Source: Hyaloperonospora brassicae (taxonomy: Eukaryota; Oomycota; Peronosporomycetes; Peronosporales; Peronosporaceae). From it: a stretch of DNA of 64,000 nt. Location: assembly GCA_947650285.1 (NCBI GenBank), contig CANTFL010000909.1, positions 49,308 through 113,307 of the forward strand, in the 5' to 3' direction. The notes beneath the pieces are model-generated. The model was given only the letters and a program-made list of their open reading frames with translations, did not search any database and was not told where the DNA came from. Positions within the stretch are counted from its first letter, which is position 1. Each line of letters begins with the position of its first letter. Below are positions 1-64,000 of the stretch, piece after piece. Made by a program: the position numbers and the translations under genes.

Positions 1-1073
1 AACGCTGAATAACAAAATGGCAATTTCTGTGCGATAGAGATAAATAGGATCAAGGAAATTTGAAGGATATTATATGAGAGCGGACCTGGAGCCAACTGTT
101 GCATCATCACCTGATCTTATACGTTTTCGTGGAAACTTGATCACACAGAAAGTTACAAGTTTGTTCAGCTAAATCGAAGCAAGTAAAAAACTTTAAATTC
201 TTGAAGGTCCGTAAATTTATCTTTTTTTACTATAACCACGACTCTTTCTTTAATGTATTGATCGAAACATTACACCAGTCGCGGATCGGCTATATAAAAT
301 TGAATACATGAGCATCGTGCAAATCTATTTCTCGCTAGGTGTGTTTTCTAAGGACAATAGTCAGCAAAGCCATGTTTTTCGTAATACCGCAATCGTTATA
401 TCAGTGGTAGAGTATGTTAATCCGCATCCTGTTTTACTGCAAATGGGTTGGGGCATGGTCAGCTTTTGACCACCTCGCACTTGCCATATGCGCTGCACAA
501 AGTGCAGATATGTGCATTCAAGCTTAATGTAAATTTTGTGTGCTATTTCCCGGGCAGAAGAAGCCGTGATGCTCGGCTGGCTAAGAATTTGGCTGCAGTC
601 GTGTAGTGAGAGAATGTGAGCAAAATGTTTTGTAGACCTTATACTTTACAACCAACATTCTTATCAAAATCTCTGATGACCATCAGCCGAACGCTTCAGT
701 CACAGATTGTGCCATTCTAGCCAATGTAATGGTCTATACTGGGTCACGTGCACTTATCGACTACTTGCTACCCATGGATGCTCACTTCGTATCATTAGAT
801 AGTATTTTAAAAATGTTACACACCTCCTTAAAACATGTTTAAATATTATCGTAGCATTAGATTTCGTCATACAAATACTTCTTAGATGACTTCAGCACCT
901 ATTTTTGACGGCCCTTCTAAATGACATCTGACACACTAAATTTAACATTCCATATAGGGTGTCTGGTCGCACATAGATATGATAGCATTTATTTACGATA
1001 CCGAATCGCTTTGCGATTTATCAAAAGAGAATGGAGCTTTAATCGATAGGGGCTATAACATATACTGGTATGT
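1..1073. other. AT-rich spacer, no gene seen
   Basis: I see no convincing coding region, repeat boundary or RNA gene here. Only short, stop-ridden frames are present and base composition is AT-rich, as in the other spacers of the window. Confidence 0.5.
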
Positions 1074-1610
1074 GACACAACTATCGCGTATGTATTACCG
1101 TAGCACATAGTATCCAGCACTATTACAATAGCGAATAGTATCCAAGAATACTAGAATGAATGGTAATGTGCTTCGTAGTAGGTGCATATACTACTCATAG
1201 ATGATATAAACCGTACTGTCAGCCGATAAAGTCAACGTGAAGGCCATATGCACGCAATGTATGGTAATTGTGAGGTGGCAACATGCTGGTATGTACATCA
1301 ATACAGTTTTAGTTAGGGTAATAAAGAAGTATACAATGACTTTACTATGAAATATATAGCTCCCGTTTGGCAGTCAACATACCGATTTCCGATTTGCCGT
1401 TTGCGATCCTCTCCACACTCTTGTGGTGTGGGGTCACGTCTGATGCTTCCACCCGTCATCAGTGTCAATGGATTATACTTTAATCAACACATGGGTAGAG
1501 AGCTCTTTTATGCCAAACATTACTTCGTGATTTGTACAACGGTAGGTATTCATCCGCAAATTCTGGCATTTGTGTAGCCATCACGACAATCGTGAAGTCT
1601 TTCCCATTGC
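1074..1610 (+). repeat. Dispersed repeat R1, copy a
   Basis: This stretch is closely similar, with scattered substitutions, to the reverse complement of 57935-58338. Shared words include TACCGTAG, AGTATCCAAGAATACTAGAA, GGTAATGTGCTTCGTAGTAG and AATTGTGAGGTGGC. Copy a carries about 110-140 bp around 1348-1490 that copy b lacks. Weaker similarity runs on to about 1790. The family is not recognised; it may be a decayed transposon or gene fragment, because part of the other copy keeps an open frame. Confidence 0.7.
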
Positions 1611-2426
1611 TTATGTATGGAATAAAAGTTGTTAAACGCCTGATTAAGAACATCGGTGTGACAGACAAAAGTGCCATGTTAATAGTTCCTAAGAATGACG
1701 TACACCATGCTACAATTTCTAGCTCATACAGCATTTATTTTATGTGAACGTAAAGTATGCGATACAGCTACAATAGCAGATAAGCCAACAGAAAGAGTTT
1801 TTGATAAAAAAAGCCCTTAAAGATCCTGACTGTTGACATAGCCCATACCAAATGCCGCTATATGCGGGACTTAACATTACCATCGACCTGAAATTTATTA
1901 TCGTAAGAAGTTAAAAGATACAACCTTTACCACGGTACGTCAACCTCGACGAAGTCACAGCAGAAAATGCAATCAAGGTGATTTTTAGCATTACATATTC
2001 GGCTGATAATGCTACAGCCTATGGCTGTAGAGCTTAACCTTCACAAACCAATACTTTTTGTAGAAAGACAGCCTTGAGGCCTGTCAAGGAGAAATTTTTT
2101 GAAGTGCAGCGTGCTAAATAAAGAGTAGTAATTTGCGTACCAAATATTTAAGGAGCTAGTTATACACACGCTTACACTCAGTACACATCATATGTTTAAC
2201 CTAAATACGCTTATAAACTCCCTACGATCAAACAGAAGTCAAAACATTTATTATGTGTCTTGTGGGTGATTTTATCCGATCTATCTGTTCCGCTTCATGC
2301 TAGTACGATTACAAATTTATTTTACAAGGTAGACCATGGAGACTCCAGCCTATGGTAAGATTGTGCCAATTCAGCCGTTTCCGTAAATATAGACTACAGA
2401 ATTGCCAAGTTTTCATAGCCCACGGA
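1611..2426. other. AT-rich spacer, possible tail of R1
   Basis: The first ~180 bp keep weak similarity to the R1b continuation at 57745-57935. Beyond that I see nothing identifiable; frames are short and broken. Confidence 0.4.
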
Positions 2427-2431
2427 CCTGT

Positions 2432-2879
2432 TGTAACAAGGTGAGACCGTTACATAATAATTGATATCTTTGTATCAATTTTTGTACATTGTCTATTTAG
2501 AAAATCTTTAATTGACATTACCCGTAAAGAGTAAGGTTTAGAGAATTTTACCACCGATAGTAATATTTCTTTGATGGGTTGCTCCACCTGATGGTTGATG
2601 ATCACGGTACATCAACCAGATTAACCACCAATCGCTGCTGGACGCGCGCAATGGGTGGTGAGCAAGAAACCCACATAGGAGATTGTAGTTTAATATAGTT
2701 AGCTCAAGATCGCAGATGGTTTATTAAGAAACATAACTATATTGAATTCAGTTCTACTTTTTTCCTTCGACAGATCTTTTGAGTTCTGCCCACTTCGATG
2801 CTCTTCCTCGCGCCACGTGTACGTGACGTCGGGTGCACACAAACTTGTGTCGAATTGACACAAGGCGTGCCCCGTTACA
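2432..2879 (+). mobile_element. Solo LTR of Gypsy-like family C, with target duplication
   Basis: The 448-bp sequence begins TGTAACAAGG and ends GTGCCCCGTTACA. It is flanked on both sides by the exact 5-bp direct repeat CCTGT (2427-2431 and 2880-2884), which defines a solo LTR left by LTR-LTR recombination. It shares landmark words with the family A LTRs: ACCGTTACATA near the left end, CCAATCG and ACGCGCGCAATG in the middle, a GTACGTGACGTCGGG block, and a hairpin (CTTGTGTC / GACACAAG) next to the right end. Related copies lie at 38786-39255 and, split, at 43364-49216. Confidence 0.85.
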
Positions 2880-2884
2880 CCTGT

Positions 2885-4909
2885 GCTGTCTTGTGAGCAA
2901 AAATACTGTAATGATTGCAAGCGATTGTTAAGGGGGCAAGTGCTGCCAGATAAAGTGCAACAAATATTTTGGGAGATGATTTTGCCTTGTATCTTGAATC
3001 AGTGCGCTAAACGATATGGCATCGCTAAAAAATACTAAGGTTCCAAGTTCAAAATTGTTTCGAAGTTATAGTAGCTGTACGTAATGGCAGAACGAACGTA
3101 ACATCAGGGTCGGGTAGCCTTACAGACACGTTTAACAGCTTCATGAAGATAATTTGCGAATGTAACAATCATTGCGTTTATCATACAGCCACAGTCCCTT
3201 AATGACCATGGGGATGATACATTCTTCGATACATTGCTTATCAAAGTGACAAATTGCGTTTCTAATAGTACTGTTATTCAATGCGAAGGGAGAATAGATT
3301 TTGACTAAACCCACTCACTAGATTATTGTAGGCCCGCATCCGTTGACCGCGGCAAATATCCATCGACAATGCGGAAGCCCTTAGAACAGGCTTAACCACA
3401 GCACTAGACAAATATCTTCTGTATGACTAACATTACACAGGGCGCTAGTCGACAGAAAGTTGGGGTGTAGTGGTATATGCTAGTTTTTGATGCGATCCTC
3501 ATTCTCCTCTATCGCCCAGACGACCGACTGATGACGGAGTGGCCCATTTCCGTTCATACTTATGTTTCTCACCGTGTGTACCCGTCGGGAGGGCAGGTTA
3601 TACTGACTCGGAAAACTTGAGGGTAATGTTCAACTTTATCAGCATAGGAATGAATTAGGGGGGTGAGCAAGTGGTTTGCTTCACTGTATACAGTTTGTCC
3701 AGGCCAAAATCTCGATACAAGATACCATGATCTATTATATCCCGATTTGTCCAATTATTTAGGTTGAAACCTGATCCGAATGTCTTCTGAATACTATAAG
3801 CCGTCTCGCGGTCTTATGTCTAAACCCTGAACGGGCCACTGCTCCCGATCATAATTGAGGTATGTCATAACTGCTCTTAAAGCGCCTGGTTAACAGTTTT
3901 GTGGCGCAATAAATGCAGGACGTAAGACAATTTTCTAAAAGCTAATTAACAAACACTTTCGAAAAAAGTGGAAACGTATATAAGATATCAAAAGATATCA
4001 TGGTTATGTTCGTAAATTGACATGCCAAACCTATGAATTTGCCTATCTCCGTGTCAATGTTTTCTACCACGTGCTGTCCTTAACCTGACTAATCATATCT
4101 TGTTTCTGTACTAAACACCCTAAACCGCCCATATCCATCGCAATCGGGTCGCGCTGGGTTGTGGTTACGATCATAGCTCTCGCGGATCGCGAACACGATT
4201 TCTTCACTCAAAAAATGCTTGCGATAGTGTCATCTATCTTTACCAAACCCATTGTACTTAAAACCACTTTTTATGACTGTAAATGTCACTATGTTATAAC
4301 CATGGTGTATGTAGCTCGATAGGTCTCGATTGGTCTAGCCTTACCCTGACTTATTCCGGTCGGATAGAGCTCGATCGTTTAAGTAATGCAATTTGTATGT
4401 ACACTTCGTGTAATATTTGTGGTCCACATTGAGCACAATTTTAATCTTCAATATTTCATTATCAACATCCTCGGTCCCTTCCTTATTCATATCGTACGTC
4501 TGATGAACATATCGAACAACATTTGACAACATCGGGACGATCTCTATCGATCAAATTTACACTAAGTGACCGACTACGTCTAGTTCCCGAAAGGGGATAT
4601 GCCAATCATTTTTGGGCGGCCACTTCCGATAGCGGATCTTGAGGGGTTTAGTACTCGACGAACCCACAGGACAATTACATCTTGGAGTTTTACGTGCACT
4701 TAGTCTTGATACGCATCTATTAATAACGAGGGGGGAATAATATCCCGTCCCCGGAACAGACGTGCACACCAAGCGCAAGTATTATAAATATGACGAAGAC
4801 TTGCCAAGTAGATCGATTATAGAGTAGTAATTAATATATCTTAATATGCTTTAATTCCGTTACCATCTCCTTACCTCGTGTCCTGATTCCTGACTTGACT
4901 GGAAAGTAA
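2885..4909. other. AT-rich spacer, no gene seen
   Basis: Only short frames of 60-73 codons without recognisable motifs were found on either strand. No LTR ends, tandem arrays or RNA genes were recognised. Confidence 0.45.
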
Positions 4910-4914
4910 TAGCT

Positions 4915-5045
4915 TGACCTCGTGGGCCCGACGTCCACCTTCACGGAACGGATCCGCCTTGCAAGACTCGAGGCCCACATTGTAGGGACCGAGGTTCACC
5001 TTGATAGCCCGAGGTCCACCTCGAGGGTTCCGGGCTCACCATGAT
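4915..5045 (-). repeat. Degenerate tandem repeat, reverse orientation
   Basis: Units of about 20-22 bp built on words such as CCCGACGTCCACCTTC, CCGAGGTTCACCTTGAT and CCGAGGTCCACCTCGAG recur. Read on the minus strand they resemble the GGTAGACCTGGGTCCC units at 35630-35999. The position, about 2.3 kb beyond the end of the minus-strand B1 pol relic, mirrors the plus-strand array beyond the B2 relic, so both probably belong to the 3' end of family B. Confidence 0.5.
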
Positions 5046-5187
5046 TTTGTAGGGTATCAGATACGAGACCATTGCTAGCTCATTATAAAACCATTATACT
5101 GGTTTTCTAGAGATGTTTTCTCGTCGGTAAGTGTTGTGGGTCTTCCCCGCAAAATGTCTTGTCGCCTTCGTGACTCCTTTATCCTTG

Positions 5188-6917
5188 TCACTCTTTACTT
5201 GACGGCTCAACCTCTATTCCTTCGGTGAGCTGGCCCCCGGGTTCATCAATTTCGATAAGCACTTCACCAAAATCGCCTTCGCGCGCGATACGAGGAAGAA
5301 TATCAGCGGTCTGAGACTTTTTTTGGGCAGAGCTGGCCGATGTCCAGGACCAGACATTCGAAACCGCGCGTTTGAATTTGAATCTTCTGAAGGCCACTCG
5401 AGCGCTTCAAGTAACGCAAGAGAAGTCCAATCGCGAGGTCGCCAAGATTCAAACACAGATAAATGAGGCCGAATAACGATTAGTTGCCGAGCGTGATGCG
5501 CTTCCGGATCGTCTCCTCCGGGTATAGGACACGATGTCTCAATATAAGAAAGCGTAAATTCAGTCCTAAAACAAGCTCCGTTGAAAATTTTGACCGTATC
5601 GGAGAACTTCTAGGTTGAGTTGCTACAAACACGGGATAAATTTGCTTTCCAAGCTTCGTAGAATGATTGGTTGCGCTGCATTTTTTCGAAATGCGACTTT
5701 GTATTCACTCAGCTGTGTCTTGATGTCCAACCTGACGGCCGAACGGGAAGGCGCTATCTAAGATCACCTCACATTGCGATATCGCATGGAGTCGTTGGTG
5801 ACCGGGGCCTCGTACAGTTCTATACCCAATTGACGTCGACCCCTTCCCGGAGCTTCTTCGCGTCCTAGAACTTTGGACTTCGCGTTACCCAGCCGTAACC
5901 TTCCGCGCTATCCCTTGACTCTACAGACCCAGACTGTCCTCAAAAGGATCACCCGATCATCAATCTCTACCCCCCATCGACCCAGATTTGTGACTCTAGG
6001 AGATCGCGCGATACCAAGATCCGTCACGATATTAACGCCGCTCGGTCTATCTGCAAGCCAGCTGATTTAAGATTCCTCCTCTTATCCTCGCTAGCTTCTA
6101 AAGACAAAAAATTCACAGCATGTGAAAATGCGACCCTCGCACCATTATCTGGATCGCAATCTCATACTCGTCGTCATGCGTTAGGTGCTTAATCTCAGCG
6201 CTTTGACGGATAGTCCTCGCTTTGATTATCGTGGTCTCTACTGATCTTCTATACAATGACTTAAATTCAAGCGCCCCTTGTCGATCAACAGTGTCCAAAA
6301 TATCCAGAGTGATTTTTTTCGGCAAGGCTTCTAGTGATTTCAAAGAAACAATCAGGTTAACCAAAATCCCGCATCCATCCGTGAACTAGTTGCTGACACC
6401 CTCAGATTCTAAAAACCTGCCTCGCGTTAAGGGCTGTATGGCCAAGTGGGTACGTAATTACAGTTATCGCGAGCCTTAACCTTCGTCTCAGGTCAATATT
6501 CGGTAGGCGCGAAGATTCAGCTGAACCATCGTTGCCGAGTCGAGCGTCGACTTCCTATCCCTACACCTCGCAAAACCGAAATGATATCCGTCTCCGTTGT
6601 TCAAGGTGAGCAAAACTCTATCTTCTATATCGTAATCGGGCTTTTGAATTGGTGTCGATGGCCCAGTACAGGTGTTGTACGCCTCGGAACCCTAATATAA
6701 AGCTTTTCCTCACCCGATCTATTTTCCTTGTACAGGGAAGTTCAACCAGCTCGTCACCTTGTATCAGGAGTACGAAGATCGGAGCCGGTATCAACCATGG
6801 TAGTCGACGCACGAGATCTTTGTCTCCCGCGATCAGCCACTTGGTAACTATCAATTGGCTGGGTTCCGTAAACAGAGGATGCAGAGGCGATCGAGATCTT
6901 GATCTCGGTAGACGATG
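5188..6917 (+). pseudogene. Decayed coiled-coil ORF opposite to the B1 pol relic
   Basis: On the plus strand, 5330-5555 reads as a heptad-rich helix with few stops (pieces such as LLKATRALQVTQEKSNREV, then RLVAERDALPDRLLRV). After a frame change more of the same follows to about 5835 (VELLQTRDKFAFQAS, MSNLTAEREGAI). A further natural-looking piece at 6741-6917 has few stops and ends in a basic tail (FRKQRMQRRSRS). These fragments are antisense to the B1 pol relic and lie downstream of it, the same arrangement as the opposite-strand ORF of family A. Protein family unknown. The join between fragments is inferred. Confidence 0.4.
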
Positions 6918-7400
6918 ATCCTTCAATTCATTTTTGAGGGTGCGATCGATGTCCGCTGCGATCCGGATATCGTGCTAAATATTTTCTTCTTGCACCTCCC
7001 ATCATGATAGGAGGTGCCATTATGGTATCCAGGTTTAGGATGCAGAGATCAGAACATTTCCGATCTGCTGATACCTCTGGCACATCTTGATGCCACTATC
7101 CCTTAAGGATCTTGGTTTCACTATCAACCTGTAAGCCACACTGGAAGGTCGATTCCGAGTATGTTTGTCAAAAATAAATTCGCGTTGTCGTAACTCAACT
7201 TTTATGGCTCAAATATTTAACATGATTTATTCTTGATCTTTTTATTTTCTTCTACGTAAAATTAGCTTTATTTCTTTCTATTCCGACCTTCTATCCGTAA
7301 ATGAATATTTTCGATATACAGTATATACATATATGTTAAATAGCCCGTTTAACACCTCAATCAACTATCTTTTTCGTCAATCAAGATCCGTTAACCTTCG

Positions 7401-7631
7401 TTAGCAGTCAATGTCCACCTCGTGAGATTGTATCATCCCGAAAAGATCTCGACTAACCCGATCCCGATCGAACTCTTTCAAAAAGTCATCACACTTAAAA
7501 TAGGCTTCAATGATCCAGGTCAAATCTATGCGTACCTTCCTCGTACCAGGTACTGTTTTATATTCAGCCATGACGGGTCCTGTGTCCCGATACCATGTCC
7601 AAAATCTTCTATACTTCGCATTAATCTGCAT
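7401..7631 (-). pseudogene. B1 relic: C-terminal end of Gypsy pol
   Basis: The minus frame contains DLTWIIEAYFKCDDFLKEF followed by DRDRVSRDLFGMIQSHE. From memory this resembles the pol C-terminus (TWVDEADLNCGALL ... NRFGVMQSHE) of a very common oomycete Gypsy family. It lies downstream of the integrase fragment at 7969-8328 on the same strand, as expected for the tail and chromodomain-like end of one element. Confidence 0.6.
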
Positions 7632-7968
7632 TTAACTCGCTCTCCCAACTATCTATCCGTATAATCAACTCTTTTATACCAACGCAATCTCCGCTGCCAA
7701 TCATGAAAACATTATTAGGCATTTCCTGGAACTTCACCACTCGTTATGACTTGGATAGTTGCACGGCTGTACATCTTTGAATGGAGTCCCTCCTATCTGT
7801 AAACATCTGCATATTCTACACATAGATTAGAGCTAGAAATATTTCATCACCCATTTGTGCAAGCTTGCCGGCGTATCCGCCATTGATTTGGTATGAATGG
7901 AGCCACATTTGCATTCCACACTATAGGTTGTACAGATCCTAATCTGCATTATGTCTATCCGCTCAATA

Positions 7969-8328
7969 TCAGATCGTTATCATGAGCTGCTCATTCAATA
8001 TTGCTCTTGCTCGCTGGCGCTGACGTTGAATGATGTAAAGCCATCTTTTCTCGTTTGAATCTCGTGTATCAGTGCTTACTAAAGGCGGAGTTGCCTTCAA
8101 TGTCGATCTCGAGTCACTACCGTGGACCCGATAAAACGGCGTATCGCCACGTACGCGATCTTGTGCCGTATTGAAAGCAAACTTCAGCCTTTCTGCGCAC
8201 TCGTACCATTCGTTTTGATCTACATCTGCGTCATACATATTGATGACCAGACTTAGCGCATCATGCGCTCTGCTGAACCATTCGCTTGAGGTCGATAGGC
8301 CATTGTAGCATATTTCTTTGTCCTGCAA
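7969..8328 (-). pseudogene. B1 relic: Gypsy integrase C-terminal region
   Basis: The 119-codon minus frame contains NMYDADVDQNEWYECAERL, KFAFNTAQDRVRGDTPFY and HGSDSRSTLKATPPL. This is the characteristic block after the integrase DDE core in oomycete Gypsy polyproteins (ALNTA, DRTRGDTPFYLVHGWDPRSTLEA). The DDE residues themselves lie upstream and are not clearly kept. The fragment is AT-shifted and part of the ordered B1 relic. Confidence 0.75.
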
Positions 8329-9541
8329 TCTTGAAAGTGCTCGAATAAAATAGAAATAAATGCAGTCGACAGTTCGTGATGTATCACTTCACTCGCCCCA
8401 AACCTTTGGAACAGACTTTTAACTTAACCTTCTACTATCGCCTGCGCAGTTTTTAAAACAATAACACTGTAATCACATATCCCGTGATTAGATCCATCCA
8501 TCACATCAACTACGTGCTCTCTTTAAAAGACAGCGGCAGGAATAGTATGTGATCCATTTCGATCATATGAAATGGTTATGTAGCTTGAAGATATTATGGT
8601 GAACCACCAGCAACTGCGGGCAACCCCTTTCCATTCGTACAATCCATGTATTCACTCACATACTGATAAACGCTTCGATTAAGTCCTTTTCAAAGGAAAT
8701 GAGATCGAATTTGCGGATCAGTTTTTCCGATCCATTAATTACCACCTTCCAAAATGGTAAGGTATTGGTGAAAAACTTCCTGCTGTAATGATTCAGATTT
8801 CACGACGCGGATCATCTCCGTGTGATCTTAAGATGATCCCGACGATCGGGAGTAAAATAGAAGCTAATCGGTTTCGTCCACTTCACAGTCTGGGGCTATC
8901 GGAACACATGTCTTTGCCTTTACGACGATCAACTATGCCGAATTATCTACGTAGTGATCATTGACGGTGGCAATCCAGCCTTCATTCTATTTCGCCTGCT
9001 TAATTTGCTTAATTCGGATCTGGTGTACGACTCTTCGCGTAACACTTCAAGCCGCCTGCGTCGTTGCAACGCTAACCTAGTAATTGCATTAATCTTCACC
9101 ACCCGATCTGCGTTTTACGGCGCGATCAGCTCATCCAACGGAGTCAATGATACTAATTGTTGCATCTCTGGATCTGAGGAAACGTTCGTAACTCTCTCCT
9201 GTTGCAAGGATGTGCTCGCTAGTCGATTTGCACGTTGACTCCATTCCCGCTTCACGCGTAGAAACTCGTGCTCTGGTCACTACTGAAGTCGTTGCAGGGT
9301 CTTTTGTCGTAACAACTGTAGTCCTGGTGCTTTGCAATTGATCTTACCCAGCATCTGACAGGTCCACAACTTAAAATCGACACATTCGATAATCCGTCCC
9401 CTCTTTTGCTTGTCCAATTGATCAAGCCCTAGCAAAAGACCACGTTATTCGGCTGCATTTGCAGTCAATTACATCGCATATTCTGAAGCAGCATCCATAA
9501 TATTCCGTTCCGAAATCTTCCACACGATCGCGCTGTAGGCT
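8329..9541 (-). pseudogene. B1 relic: decayed RNase H-integrase interval
   Basis: This interval sits between recognisable RNase H-side and integrase fragments on the minus strand. Short hydrophilic minus-strand frames such as 9131-9337 are present, but no catalytic motif can be read, so the assignment rests on position. Confidence 0.35.
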
Positions 9542-10123
9542 TCACTTCTTCCGCTTAATTTGAGCCCATCCGTCGAAACTGACAACCATTAAATTTTTGC
9601 ACAGTTCCGCAATAGGCGGTTGCATCGTTATACTTCTCTCCAGCTGACACTCCGGGTCGATAGCGATAATCGTATCGTCTACCTCGGTATGAAAGGTTAT
9701 TATTGCAAAGAGAGTACCAAGTATATTATCTTCCCCTTTCTCGCCCCTCCTAACTAACACTCTTCACCATTTTAACAACGCGGCCCATATTTGCAGCCCC
9801 CCCCACATTGATACTGGAGGAAAGGGTCAACCAGACAAGAGGCGAATATCGAGCAAGCAATTCGATCTCTTAGGATACCAGTAGAACATAGCACACATCC
9901 CAAATTCTTAGTATGTATAGCATATCTTTTCTTCTATACCGTTATTAAAATGGTTATGATTGAGTGTTTGGCTTACAAATGTCACCGGCCAATATATACT
10001 ATCGTATTCTTGCGACAGGGATGATGACACCGCCCACCTGCATGCATAAACCACTATCACCGGGGTCCGATCTAGGTCAAAATGCTTGAGGATAAGGGTG
10101 GTAGAAATAATGGCCTTCAACAT
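9542..10123 (-). pseudogene. B1 relic: Gypsy RNase H region
   Basis: The minus frame at 9908-10123 contains STTLILKHFDLDRTPVIVVY, then YDSIYWPVTFVSQTL and GIEEKI, matching the start of a Gypsy RNase H domain (TPILKHFD ... PVIVVYASKWAISAAL ... YWPVTFTSRTLKPNEINYG). The frame at 9542-9760 (EVDDTIIAIDPECQLERSI, then MVVSFDGWAQIKRK) matches the following tether and second RNase H-like segment. Several stops and frame changes separate them, so it cannot encode a working enzyme. Confidence 0.7.
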
Positions 10124-10309
10124 AGTGAATGGAATTGGACCTTTTACACCGATTATTTCGCTAGTATTGCGATAACTATCTTTTTATTGCTTATTCGCCA
10201 TCTTCTTTATCCTTCTTTGTAATTTTCTGTGACACCGGCATTTATCCGGAAGATCATAAACATTTGGCCTCTCTTGACTCGTACAAGATCGATGCGTAGA
10301 TCGTTCAGT

Positions 10310-10990
10310 CTTAAAAAAACCGAGTAGTTTAAAATGCTAAAGAATGAACGCATTAAGCGCAACTATGTGGAAAAGGAAGATTTAACAACATCTCTAGAAC
10401 TTTATGTCAAGCTTCCAACCCTGCTTCTGACGCCTCTTGGCCGAAGCAATCTACTTTACGCCGTTCCCAGAAATATTTGGCCAAGCTGATCAATAATTTC
10501 CATCTATTGTACAGTACCAAAAATCGTTCTACCTTATCGTATAGAGAATTATACGTAGTATATGGGATCAATATATCGTCGATGAACGATCTTATGCCGA
10601 GTACTGACGGCTATCGGTATGCTTCAGGTTTTCCTTTCGCAAATACGTCGGTTGACGCAGGCTATCCCGTTTCGGTAGAAGCATTTTTGTCACCGATTTA
10701 AAGTAGTATAACAAATCATTTTTAACCAATCGATTATAAATCTGTGAAGCTTTCTAAATCCATTTGGTATTCTCAACCACTAAAATAGATCTGAAGTGGT
10801 ATAAAAACCGCGTATTCCATCCCTTAACCGTTCGGTTATTTCGAAAACCCAAAACATACAATCCCTATTTAAAGAGCAGTACCACAGCGCTTTATACATA
10901 TCCTGCAATACCTCGCTAAAAAATAAAAATGGGTAAACCATCAGCTCTGTTAGATGAATCACTCGCCTAAAATCAATAAATAGCCTGATT
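10310..10990 (-). pseudogene. B1 relic: Gypsy reverse transcriptase
   Basis: The minus frame 10780-10962 reads LTELMVYPFLFFSEVLQDM, then YKALWYCSLNRD and FEITERLRDGIRGF. This is the RT segment LMVYPMPLISELL ... DKALWYCSLDMASGFWVVEMTERAR. Further along the minus strand, near 10690-10560, a frame with one stop reads PSVLGIRSFIDDIL, placing the catalytic motif as FIDD. A later piece near 10310-10460 matches the post-catalytic segment ending in SFLGSLNYYSRF. Frameshifts and stops occur throughout. Confidence 0.75.
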
Positions 10991-12690
10991 TCTTCTCCGT
11001 ATTTCTTGATGTTTACGACTATTGGCGAAGCTCAAGGCGATGTCATATGTCTAATAATCTTGGCTGACAACACTCCTTGATAAGGTCATCCAGCACTGCC
11101 AAAATTTGGTGGCGACTGGCCGTACAGACTGGACATTCGAATCCCCCCCTACATCGATATGAAATACAACACGCGTGCTGCACAAAGTAAAGTGTTACAA
11201 TTTCCAATCTGCAGGTGACTTATCTGTGTATCAACTGTCGCAACTTCTATTGATTCTCGGCTAATAGAACATTAGAATCTCCCACTTGGATGTCGACGAT
11301 GTTGTTACCTTTGATAGTATAGCCATATGCTGTTTGACCATCTACGCAAAAAATTGAACTCCTACATAATGATACGATGATAAGGGTGAAGAATTTGCTT
11401 CTTTTGCATCCTCGTTGATTGTAACCGCACCCTAGCCTTTCACTGTTCGATCAGACTGGTTTAGCAATTCACGATTGCCTCTTTTCATCTCAGTTGAAAG
11501 ATATCTTGACTATCCTTCTTACGGATTAGTCGTTACACGCTTCACAATTCATTCAGTAGTCCTGGGGCCATATCACTAGTATCAACTTTTAAGAGCAAAG
11601 GTTGCTGGGAGTGTTAAAAAGACGAATACGGCTTTTAACCGGGATTGCTGATTGAAAATTGAGTTGTATTTATTATGTTTCGTGATTTACAACCAATTGC
11701 TTTCAGAAGCCGATGGATCTCAGCCACTGATTCTACCTGTCCTCTTTCTACTTGGCTTTTCAGTCCTACCCTTGAGTAACTAATTTTTGTAAGATATGTG
11801 CAGTAAAACCTCCGCTACGTCTTGTCTAAAATACTTGTGGGTCGACTCGGTCACTAACTTGCGTTTGCAGAGACTCAAACTCGTAGAAATCAGCTTAGTA
11901 TTCGACTTAATAGAGGACTGAGCCAATTCAGTAATCTTGTTGAAGCGACAGATCACCGACACAATATTATCATACAACAACACCTAACATAAAATATACA
12001 TCTTACACACGTCGTCGCAATACCACTTCCTAACAACAACTGCATTCGACTATTCTATTGATCTTCGATCTCTGCCACCGTACTTTTCTTCTAGAAACGT
12101 CTTCTTAAATTTCGTCTTTACCGTTAGAGCTTATCCACAGCATCCGTACGAATATTTCAGAATCATGTTGGGATCGCGATGCGATCTGTGCAGGGGCTCT
12201 TCTTTTTATTCCCTACTGTGAACGTATTATAATGCGCGTCGTTTGCATGCTTAAGGAGATTCATCATTAGTCCCGCATCAGCCTTGATGTCTCCAGCTGC
12301 TCAATTTATCGCAGCAACGATACCACGTTTATTATCCCTTATACTGCCGCAATCCATAAGAGAATTTTCCCGGCGATCGTGGTTATAAATTCTCTTTCAC
12401 TGATAAGGCTTTCTGGGTAACAATATTTAGCATTAGATCGTGTGCACCTACATTTGTAAGCTGCAGCATTATATTCTTGCCCGGTCCGGACGTCACCATT
12501 GGTTTACATGCCTCATCTCGTCTCACCCAAAGTTAGAACTACGAAACGATGACACGATCCAAACCTAGATCGACTCATCGGCTGGAATACTTATATGTTC
12601 ATCGTTACGATGATCACCGATACCATCAATCTGTATGGTAATTTCGTCCTGTCAAAGCTATCCTAAGAATACACCAAACGTATGAGACCC
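10991..12690 (-). pseudogene. B1 relic: probable gag/protease end, unreadable
   Basis: By position this is where the gag-protease half of B1 should lie. Minus-strand frames such as 11780-11983 are compatible with it, but no zinc knuckle or protease motif can be read. Only about 2 kb separates the RT relics of B1 and B2, too little for two full gag regions, so at least one is truncated. No boundary LTR was found. Confidence 0.3.
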
Positions 12691-12699
12691 CGTCCGAAA

Positions 12700-13743
12700 T
12701 TTTGCAGCACATATAGACCCCGATCCCGATGAATAATGTGTCGTACCGACCGTTACCAGAAGGAGAAGAAAGGTCAGATAACGAAAAAGCTTCCAATTGG
12801 AAGAGAACCGCAAAAAAATATAACAAAGGTATCACCCTGCAAGAGGCACAGCTAATGTAGTGGAGGTCAAAGAATTTAGGTAAATTCCAGTGAAGGAACA
12901 AGTATGTTCTTTTGAAAGTGGAGAGTTCGAGGCCAAAGAAACAAACAAAGCAAGATGGACCGTTATATCAGAAAAAGACCCATCCCCGAAAGTTATCGGG
13001 TTTAAATACATACAGATTTATGATACGAAGGGGAACACTACTGATGAGGTAGACCAACTACGAAGACAGATTATATGGAATAAAAGACCGGTATATATGG
13101 GGAAATGGAATGCCCTAACTATGGCTTCCCGAGAGACCATGCATTGATGTGAGTTATTCGAGAACGATTGCGCAACGGATACGCAAAGTAGCCTTAATCA
13201 AAGAAAATTTGGCCGACCAAATCAGGCTTGTTTTATCCGCGAGGATTAAACAGCCTTCTAACTCCTCCTGGTCTATTCGAATAGTCATTATCGTGAAGAA
13301 AAACGGGGTGGACATCAGGTTGTGCATCGACTATCGGCTGGTAAAATAAGAATGGACTTTTCTTACGGTCTACCCAATAACGCTGATTAACAAATGATTT
13401 GATGACCTAAAGGGAGCGTTGTAATACTGCTCTGAATATGGCAAGTGGGGTTTGGGTCGTCGGTGTGACCGATGAAGCGAGACAAATTTCGGCCTTTGTT
13501 ACCCCGCTACAATTATTCGAATAGTTGCATATGCCATTTAGCCTAAAGAATGCGTCACAAATCTATATGCAACCCTTGGAAAACGAGCTATTTTACTTTC
13601 ACGATTTAACCCACGGGATAAGGAAGACTGGACAAAAGATTTTCTTGAAGGGGAAAATCAGATGCGGAATCGGTTACCTCGAAACTGGGTCGGAGGTCGT
13701 TTATAGGTGGCATTCTGATTCCGCCGAATTAATAAATGCGTAA
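12700..13743 (+). pseudogene. B2 relic: pre-RT and reverse transcriptase
   Basis: The plus frame 12890-13147 contains EKDPSPKVIGFKYIQIYD and RRQIIWNKRPVYMGKWNAL, the segment before RT in oomycete Gypsy pol. At 13149-13349 follow AQRIRKVALIKENLADQI and VKKNGVDIRLCIDYRLVK (RT motif). At 13525 comes MPFSLKNASQIY, and near 13661-13730 in another frame DAESVTSKLGRRSFIGGILI. The catalytic YIDD position is FIGG, so both aspartates are lost. The relic faces away from B1 and continues at 13744-15481 and, beyond inserted element A1, at 23470. Confidence 0.8.
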
Positions 13744-15481
13744 TGCACAAAAGGAGGAACGGCTGTTGGAAATGGAGAATACTAAAATTTATCGATTGGC
13801 GCAGTCAAAACTCGTGGGGCTGCCGATAGGTCGACTTCCTCGGACATCGAGTGCCTAGAGGAGGGCTCAAGACCTATTTAAACGACCTCCAATCTTTGGT
13901 CGAGCTCGTCTTACCGATGAAATTTATGGATTTGCAATCGTATTGAGAAGTTTAAATTATTGCAGCAGGTTTATCGAGACAGAGGATATATTTGCCGTAT
14001 CCTCTACCAATAGAAAGCCGTACAATTACGCGCTTAACGATACTAATTGAAGAATGAGGATCAAATACTCGTCAAGGAATAAGAAGCAGAGAAGTGGGCC
14101 TGCGTCCGAGTAGCGTTCGCTGTACTCAAGAATAATAATTATACAGCACCGATTCTACGCCATATTGATCCGGCCAAAGAAGCTGTGTTATTGTCTTTGA
14201 GAGAAAACGGGCCACCTTGGTATCGCTAGTTCAACATTATAAAGGTCTATACATGACGGTGATGATTACAAGCTTTAATCTCAAGGCTAACAGATTTAAT
14301 CACAGCCCTGTGAGAAAAAGGTTTTTGCTTCGTTTAAAATCTTAAAAGCTTGTAACATCACGTTAATTACCGGGCCCCTCAAAGTCCTGACCAGGCATTC
14401 GACGTTGTTGCGGTTAGTCAAGTCGAACGGTCTGCTGAGGTGCCAAGGAAATTGGACCGCTCTCTTATCTTAGTAGACCTTTGAGATCATTAATGGTAAA
14501 GATGGCGAAGATCAGGTGATGTGGGCTTCAACGACCAGAATTACCCGTTGAGAGAATGCGGACTCTAATTTGTCGTCGATAGCACGAAAGAAGCAGAAAT
14601 GACAAGTAGTCGACCCCCCCCACCGTGTAGTTAGGCGAAGCATTATACGTCCTAAGTTTTGACGGATTATCCCGCGTAAAAAGTGTGGTAAGGCCTGAAG
14701 CGCCATTGTGTGGATCCTACCGGCTTGGATCATAGTCAAAGCCGCCTCGAGTACCTCAGCACATCTACGGTGAACGAGGCGTAATACGAAGGCATGCCAC
14801 TATTTTGTAACTTGTTCAAACCCTTGTAAAGCAGATACTACTTATTCGTGGAGACTTTATACAGTGGTACGGCAGATGCGTGGTAAAATTATTGCAAGAC
14901 GTCAGATTTATAACCTCTACGAGGATGTGCTCTGGCCAAACACTGATCGTGGCCCTCCCACAACATTTTGCATGTGAAACGGGACCAAATTGGAGTGCAG
15001 ACCATTTGGACAGCACGGCTTTGCACCAATAGATATGTTAATGTCGACGCCGGACGATTAGCAAACAGGGTTAGCAGCAATCAATCGGTTGCTTGAGTTG
15101 ATGGTCCGTTAAAACCAGGGTCCTTCGGCAAATTGTTCGAAGTGGCTGGATCCAGGTGTCACATGAAGTTCGATGAGGTGACCATGCAAGAAGGAGAGGG
15201 TCAAAGACCCATTGTGGATCGCTTTTAAAAAGCGCAGGAAGAACAAAGCTGGAGACGATTTATGAAAAGAAATGATTGGAGATTGAAGGAACCTGTATGT
15301 GGACTCGATCAGTGTGTGCAGAAGGTGTCAGGAGATTTTGAGATAAGCGACATAGGATGATTGGTATAGTTCCTCGACTCCTAACCCGAAGGAGAAGAAA
15401 GGAACATGTTGGATAGCTTGGTAAAATCGTAGGTATACACACCAACCTTCTCCACCATATCGTACGAGTCTAAAGGGGGAC
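13744..15481 (+). pseudogene. B2 relic: RNase H and start of integrase zinc domain
   Basis: Broken plus-strand frames give the segments expected in order. FLGHRVPRGGLKTYLNDLQ (post-RT) lies near 13830-13900, NYTAPILRHIDPAKEAVL (RNase H start) near 14130-14190, and GPLKVLTRHST near 14370-14410. The HVKRD segment falls near 14960. The last readable codons before A1 correspond to LHHYHTSLEGG of the integrase zinc-binding region. The very next part of that domain (GRTYQ) resumes at 23490 after A1, so A1 cut this ORF. Confidence 0.65.
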
Positions 15482-15875
15482 TGTAACGGGGCAGCCCTTT
15501 ACATGGAAATTGTCATTTGGAAGTTAATGACAAAAAAGAATAATATGCTGAATTATCTTTTAACAATATCACCAATGGTGGTGATATTGGTGAATCGACC
15601 AAAGGGTCTGCTCATTGGTTGATATCTTGACAATATCAACCCGCCAATCGCCGCACGACGTGCGCAATGAGTGGTGACGAGATGTCACCATACACTCAAT
15701 AATATTAACATAATTAAGTCAGGTTAAACAGAGAGACAGTAGCAAAAAGACTTAATTATATTAATACAACAGTTTTACTTTTCCTTTATCTACGCTTCCT
15801 CGTTCACCTCGTGTACGTCTGTCGGGGCACCCGAAATCCTTGCGTTAAGTTTACGCAAGGGTGTGCCCCGTTGCA
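15482..15875 (+). repeat. A1 5' LTR
   Basis: 394 bp. It contains a series of local hairpins, e.g. GGTTGATAT / ATATCAACC and CCTTGCGT / ACGCAAGG. It carries variants also seen in the 5' LTRs of A2 and A3 (for example CTTGACAATATCAAC and the CTTTTCCTTTATCTACGC block), while the A1 3' LTR differs at many sites. Confidence 0.93.
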
Positions 15876-15919
15876 CCTGGTAGCACTTCGTAGTCCTTCC
15901 AAGGACCATAACATCCATC

Positions 15920-17073
15920 ATGAACATGTTGGATGATGAAGAGACCTTTCACGCCACGCGTGAAGGGTTTACCCATTTGAGCGACATCGAATGGGGTGCG
16001 GTAGAACGAATGAGTTCTACCGTAGGCGAGTTCGCCATTAGCGCCATGTTGGAGTCTCTAGACAGCGACCAACAACATGCCGCTATAGCCAAGTTTATTC
16101 GAAGTGAACTTGTCGCCGAAAGGGAGAAAGTAGCCTTGCTTCACCAGCAAGGCTCTCAACAGGCCGAGCCGTTGAGAGAACTTGGTGCTCAACAGACAGA
16201 GCTGTTCAGACAGCAGTAATTCCATGCTGCTGTGGGCGGGACGGCACATGCGCGTCGTCCCGAGGTCATGAAGGTTGACATCTCCAAGTACAGTGAGTCC
16301 CGGAGGACTCCCTGTTACTATGGTTTGTCGAACTCGACAGAGCCTTAAGGGCTCGTCACGTCGAAGATGAGCAAATGAAACTCACATTTGCTCAGACCCG
16401 CTTGGCAGGGCGTGCCAAAACTTGGTCCCTGGGACTCGAGAGTAGCGACCCAAATGTGGTTAGGTCGCTAGATGACTTCAAGTCCCGGCTCAGACAAACG
16501 TTTGAGCCGCCACAAGCTGAGTTCAGGGCTCGTTCTGAGCTCCTGAAACTCAAGCAGGGTAAGCGTGATGTGCACGCTTACGCAAAACATATACGACTCC
16601 TAGCGATTAGTATAACTGCTAACCCAGTTCATGAACACACGTTGATTACGGTGTTCATCCAAGGGCTCGCAGAAGGGCCCGTCAGGAGCCACCTGTTCCG
16701 CCTAGAGCTGAATACGCTGGAAGATGCGATATCAGCCGCGGAACAGGAAGCCTTTAGCATGAGACAGGCTCATGCTAGCTCAAACTCTTACCGTCCACCA
16801 AGAAGACAAGAGATCGGAGGTCCAGAACCAATGGACCTCTGCTACGTTGAGAGCGAGAGACCTCGCTCTTCAAACAACAAACGATTGCAGAAGTGCAATC
16901 GTTGTCAGAAGTTAGGGCACTTCGCACATGAGTGTAGCGCTCCACGCCCAGTACCAAACAGTACTGAGCGAAATGGACGACCATTTGCCAGAAAGGGTAA
17001 TGGGCGTGGGTCCAGCGCTGTTGCGAAGCCGCAACAGCGAGACGGACCAGTAAAAAATGGTCGGGATCAGTAG
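15920..17073 (+). pseudogene. gag: A1 gag (nucleocapsid-type, disrupted)
   Basis: Starts at ATG 15920 (MNMLDDEETFHATREG). The retrotransposon gag domain is at 16375-16800 (QTRLAGRAKTW, then FKSRLRQTFEPP and LKQGKRDVHAYAKHIRLLAI). A CCHC zinc knuckle CNRCQKLGHFAHEC (C-x2-C-x4-H-x4-C) sits near 16890, before a basic Gly/Arg tail. This is structural capsid and nucleic-acid-binding protein. The frame is broken by a TAA at 16217-16219 (private to A1) and by a one-base deletion near 16293 that A2 shares but A3 lacks. The terminal TAG (17071-17073) lies inside the frameshift stem. Confidence 0.9.
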
Positions 17074-17094
17074 GGGCGGAGCGCCCTACTGATC
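17052..17094 (+). promoter_or_regulatory. Predicted -1 ribosomal frameshift signal, gag to pol
   Basis: The heptamer A AAA AAT (17052-17058) is in the correct phase (GTA AAA AAT in gag). Six bases later an 11-bp perfect stem forms between GATCAGTAGGG (17065-17075) and CCCTACTGATC (17084-17094), enclosing the gag stop TAG. The -1 frame is open from the slip site into the protease. The same layout occurs at 32264-32270 (A2, minus) and 51139-51145 (A3). Confidence 0.75.
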
Positions 17095-18323
17095 CAGCAA
17101 CCTCAAGAGAATTTGCAAATCTCTTGACGAAAGTTGCTCCAGATACACAATCATTGTGTGTCTCTGCACCTGGTGATGACGTTTCGCTCATCACCTTGAA
17201 GTTGGAAGCGACAAATGATTTGTCGCTTTGTGACCTAGTAGACTGTGGGGCGTCGAACAACTTTGTTCGTCGCCAGTCACTAGAGGGTCGTAGGCTCAAG
17301 TTCGTTAAGCGCGACATTCCCCTCACGACAATGACGGTGCGCCTTGCAACAGGCGCATTGATCACCGTTGAGAAACGTGTAGTACGAATCCACTACACGT
17401 TAGAGGGCAAACAGTACGATGATGACTTCATCGTACTAGATCTGGATGACAAATTTGATGTCATCCTGGGATTACCTTGGCTCAGAATGTACGAGCCAAG
17501 GGTGAGCTGGCAGCATCGATCCGTGAAGATGCCTGCCGCTTGTTCATCAGATGGCCATCTGATGAACATCTTGGAGCGTCCACAAGCGTGTGGATGTTCT
17601 GCGAGTGAGTGCGATGGCCTCACTTGCGGTACGGTCGTTAGCACAACTGCACAAGATCACAGTGTAGGTGATCACTACACTGTGGAGCAAGCTCCCGGCG
17701 GCTGTACAAGAGTACAGGCTGCGCCGAAGGTCCACCACTCGAATAAGTCGAGTGGACCGGGACATGGATGCATGCCTAGCGGGCAGCATCTTAGAAGTAA
17801 GAAACCTGTTGCCGCCAAAGGGCAACATAGAAATCCTAGGTCGACTGGAGAGTCGACCGTAGAGGATCGGTCCCTGACTGTGGTTGCACAGCCACAGTCA
17901 GAAGACGTCGAGGGAATAAGTCCCCACGTACTTGAGGAAGGAATTTCTCAAGAGTCACTTGCTGAAGGATCAGGCCTTCAGCAACCTGTAAAACGAAGTT
18001 ACCAGGAAGTAACCGAGACGTTGAACGTCTTTGTTAATGACGGATCAAGCGTAGGCGCTTATACGCTTGATCTGATTGTGCCTCCGAAGTTAACTTCGGA
18101 GATAACTCAGTTGCCAACGCTAGAACCGAAACGGTTCTTGCGTGATCTGCGCAGTGGCAAAGTCCATCAGATCTACATACTCGTCGCAGAGGATGAGTAT
18201 GTGACCGATATTCGGTCGGCCACAGTATTTGCTGAGAACGAACGGGTTATCAGCAGCTCATCAATGGACGAAAGTGTCCTCGATGAGAAGACTCGGATTG
18301 AGCGATACGCGTCTCAATCCTGA
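17052..18323 (+). pseudogene. pol: A1 pol: aspartic protease and linker
   Basis: Pol lies in the -1 frame relative to gag. There is no usable ATG, so expression would be by frameshifting. The retropepsin active site appears as LVDCGASNNFV (DCGA in place of the usual DSGA/DTGA), with the C-terminal hallmark DVILGLPWLRMYEPRV about 75 residues later. A ~200-residue polar linker follows before RT, unusually long and without a recognised domain. The frame ends in TGA at 18321-18323, a stop at the same place in A2 and A3; recognisable pol resumes directly in the same frame. Confidence 0.85.
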
Positions 18324-20195
18324 AAGTCACTTCAGGCAAATCCTTTGTACAAGGATGTTATCGAATTCAAGGATGTGTTCCCTGAATCCGTACCTTGCGA
18401 TTTGCCTAAGGACAAAGGCACTCGACACGAGATCGAGCTCAAACCGGGCTCGAAGTACTGTGTCATGAAGCAGTATCCACTACCTCGTGAACAAGTACTA
18501 GCGATCGACAAGTTCTTTGCCGATCGCTAAGCAGCGGGCCATGTGAGGAAATCAACATCCCCTCGCATCTCTCCGACCTTCTGTGTGCGAAAGGCCACAG
18601 GAGGATGGCGGATAGTGCACGCATTCAACAAATTGAATGCTGCAACGGTACCGGCTCAGACGCCGATACCGAGGAAGGACGTAATCATAGATGGTATGTC
18701 AAAGAGTACCATCTTTTCGTTCATGGATCTGATGGATGGATTCCATCAGATCCTCATGCGTGAACGGGACATCCCATTCACGGCAGTGAGTACCCCTAGC
18801 GGGATGATGTGGGAGTGGCTTGTTATGCCACAGGGGCTGAGCAATGCCCTTGCTACTTTCAACAAATGTGTCACAAATCTGTTGAGACCGGTGCGAGACT
18901 TCGCACCGAGTTACTTCGACGATGTGTTCGTCCATGGTCAGGCTATGGACGGAAAGACGGACGTTGAAGTTCACAGAACTCACGTTCGTCAGGTTCTTCA
19001 ACTTATGCGCAAGCATAAGTTGTACGCCAACCTCAAGAAGTGTATATTCGCGGCTAGCGAAATACCACTTCTTGGGTGCATCGTGGGTAAACACGGCGTA
19101 CGCCCTGATCCCGAAAAGATAAAGGCGATCACCGACTGGCCAGTGCCAGTCGATGTCAAGGTGATAAGAAAGTTCCTTGGGCTGGTGGAGTACTTGCACA
19201 AGTACTCGCGCAACTACGCCGAAATGACGGTACATCTCTCTTGTTTACTCAAGAAAAATGTCAAGTGGTCATGGAAAGCTGACTGCCAGCGTTCCTTTGA
19301 GGGTATCAAGCAATGCTTGATGCAATCGCCGGTATTGGCGATTGCAGATCAGGACAGACCATTTCATGTGGTCTGTGACGCCAGCAATTTTGCCATCGGC
19401 TGTGCATAAATGCAGTTCGATGCAGATGGCGCAAAGCGCGTCATCTGTTATCAGTCGCGTCAGCTGCAAGTAGCTGAGCGTAATTACCCAGTGCATTACA
19501 AGGAACTCCTTGCCATGAAGTACGCACTGGCTAAGTTCCAGGTCTATCTCTTGGGAGATAGACCGTTTGCTTTCTATACGGACCATGCGTCATTACGCAC
19601 GGCCGTAAAAAGCCCACACCTCTCGCAAAGGATGGTGATGTGGCTGGCTTTCTTCGCGGAGTATATCTTCTCCGTGAAGTATAAACCAGGACGACTAAAC
19701 GTCGTCGCTGATGCGCTCTCGCGCCGGCCCGATTTCGAGCCGGCCGCACAAATCAACAGTGAGGATAAGCCCGCTGTTGCGACATTGTCAGTCAGTGTCC
19801 CGTCGTCAAGCTTACTTGACGACGTACGAAAGGCATACGCGGAAGATAAGGATCTTCTGCGATTGATGGATCATCTGGTGAATCCATTCAGTAAATCCAT
19901 GAGGGATTTACCAGCTTTGTACCGATCCGATGAAGATCTGTATAGTACACGCAACGGATTGCTGTACTATACAGCTGTTGCCGACGACACGCCTCGTGTC
20001 GTCGTACCCGCTCATCATGATTTGAGTTTACGCATCGTGTATGAGTGTCACGATGCCCCAACAGGAGGCCATCGTGGTAGAGAAAAGACTTACCTCACGG
20101 TAAGTCGTGACTTTTACTGGCCACGCCAGTATCAGTTTGTCCTCAAGTACATACGTGTTTGCAAGGTTTGTCAACGGGTGAAGCCTAGTCCTTGA
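18324..20195 (+). pseudogene. pol: A1 pol: reverse transcriptase, RNase H, integrase zinc finger
   Basis: One reading frame interrupted by stops. The RT domain has KATGGWRIVHAFNKLNA, LDLMDGFHQI, MPQGLSNALATFNKCV and the catalytic YFDD (SYFDDVFVHG, near 18912). RNase H has VVCDAS, KELLAMKYAL, YTDHASLRTA and VVADALSRRP. The integrase H2C2 finger is ECHDAPTGGHRGREKTYLTV ... CKVCQRV near 20045-20180. Stops: TAA 18528-18530 and TGA 20193-20195 are shared by all three A copies; TAA 19407-19409 is private to A1 (A3 has a leucine codon there). Confidence 0.9.
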
Positions 20196-20987
20196 TCCCG
20201 TGCGCCATTACAGCCTCTGCCTGTTCCGACAGAGTGATGGCAGTCCGTTTCAATGGACTTCGTCTTCGGTTTTCCCGAAGACTCTCACAAGAATAATGGT
20301 ATTCTTGTGTTTGTTGACCGATTCAGCAAGATGGTGCATCTTGCTGCAGTCCCTGAGTCGATCAAGGCTCAAGGTTGTGCTCGTGGCTTTCTAGACACGG
20401 TCTTTAGACTCCACGGGTTACCCCGTGAACTCGTATCCGACCGTGACCCTCGGTTCACGGCGGCATTTTGGCAAACCGAGTTCCGTTCTCTCGGAACACT
20501 ATTGGAGATGTCTACTTCTGACCATCCGGAAACCGATGGTCAGACGGAACGTGCGAACCGTGTCCTCGAAGAGATCCTTCGAGGATATGTCCACTCGTTT
20601 CCGAGTTGGAGCGAATTCCTACCCATGGTGGAATTCGCCATCAATAATCCGGTGCATGCTTCCACACAGCACACACCGTTTTACGTTAATGGTTTACGCC
20701 ATCCACGTGTGCCCGTCCTTCTAGAGGGTGACTCTTGGATAAGGGGGGAGGGACTCGCTCGAGCAAAAACCGTTTTGGCTCTTGCTCATCACGTGTCGAC
20801 GCTAACGTCGTCACGTATGATGCCGATGTCGATCAAGTCGACATCGATGAAGAAGATCATGTCAATAATAGCGGCGACGCTATTACTGACTCGGATGATG
20901 ATGACGATGCTGGTATATTCAGCATCGTCAACGATTATGCCAGCGAGGAAGAAGACAACCTCGCTGAAGAAGAGAGCAATCTCTTAG
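20196..20987 (+). pseudogene. pol: A1 pol: integrase catalytic core
   Basis: A DDE core is readable: first Asp in SVSMDFVFGFPE, second in LVSDRDPRFTAAFW, Glu in the segment ETDGQTERANRVLEE. This enzyme joins element cDNA to chromosomal DNA. A TGA at 20235-20237 just before the core occurs in all three copies. After LLEGDSWIRG the frame shifts at a G-run (20741-20751); the useful frame continues from 20735. Confidence 0.9.
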
Positions 20988-21968
20988 CAGTGCGCACGAA
21001 GCGCACTGAAAGACAAAACAAAGAGTCAGCAGAGAACTTCCTGCTGACTCGAGAAGCGGTAGTCCGTTTCGTTCAGGACTCCATCGCAAATGCGGTGGAC
21101 CGTCAGAAACGGAACGCAGACAAGAATGGAAGAGCTAATGTTCTTTCATTTAAAGTTAATTACCTAGTACTACTGTCTACGGTAAACTTACCTGGACACG
21201 CAGTCACTAGTGTCGGCAGTAGTAAACTACTGCCGAAGTACATTGGACCATTTCGAGTGTTGCACCGCAAAGGCAATGCATACACACTAGAATTGCCACG
21301 TAAGATGCGCACAAATCCTAAGTTTTACGTGTGGGAGACTCAGGCCGTACTGTCGGTGCAAGCCTTCTTCTTCCGATGAAGATAGCCCCCACGTTCAAGA
21401 ACATCCATCAAGTTCTTGCGTTCGCTCTCCAGACGATCCGTCTGGTCGCGCAGATATGATACCTCGGAACTTAATCGAGATATCTCCCCGCGAGCTGTCG
21501 CCAGCTCGCCGGAAAGGGATCGGATATCCCGCTCGACCTGAAGCTGCGCTGTGGCATAATCGGCGCGGTCTCTCGCCCGATCAGCCTCGCGATCCTTGCG
21601 GTTCTTCCGCATGGTATCAGTCAAAGCGTAGCGCCGGTCGCGCTCGTGCTTCAAGTCATCGCGCGATTCATCGATTGCGCGATCCATCTCGTAAAGGTCG
21701 TGATGGTGAACCGAATCATCTGGAGGAGGTCTTTCCTCCTCCACCACATTCTTTGGTGTATTCTCACGGTGGTCAACACTTTCTAGTGGAGCGTATCTTG
21801 AATCACCGTGACGATTCAGGATCAAGGGCGAGCTTCCTCGTCCAGTGGCGGGGGTATCCACCCTCTTGGAACAGCTGGGAGACCAGCTCTCAGCTGTTGA
21901 TGGATGTTGAAGGTCTCGTCCGCCAGTATGACGAGACCCATCCGATGAGTCCGAGGGCCCATTGGTAA
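20735..21968 (+). pseudogene. pol: A1 pol C-terminus: acidic linker, GPF/Y module, chromodomain
   Basis: After an acidic Asp/Glu-rich stretch (DSDDDDDAGI, SEEEDNLAEEESN) comes the integrase GPF/Y module (KLLPKYIGPFRVLHRKGNAY). Near 21310 the frame is lost relative to A2 and A3. At 21456-21968 an Arg/Ser/Pro-rich spacer leads to a chromodomain ([31 protein letters not shown]) ending at 21968. Chromodomains of this kind direct Ty3-type integration to histone-marked chromatin. The codons overlap the opposite-strand ORF. Confidence 0.85.
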
Positions 21969-22515
21969 ACACGCGCTTTTGGCGCTTGTAGAAGGATTGC
22001 AAGTTTGCAATCGCGTCACGCATCTCCTCCGAGATGTGTGCCCTTCCCCAGGGCGAACTTAGGGAATAAATGTCCCTATGTGCACGCTGCGAGTTGTCAA
22101 CACAACTTGCACAAGGGTCTCCCCATGTGAGGCAAGGAATGTCTGCCTCACTCGACAAACAGTGCAACCGGTACCTGGCACCGGTTGGCGTTCGCTTTTC
22201 AAACCTGAGGCGTGTCGCCTCAAGTTTCTTGAGCCACCCTTCTCGTCCAAAATTCTTTACGTTTTGGACGAACGCGTTCCACGCAGCCAAAAGCGATGTT
22301 TTGTCACGCTTTTGATTGCTGTTGTACCATCGAGGTCTAAGGAAGACATCGAGATAAAAATCTTCCTCAGCGCGAAAGTTGCTCGCGCTGGGACTCAAGC
22401 CGTGAAGCTCAGTCGCATCGAATAAGAGTATTCGATGGTGTTGGCTTGTCTCGTGAGACAAGCTATTGATGAGCCGTTCGGGCAAACGCCACGGCTTCAG
22501 CTCATTACGCTTCAC
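21340..22515 (-). CDS. A1 opposite-strand ORF, part 2 (coiled-coil protein)
   Basis: A 391-codon minus-strand frame opened by GTG, not ATG, directly after part 1. Its central region ([20 protein letters not shown], then [15 protein letters not shown] and [19 protein letters not shown]) looks globular and carries a cysteine cluster ([12 protein letters not shown]). The C-terminal ~120 residues are strongly helical and charged ([31 protein letters not shown]), a long coiled coil. I do not recognise the family. It is open in all three A copies except for a late frameshift in A3. It overlaps the chromodomain codons on the other strand. Confidence 0.65.
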   Translation of the reverse strand: MKRNELKPWRLPERLINSLSHETSQHHRILLFDATELHGLSPSASNFRAEEDFYLDVFLRPRWYNSNQKRDKTSLLAAWNAFVQNVKNFGREGWLKKLEATRLRFEKRTPTGARYRLHCLSSEADIPCLTWGDPCASCVDNSQRAHRDIYSLSSPWGRAHISEEMRDAIANLQSFYKRQKRVFTNGPSDSSDGSRHTGGRDLQHPSTAESWSPSCSKRVDTPATGRGSSPLILNRHGDSRYAPLESVDHRENTPKNVVEEERPPPDDSVHHHDLYEMDRAIDESRDDLKHERDRRYALTDTMRKNRKDREADRARDRADYATAQLQVERDIRSLSGELATARGEISRLSSEVSYLRDQTDRLESERKNLMDVLERGGYLHRKKKACTDSTA

Positions 22516-22949
22516 GGTGGTACCTTGTGGGTACCACGGTTGTCAGAATGACGATGGTGCAAGCTATCGTCAAGTCGCTCGTGCGACGGAGCACGAGCTG
22601 ATTGCGGTGGTAAGGAATGATATTCCTCACCACACTGATCATCGTCATCACTGCCGAACAGACTGTGATGCAACTCACGAGTCCGTTCGTTCGGCAGTGG
22701 CCTTGGCGAATACTGAGAAGTCGCCGGTGATCCAGACGCCTCTGGAGCATTGCCCGAGTTAGACACGTCTGACTCGCCAGAGTAGATGACCTCAATGTCG
22801 GGGTCATCATGCGCACGCGTTGAGGTTCCGTGTGCACCTGCAGCACCTGTTGCTGCAGGCGAAGAACGAACAGCAGACGACGAATCGTCTGCCGCAGAGT
22901 CTGGCACAGCACCGGGCTGTGTAGGCCTTGAGTCACCCCGCATAGACAT
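22512..22949 (-). CDS. A1 opposite-strand ORF, part 1 (acidic disordered N-terminus)
   Basis: Starts at ATG 22949 (MSMRGDSRPTQPGAV), about 130 bp inside the 3' LTR, and runs towards pol for 145 codons. It is rich in Ser, Ala, Asp and His (PDSAADDSSSAVRSSPAA, DDPDIEVIYSGESDVS, LFGSDDDDQCGEEYHSLP), so probably disordered. Its TGA overlaps the first codon of part 2 by four bases (GTGA), and part 2 is in the -1 frame, so one protein from both parts would need a frameshift or a splice. Transcription would have to come from the 3' LTR or the short leader beside it. Confidence 0.6.
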   Translation of the reverse strand: MSMRGDSRPTQPGAVPDSAADDSSSAVRSSPAATGAAGAHGTSTRAHDDPDIEVIYSGESDVSNSGNAPEASGSPATSQYSPRPLPNERTRELHHSLFGSDDDDQCGEEYHSLPPQSARAPSHERLDDSLHHRHSDNRGTHKVPP

Positions 22950-23077
22950 GTTAACTATGCGAGGTCAGGTTGAGTTATGAACGGAACTGACCCAACAAGT
23001 GCTCTCTGTCCCAATGGAGCCCAACGGGTGGCCACCACATTTTCGATAGTCACACGATGACTATCAGCTAGGGGGGA
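22950..23077. other. Leader between opposite-strand ORF and 3' LTR of A1
   Basis: A non-coding interval with the purine tract AGGGGGGA at its LTR side (plus-strand primer) and a hairpin GATAGTCA / TGACTATC immediately before it. It could hold the 5' untranslated region of the minus-strand ORF. Confidence 0.5.
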
Positions 23078-23469
23078 TGTAACGAGGCAGCCCGTTACAT
23101 GGAAATTGTCATTTGAGAGATAATGACAACAAAGAATATTAAGTGAATATTCTTTGAACAATATCACCGATAATGGTGATATTGGTGAAGCGACCAAAGG
23201 GTCTGCTCATTGGTTGATATCGTGATGATATCAACCCACCAATCGACGCAGGACGCGCGCAATGAGTGGTGACGAGACGTCGTCATACATTTAGTTATAT
23301 TAACATAATTAAGTCAGGTTAAACAGAGAGACAGTAGCAAAAAGACTTAATTATATGAATACAACAGTTTACTTTTTTCTTACCCTACGCTTCCTCGTTC
23401 GCCTCGTGTACGTCTGTCGGGGCACCAAAACCTTTGCGTTATGTTCACGCAAGGGTGTGCCCCGTTACA
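23078..23469 (+). repeat. A1 3' LTR
   Basis: 392 bp. Starts TGTAACGAGG (A in place of G at the eighth base, also in the A2 3' LTR) and ends GTGCCCCGTTACA. It differs from the A1 5' LTR at roughly one site in ten by eye. It shares TATATGAATACAACAGTTTAC with the A2 3' LTR instead of the 5'-type ATATTAATACAACAGTTTTAC. Confidence 0.93.
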
Positions 23470-24110
23470 GGGACCAACAAGTGGCCGGGCGTACCTACCA
23501 ACTAATGTGACGGCACTGATATTGGAGGGGTCTGGTTCGAAGTGTGAAGAGGTGTTTTAGGTCCTATTTCGATTGCAAGATCGTAATAGTTCGAACTACG
23601 TCGCAGATAAAGAGTCGCGAGAATGTTGACACGACCTATTCCTTCCGGCTTATAGATATGGACACATTTCCGTATCTCTTAACGGCACACATTGGGTACA
23701 AGTAAGCGCTTATTTGTATCGACCTGTTTACTGGATATATATTGTCAAGATATTGCGTCGCGGGCAGCTCAGACGGTGGTCAGAGGTCATGAGGAACTTT
23801 GTGCTCCGTCATTTCGGTGCTAGTGAGGCGGTTCTTTATAATAGCGAACCGGAATTCATGTCGTATTTCATTCGTCCGTTAAACCGTATGGTAAGCCAAC
23901 GTCAATAAGCGACTGTAATTTACCAATTTCAGGCAAACTAGCTCGGACGAGAGGATGGTGCAAACTCTGACCAGTACGATCACGTTGAATGTCGCCGACG
24001 TAGACGAACGATATTGGCACGAGTACGCAGAACGACTGCTTTTTGCGATTTTATACAGCCCTTAATCAATTAAATAAGAAGACTGCGTTTTACTTTGTCT
24101 AATATCGTAT
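23470..24110 (+). pseudogene. B2 relic resumes: integrase
   Basis: Immediately after the A1 target duplication the plus strand reads GRTYQ, then fragments matching the integrase zinc and catalytic regions (YWRGL, DLFTGYI), then VLRHFGASEAVLYNSEPEF and IRPLNRMVSQRQ at about 23790-23908. This corresponds to FGASE ... DREPGFMSDFFRAFNRI of the common oomycete Gypsy integrase. It continues the domain interrupted at 15481. Confidence 0.75.
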
Positions 24111-24479
24111 GTCAAGTCCATCCTGGATGAAAAATCAGCCGTAACGAATGTGATACTCCGGGAGTCGGGGCCCCGGAGATAAATGTAGATGATACAGAGT
24201 CAGTACCAGCGAGGAAAGAAAAAGGTGAAAGAAACTCTGCGAGAAGCTAGTCGAGGTCGAGTGCAAGAGCACAACGAAGGAGTGGTCGATCACAAGATCC
24301 AAGCTGGGATTTAAGTGTGGCTCTATCTGGATCGCGTGAAAGAAAGATTTGGTAAAAAAACTGGCATAACTTGGGCATGGACCTTTTCTTGCTCTTACAC
24401 TGGTGGTAGATCACGCAGTACGACTGAACACCCATGAAAGTTCCAGATTGTACATACTTCCAATCTCGAGAGGGTCAAG

Positions 24480-24790
24480 AAGTTTATATATCGCCCAAAC
24501 TACATGCTGACACTGGGACAAGCGGACCGCTTTGACTTCGACGTATGCTTTTTGTCAGAAAACAGTGCGGGAGAGAATTGGGGGAAGGCGTATACGAAGT
24601 TGAAGAGGATTAAGAGAGTCTTACAAGAAATGAGAAGAGATACGGACTACAGCAGCAAATTTGTTTTAGCTGAATGGGCTACAAAGATTCGTCATGGGCA
24701 AACGAACTGGACTTACATTGTAACGCCTTACTGAAAGAATTGGAACGAGAGCAGACAAAAGCTAACTGTTTGCTAGAAATTCAAAGCCAC
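24480..24790 (+). pseudogene. B2 relic: pol C-terminal tail
   Basis: The plus frame at 24504-24734 (LTLGQADRFDFDVCFLSEN, then FVLAEWATKIRHGQTNWTY) follows the pattern LTVDEADRVDFDEALLPEDSW ... REFLVHW of oomycete Gypsy pol C-termini, with decay. The equivalent part in B1 is at 7401-7631. Confidence 0.5.
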
Positions 24791-25851
24791 GATAATTAGG
24801 GTTGAGCTTCGAAGCCCAGAAGGTTTACACGAGTTCTTCACGGTTGGGCTCTCGGTCATAGCCCCGGATCCCTCGTTGGTAGACCAGAGTCTATGACAGA
24901 TTAACCTAGGTTTTTGAGGTGTAATTAAGACGATTAAAGCCAAATTAAACCGAACCTATCTGGATGTGTAAGAAGAATGATCGAGGAAGATGATAGGAGG
25001 TTCAGACATATAGGGATGAAGGATCAACGGAAGAAATCAATCTATATAAGTTAAGTCAACCTGAGAAGATGGAAGGAAGTTTTCGTAATGCTAGAGAACT
25101 GGTGCCTGGATGAGGCTTTAAATACAGCCTATACTAGGTGAGCTACGGTAAAGCTCATCTGGAGAGCGTCAAGCAGGTCAACCGGGTGTGAGACTTCCTC
25201 ACGCTCAGTACACATGTACACCACGAAGCGTAAAAGCGAGAGGTGGCGAAAGAATGGGTCGAGGAAGATGTCGAAATTGCAATGACTCTTGTTTATCTCC
25301 AGGAAAATCAGACCGGCCTCTGTCCGCCACACTTGTACAGCCGAATTCGACACTTTTTGAGGGCGTTGTAGTTAGGGGAGAGGGGAAGTTGGTGCGTGCT
25401 TGCTCCTTGGAATTCAACAGATAGTTGGTCGCCTCTCATAGTGCCTAGCTGTGAGCTATATCAAACTGCTTGATGGCAGCGACCAAGTCGGCAAACCATC
25501 CCACCGGTCGGAAAGATACGGGGGAGGCAAGACTTTGTCGTATACCCAAGGATCGGGGACCTACAGGTTCGAAATCGTAGCTGGATTGGATAGCAAATAC
25601 TTCCAATCGAGGGGTCAGTCGTTTTTTTTCGTCCGATGGGACCAAACCAGCCCTAGGGTAACTCCAGACGATAGTCGAAGTAATTTGAAACCAGCTTTAC
25701 AATGGATCACAATTGCACTAGCTCCGCCGACCACGTATCCACTACGTCCGGGATGAATATTTTCGGACCTGAAACGGGGATCGCGAATGACGATGTGAGA
25801 GTAAAGTCAGTTTGTGAGTCCGGGCCGCGTCGCCAAGTGGTGTCGGGATAC
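24791..25851. other. B2 3' region, undefined, up to the A2 insertion
   Basis: More GC-rich than the flanking spacers, with moderately long frames on both strands (for example 25445-25645 minus and 25451-25756 plus), none identifiable. By comparison with B1 this should be downstream of pol and carry the opposite-strand ORF on the minus strand. It is cut by A2; it resumes at 33840. Confidence 0.35.
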
Positions 25852-26245
25852 TGTAACGGGGCACACCCTTGCGTAAACTTAACGCAAGGGTTTCGGGTGC
25901 CCCGACAGACGTACACGAGGCGAACGAGGAAGCGTAGGATAAAGGAAATAGTAAACTGTTGTATTCATATAATTAAGTCTTTTTGCTACTGTCTCTCTGT
26001 TTAACCTGACTTAATTATGTTAATATAATTGAGTGTATGACGACGTCTACTCACCACTAATTGCGCACATCTTGCGGCGATTGGTCGGTTGATATCGTCA
26101 AGATATCAACCAATGAGCAGACCCTTTGGTCGCTTCACCAATATCACCATTATCGGTGATATTGTTCAAAGAATATTCACTTAATATTCTTTGTTGTCAT
26201 TATCTCTCAAATGACAATTTCCATGTAACGGGCTGCCTCGTTACA
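25852..26245 (-). repeat. A2 3' LTR
   Basis: 394 bp. Shares with the A1 3' LTR the AACGAGGC variant at the outer hairpin, the TTGAGAGATAATGAC stem and the TATATGAATACAACAG block, but has 5'-type bases in the middle (CGCCGCA). It is therefore a mosaic. Confidence 0.92.
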
Positions 26246-26372
26246 TCCCCCTAGCTGATAGTCATCGTGTGACTATCGAAAATGTGGTGGCCACCCGTTG
26301 GGCTCCATTGGGACAGAGAGCACTTGTTGGGTCAGTTCCGTTCATAACTCAACCTGACCTCGCATAGTTAAC

Positions 26373-26810
26373 ATGTATATGCGGGGTGACTCAAGGCCTA
26401 CACATCCCGGTGCTGTGCCAGACTCTGCGGCAGACGATTCGTCGTCTGCTGTTCGTTCTTCGCCTGCAGCAACAGGTGCTGCAGGTGCACACGGAACCTC
26501 AACGCGTGCGCATGATGACCCCGACATTGAGGTCATCTACTCTGGCGAGTCAGACGTGTCTGACTCGGGCAATGCTCCAGAGGCGTCTGGATCACCGGCG
26601 ACTTCTCAGTATTCGCCAAGGCCACTGCCGAACGAACGGACTCGTGAGTTGCATCACAGTCTGTTCGGCAGTGATGACGATGATCAGTGTGGTGAGGAAT
26701 ATCATTCCTTACCACCGCAATCAGCTCGTGCTCCGTCGCACGAGCGACTTGACGATAGCTTGCACCATCGTCATTCTGACAACCGTGGTACCCACAAGGT
26801 ACCACCGTGA
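26373..26810 (+). CDS. A2 opposite-strand ORF, part 1
   Basis: 145 codons from ATG 26373 (MYMRGDSRPTHPGAV), almost identical to 22512-22949 of A1: acidic, Ser/Ala-rich, probably disordered. Ends with TGA at 26808-26810, overlapping part 2 by four bases. A perfect hairpin GTGGTACC / GGTACCAC (26785-26805) sits at the junction. Confidence 0.6.
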   Translation: MYMRGDSRPTHPGAVPDSAADDSSSAVRSSPAATGAAGAHGTSTRAHDDPDIEVIYSGESDVSDSGNAPEASGSPATSQYSPRPLPNERTRELHHSLFGSDDDDQCGEEYHSLPPQSARAPSHERLDDSLHHRHSDNRGTHKVPP

Positions 26811-27982
26811 AGCGTAATGAGCTGAAGCCGTGGCGTTTGCCCGAACGGCTCATCAATAGCTTGTCTCACGAGACAAGCCAACACCATCGAATACTCTTAT
26901 TCGATGCGACTGAGCTTCACGGCTTGAGTCCCAGCGCGAGCAACTTTCGCGCTGAGGAAGATTTTTATCTCGATGTCTTCCTTAGACCTCGATGGTACAA
27001 CAGCAATCAAAAGCGTGACAAAACATCGCTTTTGGCTGCGTGGAACGCGTTCGTCCAAAACGTAAAGAATTTTGGACGAGAAGGGTGGCTCAAGAAACTT
27101 GAGGCGACACGCCTCAGGTTTGAAAAGCGAACGCCAACCGGTGCCAGGTACCGGTTGCACTGTTTGTCGAGTGAGGCAGACATTCCTTGCCTCACATGGG
27201 GAGACCCTTGTGCAAGTTGTGTTGACAACTCGCAGCGTGCACATAGGGACATGTATTCCCTAAGTTCGCCCTGGGGAAGGGCACACATCTCGGAGGAGAT
27301 GCGTGACGCGATTGCAAACTTGCAATCCTTCTACAAGCGCCAAAAGCGCGTGTTTACCAATGGGCCCTCGGACTCATCGGATGGGTCTCGTCATACTGGC
27401 GGACGAGACCTTCAACATCCATCAACAGCTGAGAGCTGGTCTCCCAGCTGTTCCAAGAGGGTGGATACCCCCGCCACTGGACGAGGAAGCTCGCCCTTGA
27501 TCCTGAATCGTCACGGTGATTCAAGATACGCTCCACTAGAAAGTGTTGACCACCGTGAGAATACACCAAAGAATGTGGTGGAGGAGGAAAGACCTCCTCC
27601 AGATGATTCGGTTCACCATCACGACCTTTACGAGATGGATCGCGCAATCGATGAATCGCGCGATGACTTGAAGCACGAGCGCGACCGGCGCTACGCTTTG
27701 ACTGATACCGTGCGGAAGAACCGCAAGGATCGCGAGGCTGATCGGGCGAGAGACCGCGCCGATTATGCCACAGCGCAGCTTCAGGTCGAGCGGGATATCC
27801 GATCCCTTTCCGGCGAGCTGGCGACAGCTCGCGGGGAGATATCTCGATTAAGTTCCGAGGTATCATATCTGCGCGACCAGACGGATCGTCTGGAGAGCGA
27901 ACGCAAGAACTTGATGGATGTTCTTGAACGTGGGGGCTATCTTCATCGGAAGAAGAAGGCTTGTACCGACAGTACGGCCTGA
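26807..27982 (+). CDS. A2 opposite-strand ORF, part 2 (coiled-coil)
   Basis: 391 codons from GTG 26807 in the -1 frame relative to part 1; its frame is open upstream only as far as 26780. Same globular centre with a cysteine cluster and same C-terminal coiled coil ([18 protein letters not shown]) as in A1. It overlaps the chromodomain ORF of A2 on the minus strand over 27354-27982, with both frames open. Confidence 0.65.
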   Translation: MKRNELKPWRLPERLINSLSHETSQHHRILLFDATELHGLSPSASNFRAEEDFYLDVFLRPRWYNSNQKRDKTSLLAAWNAFVQNVKNFGREGWLKKLEATRLRFEKRTPTGARYRLHCLSSEADIPCLTWGDPCASCVDNSQRAHRDMYSLSSPWGRAHISEEMRDAIANLQSFYKRQKRVFTNGPSDSSDGSRHTGGRDLQHPSTAESWSPSCSKRVDTPATGRGSSPLILNRHGDSRYAPLESVDHRENTPKNVVEEERPPPDDSVHHHDLYEMDRAIDESRDDLKHERDRRYALTDTVRKNRKDREADRARDRADYATAQLQVERDIRSLSGELATARGEISRLSSEVSYLRDQTDRLESERKNLMDVLERGGYLHRKKKACTDSTA

Positions 27983-28331
27983 GCCTCCCCACGTAAAACT
28001 TAGGATTTGTGCGCATCTTACGTGGCAATTCTAGTGTGTATGCATTGCCTTTGCGGTGCAACACTCGAAATGGTCCAATGTACTTCGGCAGTAGTTTACT
28101 ACTGCCGACACTAGTGACTGCGTGTCCAGGTAAGTTTACCGTAGACAGTAGTACTAGGTAATTAACTTTAAATGAAAGAACATTAGCTCTTCCATTCTTG
28201 TCTGCGTTCCGTTTCTGACGGTCCACCGCATTTGCGATGGAGTCCTGAACGAAACGGACTACCGCTTCTCGAGTCAGCAGGAAGTTCTCTGCTGACTCTT
28301 TGTTTTGTCTTTCAGTGCGCTTCGTGCGCAC
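27354..28331 (-). CDS. pol: A2 pol C-terminus: GPF/Y module and chromodomain (longest intact version)
   Basis: 325 codons in one open frame, the clearest copy of this region. It contains a charged helix (RTKRTERQNKESAENFLL), the GPF/Y module (PKYIGPFRVLHRKGNAY ... FYVGRLRPY), a ~110-residue Arg/Ser/Pro spacer, and the chromodomain ([41 protein letters not shown]). The aromatic residues F, W and W expected of the methyl-lysine cage are present. Confidence 0.85.
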   Translation of the reverse strand: MRTKRTERQNKESAENFLLTREAVVRFVQDSIANAVDRQKRNADKNGRANVLSFKVNYLVLLSTVNLPGHAVTSVGSSKLLPKYIGPFRVLHRKGNAYTLELPRKMRTNPKFYVGRLRPYCRYKPSSSDEDSPHVQEHPSSSCVRSPDDPSGRADMIPRNLIEISPRELSPARRKGIGYPARPEAALWHNRRGLSPDQPRDPCGSSARYQSKRSAGRARASSHRAIHRLRDPSRKGRDGEPNHLEEVFPPPPHSLVYSHGGQHFLVERILNHRDDSGSRASFLVQWRGYPPSWNSWETSSQLLMDVEGLVRQYDETHPMSPRAHW

Positions 28332-29124
28332 TGCTAAGAGATTGCTCTCTTCTTCAGCGAGGTTGTCTTCTTCCTCGCTGGCATAATCGTTGACGATGCT
28401 GAATATACCAGCATCGTCATCATCATCCGAGTCAGTAATAGCGTCGCCGCTATTATTGACATGATCTTCTTCATCGATGTCGACTTGATCGACATCGGCA
28501 TCATACGTGACGACGTTAGCGTCGACACGTGATGAGCAAGAGCCAAAACGGTTTTTGCTCGAGCGAGTCCCTCCCCCTTATCCAAGAGTCACCCTCTAGA
28601 AGGACGGGCACACGTGGATGGCGTAAACCATTAACGTAAAACGGAGTGTGCTGTGTGGAAGCATGCACCGGATTATTGATGGCGAATTCCACCATGGGTA
28701 GGAATTCGCTCCAACTCGGAAACGAGTGGACATATCCTCGAAGGATCTCTTCGAGGACACGGTTCGCACGTTCCGTCTGACCATCGGTTTCCGGATGGTC
28801 AGAAGTAGACATCTTCAATAGTGTTCCGAGAGAACGGAACTCGGTTTGCCAAAATGCCGCCGTGAACCGAGGGTCACGGTCGGATACGAGTTCACGGGGT
28901 AACCCGTGGAGTCTAAAGACCGTGTCTAGAAAGCCACGAGCACAACCTTGAGCCTTGATCGACTCAGGGACTGCAGCAAGATGCACCATCTTGCTGAATC
29001 GGTCAACAAACACAAGAATACCATTATTCTTGTGAGAGTCTTCGGGAAAACCGAAGACGAAGTCCATTGAAACGGACTGCCATCACTCTGTCGGAACAGG
29101 CAGAGGCTGTAATGGCGCACGGGA
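28332..29124 (-). pseudogene. pol: A2 pol: integrase core and acidic linker
   Basis: 29067-28516 carries the DDE core as in A1 (MDFVFGFPE, LVSDRDPRF, then TDGQTERANRVLEE). It then passes into a wrong frame at the G-run after GDSWIRG; the acidic linker is in another frame at 28334-28585. The TGA before the core is shared with A1 and A3. Confidence 0.85.
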
Positions 29125-30994
29125 TCAAGGACTAGGCTTCACCCGTTGACAAACCTTGCAAACACGTATGTACTTGCGGACAAACTGATACTGGCGTGGC
29201 CAGTAAAAGTCACGACTTACCGTGAGGTAAGTCTTTTCTCTACCACGATGGCCTCCTGTTGGGGCATCGTGACACTCATACACGATGCGTAAACTCAAAT
29301 CATGATGAGCGGGTACGACGACACGAGGCGTGTCGTCGGCAACAGCTGTATAGTACAGCAATCCGTTGCGTGTACTATACAGATCTTCATCGGATCGGTA
29401 CAAAGCTGGTAAATCCCTCATGGATTTACTGAATGGATTCACCAGATGATCCATCAATCGCAGAAGATCCTTATCTTCCGCGTATGCCTTTCGTACGTCG
29501 TCAAGTAAGCTTGACGACGGGACACTGACTGACAATGTCGCAACAGCGGGCTTATCCTCACTGTTGATTTGTGCGGCCGGCTCGAAATCGGGCCGGCGCG
29601 AGAGCGCATCAGCGACGACGTTTAGTCGTCCTGGTTTATACTTCACGGAGAAGATATACTCCGCGAAGAAAGCCAGCCACATCACCATCCTTTGCGAGAG
29701 GTGTGGGCTTTTTACGGCCGTGCGTAATGACGCATGGTCCGTATAGAAAACAAACGGTCTATCTCCCAAGAGATAGACGCTGGAACTTAGCCAGTGCGTA
29801 CTTCATGGCAAGGAGTTCCTTGTAATGCACTGGGTAATTACGCTCAGCTACTTGCAGCTGACGCGACTGATAACAGATGACGCGCTCTGCGCCATCTGCA
29901 TCGAACTGCATTAACGCACAGCCGATTGCGAAATCGCTGGCGTCACAGACCACATGAAATGGTCTGTCCTGATCTGCAATCGCCAAGACCGGCGATTGCA
30001 TCAAGCATTGCTTGATACCCTTAAAGGAACGCTGGCAGTCAGCTTTCCATGACCACTTGACATTTTTCTTGAGTAAACAAGAGAGATGTACCGTCATTTC
30101 GGCGTAGTTGCGCGAGTACTTGTGCAAGTACTCCACCAGCCCAAGGAACTTTCTTAGTCACCTTGACATCGACTGGCACTGGCCAGTCGGTGATCGCCTT
30201 GATCTTTTCGGGATCAGGGCGTACGCCGTGTTTACCCACGATGCACCCAAGAAGTGGTATTTCGCTAGCCGCGAATATACACTTCTTGAGGTTAGCGTAC
30301 AACTTATGCTTGCGCATAAGTTGAAGAACCTGACGAACGTGAGTTCTGTGAACTTCAACGTCCGTCTTTCCGTCCATAGCCTGACCATGGACGAACACAT
30401 CGTCGAAGTAACTCGGTGCGAAGTCTCGCACCGGTCTCAACAGATTTGTGACACATTTGTTGAAAGTAGCAAGGGCATTGCTCAGCCCCTGTGGCATAAC
30501 AAGCCACTCCCACATCATCCCGCTAGGGGTACTCACTGCCGTGAATGGGATGTCCCGTTCACGCATGAGGATCTGATGGAATCCATCCATCAGATCCATG
30601 AACGAAAAGATGGTACTCTTTGACATACCATCTATGATTACGTCCTTCCTCGGTATCGGCGTCTGAGCCGGTACCGTTGCAGCATTCAATTTGTTGAATG
30701 CGTGCACTATCCGCCATCCTCCTGTGGCCTTTCGCACACAGAAGGTCGGAGAGATGCGAGGGGATGTTGATTTCCTCACATGGCCCGCTGCTTAGCGATC
30801 GGCAAAGAACTTGTCGATCGCTAGTACTTGTTCACGAGGTAGTGGACACTGCTTCATGACACAGTACTTCGAGCCCGGTTTGAGCTCGATCTCGTGTCGA
30901 GTGCCTTTGTCCTTAGGCAACTCGCAAGGTACGGATTCAGGGAACACATCCTTGAATTCGATAACATCCTTGTACAAAGGATTTTCCTGAAGTG
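29125..30994 (-). pseudogene. pol: A2 pol: RT, RNase H, integrase zinc finger
   Basis: Same domain series as A1: RT with LSNALATFNKCV and SYFDDVFVHG at 30779-30039, RNase H at 30136-29759, H2C2 finger before 29125. Shared stops: TAA 30792-30794 and TGA 29125-29127. A private frameshift near 30150 (after VPVDVKVTKK) separates RT from RNase H, and another lies near 29765. Confidence 0.88.
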
Positions 30995-30998
30995 ACTT

Positions 30999-32270
30999 TC
31001 AGGATTGAGACGTGTATTGCTCAATCCGAGTCTTCTCATCGAGGACACTTTCGTCCATTGATGAGCTGCTGATAACCCGTTCGTTCTCAGCAAATACTGT
31101 GGCCGACCGAATATCGGTCACATACTCGTCCTCTGCGACGAGTATGCAGATCTGATGGACTTTGCCACTGCGCAGATCGCGCAAGAACCGTTTCGGTTCT
31201 AGCGTTGGCAACTGAGTTATCTCCGAAGTTAACTTCGGAGGCACAATCAGATCAAGCGTATAAGCGCCTACGCTTGATCCGTCATTAACCAAGACGTTCA
31301 ACGTCTCGGTTACTTCCTGGGAACTTCGTTTTACAGGTTGCTGAAGGCCTGATCCTTCAGCAAGTGACTCTTGAGAAATTCCTTCCTCAAGTACGTGGGG
31401 ACTTATTCCCTCGACGTCTTCTGACTGTGGCTGTGCAACCACAATCAGGGACCGATCCTCTACGGTCGACTCTCCAGTCGACCTAGGATTTCTATGTTGC
31501 CCTTTGGAGGCAACAGGTTTCTTACTTCTAAGATGCTGCCCGCTAGGCATGCATCCATGTCCCGGTCCACTCGACTTATTCGAGTGGTGGACCTTCGGCG
31601 CAGCCTGTACTCTTGTACAGCCGCCGGGAGCTTGCTCCACAGTGTAGTGATCAACTACACTGTGATCTTGTGCAGTTGTGCTAACGACCGTACCGCAAGT
31701 GAGGCCATCGCACTCACTCGCAGAACATCCACACGCTTGTGGACGCTCCAAGATGTTCATCAGATGGCCATCTGATGAACAAGCGGCAGGCATCTTCACG
31801 GATCGATGCTGCCAGCTCACCCTTGGCTCGTACATTCTGAGCCAAGGTAATCCCAGGATGACATCAAATTTGTCATCCAGATCTAGTACGATGAAGTCAT
31901 CATCGTACTGTTCGCCCTCTAACGTGTAGTGGATTCGTTCTACACGTATCTCAACGGTGATCAATGCGCCTGTTGCAAGGCGCACCGTCATCCTCGTGAG
32001 AGGAATGTCGCGCTCAACGAACTTGAGCCTACGACCCTCTAGTGACTGGCGACGAACAAAGTTGTTCGACGCCCCACAGTCTACTAGGGCACGAAGCGAC
32101 AAATCATTTGTCGCTTCCAACTTCAAGGTGATGAGCGAAACGTCATCACCAGGTGCAGAGACACACAATGATTGTGTATCTGGAGCAACTTTCGTCAAGA
32201 GATTTGCAAATTCTCTTGAGGTTGCTGGATCAGTAGGGCGCTCCGCCCCTACTGACCCCGACCATTTTTT
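30999..32270 (-). pseudogene. pol: A2 pol: protease and linker, with frameshift signal
   Basis: The -1 frame opens at the slip heptamer (minus strand A AAA AAT, 32270-32264). Protease motif LVDCGASNNFV and DVILGLPWLRMYEPRV as in A1. Ends with the shared TGA at 31001-30999, which is nonsense within pol rather than a true end. Confidence 0.85.
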
Positions 32271-33402
32271 ACTGGTCCGTCTCGCTGTTGCGGCTTCGCA
32301 ACAGCGCTGGACCCACGCCCATTACCCTTTCTGGCAAATGGTCGTCCATTTCGCTCAGTACTGTTTGGTACTGGGCGTGGAGCGCTACACTCATGTGCGA
32401 AGTGCCCTAACTTCTGACAACGATTGCACTTCTGCAATCGTTTGTTGTTTGAAGAGCGAGGTCTCTCGCTCTCAACGTAGCAGAGGTCCATTGGTTCTGG
32501 ACCTCCGATCTCTTGTCGTCTTGGTGGACGGTAAGAGTTTGAGCTAGCATGAGCCTGTCTCATGCTAAAGGCTTCCTGTTCCGCGGCTGATATCGCATCT
32601 TCCAGCGTATTCAGCTCTAGGCGGAACAGGTGGCTCCTGACGGGCCCTTCTGCGAGCCCTTGCATGAACACCGTAATCAACGTGTGTTCATGTACTGGGT
32701 TAGCAGTTATACTAATCGCTAGGAGTCGTATATGTTTTGCGTAAGCGTGCACATCACGCTTACCCTGCTTGAGTTTCAGGAGCTCAGAACGAGCCCTGAA
32801 CTCAGCTTGTGGCGGCTCAAACGTTTGTCTGAGCCGGGACTTGAAGTCATCTAGCGACCTAACCACATTTGGGTCGCTACTCTCGAGTCCCAGGGACCAA
32901 GTTTTGGCACGCCCTGCCAAGCGGGTCTGAGCAAATGTGAGTTTCATTTGCTCATCTTCGACGTGACGAGCCCTTAAGGCTCTGTCGAGTTCGACAAACC
33001 ATAGTAACAGGGAGTCCTCCGGGACTCACTGTACTTGGAGATGTCAACCTTCATGACCTCGGGACGACGCGCATGTGCCGTCCCGCCCACAGCAGCATGG
33101 AATTGCTGCTGTCTGAACAGCTCTGTCTGTTGAGCACCGAGTTCTCTCAACGGCTCGGCCTGTTGAGAGCCTTGCTGGTGAAGCAAGGCTACTTTCTCCC
33201 TTTCGGCGACAAGTTCACTTCGAATAAACTTGGCTATAGCGGCATGTTGTTGGTCGCTGTCTAGAGACTCCAACATGGCGCTAATGGCGAACTCGCCTAC
33301 GGTAGAACTCATTCGTTCTACCGCACCCCATTCGATGTCGCTCAAATGGGTAAACCCTTCACGCGTGGCGTGAAAGGTCTCTTCATCATCCAACATGTTC
33401 AT
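32249..33402 (-). pseudogene. gag: A2 gag (disrupted)
   Basis: Starts at ATG 33402. The glutamine codon that is TAA in A1 is intact here, so the first frame runs 142 codons. It then hits the same one-base deletion as A1 (GTACAGTGAGTCC where A3 has GTACAGTGGAGTCC). The capsid-like region and CCHC knuckle CNRCQKLGHFAHEC are in 32947-32249. Confidence 0.88.
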
Positions 33403-33446
33403 GATGGATGTTATGGTCCTTGGAAGGACTACGAAGTGCTACCAGG

Positions 33447-33839
33447 TGTAACGGGGCACACCCTTGCGTAAACTTAACGCAAGGATTTCGGGTGCCCCGA
33501 CAGACGTACACGAGGTGAACGAGGAAGCGTAGATAAAGGAAAAGTAAAACTGTTGTATCAATATAATTAAGTCTTTTTGCTACTGTCTCTCTGTTTAACC
33601 TGACTTAATTATGTTAATATTATTGAGTGTATGACGACGTCTACTCACCACTAATTGCGCACGTCGTGCGGCGATTGGCGAGTTGATATTGTCAAGATAT
33701 CAACCAATGAGCAGACCCTTTGGTCGCTTCACCAATATCACCATTATCGGTGATATTATTCAAAGAATATTCACTTAATATTCTTTGTTGTCACTTTCTT
33801 TTAAAGCGACACTTCCATGTAACGGGCTGCCCCATTAAA
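33447..33839 (-). repeat. A2 5' LTR
   Basis: 393 bp. Carries the GTGTCGCTTTAAAAGAAAGTG stem variant seen otherwise only in the A3 5' LTR, and the 5'-type CTTTTCCTTTATCTACGC block. The outermost bases at 33834-33839 are mutated relative to the consensus end. Confidence 0.9.
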
Positions 33840-35240
33840 GGTACCCTTTGTGCCCGAGGCCGCTTCAACGTCGGTAGAAGAAAATCCGAACATCGCTCCC
33901 TGTAGCGCCGGGTTCAGCGAATGGCAAGACTTATACCAGAGGCCGAACGTGGTGCGACAATAGCTAGTCCTTTGGACGTGGTGAATCGACGTGTGGCCGT
34001 GGTGGATAGTGTGAGTAATGTGGGGTGTGTATTGATTGCGGGACTCTTAACGGCCGACGTACGGGCAGACATCGTAAATCTTGTAAAGCTTGATACGCTC
34101 GATGGCAGATCAAGTGACTTGGAGGTGGAAAGAGGGGCAATTTGGAAGAGGGTTCAGCACCTAAAAGATAAGGGGATTTACGGTTCGCCACCCAAGGCCC
34201 GCGACATTGCCAGGGTCGCCCTCACTACCTTGCTGTCGCAGCTGGAAAGGTCGCTTCAAGGCCCAGCAAAATTGGAGACAGAGAACTACCGGAAAGTCCG
34301 GATCAGAGCGTGGAGGTGGCTGGACGTTCAGCCGTAGGGAATTTTGGAGACTTGCAAGACTGTGCCAGCGCACGGAATGACTCTCGGCAGAGTTCTTTTG
34401 CCGCGGGCGTACGCCGAGTTCGAGCGAACATCAGCCGAATACTTCGCCTCTATAAAAGCACCTCTCGGGGTCCAAACGAGAAGTCCTGGTCCTTCAGCCG
34501 TGCCAAATGGGGGGCTTTCTTTGACTCGCGGTATGCGATCTGCCAGCGCATATGTTTGACCAACGATCTCTCATGCTGAAAACGCTCACTCTGAAGACGG
34601 ATGAGGCGGAGGCGGTCATGTATCTGGTTCTCAAGGAGCCCAAACTAAAAAATTGGATGGCCGCGCGAGTCGTAATGGTCGCTAGTTCGTCTTCACAAGC
34701 TCTGAAGCGACGATTCCTCTCGGTTAAGGTCGATTGTACGTCCAGAGAAGCTGAGCTAATATCGACAGGACTACTCCAGGAGGCAGCAAGAGGGCCGGTC
34801 GCAGCGGCTGGAGTGGTAGCGCACCTAAAAGAGACCGCGGTAGTGGAAAAATCCGGTGTAGAGATTATCAACGGGGGCGTTGAGGCCTTCGCCGTGGAGA
34901 TAACTGACGGGGTCGCTGTAGTCGCTGACGTGGAGCTCACCGACGAGACCGCCGTGGTGGCGATCGTGGGGCTCACCGACGGGGTCACTGTGGTCGCGCG
35001 CAGTGGACCACATAACGTTTCGAAAGCGACCTGCCCACGGTCCAGACGAGATAGAGCAGCTAAACACGGAGGGATCCATTCGCCCCGGGCAGTCAGAAGT
35101 GACGAAATTATGGAAGCGGCAGCGGTCGACCCATCGTCAGGTCGAGATGGAGTGAACAGAGACGTGGGTGCGACCAAGCCCACCGCATCATCGGACGAGG
35201 TGACGGAAAATACCGCATGGTGCGGTACGTTAACGTAGGC
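33840..35240 (-). pseudogene. B2 3' region, possible opposite-strand ORF relic
   Basis: A GC-richer island with frames open on both strands. The minus frame 35183-34494 has a Ser/Thr/Ala-rich repetitive first half (TATPSVISTAKASTPPLI) and then LDVQSTLTERNRRFRACEDE followed by LATITTRA, which looks like the start of a helix. Low complexity followed by coiled coil matches the opposite-strand ORF of family A, and the position (downstream of B2 pol, antisense) fits. Plus frames 33921-34337 (ATG, 138 codons) and 34552-35238 are alternatives; neither has a recognisable domain. Confidence 0.35.
34888..34998. repeat. Short 36-bp tandem repeat
   Basis: Three imperfect 36-bp units encode, on the plus strand, VEITDGVAVVAD, VELTDETAVVAI and VGLTDGVTVVAR. 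On the minus strand the same units give a Ser/Thr-rich repeat. Confidence 0.55.
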
Positions 35241-35629
35241 GGGGGGGGCGGACCCGGGCCAAGATATTTCTTCGCGGACACGAATTATATAAAGTTCGCA
35301 CCAAATAAGTACTCTAGAAGAACTTGCGGGATTTATGTCGAAAATGCATGCTCGTGTTCAAACTGCTGAAAGGTTGAGCAAATACAAGTTGCGAGAATAG
35401 TAAATTGATTTACAATAAATAATAGGCTTAGCATTCGGCACGGTGAATAAACAAGGAGTCATTCCCAGTTAAGGGGGTGTCCGAAGGAGAAGAGGCCTCG
35501 AAAGTAGTCGAGCCCTTTAGAAAACGAGACGCAGGACCAATTAAGGGAACTACCGCTTCCAAAGTACCGATAAAGCGGTACTAATAGAAGGCGACCGCTG
35601 TGTCTTTATCCAAGAGTCTGTTCCTGATT
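35241..35629. other. Spacer, no gene seen
   Basis: Starts with a G-run (GGCGGGGGGGGCGG) and is otherwise unremarkable; no long frame or motif was recognised. Confidence 0.4.
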
Positions 35630-35999
35630 GGTAGACCCGGTTCCCCGCTGGTATACCTGTCTACCTCGCTGGACTACCCGGTCCCTCATCGGCAGACCCG
35701 GGTCTCCTATTGGTAGACCTGGTCCCTCCTCGGTGGACCTGGGTCCCTTACGTGTATACCCGGTCTCTAACTAATCGGTAGACCTGCGCCTCTCATTTTT
35801 ATACCTAATTTTTTATTGGTAGACTGGGTTCCCGCACTGGTAGACTGGGTTCCCGCACTGGTAGAATCGATCTCATCTCGGGTGGACCTGGATCTCTCCC
35901 TGGTAGATTCGGTCCCTCATCGGTAGATTGGTGTCTTCCATTGGTAGACCCGGGCCCTCAAAGGTAGACCTGGGCCCTTACCGGTGGTTCGGGATCCCC
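35630..35999 (+). repeat. Degenerate ~21-bp tandem array
   Basis: About 17 imperfect units of 20-23 bp with the core GGTAGACCYGGGTCCCTC (for example GGTAGACCCGGTTCCCCGCT, GGTAGACCTGGTCCCTCCTC, GGTAGACTGGGTTCCCGCAC twice in a row). No LTR boundary is evident. An inverted, shorter version at 4915-5045 occupies the equivalent place in relic B1. Confidence 0.8.
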
Positions 36000-38785
36000 T
36001 GCAGATTGAATCGGTCCGTCAAGGTCCGATTCCTTCTGACCAGTCACATGGAGAGTCAGTGCAACTAACAAGATTAGAGTATAGAAGTGTTAGGATCGGA
36101 CTGTATGTATCACTACTCAATTTGCGAATTACGTGGAAAGTCATTGTCGGGCGAAAGTTATAACTTGTTGAGTATGCTCGCCTATTTCGGGGGAAAATAC
36201 ACTTCCCTCCCCATTGACAGCACTTGCGTGGTAAGACTAAGTGCAAGAAAAAAATCAAGAAGCATTTAGCATGTGCCTTCGTCGAGTATCTTCAACCCCA
36301 TTTAAGATCTGATATCGGCATCTGCCTGCCAACCTAGCCGCTGAAAAGCATGGTAAAGGCCTAAGAATCAACACCCCGTCGATCACACAAAGGTCTAATA
36401 TCGATACGATCCCTCCAAAATTTGTTCATAGGCCTACATTCGACCGAGTCGATCAAGTGGTCACCTATTGGCCGATCAAGTAAAGCATTTTTACTCGGGG
36501 ATCAAGGTCTACCTCGACCAAGGCTGAAACATCTCCGCCTACGTCCTAGTCAACGTAAGAGTGCAACCCGCTAGCCGACGGTCACACAACATGAGTCAAG
36601 GTCCGTACGCGGCATTGAGGTACCTGCCCTCCCGTAAGTCGGCAGTCCGGCACAGTGAGTGTTTTGGTGATTCATCGCACAGTTTCAGAAATCCCACACT
36701 ACCAAAGTTACATATTGAATTAGAATGTAGCCATAAATATCATAGCAAACGAAACTCAACCATGACTTGTTTCAAAAGTCTAAATTGGCGCCATGAGAAA
36801 TATATGCAGCGCAGATGCCATATGTATTTACCAGAGAAGAATGGCTGGTAAGCATTTGTAAAAAATCAGTCAATATTGCGCGATATGCTTCATAGTAAAT
36901 GGCGGTCTAAGCTATTGCACAAGACGAAGCGCGGCACGAATACGCGCTTTATTTTATAATGGATTTTCTGGAACTAAAATGTTCGGGATATGCAGAGTGT
37001 CAGCTTTGTACCGACTCGATTGCAAAAAAGATGATAAATATGTAAACGTACCAACAAAGATACTTGCTGCATTTAATGTAGATACAGTTGGATAAATTTA
37101 TCTGATAATAAGTGTGTCTGGATATGCTGCCGGCCCCTATAATATCGTACTATCTCCATCGCTTGAGTCGGTTACAGTGTAAAGCGCCAGCAAGGCTGAT
37201 AAAAGGGCGATAGAAGGCTGTCGTTAATTTATCATGTATATAATATCACATTTACATTCTTTGTCATATCATAAAGGCTACATAAAGTCGTTTTTTCGGA
37301 TCTGCTCCCGTTATTGTAGTATAAAGACAGGGCCCATCGCATATTGTTGCAAGAATATAGACAGGATTAAATCAATGGATTGGGCTTGAATATTACAAAA
37401 AATTGCAATATTATCATCTAGATGAATTAATGAGGAAGCGCGAATCACCATCGAGGAGATACATCAGTCCAAAATTAATCTTTATCTCGTCTACGACATC
37501 ATTTGCTATTATTACCCACGGATCAGTACTCCTATTCGCTATGAAACCTTTAAAAAGCTTGACGAGATACATTCGAAAGCAGTCTGGTCATTAATTGCAC
37601 AAATTTGCTAAAAAATAGATTGTACATAGTTTAAGTGTACTTACAAAACTAAAAAGACCTAAAACACCAGACAATAAGCTCAAATAGTCACCGTTCCATT
37701 ATATGCGACCTCATACTATATTTCCTATTTATTTGTACAACCCAATTCATAATGGATAGAAGCACTTATAAGAACACGACTGGATCGAGCCGATCTTTTA
37801 ATATATTATAGCAAACAAAAATTGTTGGACCGTCATGCTTCAAAAACCATTAGCTTGCACGAAAAGGGACTGTCTAACTAAACGACGCATCATCAAACTT
37901 TTAATTGACGTGAACAAATTTGGCCAATTATTTATTTCGTAAATCGGAAAGATAAGGCAGAGAAAGCGTTATGTTCTAGCACACCTGACCTTTCTTCGTA
38001 GCTCCGCTTGATCAAGCCGATAATGTTTAGCGTCATTTTTTGGCCGTAAACGATCATTAGTGCTTTATATATATTTTTAAAATATAGCATAGGATGATGT
38101 TCATTGAAATCCACTCAGATAGTCTATATAAGCTGCGCTGACCAAGCCTGCAATAATTACAGTAATTTGCGTACACTCTCGGAATTCGGGACCTTAAATT
38201 TTTATCACTTACAAGGCCTTACATTTAGATGATTTATGAGAGACTTTGCTTTCTTTCCTCCGTATCTCTCGTCGTCATACACATATCGCATTAAGACATA
38301 AAAAAAGAATGCTTAAGATCATAGAGAATGAACAGTATATAATGATGAAGAAATTGTCAAATGTGTAATGATGGGCACATGTAAAGATAAGAATTGACTT
38401 TTAATGGGACCTAGGTGAGGACAAGGCGACTAGAAACATAATAGTCGGGATATATATAAGCCACGTACATTAACTTAATCGGCTACGTCGAAGTGTTAAA
38501 GATTGCGTGCACTTTTGTTTGGAGGATCTTGTCCTTTTAATTGACGAATTTTGCGAGAAGAAAAGTAAAGGGGCTTTTCTTTCATCCGAAGCATAAATAA
38601 GGCAAGATCTTGCATGTGGCGTACTTCATATAATAAATAACTTGTGGTGGTATAAGGTCTATAAAACGTGGATTAAGTATAGTCCATCACAAGCCATATA
38701 TATTTCCATACATTCCAAATTGCAACTAATTTCTTGAGTGATACCTCGAGGTATCGAGCCGATGACTCCCAGCTGTACTTGAGTA
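36000..38785. other. AT-rich spacer, no gene seen
   Basis: Strongly AT-rich with frames of at most ~96 codons (36561-36851) lacking recognisable motifs on either strand. I see no LTR ends or RNA genes. Confidence 0.45.
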
Positions 38786-39255
38786 CGTAATCCACGAGGC
38801 AAGCTCTTATTAGATGACTAGTAAGACCTTGTGTTGATATGACACAAGGCTGCGCACTCCCGGAGTCACGTACACGTGGAGTGAGGAAGCGCGGGGAAGC
38901 AAACAGAACCAGAAAGCTCTGTTTAAAGGAACAAAATAGAAATGTATTTTATATCGTTAAGTTTCTTGAATAAACTATCTTTTCTTTATCGAATTATATT
39001 AAACCACAATCTGCTATGTAAGGTTTTAGCTCAACACCCATTGCGCGCGTCCAGCAGCGATTGGTAACTAATATTGGTTGATGTGGCGTCATCATTAATT
39101 AATAAGTGGAGCACCCAATATAATATATTCGGGGGTTATATGCCGCCAACATCACCTCTTCTCGAGTAATCTTGATTGAGTATTATCTACAACGATTAAT
39201 TATTGAAAAGTGACATATCCTTATCAATTTTATGTAACGGTCTAACCCCGTTACT
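38786..39255 (-). mobile_element. Solo LTR of family C, minus strand, decayed ends
   Basis: Read on the minus strand it begins AGTAACGGGGTTAGACCGTTACA, and holds CCAATCGCTGCTGGACGCGC, a CTTAACGATAT block and a CACGTGTACGTGACTCCGGG block. A hairpin CCTTGTGT / ACACAAGG lies near its far end. The terminal dinucleotides are mutated and no target duplication can be seen, so the exact ends are approximate. It resembles the split C LTR at 43364-49216 more than the one at 2432. Confidence 0.75.
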
Positions 39256-42200
39256 CCATTATTATATTTAGGTTTGTGATGGTCTTAAGGAATTAAGTAT
39301 TGAATCAGGTCTGGTATACATAGTATAGCTTAAACAAACAATCAGTACCGGAGCCTTTTTATGGCGTCATCAGCTTGTTGAAAGGATGCAGAATGGTCCA
39401 AACGCCAGTAGACTTTTAATCTCAGAGTTTATTTGGCTGTTAATGACATTTTCACGTATATGAACTGCCTTGCAATGGCCTACATATATTTCAACTGATC
39501 AGATGACTTCAATTCGCGGGAAAGGTCGCTATAGTTTCATGCATTATTCCGATCCCGAAACGATATTGATCTCGTGCTGTAATACACGATCCACTTAAAG
39601 ATCAGTAAGGATTCTTACCGATCAGGTATCATCGCCCTAGCAAGTGATATCGTAGGTAGGGTTGCCTAACTTTCGAAGGTCTTACCCGGGACGTGTTACA
39701 AAGCGTTTTTTGCGCGCTAATTTAGGCTCGGCTCAGCCAGGGCCGGGCCTCGATAATTTCGTTTAGCTAACTACTTTCGCGGATTAAAAAATTCCGCTTG
39801 CTCGATTAAGACAATCTCGTGATCGTAAAGATACCTTTGTAAACAAGAAAGGATAGCGATTTGATCACTACAGCAGAGCACGGGATTGATGCTTGTTGTT
39901 TTGATATCGCATCTCCTAAGTGGATGTTTTTCGCATATTCAAGCGCGCATACGTATATTGTCACTACTATGTCATAATCGGCATTTCTTTTACGAAAATG
40001 TCGTCGAATCGGCGATGAATTGCCCCTTTCTTGCGTTGACGCTTTCTTTTTTGTATCGAGCTTCTGCTCGAATGGGACCAACGCTATCGCTTAAAAATGA
40101 GGATCGATCTTCTTAAGACGTGAAAGCCAGATCCTCACCATGAAGCGAACTCTATAATCGCAATCCTATCATTCTAGTCGATAATTTGCGGGACCTGGTC
40201 GCTGACCATTTCAGATGAGCGCGGGAGCTCAACCTCAAAACTCCTCGGGATCCACCCCTCTGCTTAGCCATATCTTGTTATTGCGGTAACATTTGCTCGA
40301 CCTCCTCGGTAACCGTCAGGATCCCTTTTCTTGACTGATGGGTGTAAATGCTGGAACCTCTAATCGACCCCTAAGATATGATCGGGATCCTCTATCCGTC
40401 TTACATATCAGCAGGCGGAATGCCCTGTACTACCTCTTTGCTTTGTGTCCCTATCAGTGTAACTTACAAGTCTGACACAGAGGTTCAACGCTCTATCTGT
40501 GCTGGATACTAGTCGCAATTTGTTTGTTCCTATTCTGACGCAATATTGATCGAAATACTAAAACAAAAGATGCGTTAACACTATTCTGACGCCCTATCTG
40601 CTTTGACTTATGACGTATAAAGATAAATAATCTATACTTGGATGGTTACGTCATAGCCTCGGTGTATATAAAATGCAATCAAATGCACAGTTCATATCGC
40701 ACATATAAAATTCATCATAACTATTTAAGTTCTTGAACAAAAATGGCAAAACCATTGTTTTACGCGGATCACGCTTGGGTTGTCCAATAGCAATCTTGAC
40801 AACGATGTCACTTAGAACTTGCATAACTTAAGAAAGCGGACAGGAGCTAATACAACAGGATGCATTCCAGCAATCGTTGGATAAACCTGATTCGAATAAG
40901 ATCATAGTAGTCGCTTCACCCCAGCAATATTAAACCTGATAAAAATCAATCTAGAATTGTCGCGCATATTGGTAGCAGTGAAGTGAAAGTGTATTACTTC
41001 GAAACTATAGACCAAAGCTGATGCTTAAGCAATCGGATATCCGATTCATCGTTTTAGGCGAATCGCGCCTACTGATACAGTACTTGATGACTGGACCACC
41101 AAAGACACAGTATATCCACGTGAGACAGGTGCAAATATGGTAACTGGCGCTATTTTTTGACAAACAGCCGCACGAAGGCCTATATTGCCGCACCGAAAAC
41201 ACTATGGCGTAGTTGAACTGCAAAATTTGTGGTCGAATTGCTTACCGTATTCACTTGATACATCGATTGCATCGAGTTCCGTGGGCCGTAGGCTAGATGT
41301 AGGCCGACGTTGCGTGGCTGCATACAAGTACGGTTACACGACCGTAAAATCTTAACGAACCTCAAGTTATTTAAATCTTCCAGAGTCATAGGTTAGGAAT
41401 ATGTGAGGCGATAATGCGTTATACCTCCTGCATCACGAACACAAATATACTAATTTGTGAAGCCATGTGCAAGGTGTCGTGTCTTTCGCCCATAATCACG
41501 CAGTCTCAGCTAGCCCTGTGAAAGTGAAACAAGGTCTTTACGTAAGCGTTGAAATTCTTCGGAAATTTTAAACGCCAGTCTTAGACCTGACTGGATATCG
41601 TTTAACGTGGTGAACGCCGACTCGTGTACGACAAACTTTTCAAGGGTCTGCTTTTTAAGCTTACCGGGAAGCCGACACAGTAAAAAAAATAACATTGCAC
41701 ATCATTGCGTCAAAGAAATGTGGCTCTTTCGCAAAAATCCCTCTCCATAAACCTAAAATTACGGTGGAGACAATCCAGATCATCACCTAAAAATGTTGAT
41801 ATAGCCATAATGTGTGCATCGTAATGGGAGGTGCGCGAGGGAGTCTATACTAGACTTTTTCCTTCGGTAATCTCGCATGTCACGTATGTTTGGATAAAGG
41901 ATCGGATTTTGATCCATATTTGCTGATCGTAGCAGCGAAGTAATAGCTATTTTACCGGACACCGCCGCAAGGAGGTGTTATGTATGCCTTGTACCATCAT
42001 GAGATGTGGAAAGTGTAAATGCTTCAATGAAACCGGTGGAATCTTTATAGAATCGGACACATTTATATCGAGCGTTGCCATGGATGAACTTAAAAGTGCA
42101 AGTAGATGTTACGAGTTGATTTCCTCTAACCGTCGAACTCTGAGGGGCGCTGAGGAAGAGCTATTGTTAATAAAGTAATGATATAACTCTGTTCACTTTT

Positions 42201-42800
42201 TTATCAGATAAAATTGGCTATTGGTGCAAATGCTTTTCCTAGATAGTGAAAACGCTAGAATACTTCTCTATTCCACTTGTCCCGATAAATGGGTCTGACA
42301 TCCCAATAGTATTCGACCACTCAAATGTAGAACCGAATTATTTGCTAATCGGATACTGCGTATACCTTATAATGCATAATGACCTATGACTTCTAATATG
42401 TTATGGAGGAATTCCCCCTAGTGCCCTGTTTAAGCACCGGTCGTACCAAGTAATTAGCGCGGTATCGATTACCTGTTAGCCCAACCCAAGGCCCCTATAA
42501 AATGTGTGCGTTACAATAGATGAACTGGTCACACCCTGGGAACCCCGGAACCGGCTAGTAAACCCTTTTGAAGAGGCGTAAACCCATAACAACTATTAGA
42601 TGGGCGATCCGGTCAGGCAGGCAACCAGAGCAGCCGGTAAGCACCGCTCGTCCCGTGGGGCGATATTACGACCCGGATGGAATTTATAGACCCTCCCGAA
42701 GTGGGAAGTGTCATGTCGTTAGGGGCACTCAATGTTTGGGCTGTACCTACAGAACAAAAAGCTTACATACTACATATTGACTTATTACCATAATGGTGTG
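39256..42800. other. AT-rich spacer, no gene seen
   Basis: Frames up to ~91 codons occur (39806-40081 minus), none with recognisable motifs. The part 39600-40500 is less AT-rich and may hold an older relic that I cannot identify. Confidence 0.4.
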
Positions 42801-42814
42801 TATAACAACTTACG

Positions 42815-43235
42815 ATCCGCGATCCGAAATCGACGACTTGAAACAAAAATTCGATTCGTTGTACGCATATAAAGATTCGATCGCATTTTGAGACGCAAGT
42901 CATCGGATTAGTACATACTACACCTTGCACCCCGTATCTGCGATCGATCGAAGACTAATCACAAGAGATCGATTCGTTCACCGCAACAAAGTATGCGATC
43001 GCAATCTAGAACAGGATCGTGATTATGATCTAGATTGCGATACACCGGATTGGTGTGTACAAAACCACGCGATCTGCGACTAAGGATGCGATCGGGATCT
43101 AGAATGAGACCATTATACATCGGATTCATGAATCGCAAACCACACGATCATGATTCGCGATCAGGAAGTAGAAAATAAAGCAACGCATACAGAGTGCCTA
43201 ATAGCAGAGATCGACAGATTGCGACATAGGTCCAA
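42815..43235. repeat. Region dense in GATCG/CGATC words
   Basis: Words such as GCGATCG, CGCGATC, GATCTAGATTGCGAT and ATGCGATCGCAATCTAGA recur irregularly, with frequent small palindromes. It behaves like a degenerate satellite-like block. No coding frame is evident. Confidence 0.5.
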
Positions 43236-43716
43236 AGTCACGGTCAGGCACTGTGATAGTTCTTATTTAACTGATCAATCATTAAACAGAGTTTAATGTG
43301 TTTCCAGGTATACGTAACGACTTTTTTCTGGGTTGGAATACTAGCAATTTGCCCTTAAAAAACTGTGACCGGGGTGAGCTCTTTACATAATTGGTACGAA
43401 TGTATCATTTTAGATTATAATTCATCTATATGACACTCAATCATTATTACTCGAGAAGATGTAATGTTGGCTGAATACTACCCCCGAAAATAATATCAAC
43501 GAGTACTCCACTTATTGGTTCATAGTGACACCACATCAACCAACATTAGTTACCAATCGCTGCTGGGCGCGCGCAATGGATGTTGAGCAAGAACCTTACA
43601 TAGGAGATTGTAGTTTAATATAGTTCGATTAAGAAAAGATTGTTTATTCAAGAAACTTAACGATATTGAATACAATTCTACTTGTTCCTATAAACAGAGC
43701 TTTCTGGTTCTGTTTG

Positions 43717-44007
43717 TGTTGGAATATTGGAAATAGGTGCAATGGTACGTAAAGGCGATCGGAGTGTTCGGCCGGTGACTTGGGGTTTGATTTGAAAATA
43801 AGATGTCACAAACTCGCTGTGCGCACAAGATGGACGCAGAGTGACAAGCAGGATAGTGATTCAAGTAGGGCTAGAATGCGTGCGAAATGGATGACTGGAG
43901 CAGAGAAATTTGGGGAGCATGGCAGAGAAGAGAGAACTAGTAACAAAAAACAACGTATCTTATTGTTCACCTAACGCTTCCTTCTCGCAACACGCATCTT
44001 GCCAACA
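43717..44007 (+). repeat. Copia 5' LTR
   Basis: 291 bp, the same length as the 3' LTR and about 90% identical by eye. Immediately followed by GGTTATGAGCC, a plausible primer-binding site overlapping the gag start codon. Confidence 0.93.
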
Positions 44008-44011
44008 GGTT

Positions 44012-45516
44012 ATGAGCCTAATTGCCGCAACCACTAAACCGACTACGAAGACATCAGGGGGTGTCCCGCGAGCCGCGCCTGGGCGCGGCGCGCCAGCGCA
44101 TGCGCATACCGCACCTGCAGTCGTTAACGATGGACCCGCTCGCGAGAGCGAACAGCGAGACGATAAGATCCTCGCCGCGCTCGCCGCACTCACCGATCGA
44201 CTGGCGAGCCTCGATTCGTCGCAGAGAGTGCGAGACGAGGAGGAGCGCATGCTTGGTGCCGTGGAGAGCGGACTCTTCGCCTCGAAACTCGGCGCCAACA
44301 TGCGCGGCCGACCGATGACGATCGACGCGATCGGAGACACGGAGGAGAAAGCACCGGTGCCGCGTGGGTATCAGCGCGAAACTGATCTTGGCACGTCGCG
44401 ATTCGCATCGCTCGAGCCACCTCGCACGCGCGCAGCACCTCAGCTGCAGCAGCGCGCACCAGCACATGCGCCACCTCCGCAGGATTATGCAACGCTACCG
44501 CCGCCGCAAGTAGTCTCTCCGCCACAAGTTTATGTGCGACCGGACCTCAACGGCTATGGGATGCCGTCGGCAAGCCAGCGGAAGTTGAACATACGCAAGT
44601 TCGATGGCACAGAGCTGTAGCGCAGACTCGGGAGCGAATTATTTGATCGGGGGCTTACGTTCCTGGCGCGGTGAGTCTCGCGGAAGCGTCGTGCGGTTTC
44701 AGATGGACCTAAGACGTTAAGGTCGACCTGCTTGGGCACTTTCTCGCCGGCACGGCTGAGAGCTAATATCACAAGCAGGTCGATACCTGTTGAATGAAAA
44801 TCACCCACACTGTAGTACATCATGGAGCAGCTCCTGCGCACGTTCAAGACATCAATCACGGCAAGCCAGGCGAAAGAGTTATTCATGGCCAAGAAGGACG
44901 CACGACGCACCTGGGCCGAGCACTTCCTGTGTATGGTCGCCGTCAGTGAGGCGCGTGGTGGTGCTGACTCGCTTGTTTTTGATATCATCGTCCACCATGC
45001 TTCGCCGAAGCTGATGAATGTGATGCGGATAAGTATGAACCCACGCAAGTCGACTACCTGCGCCATGCCGAGGAGCTGGCGCACTTCGCGCAGTTCATTA
45101 AGCAAGGCAGCAGCGCGGTGGGTTGTGAGGTCGTCGCCACGCACGAGGAAGGAAAACCCAAGGGCGCGATCACGTGCTACCGATGTGGGCGACTAGGCCA
45201 CATCGCGGCCGACTGTTCCGCGCGAGTCGTGCACGACGACGAGACACCCGCGGAGGGTGGAGGCGCCAGCATGATCCTTGCACTGACCGAGAAGCGCAGG
45301 GCGACCACAAAGAAGCGCAACAGAAGGAAGAAGGGCTCGCGCGGCAAGGACGCCGCAGCTACCAATGCAAGCGACGGAGCGCGAGCCATGGACGACTCAT
45401 GCGGCTTCTTGCTTGCGACGAGCGACGGAGTACGGGCCACGGACGGCACACGCGGCTTCGTACTTGCAGGCGACCGACGCCATGGGCGTCGTCCGAGGAG
45501 ACTGGATCCTCGATAG
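44012..45516 (+). pseudogene. gag: Copia gag (disrupted)
   Basis: Start chosen at ATG 44012 (MSLIAATTKPTTKTSGG), directly after the LTR; upstream codons are LTR sequence. An Ala/Pro-rich N-terminal region precedes a capsid-like core (44822-45060: LRTFKTSITASQAKELFMAK, WAEHFLCMVAVSEARGG) and the zinc knuckle CYRCGRLGHIAADC (about 45177). A TAG at 44618-44620 and further stops to 44821, plus a frame change near 45060-45118, break it. Confidence 0.88.
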
Positions 45517-46779
45517 CGGAGCGAGCCGGCATATTGTCAACGACGAGTCGCTGCTGCTCGACTCGACGGCTTGCAGCGACGAGATTGAGATGGCAGACGG
45601 CGATATTCTTCACTTGACGCGTGTTGGCATCGTGCGCCTCGAGGTTCTCGCTCGCAGCGCTGAGGCGGTAGTGGCGCTTACGGATATGTACTTGGCGCCG
45701 CGACTGGCAAATACCACTGTGTCGTATGGCGAGCTTGCGAACAAAGGATTTGCCCTAGTGCACTCCGGCGACAGGCAATCGCTCGCTCGGTGCAGCGATG
45801 GTGCGGTCGCGTTCGATGTCAAAATCGACAGCAACGTGCTGTATGTCGCGACGAAGGCTACGCGCGACAAGGAAGGTGCAGGGGGCGACGCGATCATGGC
45901 GGCGCTCGAAGCTCATGCAACGGAAACCAACGCCGACGATCCGCACGACGCCTTGCTGTTGCACTGGCACCAGCGACTCGGTCACCTTGCGCACGACACG
46001 ATCGAACGCATGGCGCGAGATTCGGTATCAGGCATTCGGCTCAGCAACAATAAACGCATGGCGTGCGTGTCGTGCCTCGAGGGCAAGCAGAAGCGCAATG
46101 CGCAGTCCCAACAAGACAGCGGCACGCACTCGCCTATCGATCGCATCGGCGGCGTCATATGCTCGGACCTGAAGGGTCCGATGACGCCGCAGGACCGACA
46201 CGGCAATCGTTACCTTGTGAACTTCGTTGATCACAAGAGCAACTACTGCCGAGTATTCCTCGCGCGCACGAAGGACGCTGCGGCGAAGCAGTTCGAGGCG
46301 TTCCTCGTTCATTTCTAGAAGCTCTTTGGGTTCAAGGTCCAAGTGCTCCACACGGACGGCGGCAGAGAATACGCCAACGTGGACCTGTTCTGCGAGCGCA
46401 CGGGCGTCCGCTCCAAGTGTCGTTGGCGCGCAATCAGGCCTCAAATGGCAAGGCGGAACGAATGCACCGGACAGTGCTGAACCTCGCGCGAAGCATGATG
46501 TTTGCCTGCGCGCTGCCCCTGATGTTCTGGGTAGAAGCGGTGCTTTACACCGTCCACATCCTCAATCAGGAGCCCCACGCGAGCTTACGCAAAGAGAGCG
46601 TCACCACTCGAGGTGCTGACGGACAAGACGCCGGATCTGCGTGGAAGTGTCGTTTTTGGCTCATAGTGCAGCGTTTAGAGGGAACCGCGCAAGAACTAGC
46701 TGCTGCAGCGCTCGACGCGCGCCATCATTGTCGGCGTCAGCAAGGGAACCAAGGGATACAAGGTGCTGCTACCGCGTGA
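45365..46779 (+). pseudogene. pol: Copia pol: protease and integrase (disrupted)
   Basis: Protease active site WILDSGASRHIVND near 45505. Then the gag-pre-integrase domain (LLHWHQRLGHLAHDTIERMA) with the H2C2 finger (ACVSCLEGKQK). The integrase core follows: first Asp in GGVICSDLKGPM, second in LHTDGGREYANVDLF, Glu in SNGKAERMHRTVLN (46440-46480). A TAG at 46316-46318 and a frameshift near 46410 interrupt it. Confidence 0.9.
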
Positions 46780-48688
46780 CAACAAAGTGGTCGTCACGCA
46801 GCACATCAAAAATATCGAGACTTTGACGGAGGCGCAAAACGCGCAACTCCAACGCGCGATGGACGTCGGCGATCGAGCCGGAGGCCAGGTAGAGACGGAC
46901 GCGCCAGCAGCAGCAGTGGCGAACGATGGTCGCGCAGACGGAAACAGGGCGACGCGTAAAAGCAGAAAGCGATGGACGCGAGCGGCGCATGGAACACGCG
47001 GGGGACGAAACGCGCAGAAGCGGCTACTCGTCAGAAGGAGACAGTCGCGAGCGGAGAAGCCGTAAATGCTGCTTTCGAGCACGATTCGCTTAACTACGGA
47101 CAGGCGATGCGCAGCGGCAAGCGCGAAGGTTGGGTGAAGGCGATGCAATAAGTGGTCTCCGCGCTCGAGGCCAACGACGTCTGACTATCACTAGGCGAAC
47201 GGCAGGAGCGCATGCGCTGCACACCAAATGGGTCTACAAGACCAAGACAGATGCGTAGGGCAACCTCGAGCGGCTGAAGGCGCGACTGGTGTCTTGTGGC
47301 AACGAACAGGTGCTTGGCGTCGACTACACGCTCACCTTCGCTGCCGTGAGGGACCTATCGACGGTCAAAGTGATCCTGGCGCTTGCGGCTACGTGGGGGT
47401 GCCTTCCAAGCACGGTGACATCCCCAACGCCTACGTTAAAGCGGACAAGGAGCCTCACCACCACATCTATCTACAGATGCCGCGCGGCATGCCAGTCCCG
47501 AAGGATTCGATACGAGCGCAAGACATTTCGAACGGTAGCGAGCTGGTGCTGGATCTGCGGAAGAGACTTTACGGGCTTAAGCAGGCAGGATAGCTGTGGA
47601 GCCAGCTGCTGCACTCGAATCTCTCTACTGCCGGTTTTACGCGGTGTGAGAGCGACACGTGTTTTTCATGGAAGCGCGACGACGACGACCTCGTCGTGGT
47701 CGGCGTGTATGTCGAAGTTCTTCTAGCGACAGGGACGAGCGCGGCGGCGGTCGAGCGGTCCTTCACAAGCCTCGCGTCGTTGTCGATCAAGCACCTGGGG
47801 CGTGTCAGCAAGTTCCTGGGCATGCGCGTGACGCACAACGGTCAGAATGGGTATACGCTCGATCAGGAGGAGGCCATCAGAGATCTCCTACGCGACAACG
47901 GAAATCCTGACGTCAAATCTACGTGGACGCCGATCGACGACAGCTGCTACGAGTTGGAGGATGGCGACGCGGAGCTTCTTGGGACGCCAAGAGCGCAAAT
48001 AGGAGCGACTGTGCGCCAGTTCCAGTCGCTGGTCGGCTCGCTGCTCTAGATGGCGCGTTGCACGCGCCCCAATATAGCATTTGCGGTGCACAAGGTCACG
48101 AAACGAGCACACGCGCCTCGACTAGCAGACTGGAAACCGGCTGAACGCATCTCGCGATACCTCAAGGAAACGGCGGCGCTCAAGGTCACGATGATACCCG
48201 AAGACAATCTTGGTGCGGCGGTGCGCCTAGAAGCTTTTATTGACGCCGATTTTGCCGCCGACAAGACGGACCGGAAGTCAATGACGGGCGGCATCGTAAT
48301 TCTGAACGGGATGGCCGTCAGCTGCGGTGCGCGGAAGCAGGGAGGCGTCTCCCTGTCGACGATGGAGGCGGAGTTTTTCGCGGCGAGTGAGGTCGCGCGC
48401 GAGCTGCTCGGCCTACGCGAGATGTTGTGCGAAGTGGGCGTAGAGCCCGCGCTCCCGATGCAGTTGCGGTTGGACAACCAGGCGGCGATCGCGCAGATCA
48501 CGGGAGAGGCATCGTCGCTGAAGGCAAAACATTTGGATGTGCGCCTTAAGTTCCTTTGCGACTACTCGCGTCGCGGTATCATCACGGCGAGCTATGTCAG
48601 GTCGGAGCAGATGCTCGCAGACCTCCTCACAAACACTCTGGACGCGACGAAGCTCTCGGCACAGCGCGCACTCGTGCGCATTGGATAA
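46763..48688 (+). pseudogene. pol: Copia pol: RT and RNase H (disrupted)
   Basis: After a charged linker (46763-47065) come RT pieces in several frames: YGQAMRSGKREGWVKAMQ near 47095, LKARLVSCGNEQVLGVDYT, DIPNAYVKADKEPHHHIYLQ, and LVLDLRKRLYGLKQAG. The catalytic box, usually YVDD, is YVEV here (VVGVYVEVLLATGT, near 47710). RNase H is open at 48050-48688 (FIDADFAADKTDRKSMTGG, STMEAEFFAASEVA, LRLDNQAAIAQI). In-frame stops at 47591-47593 and 48047-48049. Confidence 0.9.
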
Positions 48689-48810
48689 GAAAAGGTCAAG
48701 GACAATAAGGGTGATCAAGGAGCTCGAGCATGGAGGAGCACAAGGACAAGGACATATGCAAGCTCAAGAATTGGGACCTGGTGTGAGAGCAAGTCACGAC
48801 CGAGTAGAAG

Positions 48811-49101
48811 TGTTGGAATGCTGGAAATGGGTGCAAGGGTACGTAAAGGCGATCGGAGTGTTTTGTCGGTGACTTGGGGATTTATTGGGACACATGATGT
48901 CACAAAATCGCTGTGCGCACAAGATGGACGCAGAGTGACAAGCAGGATATTGATTCAAGTAGGGCTAAAGTGGTTGCGAAATGGATGACTAAAGCAGAGA
49001 AATTTGGGGAGCATGGCAGAGAAGAGAGAACTAGTAACAAAAAACAACGTATCTTATTGTTCACCTAACGCTTCCTTCTCGCAACACGCATCTTGCTAAC
49101 A
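48811..49101 (+). repeat. Copia 3' LTR
   Basis: 291 bp, TGTTGGAAT...TAACA. Roughly 20-25 differences from the 5' LTR by eye, so this insertion is not recent. Confidence 0.93.
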
Positions 49102-49216
49102 GTTTGCCTGCTCGCGCTTCCTGACATCACGTGTACGTGACGTCGGGAGTACGCAGCCTTTTGTTCTATCACCACAAGGTATTACTAGTCATCTAGTAAG
49201 AGCGTGCCCCGTTGCA

Positions 49217-49567
49217 CCTCCAAATAAGTCAAACTTATTGTGTTATTTCGAACTAAGGGTCTTCTTACCAAAAAACTTATATGATATTAACGGTTTCTTT
49301 TATCAATTGTCGAACGTGCTCTGACGTTTGTAAGAAGCCGATGCTGCAAGTTTTATAAATCAATGTCGATACGGAGTCAGCCAAACTCATGATACATTCT
49401 TTAGAAAACCGGTTGATCTCTTGCGACACTCCATGTCAAACATTCGCCCTTAACGGGCGTTAAAGCTGTCACACGACTTAAGAGCATGTGAATATATCTA
49501 TTGAGGACTACAGATCAACATGCAGCACGCTCAGCCGTCTTTGTCATGCCAAATGTCACTTTGTTAG
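49217..49567 (-). other. Spacer between C LTR and A3; possible continuation of an R1-linked relic
   Basis: On the minus strand a frame with few stops reads NKVTFGMTKTAERAAC and, after a stop, SVVLNRYIHMLLSRVTALTP and VKGECLTWSVARDQPVF. It could be the part of the R1b relic that A3 separated. The protein is not recognised. Confidence 0.3.
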
Positions 49568-49960
49568 TGTGACGGGGCAGCCCGTTACATGGAAGTGTCG
49601 CTTTAAAAGAAAGTGACAACAAAGAATATTAAGTGAATACTCTTTGAACAATATCACCGATAATGGTAATATTGGTGAAGCGACCAAAGGGTCTGCTCAT
49701 TGGTTGATATCTTGACAATATCAACCCGCCAATCGCCGCACGACGTGCGCAATGAGTGGTGACGAGACGTCACCATACACTCAATAATATTAATATAATT
49801 AAGTCAGGTTAAACAGAGAGACAGTAGCAAAAAGACTTAATTATATTAATACAACAATTTTACTTTTCCTTTATCTACGCTTCCTCGTTCACCTCGTGTA
49901 CGTCTGTCGGGGCACCCAAATCCCTTGCGTTAAGTTTACGCAAGGGTGTGCCCCGTTACA
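49568..49960 (+). repeat. A3 5' LTR
   Basis: 393 bp beginning TGTGACGGGG. Shares the GTGTCGCTTTAAAAGAAAGTG stem and CTTTTCCTTTATCTACGC with the A2 5' LTR, and differs clearly from its own 3' LTR. Confidence 0.93.
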
Positions 49961-50004
49961 CCTGGTAGCACTTCGTAGTCCTTCCAAGGACCATAACATC
50001 CATC

Positions 50005-51160
50005 ATGAACATGTTGGATGATGAAGAGACCTTTCACGCCACGCGTGAAGGGTTTACCCATTTGAGCGACATCGAATGGGGTGCGGTAGAACGAATGAGT
50101 TCTACCGTAGGCGAGTTCGCCATTAGCGCCATGTTGGAGTCTCTAGACAGCGACCAACAACATGCCGCTATAGCCAAGTTTATTCGAAGTGAACTTGCTC
50201 GCCGAAAGGGAGAAAGTAGCCTTGCTTCACCAGCAAGGCTCTCAACAGGCCGAGCCGTTGAGAGAACTCGGTGCTCAACAGACAGAGCTGTTGAGACAGC
50301 AGCAATTCCATGCTGCTGTGGGCGGGACGGCGCATGCGCGTCGTCCCGAAGTCATGAAGGTTGACATCTCCAAGTACAGTGGAGTCCCGGAGGACTCCCT
50401 GTTACTATGGTTTGTCGAACTCGACAGAGCCTTAAGGGCTCGTCACGTCGAAGATGAGCAAATGAAACTCACATTTGCTCAGACCCACTTGGCAGGGCGT
50501 GCCAAAACTTGGTCCCTGGGACTCGAGAGTAGCGACCCAAATGTGGTTAGGTAGCTAGATGACTTCAAGTCCCGGCTCAGACAAACGTTTGAGCCGCCAC
50601 AAGCTGAGTTCAGGGCTCGTTCTGAGCTCCTGAAACTCAAGCAGGGTAAGCGTGATGTGCACGCTTACGCAAAACATATACGACTCCTAGCGATTAGTAT
50701 AACTGCCAACCCAGTACATGAACACACGTTGATTACGGTGTTCATGCAAGGGCTCGCAGAAGGGCCCGTCAGGAGCCACCTGTTCCGCCTAGAGCTGAAT
50801 ACGCTGGAAGATGCGATATCAGCCGCGGAACAGGAAGCCTTTAGCATGAGACAGGCTCATGCTAGCTCAAACTCTTACCGTCCACCAAGACGACAAGAGA
50901 TCGGAGGTCCAGAACCAATGGACCTCTGCTACGTTGAGAGCGAGAGACCTCGCTCTTCAAACAACAAACGATTGCAGAAGTGCAATCGTTGTCAGAAGTT
51001 AGGGCACTTCGCACATGAGTGTAGCGCTCCACGCCCAGTACCAAACAGTACTGAGCGAAATGGACGACCATTTGCCAGAAAGGGTAATGGGCGTGGGTCC
51101 AGCGCTGTTGCGAAGCCGCAACAGCGAGACGGACCAGTAAAAAATGGTCGGGGTCAGTAG
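50005..51160 (+). pseudogene. gag: A3 gag (disrupted)
   Basis: Starts at ATG 50005. A one-base insertion near 50197 (CTTGCTCGCC against CTTGTCGCC in A1) shifts the frame, and a TAG at 50552-50554 stops the second frame where A1 has a serine codon. The rest, with the CCHC knuckle, is open to TAG 51158-51160. The frameshift heptamer is at 51139-51145 followed by the same stem, with one G-T pair in place of A-T. Confidence 0.9.
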
Positions 51161-52409
51161 GGGCGGAGCGCCCTACTGATCCAGCAACATCAAGAGAATT
51201 TGCAAATCTCTTGACGAAAGTTGCTCCAGATACACAATCATTGTGTGTCTCTGCACCTGGTGATGACGTTTCGCTCATCACCTTGAAGTTGGAAGCGAAA
51301 ATGATTTGTCGCTTCGTGCCCTAGTAGACTGTGGGGCGTCGAACAACTTTGTTCGTCGCCAGTCACTAGAGGGTCGTAGGCTCAAGTTCGTTGAGCGCGA
51401 CATTCCTCTCACGAGGATGACGGTGCGCCTTGCAACAGGCGCATTGATCACCGTTGAGAAACGTGTAGAACGAATCCACTACACGTTAGAGGGCGAACAG
51501 TACGATGATGACTTCATCGTACTAGATCTGGATGACAAATTTGATGTCATCCTGGGATTACCTTGGCTCAGAATGTACGAGCCAAGGGTGAGCTGGCAGC
51601 ATCGATCCGTGAAGATGCCTGCCGCTTGTTCATCAGATGGCCATCTGATGAACATCTTGGAGCGTCCACAAGCGTGTGGATGTTCTGCGAGTGAGTGCGA
51701 TGGCCTCACTTGCGGTACGGTCGTTAGCACAACTGCACAAGATCACAGTGTAGTTGATCACTACACTGTGGAGCAAGCTCCCGGCGGCTGTACAGGAGTA
51801 CAGGCTGCGCCGAAGGTCCACCACTCGAATAAGTCGAGTGGACCGGGACATGGATGCATGCCTAGCGGGCAGCATCTTAGAAGTAAGAAATCTGTTGCCG
51901 CCAAAGGGCAACATAGAAATCCTAGGTCGACTGGAGAGTCGACCGTAGAGGATCGGTCCCTGATTGTGGTTGCACAGCCACAGTCAGAAGACGTCGAGGG
52001 AATAAGTCCCCACGTACTTGAGGAAGGAATTTCTCAAGAGTCACTTGCTGAAGGATCAGGCCTTCAGCAACCTGTAAAACGAAGTTCCCAGGAAGTAACC
52101 GAGACGTTGAACGTCTTGGTTAATGACGGATCAAGCGTAGGCGCTTATACGCTTGATCTGATTGTGCCTCCGAAGTTAACTTCGGAGATAACTCAGTTGC
52201 CAACGCTAGAACCGAAACGGTTCTTGCGCGATCTGCGCAGTGGCAAAGTCCATCAGATCTGCATACTCGTCGCAGAGGATGAGTATGTGACCGATATTCG
52301 GTCGGCCACAGTATTTGCTGAGAACGAACGGGTTATCAGCAGCTCATCAATGGACGAAAGTGTCCTCGATGAGAAGACTCGGATTGAGCGATACGCGTCT
52401 CAATCCTGA
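51139..52409 (+). pseudogene. pol: A3 pol: protease and linker
   Basis: The -1 frame from the slip site is broken by a one-base deletion near 51297 (GCGAAAATGA against GCGACAAATGA). From 51306 it is open with LVDCGASNNFV and DVILGLPWLRMYEPRV, ending at the shared TGA 52407-52409. Confidence 0.87.
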
Positions 52410-54281
52410 AAGTCACTTCAGGCAAATCCTTTGTACAAGGATGTTATCGAATTCAAGGATGTGTTCCCTGAATCCGTACCTTGCGAGTTGCCTAAGGACA
52501 AAGGCACTCGACACGAGATCGAGCTCAAACCGGGCTCGAAGTACTGTGTCATGAAGCAGTGTCCACTACCTCGTGAACAAGTACTAGCGATCGACAAGTT
52601 CTTTGCCGATCGCTAAGCAGCGGGCCATGTGAGGAAATCAACATCCCCTCGCATCTCTCCGACCTTCTGTGTGCGAAAGGCCACAGGAGGGTGGCGGATA
52701 GTGCACGCATTCAACAAATTGAATGCTGCAACGGTACCGGCTCAGACGCCGATACCGAGGAAGGACGTAATCATAGATGGTATGTCAAAGAGTACCATCT
52801 TTTCGTTCATGGATCTGATGGATGGATTCCATCAGATCCTCATGCGTGAACGGGACATCCCGTTCACGGCAGTGAGTACCCCCAGCGGGATGATGTGGGA
52901 GTGGCTTGTTATGCCACAGGGGCTGAGCAATACCCCTGCTACTTTCAACAAATGTGTCACAAATCTGTTGAGACCGGTGCGAGACTTCGCACCGAGTTAC
53001 TTCGACGATGTGTTCGTCCATGGTCAGGCTATGGACGGAAAGACGGACGTTGAAGTTCACAGAACTCACGTTCGTCAGGTTCTTCAACTTATGCGCAAGC
53101 ATAAGTTGTACGCCAACCTCAAGAAATGCATATTCGCGGCTAGCGAAATACCACTTCTTGGGTGCATCGTGGGTAAACACGGCGTACGCCCTGATCCCGA
53201 AAAGATCAAGGCGATCACCGACTGGCCAGTGCCAGTCGGTGTCAAGGGAATAAGAAAGTTCCTTGGGCTGGTGGAGTACTTGCACAAGTACTCGCGCAAC
53301 TACGCCAAAATGACGGTTCATCTTTCTTGCTTGCTCAAGAAAAATGTCAAGTGGTCATGGAACGCTGAGTGCCAGCGTTCCTTTAAGGGTATCAAGCAAA
53401 GCTTGATGCAATCGCCGATCTTGGTGATTGCAGATCAGGACAGACCATTTCATGTGGTCTGTGACGCCAGCGATTTCGCAATCGGCTGTGCGTTAATGCA
53501 GTTCGATGCAGATGGCGCGGAGCGCGTCATCTGTTATCAGTCGCGTCAGCTGCAAGCAGCTGAGCGTAATTACCCAGTGCATGACAAGGAACTCCTTGCC
53601 ATGAAGTACGCACTGGCTAAGTTCCACGTCTATCTCTTGGGAGATAGACCGTTTGTTGTCTATACGGACCATGCGTCATTACGCACGGCCGTAAAAAGCC
53701 CACACCTCTCGCAAAGGATGGCGAGGTGGCTGGCTTTCTTCGCGGGGTATATCTTCTCCGTGAAGTATAAACCAGGACGACTAAACGTCGTCGCTGATGC
53801 GCTCTCGCGCCGGCCCGATTTCGATCCGGCCGCACAAATCAACAGTGAGGGTAAGCCCGCTGTTGCGACATTGTCAGTCAGTGTCCCGTCGTCAAGCTTA
53901 CTTGACGACGTACGAAAGGCATACGCGGAAGATAAGGATCTTCTGCGATTGATGGATCATCTGGTGAATCCATTCAGTAAATCCATGAGGGATTTACCAG
54001 CTTTGTACCGATCCGATGAGGATCTGTATAGTACACGCAACGGATTGCTGTACTATACAGCTGTTGCCGACGACACGCCTCGTGTCGTCGTACCCGCTCA
54101 TCATGATTTTCGTTTACGCATCGTGTATGAGTGTCACGATGCCCCAACAGGCGGCCATCGTGGTAGAGAAAAGACTTACCTCACGGTAAGTCGTGACTTT
54201 TACTGGCCACGCCAGTATCAGTTTGTCCGCAAGTACATACGTGTTTGCGAGGTTTGTCAACGGGTGAAGCCTAGTCCTTGA
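52410..54281 (+). pseudogene. pol: A3 pol: RT, RNase H, integrase zinc finger (longest open segment)
   Basis: After the shared TAA at 52614-52616, 52629-54281 is open for 550 codons. RT has MPQGLSNTPATFNKCV (closer to the usual NAPATF than A1 and A2) and SYFDDVFVHG. RNase H has VVCDASDFAIGCALMQF, DKELLAMKYAL, YTDHASLRTA and VVADALSRRP. The H2C2 finger has HDAPTGGHRGREKT and CEVCQRV. It ends at the shared TGA 54279-54281. Confidence 0.92.
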
Positions 54282-55075
54282 TCCCGTGCGCCATTACAGC
54301 CTCTGCCTGTTCCGACAGAGTGATGGCAGTCCGTTTCAATGGACTTCGTCTTCGGTTTTCCCGAAGGCTCTCACAAGAATAATGGTATTCTTGTGTTTGT
54401 AGACCGATTCAGCAAGATGGTCCATCTTGCTGCTGTCCCTGAGTCAATCACAGGCTCAAGGTTGTGCTCGTGTCTTTCTAGACACGGTCTTTAGACTCCA
54501 CGGGTTACCCCGTGAACTCGTATCCGACCGTGACCCTCGGTTCACGGCGGCATTTTGGCAAGCCGTGTTCCGTACTCTCGGAACACGATTGGAGATGTCT
54601 ACTTCTGACCATCCGGAAACCGATGGTCAGACGGAACGTGCGAACCGTGTCCTCGAAGAGATCCTTCGAGGATATGTCCACTCGTTTCCGAGTTGGAGCG
54701 AATTCCTACCCATGGTGGAATTCGCCATCAATAATCCGGTGCATGCTTCCACACAGCACACACCGTTTTACGTTAATGGTTTACGCCATCCACGTGTGCC
54801 CGTCCTTCTAGAGGGTGACTCTTGGATAAGGGGGAGGGACTCGCTCGAGCAAAAACCGTTTTGGCTCTTGCTCATCACGTGTCGACGCTAACGTCGTCAC
54901 GTATGATGCCGATGTCGATCAAGTCGACATCGATGAAGAAGATCACCTCAATAATAGCGGCGACGCTATTACTGACTCGGATGATGATGACGATGCTGGT
55001 ATATTCAGCATCGTCAACGATTATGCCAGCGAGGAAGAAGACAACCTCGCTGAAGAAGAGAGCAATCTCTTAGCA
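54282..55075 (+). pseudogene. pol: A3 pol: integrase core and acidic linker
   Basis: The DDE core is present (LVSDRDPRFTAAFW, then TDGQTERANRVLEE) but a one-base insertion near 54450 splits off the first Asp segment. The frame is lost again after GDSWIRGRDS, as in A2. The acidic linker follows in another frame. Confidence 0.85.
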
Positions 55076-56052
55076 GTGCGCACGAAGCGCACTGAAAGAC
55101 AAAACAAAGAGTCAGCAGAGAAATTCCTGCTGACTCGAGAAGCGGTAGTCCGTTTCGTTCAGGAATCCATCGCAAATGCGGTGGACCGTCAGAAACGGAA
55201 CGCAGACAAGAATGGAAGAGCAAATGTTCTTTCAGTTAATGTTAATGACCTAGTACTACTGTCTACGGTAAACTTACCTGGACACGCAGTCACTAGTGTC
55301 GGCAGTAGTAAACTACTGCCGAAGTACATTGGACCATTTCGAGTGTTGCACCGCAAAGGCAATGCATACACACTAGAATTGCCACGTAAGATGCGCACAA
55401 ATCCTAAGTTTTACGTGGGGAGGCTCAGGCCGTACTGTCAGTACGAGATTTCTTCTTCCGATGAAGATAGCCCCCACGTTCAAGAACATCCATCAAGTTC
55501 TTGCTTTCGCGCTCCAGACGATCCGTCTGGTCGCGCAGATATGATACCTCGGAACTTAACCAAGATATCCCCCGCGAGCTGTCGCCAGCTCGCCGGATAG
55601 GGAGCGGATATCCCGCTCGACCTGAAGCTGCGCTGTGGCATAATCGGCGCGGTCCCTCGCCCGATCAGCCTCGTGATCCTTGCGGTTCTTCCGCACGGTA
55701 TCAGTCAAAGCGTAGCGCCGGTCGCGCTCGTGCTTCAAGTCATCGCGCAATTCATCGATTGCGCGATCCATCTCGTAAGGGTCGAGATGGTGAACAGAAT
55801 CATCCGGAGGAGGTCTTTCCTCCTCCACCACATCCTTTGGTGGATGCTCACGGTGATCAACGCTTTCTAGTGGAGCGTATTTTGAATCACCGTGACGATT
55901 CAGGATCAAGGACGAGCTACCTCGTCCAGTGGCGGGGGTATCCACCCTCTTGGAACAGCTGGGAGCCCCGCTCTCAGCTGTTGATGGATGTTGAAGGTCT
56001 CGTCCGCCAGTATGACGAGACCCATCCGATGAGTCCGAGGGCCCATCGGTAA
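55076..56052 (+). pseudogene. pol: A3 pol C-terminus: GPF/Y module and chromodomain
   Basis: 55076-55600 contains KYIGPFRVLHRKGNAY and FYVGRLRPY. After a frame change near 55500-55600, 55501-56052 holds the chromodomain ([31 protein letters not shown]). Overlaps the opposite-strand ORF over 55556-56052. Confidence 0.85.
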
Positions 56053-56599
56053 ACACGCGCCCTAGACGCTTGTAGACGGATTGCAAGTTTGCAATCGCGT
56101 CACGCATCTCCTCCGAGATGTGTGCCCTTCCCCAGGGCGAACTTAGGGAATACATGTCCCTATGTGCACGCTGCGAGTTGTCAACACAACTTGCACAAGG
56201 GTCTCCCCATGTGAGGCAAGGAATGTCTGCCTCACTCGACAAACAGTGCAACCGGTACCTGGCACCGGTTGGCGTTCGCTTTTCAAACCTGAGGCGTGTC
56301 GCCTCAAGTTTCTTGAGCCACCCTTCTCGTCCAAAATTCTTTACGTTTTGGACGAACGCGTTCCACGCAGCCAAAAGCGAGGCTTTGTCACGCTTTCGAT
56401 TGCTGTTGTACCATCGATGTCTAAGGAAGACATCGAGATAAAAATCTTCCTTAGCGCGAAAGTTGATCGCGCTGGGACTCAAGCCGTGAAGCTCAGTTGC
56501 ATCGAATAAGGGTATTCGATGGTGTTGGCTTGTCTCGTGAGACAAGCTATTGATGAGCCGTTCGGGCAAACGCCACGGCTTCAGCTCATCACGCTTCAC
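55556..56599 (-). CDS. A3 opposite-strand ORF, part 2 (truncated coiled coil)
   Basis: 347 codons from GTG 56599. Same globular centre and coiled coil as A1 and A2, but a frameshift near 55595 after [11 protein letters not shown] removes the last ~45 residues. Otherwise conserved at the protein level with scattered substitutions. Confidence 0.62.
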
Positions 56600-57033
56600 G
56601 GTGGTACCTTGTGGGTACCACGGTTGTCAGAATGACGATGGTGCAAGCCATCGTCAAGTCGCTCGTGCGACGGAGCACGAGCTGATTGCGGTGGTAAGGA
56701 ATAATATTCCTCACCACCCTGATCATCGTCATCACTGCCGAACAGACTGTGATGCAACTCACGAGTCCGTTCGTTTGGCAGTGGCCTTGGCGAATACTGA
56801 GAAGTCGCCGGTGATCCAGACGCCTCTGGAGCATTGCCCGAGTCAGACACGTCTGACTCGCCAGAGTAGATGACCTCTACATCAGGGTCATCATGCGCAC
56901 GCGGTGTGATACCGCGTGCACCTGCAGCACCTGTCGCTGCAGGCGAAGAAGGAGCGGCAGACGACGAAGCGTCTGCCGCAGAGTCTGGCACAGCACCGGG
57001 CTGTGTAGGTCTTGAGTCACCCCGCATAGACAT
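56596..57033 (-). CDS. A3 opposite-strand ORF, part 1
   Basis: 145 codons from ATG 57033 (MSMRGDSRPTQPGAV), exactly the length of the A1 and A2 versions, with substitutions but no gaps and the same four-base overlap with part 2. Acidic and probably disordered. Confidence 0.6.
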   Translation of the reverse strand: MSMRGDSRPTQPGAVPDSAADASSSAAPSSPAATGAAGARGITPRAHDDPDVEVIYSGESDVSDSGNAPEASGSPATSQYSPRPLPNERTRELHHSLFGSDDDDQGGEEYYSLPPQSARAPSHERLDDGLHHRHSDNRGTHKVPP

Positions 57034-57167
57034 GTTAACTATGCGAGGTCAAGCTGAATAGTGAACGGAACGGACCCAACAAGTGCTCTCAGTCCCAATG
57101 GTGGCCCAACGGGTGGCCACCACGTTTTCGATAGTCACACGGTGACTATCAGTTAAGGGGGGGGTGA

Positions 57168-57560
57168 TGTAACGGGGCAGCCCGTTACATGGAAATTGTC
57201 ATTTGAGAGATAATGACAACAAAGAATATTAAGTGAATATTCTTTGAACAATATCACCGATAATGGTGATATTGGTGAAGCGACCAAAGGGTCTGCTCAT
57301 TGGTTGATATCGTGATGATATCAACCCGCCAATCGACGCAAGACGCGCGCAATGAGTGGTGACGAGACGTCACCATACACTCAGTTCTATTAGCATAATT
57401 GAATTAAGTCAAACAGAGAGACGGTAGTTAAAAGACTTAATTATATTATTATAACAGTTCTGCTTTTACCCTACCTACGCTTCCTCGCTCGCCTCGTGTA
57501 CGTCTGTCGGGGCACCCGAAACCCTTGCGTTAAGTTCACGCAAGGGTGTGCCTCGTTACA
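57168..57560 (+). repeat. A3 3' LTR
   Basis: 393 bp; its first 22 bases form a perfect hairpin (TGTAACGGG / CCCGTTACA). The right half (CAGTTCTGCTTTTACCCTACC) matches the partial LTR at 63780-64000 better than the A3 5' LTR. Confidence 0.93.
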
Positions 57561-58338
57561 GTTAGCATCTTCTTTGGTGACAGTGTAGCATTTGACAGAC
57601 CGTCGTAGCAGGTAGTATCATTCAGCTTCTTCGAGCTCGACGATGTCAGGCCGACGAACGTGAATCTTCCTGCAAAATAGCAGCATGTGCTAAATGCTCT
57701 ATTTACAGATGAAACATTGAGTACCTTATCTTATCTTAAAACTATGTCTGTCATACAACTTGTTGGTATAGCCGTAACGCCTCTTTGTACTGCCGCGTTC
57801 GCTTAATGATGTATGAAGTTGGCGGTCGAGCAATGGTGTCCGTACTTCTACAAAGCGAGCAACATATCGCTTATGGCTGGCCCACCGATGATGTTACGTA
57901 TGCGTTCGACGATTTTTGTCTTTAACCATTAAAGGCGTAAAAATCTCACGATTGGCGTGATGGGCTACACACAAATACCACCGTCAGGTGGATGGGTTCC
58001 TACCGTTGGACAAATCACGAAGTGGTGACTGGTACAACAGAGCCCTCTACCCCTAAGTATAGTGAAGCCATTGTATACTTCGTTATTATCCTTACTAAAT
58101 CTGTAATGACAAACATACAAGCGTGTCGCCACCTCACAATTACCAGTCATTGCACGCATATGGCCTTCACGTCGGCTTTATCGGCTGACAATACGGTTTA
58201 TATCATCTATGGATAGTATATGCACCTACTACGAAGCACATTACCATTCGTTCTAGTATTCTTGGATACTATTCGGTATTGTAATATTGCTAAATACTAT
58301 CTACTACGGTAATATATACGCTGATAGTTGTGTCAAAA
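57561..58338 (-). repeat. Dispersed repeat R1, copy b, with an open minus-strand stretch
   Basis: 57935-58338 is the inverted counterpart of R1a. Weaker similarity continues to about 57745. The remaining 57565-57725 has an uninterrupted minus frame of 54 codons (NVSSVNRAFSTCCYFAGRFT, then TSSSSKKLNDTTCYDGLS) that reaches the A3 insertion point, suggesting a decayed coding sequence cut by A3. The family is not recognised. Confidence 0.5.
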
Positions 58339-58824
58339 TCAATATTTGTAACAGGGTCACTCGGTTTTTACGAAATATTTTTAGCGGTCACGGTTACAGA
58401 CGATGGATATTCGCAAGAATAATATACATTCTTGATAGAATACATGTTTTCTGATCGTTTATCCCATCTACCATGATGCTGTACATTATCCAATTTCTCT
58501 CTTCTTGTGCTGCAATTTTGTGCTCTCGTGTCAATCGATTTGTTTGCCTTTTTCATGTGACATCGTGTCCTTTATTTACCCTTTTTCAAGAAGTCGCTAT
58601 TGTGTTTGCATACGCGATCGTTTCGGCTACTGCCTCGACCCGTCGTCTTCTACAGCTTATCGGTCTCCAACCACAACAGATCGGAGCTCCAGTCCACAGA
58701 ACCGATCGCATCTGCGCTCACTCTCCCACCGGTCGACTCCAACACCGCACGGAAGTAGCTGCAAAGCCTCAAGGTCCAGTCAGGTCTTTGTCATCTACAG
58801 GTACGGCTGGAAGAAGCTGTAGCC
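58339..58824. other. Spacer and likely 5' region of the plus-strand gene
   Basis: AT-rich up to about 58560, then pyrimidine-rich with rising GC content towards ATG 58825, as expected for a promoter and 5' untranslated region. No core element can be assigned with confidence. The frame at 58473-58928 runs through into the next gene in another frame and looks spurious. Confidence 0.4.
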
Positions 58825-59499
58825 ATGACGACCGACTCGGACGCCAGGAACACTCTGTGCCCATGCGACGAAAACGCCACGAACAACGACTCGGCCGAAC
58901 CTGCCGCTGCTTTTCGTCGTGCAGATGATGACGGCCCGTTGCAGCTCACAGTGCAGTCGTTGCCCTACGTGAAACGCCGGGAACATGTGGACGCAGTGCG
59001 AAGCTTTGACCCGTCCGGCCGCCGCTGCGTCTCTCTCGGGTGCAACGCGTCGGCCGGTCCACTCGATGCCTCAGTCGATCCTGCCAAGTACTTGACGTCG
59101 CTTTCGTACTCGGTTCCGAGCACCAATCGGGTGTCCAATACACCGCGCGGCAGTCCCGCGGTTGATGTCATTGCTACGTACCTGAACACGTGCGACCAGC
59201 GGACAGTCAAGTTGGAGCTTATGCGCGCCCACGCGCGCTTCGCCTCGACTCGAGGTACGGACGCGTTTGCAGTGTTGCCGCTTTGGCTTCCGAGGCAGAC
59301 GAAAAAGGATTTGCGTTTTGGGTTGTGGTATTTTTTTATGTCGATGGGACGTCGATGCGTTGTGGTGTCGTTGTCATTGAGTTTTTTCATAACTTCTTCT
59401 ATCGCTGCTTCTGTTGCTGCTATTGTTGCTTTGATTGTGGTTGTGTTGTGGTCAAGAAGGTGGTCCGCCGACGCACACCCGCACTTCTTCTATGGTTAG
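58825..59499 (+). CDS. Hypothetical protein with C-terminal membrane segment
   Basis: 224 codons from ATG 58825, GC-rich and gene-like. The first ~160 residues are polar without a recognised domain. Residues 178-208 form a hydrophobic stretch (VSLSLSFFITSSIAASVAAI, VALIVVVLW) followed by basic residues, suggesting a tail anchor. However, the DNA of that stretch (59330-59460) is T-rich and could instead be intron or 5' untranslated sequence of the next gene. The stop overlaps the ATG of the PX gene by 8 bp (ATGGTTAG), unusual in a eukaryote, so the 3' end of this model is doubtful. Confidence 0.45.
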   Translation: MTTDSDARNTLCPCDENATNNDSAEPAAAFRRADDDGPLQLTVQSLPYVKRREHVDAVRSFDPSGRRCVSLGCNASAGPLDASVDPAKYLTSLSYSVPSTNRVSNTPRGSPAVDVIATYLNTCDQRTVKLELMRAHARFASTRGTDAFAVLPLWLPRQTKKDLRFGLWYFFMSMGRRCVVVSLSLSFFITSSIAASVAAIVALIVVVLWSRRWSADAHPHFFYG

Positions 59500-60247
59500 C
59501 AAAGAAGGCAGCGCCGAGTGGGGCTGGTTTGCCGACATTGACTCCAGCAGCGAGAGCAAGGGCAACGACGGTTCTGTTCACTCCCTGCGACGACGACTAA
59601 GTGCAGACTTGGGCCTTGTCGACGTAGGCAGTGTCCACGTCTTGGGCGATGAGCAGACAAACACGCGCAATACAGCCGCGCATAAGACATTCACGATCGT
59701 CACGGAAGGTAACAGCAAGGTGGTCTCCGCAACGGTGTCAATACCCAAATTCCGCATCGTGCAATCGCGCTCGGGCTCTGACCGCCACGCGCAATACCTG
59801 ATCACGCTCCTGCTCGGCAAGGAGCTGTACGCAGACTGGCGTCGATACTCTGAGTTTGGGGAATTAGTGAAAACGCTTGACGAAAAGCGCTACACAAGGA
59901 CGCAAGACGTCTGGGCAGGCATCGAGACGCGCTGGTTCAACAGACTAGAACCGTCCTATCTGCACCAAAAGTGCATCACACTTGAGAACTTCATGCGCGA
60001 GCTCATGTACGAATCGAATGAGCCGACTGTTTTGATTAACTTCCTTGGCGGCTATCTAGGAAAAGTGAATGCGCGACCGACAGATCCCGTGGCGTACCGC
60101 CCAGCTGCCCAGCTGCCGAAGGAACTTCGTCCACCGCAACCGCGACACGAGCGAGAGTTGTTTGAAAAGATGTGGGCTGAGAACTTTCAACGTTCACGCG
60201 TGGACTATGCAACAGTTGAGCCCTCGGACCAGACCACCAGCGTCTAA
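59492..60247 (+). CDS. PX-domain (phosphoinositide-binding) protein
   Basis: 251 residues from ATG 59492; the frame extends 5' but without another ATG. Residues 1-75 are polar. A PX fold is readable at about 80-190: SIPKFRIVQSRSG, QYLITLLLGKELYADW, the hallmark WRRYSEFGELVKTLDE at 116-131 (basic RR next to YSEF, the phosphoinositide contact), and the helical end YLHQKCITLENFMREL. A Pro-rich loop and a short C-terminal tail follow. PX proteins bind PI3P-type lipids on endosomes and act in membrane trafficking (sorting nexins and relatives). No BAR domain or other partner is attached. Confidence 0.8.
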   Translation: MVSKEGSAEWGWFADIDSSSESKGNDGSVHSLRRRLSADLGLVDVGSVHVLGDEQTNTRNTAAHKTFTIVTEGNSKVVSATVSIPKFRIVQSRSGSDRHAQYLITLLLGKELYADWRRYSEFGELVKTLDEKRYTRTQDVWAGIETRWFNRLEPSYLHQKCITLENFMRELMYESNEPTVLINFLGGYLGKVNARPTDPVAYRPAAQLPKELRPPQPRHERELFEKMWAENFQRSRVDYATVEPSDQTTSV

Positions 60248-60767
60248 GCAAGCAGACTGGGAGAGAAAACGGTTCTTGGTTAAATTTGAACGTGATGCTC
60301 TTTTTCAAGTCGCGCAAAGAAGTCGCTAGCCATGTTTGAGGCATCTAAAAGAGGCTTGCCAAGAACGATTGCTTGACCAATGTGTATGCTACGTCACTTA
60401 ATGCCTTCATGAAGGGCACTGTGTCCTATGCACTTACGAACGTCTAACGACGACGCAATTGCTGCGTGTCAAAAAGCCGCGCCAGCCACGTACCAAACGA
60501 TTGGCAAAATCTGTAACGTAGATACGTAGTGCATAAACAAAAGTTGCAAATACGTATGCATAATTAGGCCATGCAAGTTGCGATCAACGCTAGTATGTAT
60601 CCACCTCGTCACAGTGGTACCATGATCATCAACACTTGTTCGGCGAACAATAGTGATGGGACAACATCCACTCGATTAGGATTGATTGCCTGCTTCCACC
60701 AATGCATAGCTCATGTCTAACGACCTCGCACGAAGCCGAAAATTGACCTCGATGTGTCGAGTTTCGG
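60248..60767. other. Intergenic between convergent genes
   Basis: About 520 bp between the ends of the PX gene (plus) and the dolichyldiphosphatase gene (minus), so it should hold both 3' untranslated regions. No motif stands out. Confidence 0.5.
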
Positions 60768-61698
60768 CTACTGAACCTTCTTCGCCGAAAAGGTTCCGTT
60801 GGCTTTGATGCTGTTTTTTTCGTATTGGTAGATAATCAAGTCCGGGATGTGCGAAATGTCGCGCACAAAGAAGACCTTTGCAAGGCGCGATTCAGCCACC
60901 ACAGGAAACAGCCACGGAGAGACCTGCACCATTCATGCCGCAAGTTACTATCGTACATCATCATAAGCAACTCACGGCAAGCTTACCGCGGCGACCAAAG
61001 TATACCAGCCAACTCCAGTTAGCACACCGACGACCGCGCCAGCTATGACTTGGTCCGTAGAGTGGTAACTCAGGTGGATACGCGAGTAGCAGGTCAAACA
61101 CGACGTCATGATCACGCTCAATATCGTGAACCATTGCTCTAGTCGTCTCCGTGAGTTCAGTCTGACTCACAGCAAGGATAACAACGAGTTGTCAGCGTTT
61201 TCGATGTCGAGGCACACATAGTATGACCAGACCTAAAGACCTCTTCCACGTGTAGATTACGACATAAGCTGCGAAGAAGCCCATGAATTGAGAATGCGCC
61301 GATGGCATTCCTGGTCCACGCATGAACGCACTTTCTGGGCGCGGCTGGTTGATCACTTTTTTCAGCACTTTGTTCACCACGACACCCACAAGCTGCTTAC
61401 ACCAATTTCATTGTTAGAAACACACACAGCATACCACAATCATTGCACAGCAAAAGACAACCTGCCCAGCGAGCATACTGATACTATCTAGGTCTCTTTG
61501 CGATGCGACGACTGTGACGTACGCAATCATCAGGAAGCTACAATAGGGTTAGCCGCACAAGCGCTCGTAATGCATTATTCCAGTCGAAACTCACATGGGA
61601 GACAGCGTAAAGAGCGCCAATAGGGCGCCCAGCGGATCCGTCGGGTCGTACACGACCCACGTGAGCTCAAACTCCTGAACGCGCGAGACCTCCTGCAT
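60768..61698 (-). CDS. DOLPP1: Dolichyldiphosphatase (PAP2 family), five exons
   Basis: Minus-strand exons 61698-61595, 61537-61462, 61392-61241, 61161-60987 and 60923-60768 splice to 220 codons; introns are 57, 69, 79 and 63 bp, all GT-AG, with CTAAC or CTGAC-like branch sites in introns 2 and 3. The enzyme recycles dolichyl diphosphate to dolichyl phosphate in the ER lumen for N-glycosylation. PAP2 motifs: K71-x6-R78-P79 (KKVINQPRP), GMPSAHSQFMGFF at 88-100, YSRIHLSYHSTDQ at 136-148 with catalytic His. Hydrophobic segments alternate, as in a multi-pass protein, and the end RDISHIPDLIIYQYE matches the family C-terminus. Human DOLPP1 is similar in length (238). ATG 61698 is the first after an in-frame stop. 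Intron 3 has the weak donor GTCTTT. Confidence 0.88.
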
Positions 61699-62054
61699 CG
61701 CTGCCTTGACGCTTCCCAGAGTTGGCACGCGAATGTCCACAACGGGTGTGGCACGTCAGACGTGCTACACTTGACCGCAAGTCGCGCGTACCTTGGTGTT
61801 AAGTACGATATTGGCAGTGTCTCTGGTCCAGTACTTTCACCAGTATTAGATGCAAAAAATTTGTAACTGCAGGTGTGCGGTCGCTTTGACACCTTGAGGG
61901 CGTACGCGAGTAGACACCGACTGCCTCTCTCGTTGATCAACCGGATGAAAGCAAAGACCCGTTGCAGATCTACCAAGTAGTCAGCAAAGAAGTGTACGTG
62001 TCTTGAGCCCTGTATTACCATGTTTTTATAGTAGCCACGATGCCAAATAAAATT
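61699..62054. other. Upstream region of the dolichyldiphosphatase gene
   Basis: Expected to hold its promoter. A minus-strand frame (part of 61575-62120) crosses it and partly overlaps exon 1 in another frame; I see no domain in it and take it as fortuitous. Confidence 0.4.
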
Positions 62055-62098
62055 GGCAGGGTACACGACCCCCGAAAGCGTGTGTCGTGTACCCTGCC
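62055..62098. repeat. Perfect 15-bp inverted repeat
   Basis: GGCAGGGTACACGAC (62055-62069) is followed after 14 bases by its exact reverse complement GTCGTGTACCCTGCC (62084-62098). It lies about 360 bp upstream of the dolichyldiphosphatase start codon, inside a 100-codon plus frame (62040-62342) of unknown status. Confidence 0.85.
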
Positions 62099-63779
62099 TG
62101 GGTGCTTGGCAGAGTACCAAGTGTCGTGGAGTGTGTCTATGCTGGCTTCAGGCGAGTTGGCAGTCCAAGGCCAACACGATGAGACAGTATCATTTGTTGT
62201 AATTGCACAAATATTTTGTCTCGGCCTCCACACGGGGGACGGCGACAAGAAGTTAAGTGACAGGGTCACTCTTTTAGCGCCATGGACGAAGACAATTTTG
62301 CATGTGAACTGTGATGTAGACAAGATGGTGCTGCAGGCATAATAGCTCACGGATCCGCAGAAACTTTTGCTTTCAATTGAGCGTAGACAAGCTGGCTTCG
62401 GCCGTCCAACCCATTGCCGTCCTGTGTGATTCTACATTTACACTAATCATCGACACCAATAGACACGTGGGCTGAACACTTGTACAGTACTCATCGCGCG
62501 CGTCTTGTCTCGAAAGAGAATTTTCTGGCAGGAAGAATGGCATCTTCAACCAAATAGCAGATTGACATCAAACGCTGCCGAATGTCTGCTTTTAAGGACG
62601 TTATATATTTATTCGTACAATCTATAGAAACAGTCATCAATATTAACGACAGACTGCATGCGAGCGTCAGGTGACGTTGACTCACCCGTTAGAAGCGCTA
62701 GATATTACCTGTCTGGGTGGTATTCAATTTCAGGTCATTATGAATGCTACTATCACGAGACGTGTCCACCTTCATGCAGAGATGGAGTGCTTACTGTATA
62801 AAGTGCATTAAGATTGCATCTATGAATGCAATAGGCCTTAAATGCGACAATATGCCGCTACAGAAGCAACCTGCTCTTGTAGGTGCTCCTGCAAAGTCGA
62901 GAATCCCTGGTCTTCTAGAGCCGTGTGATTACCATAAAATGTTCCGTGTTATAATTCCTTGCATGGCATTTTTGCTTTCGACCAAGTACGTGTTTTGAGG
63001 CTGCAGTTACAAGAAACTTGATCCTGACGCTGCAGAGAAGTCGCGGCAGAATTTGGATTGAGCACTAATTGAGGCCTTTTCACGGAGTAGCTAAGTTTCC
63101 GTCTGCCTAGCCGAGGATGAATCTTTGCTTGCTTGCGTTGCGAGGTGATGGTATCACAATGATGCGTTGATGTGTCGTGTTCGTTTATTGAGGTCTAGGA
63201 AGGTCGCCTACGATATAGCAACATGGTGTGCCCATTTTATATCCGTCAGCTACGAATATTTTTTGCTGATAAGACGCTGCCAATTTATTCAAGACGGTTG
63301 GTTGATGTCCAAGGCCATGCGAGAGAGACTGTCGAAACAGTTTGTCAGAAGTATTGGTGCTGCGCATCATGTCAATGCAGTGAACAGGATGTTATTTGCT
63401 GGAAAAGGTCATTGCGCGTGACCCGGTCTAAATTCCTGCTCATTCACGTGTTTTGACTCAGCTCGATACGTATGGGACTGAGCACTGCATCAATACGTAT
63501 ACAGACAAAGATGTTGTTGATCAGCACCTGGAATGAAGACAATTACGCAGATGGTTTTTGCGTAAAGTGTACTTTATGCAGCCCATTACAAAGACCTACT
63601 CGTCAAAGAGGAGTCTATATGGTCAATACCTACCGTGCGATATGAGCGAATGAATTCTCAAACACCTTATAAGTCGCGCTGCAACTCTTCCTTGTGCGCA
63701 CTACCACTGCAATAAAGAAAGGTTGAGTGCGTTGCATGTCAACCATCCCTTGACAGGATGTACTTTCCTAGGCGCTGAC
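62099..63779. other. Spacer with unrecognised short frames
   Basis: Plus-strand frames 62040-62342, 62744-62998 and 63167-63421 (84-100 codons) start with ATG or near-cognates but have no identifiable domain. Stops between them are frequent. They may be pieces of a decayed transposon or of an unrecognised spliced gene. Confidence 0.3.
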
Positions 63780-64000
63780 TGTGACGGGGCACACCCTTGC
63801 GTAACTTAACGCAAGGGATTTGGGTGCCCCGACGGACGTACACGTGGCAAGCGAGGAAGCGTAGGTAGGGTAAAAGTAGAACTGTTATATTAATAAATTA
63901 AGTCTTTAAACTACTGTCTCTTCGTTTGACTTAATTCAATTATACTAATATAACTGCATGTTTGGTGACGTCTCGTCACCACTCATTGCGCGCGTCTTGC
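63780..64000 (-). mobile_element. Partial family A-type LTR at the window edge, minus strand
   Basis: Begins TGTGACGGGGCACACCC and continues through CTTGCGTAA / TTAACGCAAG, GGACGTACACGTGG and the GAGGAAGCGTAGGTAGGG block. It is the reverse complement of the right half of an A LTR, closest to the A3 3' LTR. The rest lies beyond the window, so it could be a solo LTR or one end of a fourth element. Confidence 0.85.

What the first reader, a model, noticed from the sequence alone, without database searches (positions are those of the whole stretch)
15482..23469. Element A1 is tiled end to end with short perfect inverted repeats, including its coding regions
Reading through A1, a perfect stem with 8-11 bp arms and a small loop recurs every few tens of bases, in LTRs, gag, pol and the opposite-strand ORF. 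Examples: GGTAGAAC/GTTCTACC (16000-16021), GAGCAAATG/CATTTGCTC (16369-16393), CCACTCG/CGAGTGG (17735-17755), GATCAAGCGTA/TACGCTTGATC (18043-18072), the 20-bp palindrome CTCCGAAGTTAACTTCGGAG (18082-18101), CGATGTCGA/TCGACATCG (20824-20846), GAGTCAGCAG/CTGCTGACTC (21023-21050), CATCGAATA/TATTCGATG (22416-22437), GCTTGTCTC/GAGACAAGC (22444-22463). A2 and A3 show the same; the Copia element and the PX gene do not by eye. Codon choice appears to be shaped to fold the RNA or DNA into a string of hairpins. I know of no description of this for a Gypsy family.
Basis: seen in the sequence. Interest (0 to 1): 0.88.

Follow-up and report, generated by a model that had tools for sequence, protein, structure and literature searches.

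The report
Retrotransposons tiled with fixed-length hairpins
A group of jumping genes in an oomycete genome has its whole sequence, protein-coding parts included, shaped into a string of perfect little hairpins whose stem length differs from family to family, which suggests a second code hidden under the genes.

Summary
A1, A2 and A3 (Ty3/Gypsy elements with a chromodomain, oomycete genome) hold 85, 86 and 89 perfect stems (arm >=8, loop <=12) against 1.3-1.4 in shuffles; the window's Copia element holds 3 against 1.2. With protein and codon usage fixed, a 4.8-kb pol frame of family A folds at z -35 (sense) and -26 (antisense). Three related families carry the trait with other grammars: D mostly 5-bp arms, B and C 8-9 bp, A 8-12 bp. 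Twelve Copia, four LINE-like and two other Gypsy loci lack it. Inside stems G-U is no better tolerated than A-C. In D, fixed differences are depleted in stems for two of three reference copies. Sister families keep the grammar but most hairpins move. All four families also carry a long antisense frame at the 3' end; in B and C it encodes a conserved protein. Best reading: a selected array of sites read by an element-encoded nucleic-acid-binding protein. Rivals left open: hairpins that keep sense and antisense RNAs apart, and a reverse-transcriptase mutation bias. The mechanism is inferred.

The parts
15482..23469 (+). Element A1, Ty3/Gypsy LTR element with chromodomain, 85 perfect stems (arm >=8, loop 0-12)
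   Evidence: GGGAC on both sides (sequence printed)
15482..15875 (+). A1 5' LTR (5 stems counted in 15475-15872)
23078..23469 (+). A1 3' LTR (5 stems counted in 23072-23466)
16297..17070 (+). gag piece (Retrotrans_gag, zinc knuckle just under its cut-off), 9 stems v 0.39 in codon shuffles
17001..18320 (+). protease piece (RVP_2), 19 stems v 0.62
18531..19406 (+). reverse transcriptase piece (RVT_1), 10 stems v 0.43
19410..20192 (+). RNase H / integrase H2C2 piece, 6 stems v 0.08
20238..20984 (+). integrase core piece (rve, just under its cut-off), 10 stems v 0.13
21291..21965 (+). piece with chromodomain
21343..22542 (-). Antisense open frame, 400 aa stop-free, no Pfam match, relatives in other oomycetes, confident C-terminal helix; 12 stems v 0.34
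16000..16021 (.). quoted hairpin
16369..16393 (.). quoted hairpin (10 bp with the flanking pair)
17735..17755 (.). quoted hairpin (8 bp)
18043..18072 (.). quoted hairpin (11 bp)
18082..18101 (.). quoted 20-bp perfect palindrome
20824..20846 (.). quoted hairpin (9 bp)
21023..21050 (.). quoted hairpin (10 bp)
22416..22437 (.). quoted hairpin (9 bp)
22444..22463 (.). quoted hairpin (9 bp)
17541..17568. longest stem in the list: 14-bp arms without loop
25852..33837 (-). Element A2, 86 stems
49568..57557 (+). Element A3, 89 stems
43716..49105 (+). Copia element without the trait (control)

Best explanation
A group of related oomycete Ty3/Gypsy families with a chromodomain carries, along LTRs, UTRs and reading frames, a selected array of perfect Watson-Crick hairpins with a family-specific grammar (D mostly 5-bp arms with 3-5-nt loops; B and C 8-9 bp; A 8-12 bp). 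Shown: the array, its excess over protein- and codon-preserving nulls, its absence from the other retroelements tested, pairing that is strict inside stems on both strands, depletion of fixed differences in D stems for two of three reference copies, and turnover of individual hairpins between families. Inferred: the hairpins are many equivalent, low-information sites for a nucleic-acid-binding protein that the element itself encodes, which marks, compacts and packages its own RNA (and later its cDNA) among host RNAs. A co-evolving reader would explain why stem length follows the element family, why stem shape and not place is kept, and why other retroelements of the same cell lack it. That the array is a selected feature I hold at about 0.8; the element-encoded reader at the confidence given.
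For: Excess over codon-preserving shuffles at family-specific arm lengths in full frames (loops 3-10): D 5 bp 104 v 28.8, 6 bp 20 v 6.7, 7 bp 4 v 1.4, >=8 bp 2 v 0.9; B 8 and 9 bp 20 v 0.8 and 11 v 0.2, then 1 and 1; C 8 v 0.7 and 9 v 0.3, then 0; A 21, 15, 18, 5, 2 at 8-12 bp v 1.0, 0.2, 0.1, 0.0, 0.0. Other retroelements of the same genome: none of 12 Copia, 4 LINE-like and 2 other Gypsy loci shows a comparable peak. B and C (35% nt divergence in pol) share arm length and an arm composition (G at the outer pair, C at the third), although 3 of 28 B hairpins and 4 of 16 C hairpins are intact at the homologous place: five different hairpins, three of them with compensatory pairs. Between D subfamilies, fixed differences at third codon positions are 0.061, 0.072 and 0.106 in stems against 0.150, 0.149 and 0.141 outside for reference copies L050, L038 and L061; single-copy differences are 0.146, 0.144, 0.116 v 0.168, 0.170, 0.177. 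Fisher p for the fixed ones 0.002, 0.007, 0.23, on counts rebuilt from rounded rates. Stems also fill non-coding parts: A1 7.1-12.7/kb v 10.4 coding, B 8.1 and 9.1 v 6.7, D 13.9-30.9 v 20.8.
Against: No loop consensus: A 88 different loops in 89 stems, B 39 in 46, C 23 in 25, D 102 in 163 (both LTRs counted), though D loops lean to T first (0.40) and A last (0.36). Known dispersed packaging signals share a motif. G-U is shunned even in long stems, which a protein that only needs folded RNA would not demand. In C the coding part has far fewer stems than the LTR (3.3 v 9.1/kb, the latter 3 stems). One of three reference copies gives no significant depletion, and its single-copy differences are also lower in stems (0.116 v 0.177). 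No binding, expression or probing data exist here; Gag was not examined for hairpin binding; the antisense proteins of A, B/C and D are not shown to be related.
Confidence: 0.33

Rival explanations
1. Keeping sense and antisense RNA apart: these elements carry an antisense gene, so both strands are transcribed; hairpins on both strands hinder their annealing into Dicer substrates (or hide silencing targets).
For: All four families have a stop-free antisense frame of 400, 465, 505 and 472 aa at the 3' end, against shuffle maxima of 239-293. In B and C it encodes related proteins (34.5% identity over about 450 aa, E 3e-70), with third-position divergence 0.70 v 0.45 and 0.41 at positions 1 and 2 where it lies outside pol, and relatives in Phytophthora, Peronospora and Hyaloperonospora. 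Structure is about equal on both strands. In Phytophthora infestans most small RNAs map to transposable elements, predominantly LTR retrotransposons, and those on Gypsy Pi-1a and Albatross lie in both orientations (PMC3522703, abstract and passages). The window Copia element has no antisense frame over 212 aa.
Against: Gives no reason for a particular arm length or for only about 3 stems per kb in C. Hairpins fill the whole element, while the antisense frames lie at the 3' end. Antisense transcription itself was not observed; whether the control LINE-like and Gypsy elements have antisense genes was not tested.
Confidence: 0.27
2. Mutation, not function: the reverse transcriptase of this group folds back or switches template at quasi-palindromes and rewrites one arm as the complement of the other, up to an arm length set by the enzyme.
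For: Explains strict pairing without strand preference, stems in coding and non-coding parts, restriction to one RT lineage and a lineage-specific arm length. Single-copy substitutions made 41 stems where 29.2 were expected over A, B, C and D1, about 2 sd if the four sd are combined by hand: a mild excess in its favour. In L061 v L056 the 9 lost hairpins have 2 v 9 changes in the two arms and are more one-sided than control windows (1.00 v 0.13), as single breakages would also give.
Against: Unshared hairpins of B v C differ equally in both arms (84 v 87 changes in 25 hairpins; C v B 39 v 45 in 12) and no more one-sidedly than random windows (mean |d5-d3| 1.24 v 1.67, sd 0.29; 1.50 v 1.77, sd 0.42); A v B, A v D and D v A likewise lie near their controls. 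Single-copy substitutions broke 169 stems (178.4 expected), so making does not balance breaking; many may be post-insertion host mutations, which weakens this. Compensatory pairs between D subfamilies are 4, 2 and 2, beside 31, 29 and 22 pairs lost in one group. Density in coding parts is not lower than in non-coding parts taken together in A1 or D.
Confidence: 0.2
3. Selection for mRNA stability or translation: general RNA folding (GORS-like) without a specific reader.
For: Large folding excess on the sense strand (z -34.8, -11.2, -5.1, -13.0 for A-D). At the ends of 5-bp stems of six D copies G-U near-misses exceed expectation more than A-C do (148 v 54.2 and 90 v 47.9, summed).
Against: Inside stems G-U is not favoured over A-C: D 19 v 27.3 expected and 15 v 22.8; B 4 v 1.9 and 10 v 2.0; C 3 v 2.5 and 5 v 2.2; A 36 v 3.5 and 37 v 3.1. 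Stems of mostly 5 bp do not maximise stability.
Confidence: 0.09
4. DNA-level role: perfect inverted repeats act as cruciforms or ssDNA hairpins in the cDNA or chromatin.
For: Strand symmetry and strict pairing. In B the A-C near-misses (G-T on the minus strand) exceed G-T, 10 v 4 (small numbers).
Against: 5-bp arms are too short for ordinary cruciforms (general knowledge, not tested here).
Confidence: 0.07
5. Chance, composition or codon-usage artefact.
For: None of weight; controls show only mild departures (told in Tried and rejected).
Against: Dinucleotide and codon-preserving nulls and 18 loci of other retroelements.
Confidence: 0.01

Closest known systems
[quoted passage not shown]
   Same: Extensive structure across an entire genome, suggested to shield RNA from host defence or aid persistence (PMC9784701, passages).
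   Different: Here an LTR retrotransposon, folding excess about equal on both strands, G-U not favoured inside stems, family-specific stem lengths.
Multiple dispersed RNA packaging signals (Twarock/Stockley model)
   Same: Many short motifs dispersed over the genome that bind the coat protein (PMC6281560, abstract; other papers seen only in the listing).
   Different: Those share a coat-protein recognition motif; here no loop consensus was found and no protein contact is known.
Yeast Ty3 genomic RNA structure (SHAPE-MaP)
   Same: A Ty3/Gypsy element with mapped RNA structure and a well-folded core covering about 19.4% of the RNA (PMC11381356, abstract and passages).
   Different: The terms 'hairpins', 'z-score' and 'packaging signal' do not occur in its main text; no tiling with perfect stems is described in what I saw.
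Oomycete LTR elements with a chromodomain (Chronos) and chromoviruses
   Same: Oomycete Ty3/Gypsy element with a chromodomain next to the integrase (PMC5348765, passages).
   Different: That paper's main text has no occurrence of hairpin, palindrom-, inverted or stem-loop. Whether A-D are Chronos, chromoviruses or another group was not tested.
Antisense genes of retroviruses such as HTLV-1 HBZ (recalled, no call)
   Same: A gene on the minus strand at the 3' end of an LTR element.

Membership tests
Ty3/Gypsy LTR retrotransposon with chromodomain | Two LTRs (TG..CA) and a target-site duplication | tested here: met
   LTRs by BLAST, GGGAC on both sides by eye
Ty3/Gypsy LTR retrotransposon with chromodomain | gag, protease, RT, RNase H, integrase in this order | tested here: met
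   (A1 in pieces; L059; L061 and L062 pol frames only, gag not scanned there; L060 not scanned)
Ty3/Gypsy LTR retrotransposon with chromodomain | Chromodomain after the integrase | tested here: met
   Pfam Chromo in A1, L059, L061; not listed for the open frame of L062
Chromovirus clade sensu stricto | RT phylogeny with reference chromoviruses | not tested
   Tree holds only loci of this genome
Genome-scale ordered RNA structure | Folding-energy excess over most of the genome against matched shuffles | tested here: met
Genome-scale ordered RNA structure | Carrier is an RNA virus | tested here: not met
   LTR retrotransposon
Genome-scale ordered RNA structure | Sense-RNA structure, with G-U pairs usable | tested here: not met
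   Predicted G-U share falls on both strands in A-D (A 0.064 v 0.126 sense, 0.063 v 0.123 antisense); inside stems. At stem ends of D some G-U excess
Dispersed packaging signals | Many stem-loops along the genome | tested here: met
Dispersed packaging signals | Shared recognition motif, usually in the loop | tested here: inconclusive
   No loop consensus; biased arm composition in B and C and biased closing pair and loop ends in D
Dispersed packaging signals | Binding by capsid or Gag protein | not testable with these tools
   No binding data
Known structured RNA family | Match to an Rfam model at gathering score | tested here: not met
   0 matches in window 15400-34000, A1 and A2; A3 not searched

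The most novel reading that the evidence does not exclude
These retrotransposons carry a second, protein-independent code: a genome-long array of perfect hairpins of quantised stem length (5, 8-9 or about 10 bp) which an element-encoded factor, perhaps the antisense-encoded RS-rich protein, measures like a ruler, so that each family recognises its own nucleic acid by hairpin length rather than by sequence. The length shifted between families while the places of the hairpins turned over. This would be a new principle of self-recognition in retroelements, coupled to a conserved gene on the opposite strand.
Probability: 0.32. Interest if true: 0.96.

Novelty: new variant of a known kind. Interest (0 to 1): 0.88.

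Why it matters
A folding z of about -35 at fixed protein and codon usage (25 shuffles, so the sd is rough) is a very strong whole-frame structure signal, and its strict pairing and family-specific stem length do not fit ordinary RNA-structure selection. If a protein reads it, LTR retrotransposons have a distributed self-recognition code that simple binding assays can test. If it keeps sense and antisense RNA apart, it is a visible imprint of silencing on coding sequence. If it is a mutation bias, it exposes a hairpin-rewriting activity of a reverse transcriptase. The trait can be sought in any genome with a few lines of code.

Tried and rejected
Stepwise stem improvement in the L005/L008 lineage: suggested, but with outgroups most differences are derived in A1-A3 (of 66 differences 53 are polarised as derived in A1-A3, 15 of them breaking pairs of L005 stems; 7 derived in L005/L008, 6 undecided). 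The window copies carry shared decay; rejected.

Homologous hairpins between distant families: A v B 0 of 60 and A v D 0 of 52 kept; D v A 4 of 86. Conserved individual structures rejected as the main signal.

Regular spacing: no more regular than random non-overlapping placement (coefficient of variation A 0.78 v 0.70, B 0.76 v 0.85, C 0.87 v 0.88; D more clustered, 0.98 v 0.70).

Arm motif of B and C: may partly reflect codon structure; by eye weaker in the non-coding stems.

Departures in controls: 5-bp stems 20 v 12.0 and 22 v 12.7 in LINE-like L077 and L080, 11 v 5.2 in Copia L068; 7-bp stems 3 v 0.8 and 3 v 0.9 in Copia L064 and L065. Window 34000-43700 has 6 stems, shuffle maximum 4. 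Two frames of the window Copia fold at z -1.9 to -2.8, Copia L065 at -3.2. None approaches families A, B or D. LINE-like is my reading of the translated frames, not a database result.

Relatives elsewhere: RT proteins found, but no DNA in viral contigs or genome contigs, so hairpins were examined in one genome only. Rfam 0 matches.

Literature: ten searches (listings only), of which searches returned no paper. Seen beyond listings: passages of PMC5348765, PMC3522703, PMC9784701, PMC11381356; abstracts of PMC6281560 and PMC11381356. Quasi-palindrome correction and HTLV-1 HBZ are recalled.

The odds of the first two explanations changed for this reason.


Full report
WHAT WAS CHECKED. All nine quoted stems are present at the stated coordinates and recur in A2 and A3. 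With arms >=8 and loops 0-12 the three elements hold 85, 86 and 89 stems against 1.27, 1.43 and 1.38 in dinucleotide shuffles; the Copia element holds 3 (1.20) and three flanking stretches 6, 6 and 2 (2.75, 1.52, 1.15). Loops of 4 and 5 nt are commonest in A1 (17 stems each). Folding energy in 150-nt windows departs by about 4-5 sd on both strands over A1-A3 and is near zero on average elsewhere; 861 nt of A1 pol gave z -14.3 and -18.4 on the two strands (20 shuffles).

THE PROTEIN-CODING NULL. Shuffling synonymous codons within open pieces (protein and codon usage unchanged) leaves 0.08-0.62 stems where A1 has 6-19; L005, another copy of A, has 41 v 1.0 in 2,931 nt. For full-length open pol frames the folding z is -34.8 (A), -11.2 (B), -5.1 (C), -13.0 (D) on the sense strand and -26.3, -12.6, -5.7, -13.8 on the antisense; one other Gypsy, one LINE-like and two Copia frames range from -3.2 to +0.7 (25 shuffles each). 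In A only 10 of 61 stems lie in the register that pairs third with third codon positions, although 46% of chance stems do.

WHAT THE ELEMENT IS. A1 has gag, aspartyl protease, RT, RNase H, integrase and a chromodomain, LTRs at 15482-15875 and 23078-23469, and GGGAC on both sides (sequence). The window lies in a 100.6-Mb genome in 898 contigs; a 401-nt piece of A1 has 1,732 first-look candidates, of which 40 were scored, 95-100% identical. The RT of a family A copy is nearest, among the 120 proteins listed, to proteins of Phytophthora, Peronospora, Globisporangium and Aphanomyces and to unnamed ones, so the host is an oomycete; the species was not determined.

RELATED FAMILIES WITH OTHER GRAMMARS. 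They were drawn from the same genome. RT identity to A1 is 50-66% for B, C and D loci. Against codon shuffles, D copy L038 shows 4- and 5-bp stems in excess (112 v 63.5 and 64 v 19.2), 6-bp 9 v 4.6 and 0 of 7 bp or more; the full D frame L061 has 104 v 28.8 at 5 bp, 20 v 6.7 at 6, 4 v 1.4 at 7 and 2 v 0.9 beyond; loops are mostly 3-5 nt. B copy L013 has 15, 4, 1 at 8, 9, 10 bp, the full frame L059 20, 11, 1, so B is 8-9 bp; C has 8 v 0.7 and 9 v 0.3 at 8 and 9 bp; A has 21, 15, 18, 5, 2 at 8-12 bp. The D LTR holds 14 hairpins of 5 bp or more in 453 nt, in part a beaded array. Twelve Copia loci (19.1 kb of open frame) hold 3 stems of 8 bp or more, near the expectation of about 2.3 summed; four LINE-like and two other Gypsy loci show no comparable peak. 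B and C are sisters on a tree of loci from this genome only.

STRICT PAIRING. If folded sense RNA were the target, G-U should replace Watson-Crick pairs freely. Near-misses with one odd pair inside the stem, observed v codon shuffle: D, G-U 19 v 27.3, A-C 15 v 22.8; B, 4 v 1.9 and 10 v 2.0; C, 3 v 2.5 and 5 v 2.2; A, 36 v 3.5 and 37 v 3.1; perfect stems 107 v 20.6, 44 v 0.7, 24 v 0.8, 121 v 1.4. The equal excess in A is what decay by transitions would give. At the end pairs of D stems there is some G-U excess (148 v 54.2, A-C 90 v 47.9, summed over six D copies). The G-U share of predicted pairs falls on both strands in all four families.

UPKEEP AND TURNOVER. Between D1 and D2 (86-90% nt identity) fixed differences at third positions are about half as dense in stems as outside for two of three reference copies (p 0.007 and 0.002) and not significantly so for the third (p 0.23); single-copy differences differ less. 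L061 and L056 (98.5% identical) share 54 of 63 hairpins. Between B and C 3 of 28 and 4 of 16 are intact: five different hairpins, three with compensatory pairs; A keeps none of 60 in B and none of 52 in D; 4 of 86 D stems are intact in A. Grammar is kept and most places are not.

AN ANTISENSE GENE. At the 3' end, overlapping the end of pol, each family has a long stop-free antisense frame: A1 21343-22542 (400 aa), L059:6550-7944 (465), L060:6201-7715 (505), L061:5809-7224 (472); shuffles reach at most 239-293. Taken only where it lies outside pol, its length is reached in 0 of 400 shuffles for B and D, 13 for C and 11 for A1. The B and C proteins are related (34.5% over about 450 aa, E 3e-70), change most at third positions outside pol (0.70 v 0.45, 0.41) and have 28 listed relatives, the named ones in Phytophthora, Peronospora and Hyaloperonospora, with conserved cysteines and tryptophan, an RS-rich middle and a helical C-terminus. 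The A1 frame has 25 listed relatives, those named being from Hyaloperonospora. Pfam has no match. Whether the relatives in other species lie in retroelements was not tested, nor is A shown to be related to B/C or D. A1 v L062 gives no clear codon signal (16, 11, 19 changes at positions 1, 2, 3).

MECHANISM. The trait follows the element family and not the host, keeps a stem size and not a place, and is strict on both strands. I think that it is read by a factor encoded by the element: Gag nucleocapsid, or the antisense protein. The antisense gene also gives weight to a rival: if both strands are transcribed, hairpins on both would hinder their annealing, which explains strictness and the limits of the trait but not the stem length. 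A reverse-transcriptase mutation bias remains possible: changes are spread evenly over both arms, but stem-making single-copy changes are mildly in excess (41 v 29.2).

LIMITS.

Noticed in passing
21343-22542 (-); L059:6550-7944 (-); L060:6201-7715 (-); L061:5809-7224 (-): Long antisense frames at the 3' end of all four families; in B and C a conserved protein with an RS-rich middle and a helical C-terminus, with relatives in other Peronosporales. A conserved antisense gene in LTR elements is a finding of its own.
   Followed up: partly
15482-15875, 23078-23469, 25852-26252, 33372-33837, 49568-50035, 57161-57557: LTRs are more diverged than interiors: the A1 5' LTR (with some leader in the alignment) is 93-94% identical to the 5' LTRs of A2 and A3 but 88-91% to the three 3' LTRs, its own included, while 3.4 kb of the A1, A2 and A3 interiors are 98-99% identical. 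This does not fit simple LTR dating.
   Followed up: no
63784-64000: Part of another LTR of the A type (84% to the A1 5' LTR) at the end of the window, cut off by it.
   Followed up: no
L062:8300-8600: The 1,601-aa frame of this family A copy shows no Pfam chromodomain, whereas A1, L059 and L061 do; the antisense frame also breaks there.
   Followed up: no
L061:298-393: The D LTR carries two copies of an about 50-nt unit, each made of three 13-nt hairpins (5-bp arms, 3-nt loops) one after another.
   Followed up: partly
L059, L060, L061: In B and C hairpin arms favour G at the outer pair and C at the third position; in D the loop is closed by C-G or T-A in 75% of stems.
   Followed up: partly
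L059 pol frame: Among one-mismatch stems of B, A-C (G-T on the minus strand) outnumber G-T, 10 v 4; too few to interpret.
   Followed up: no
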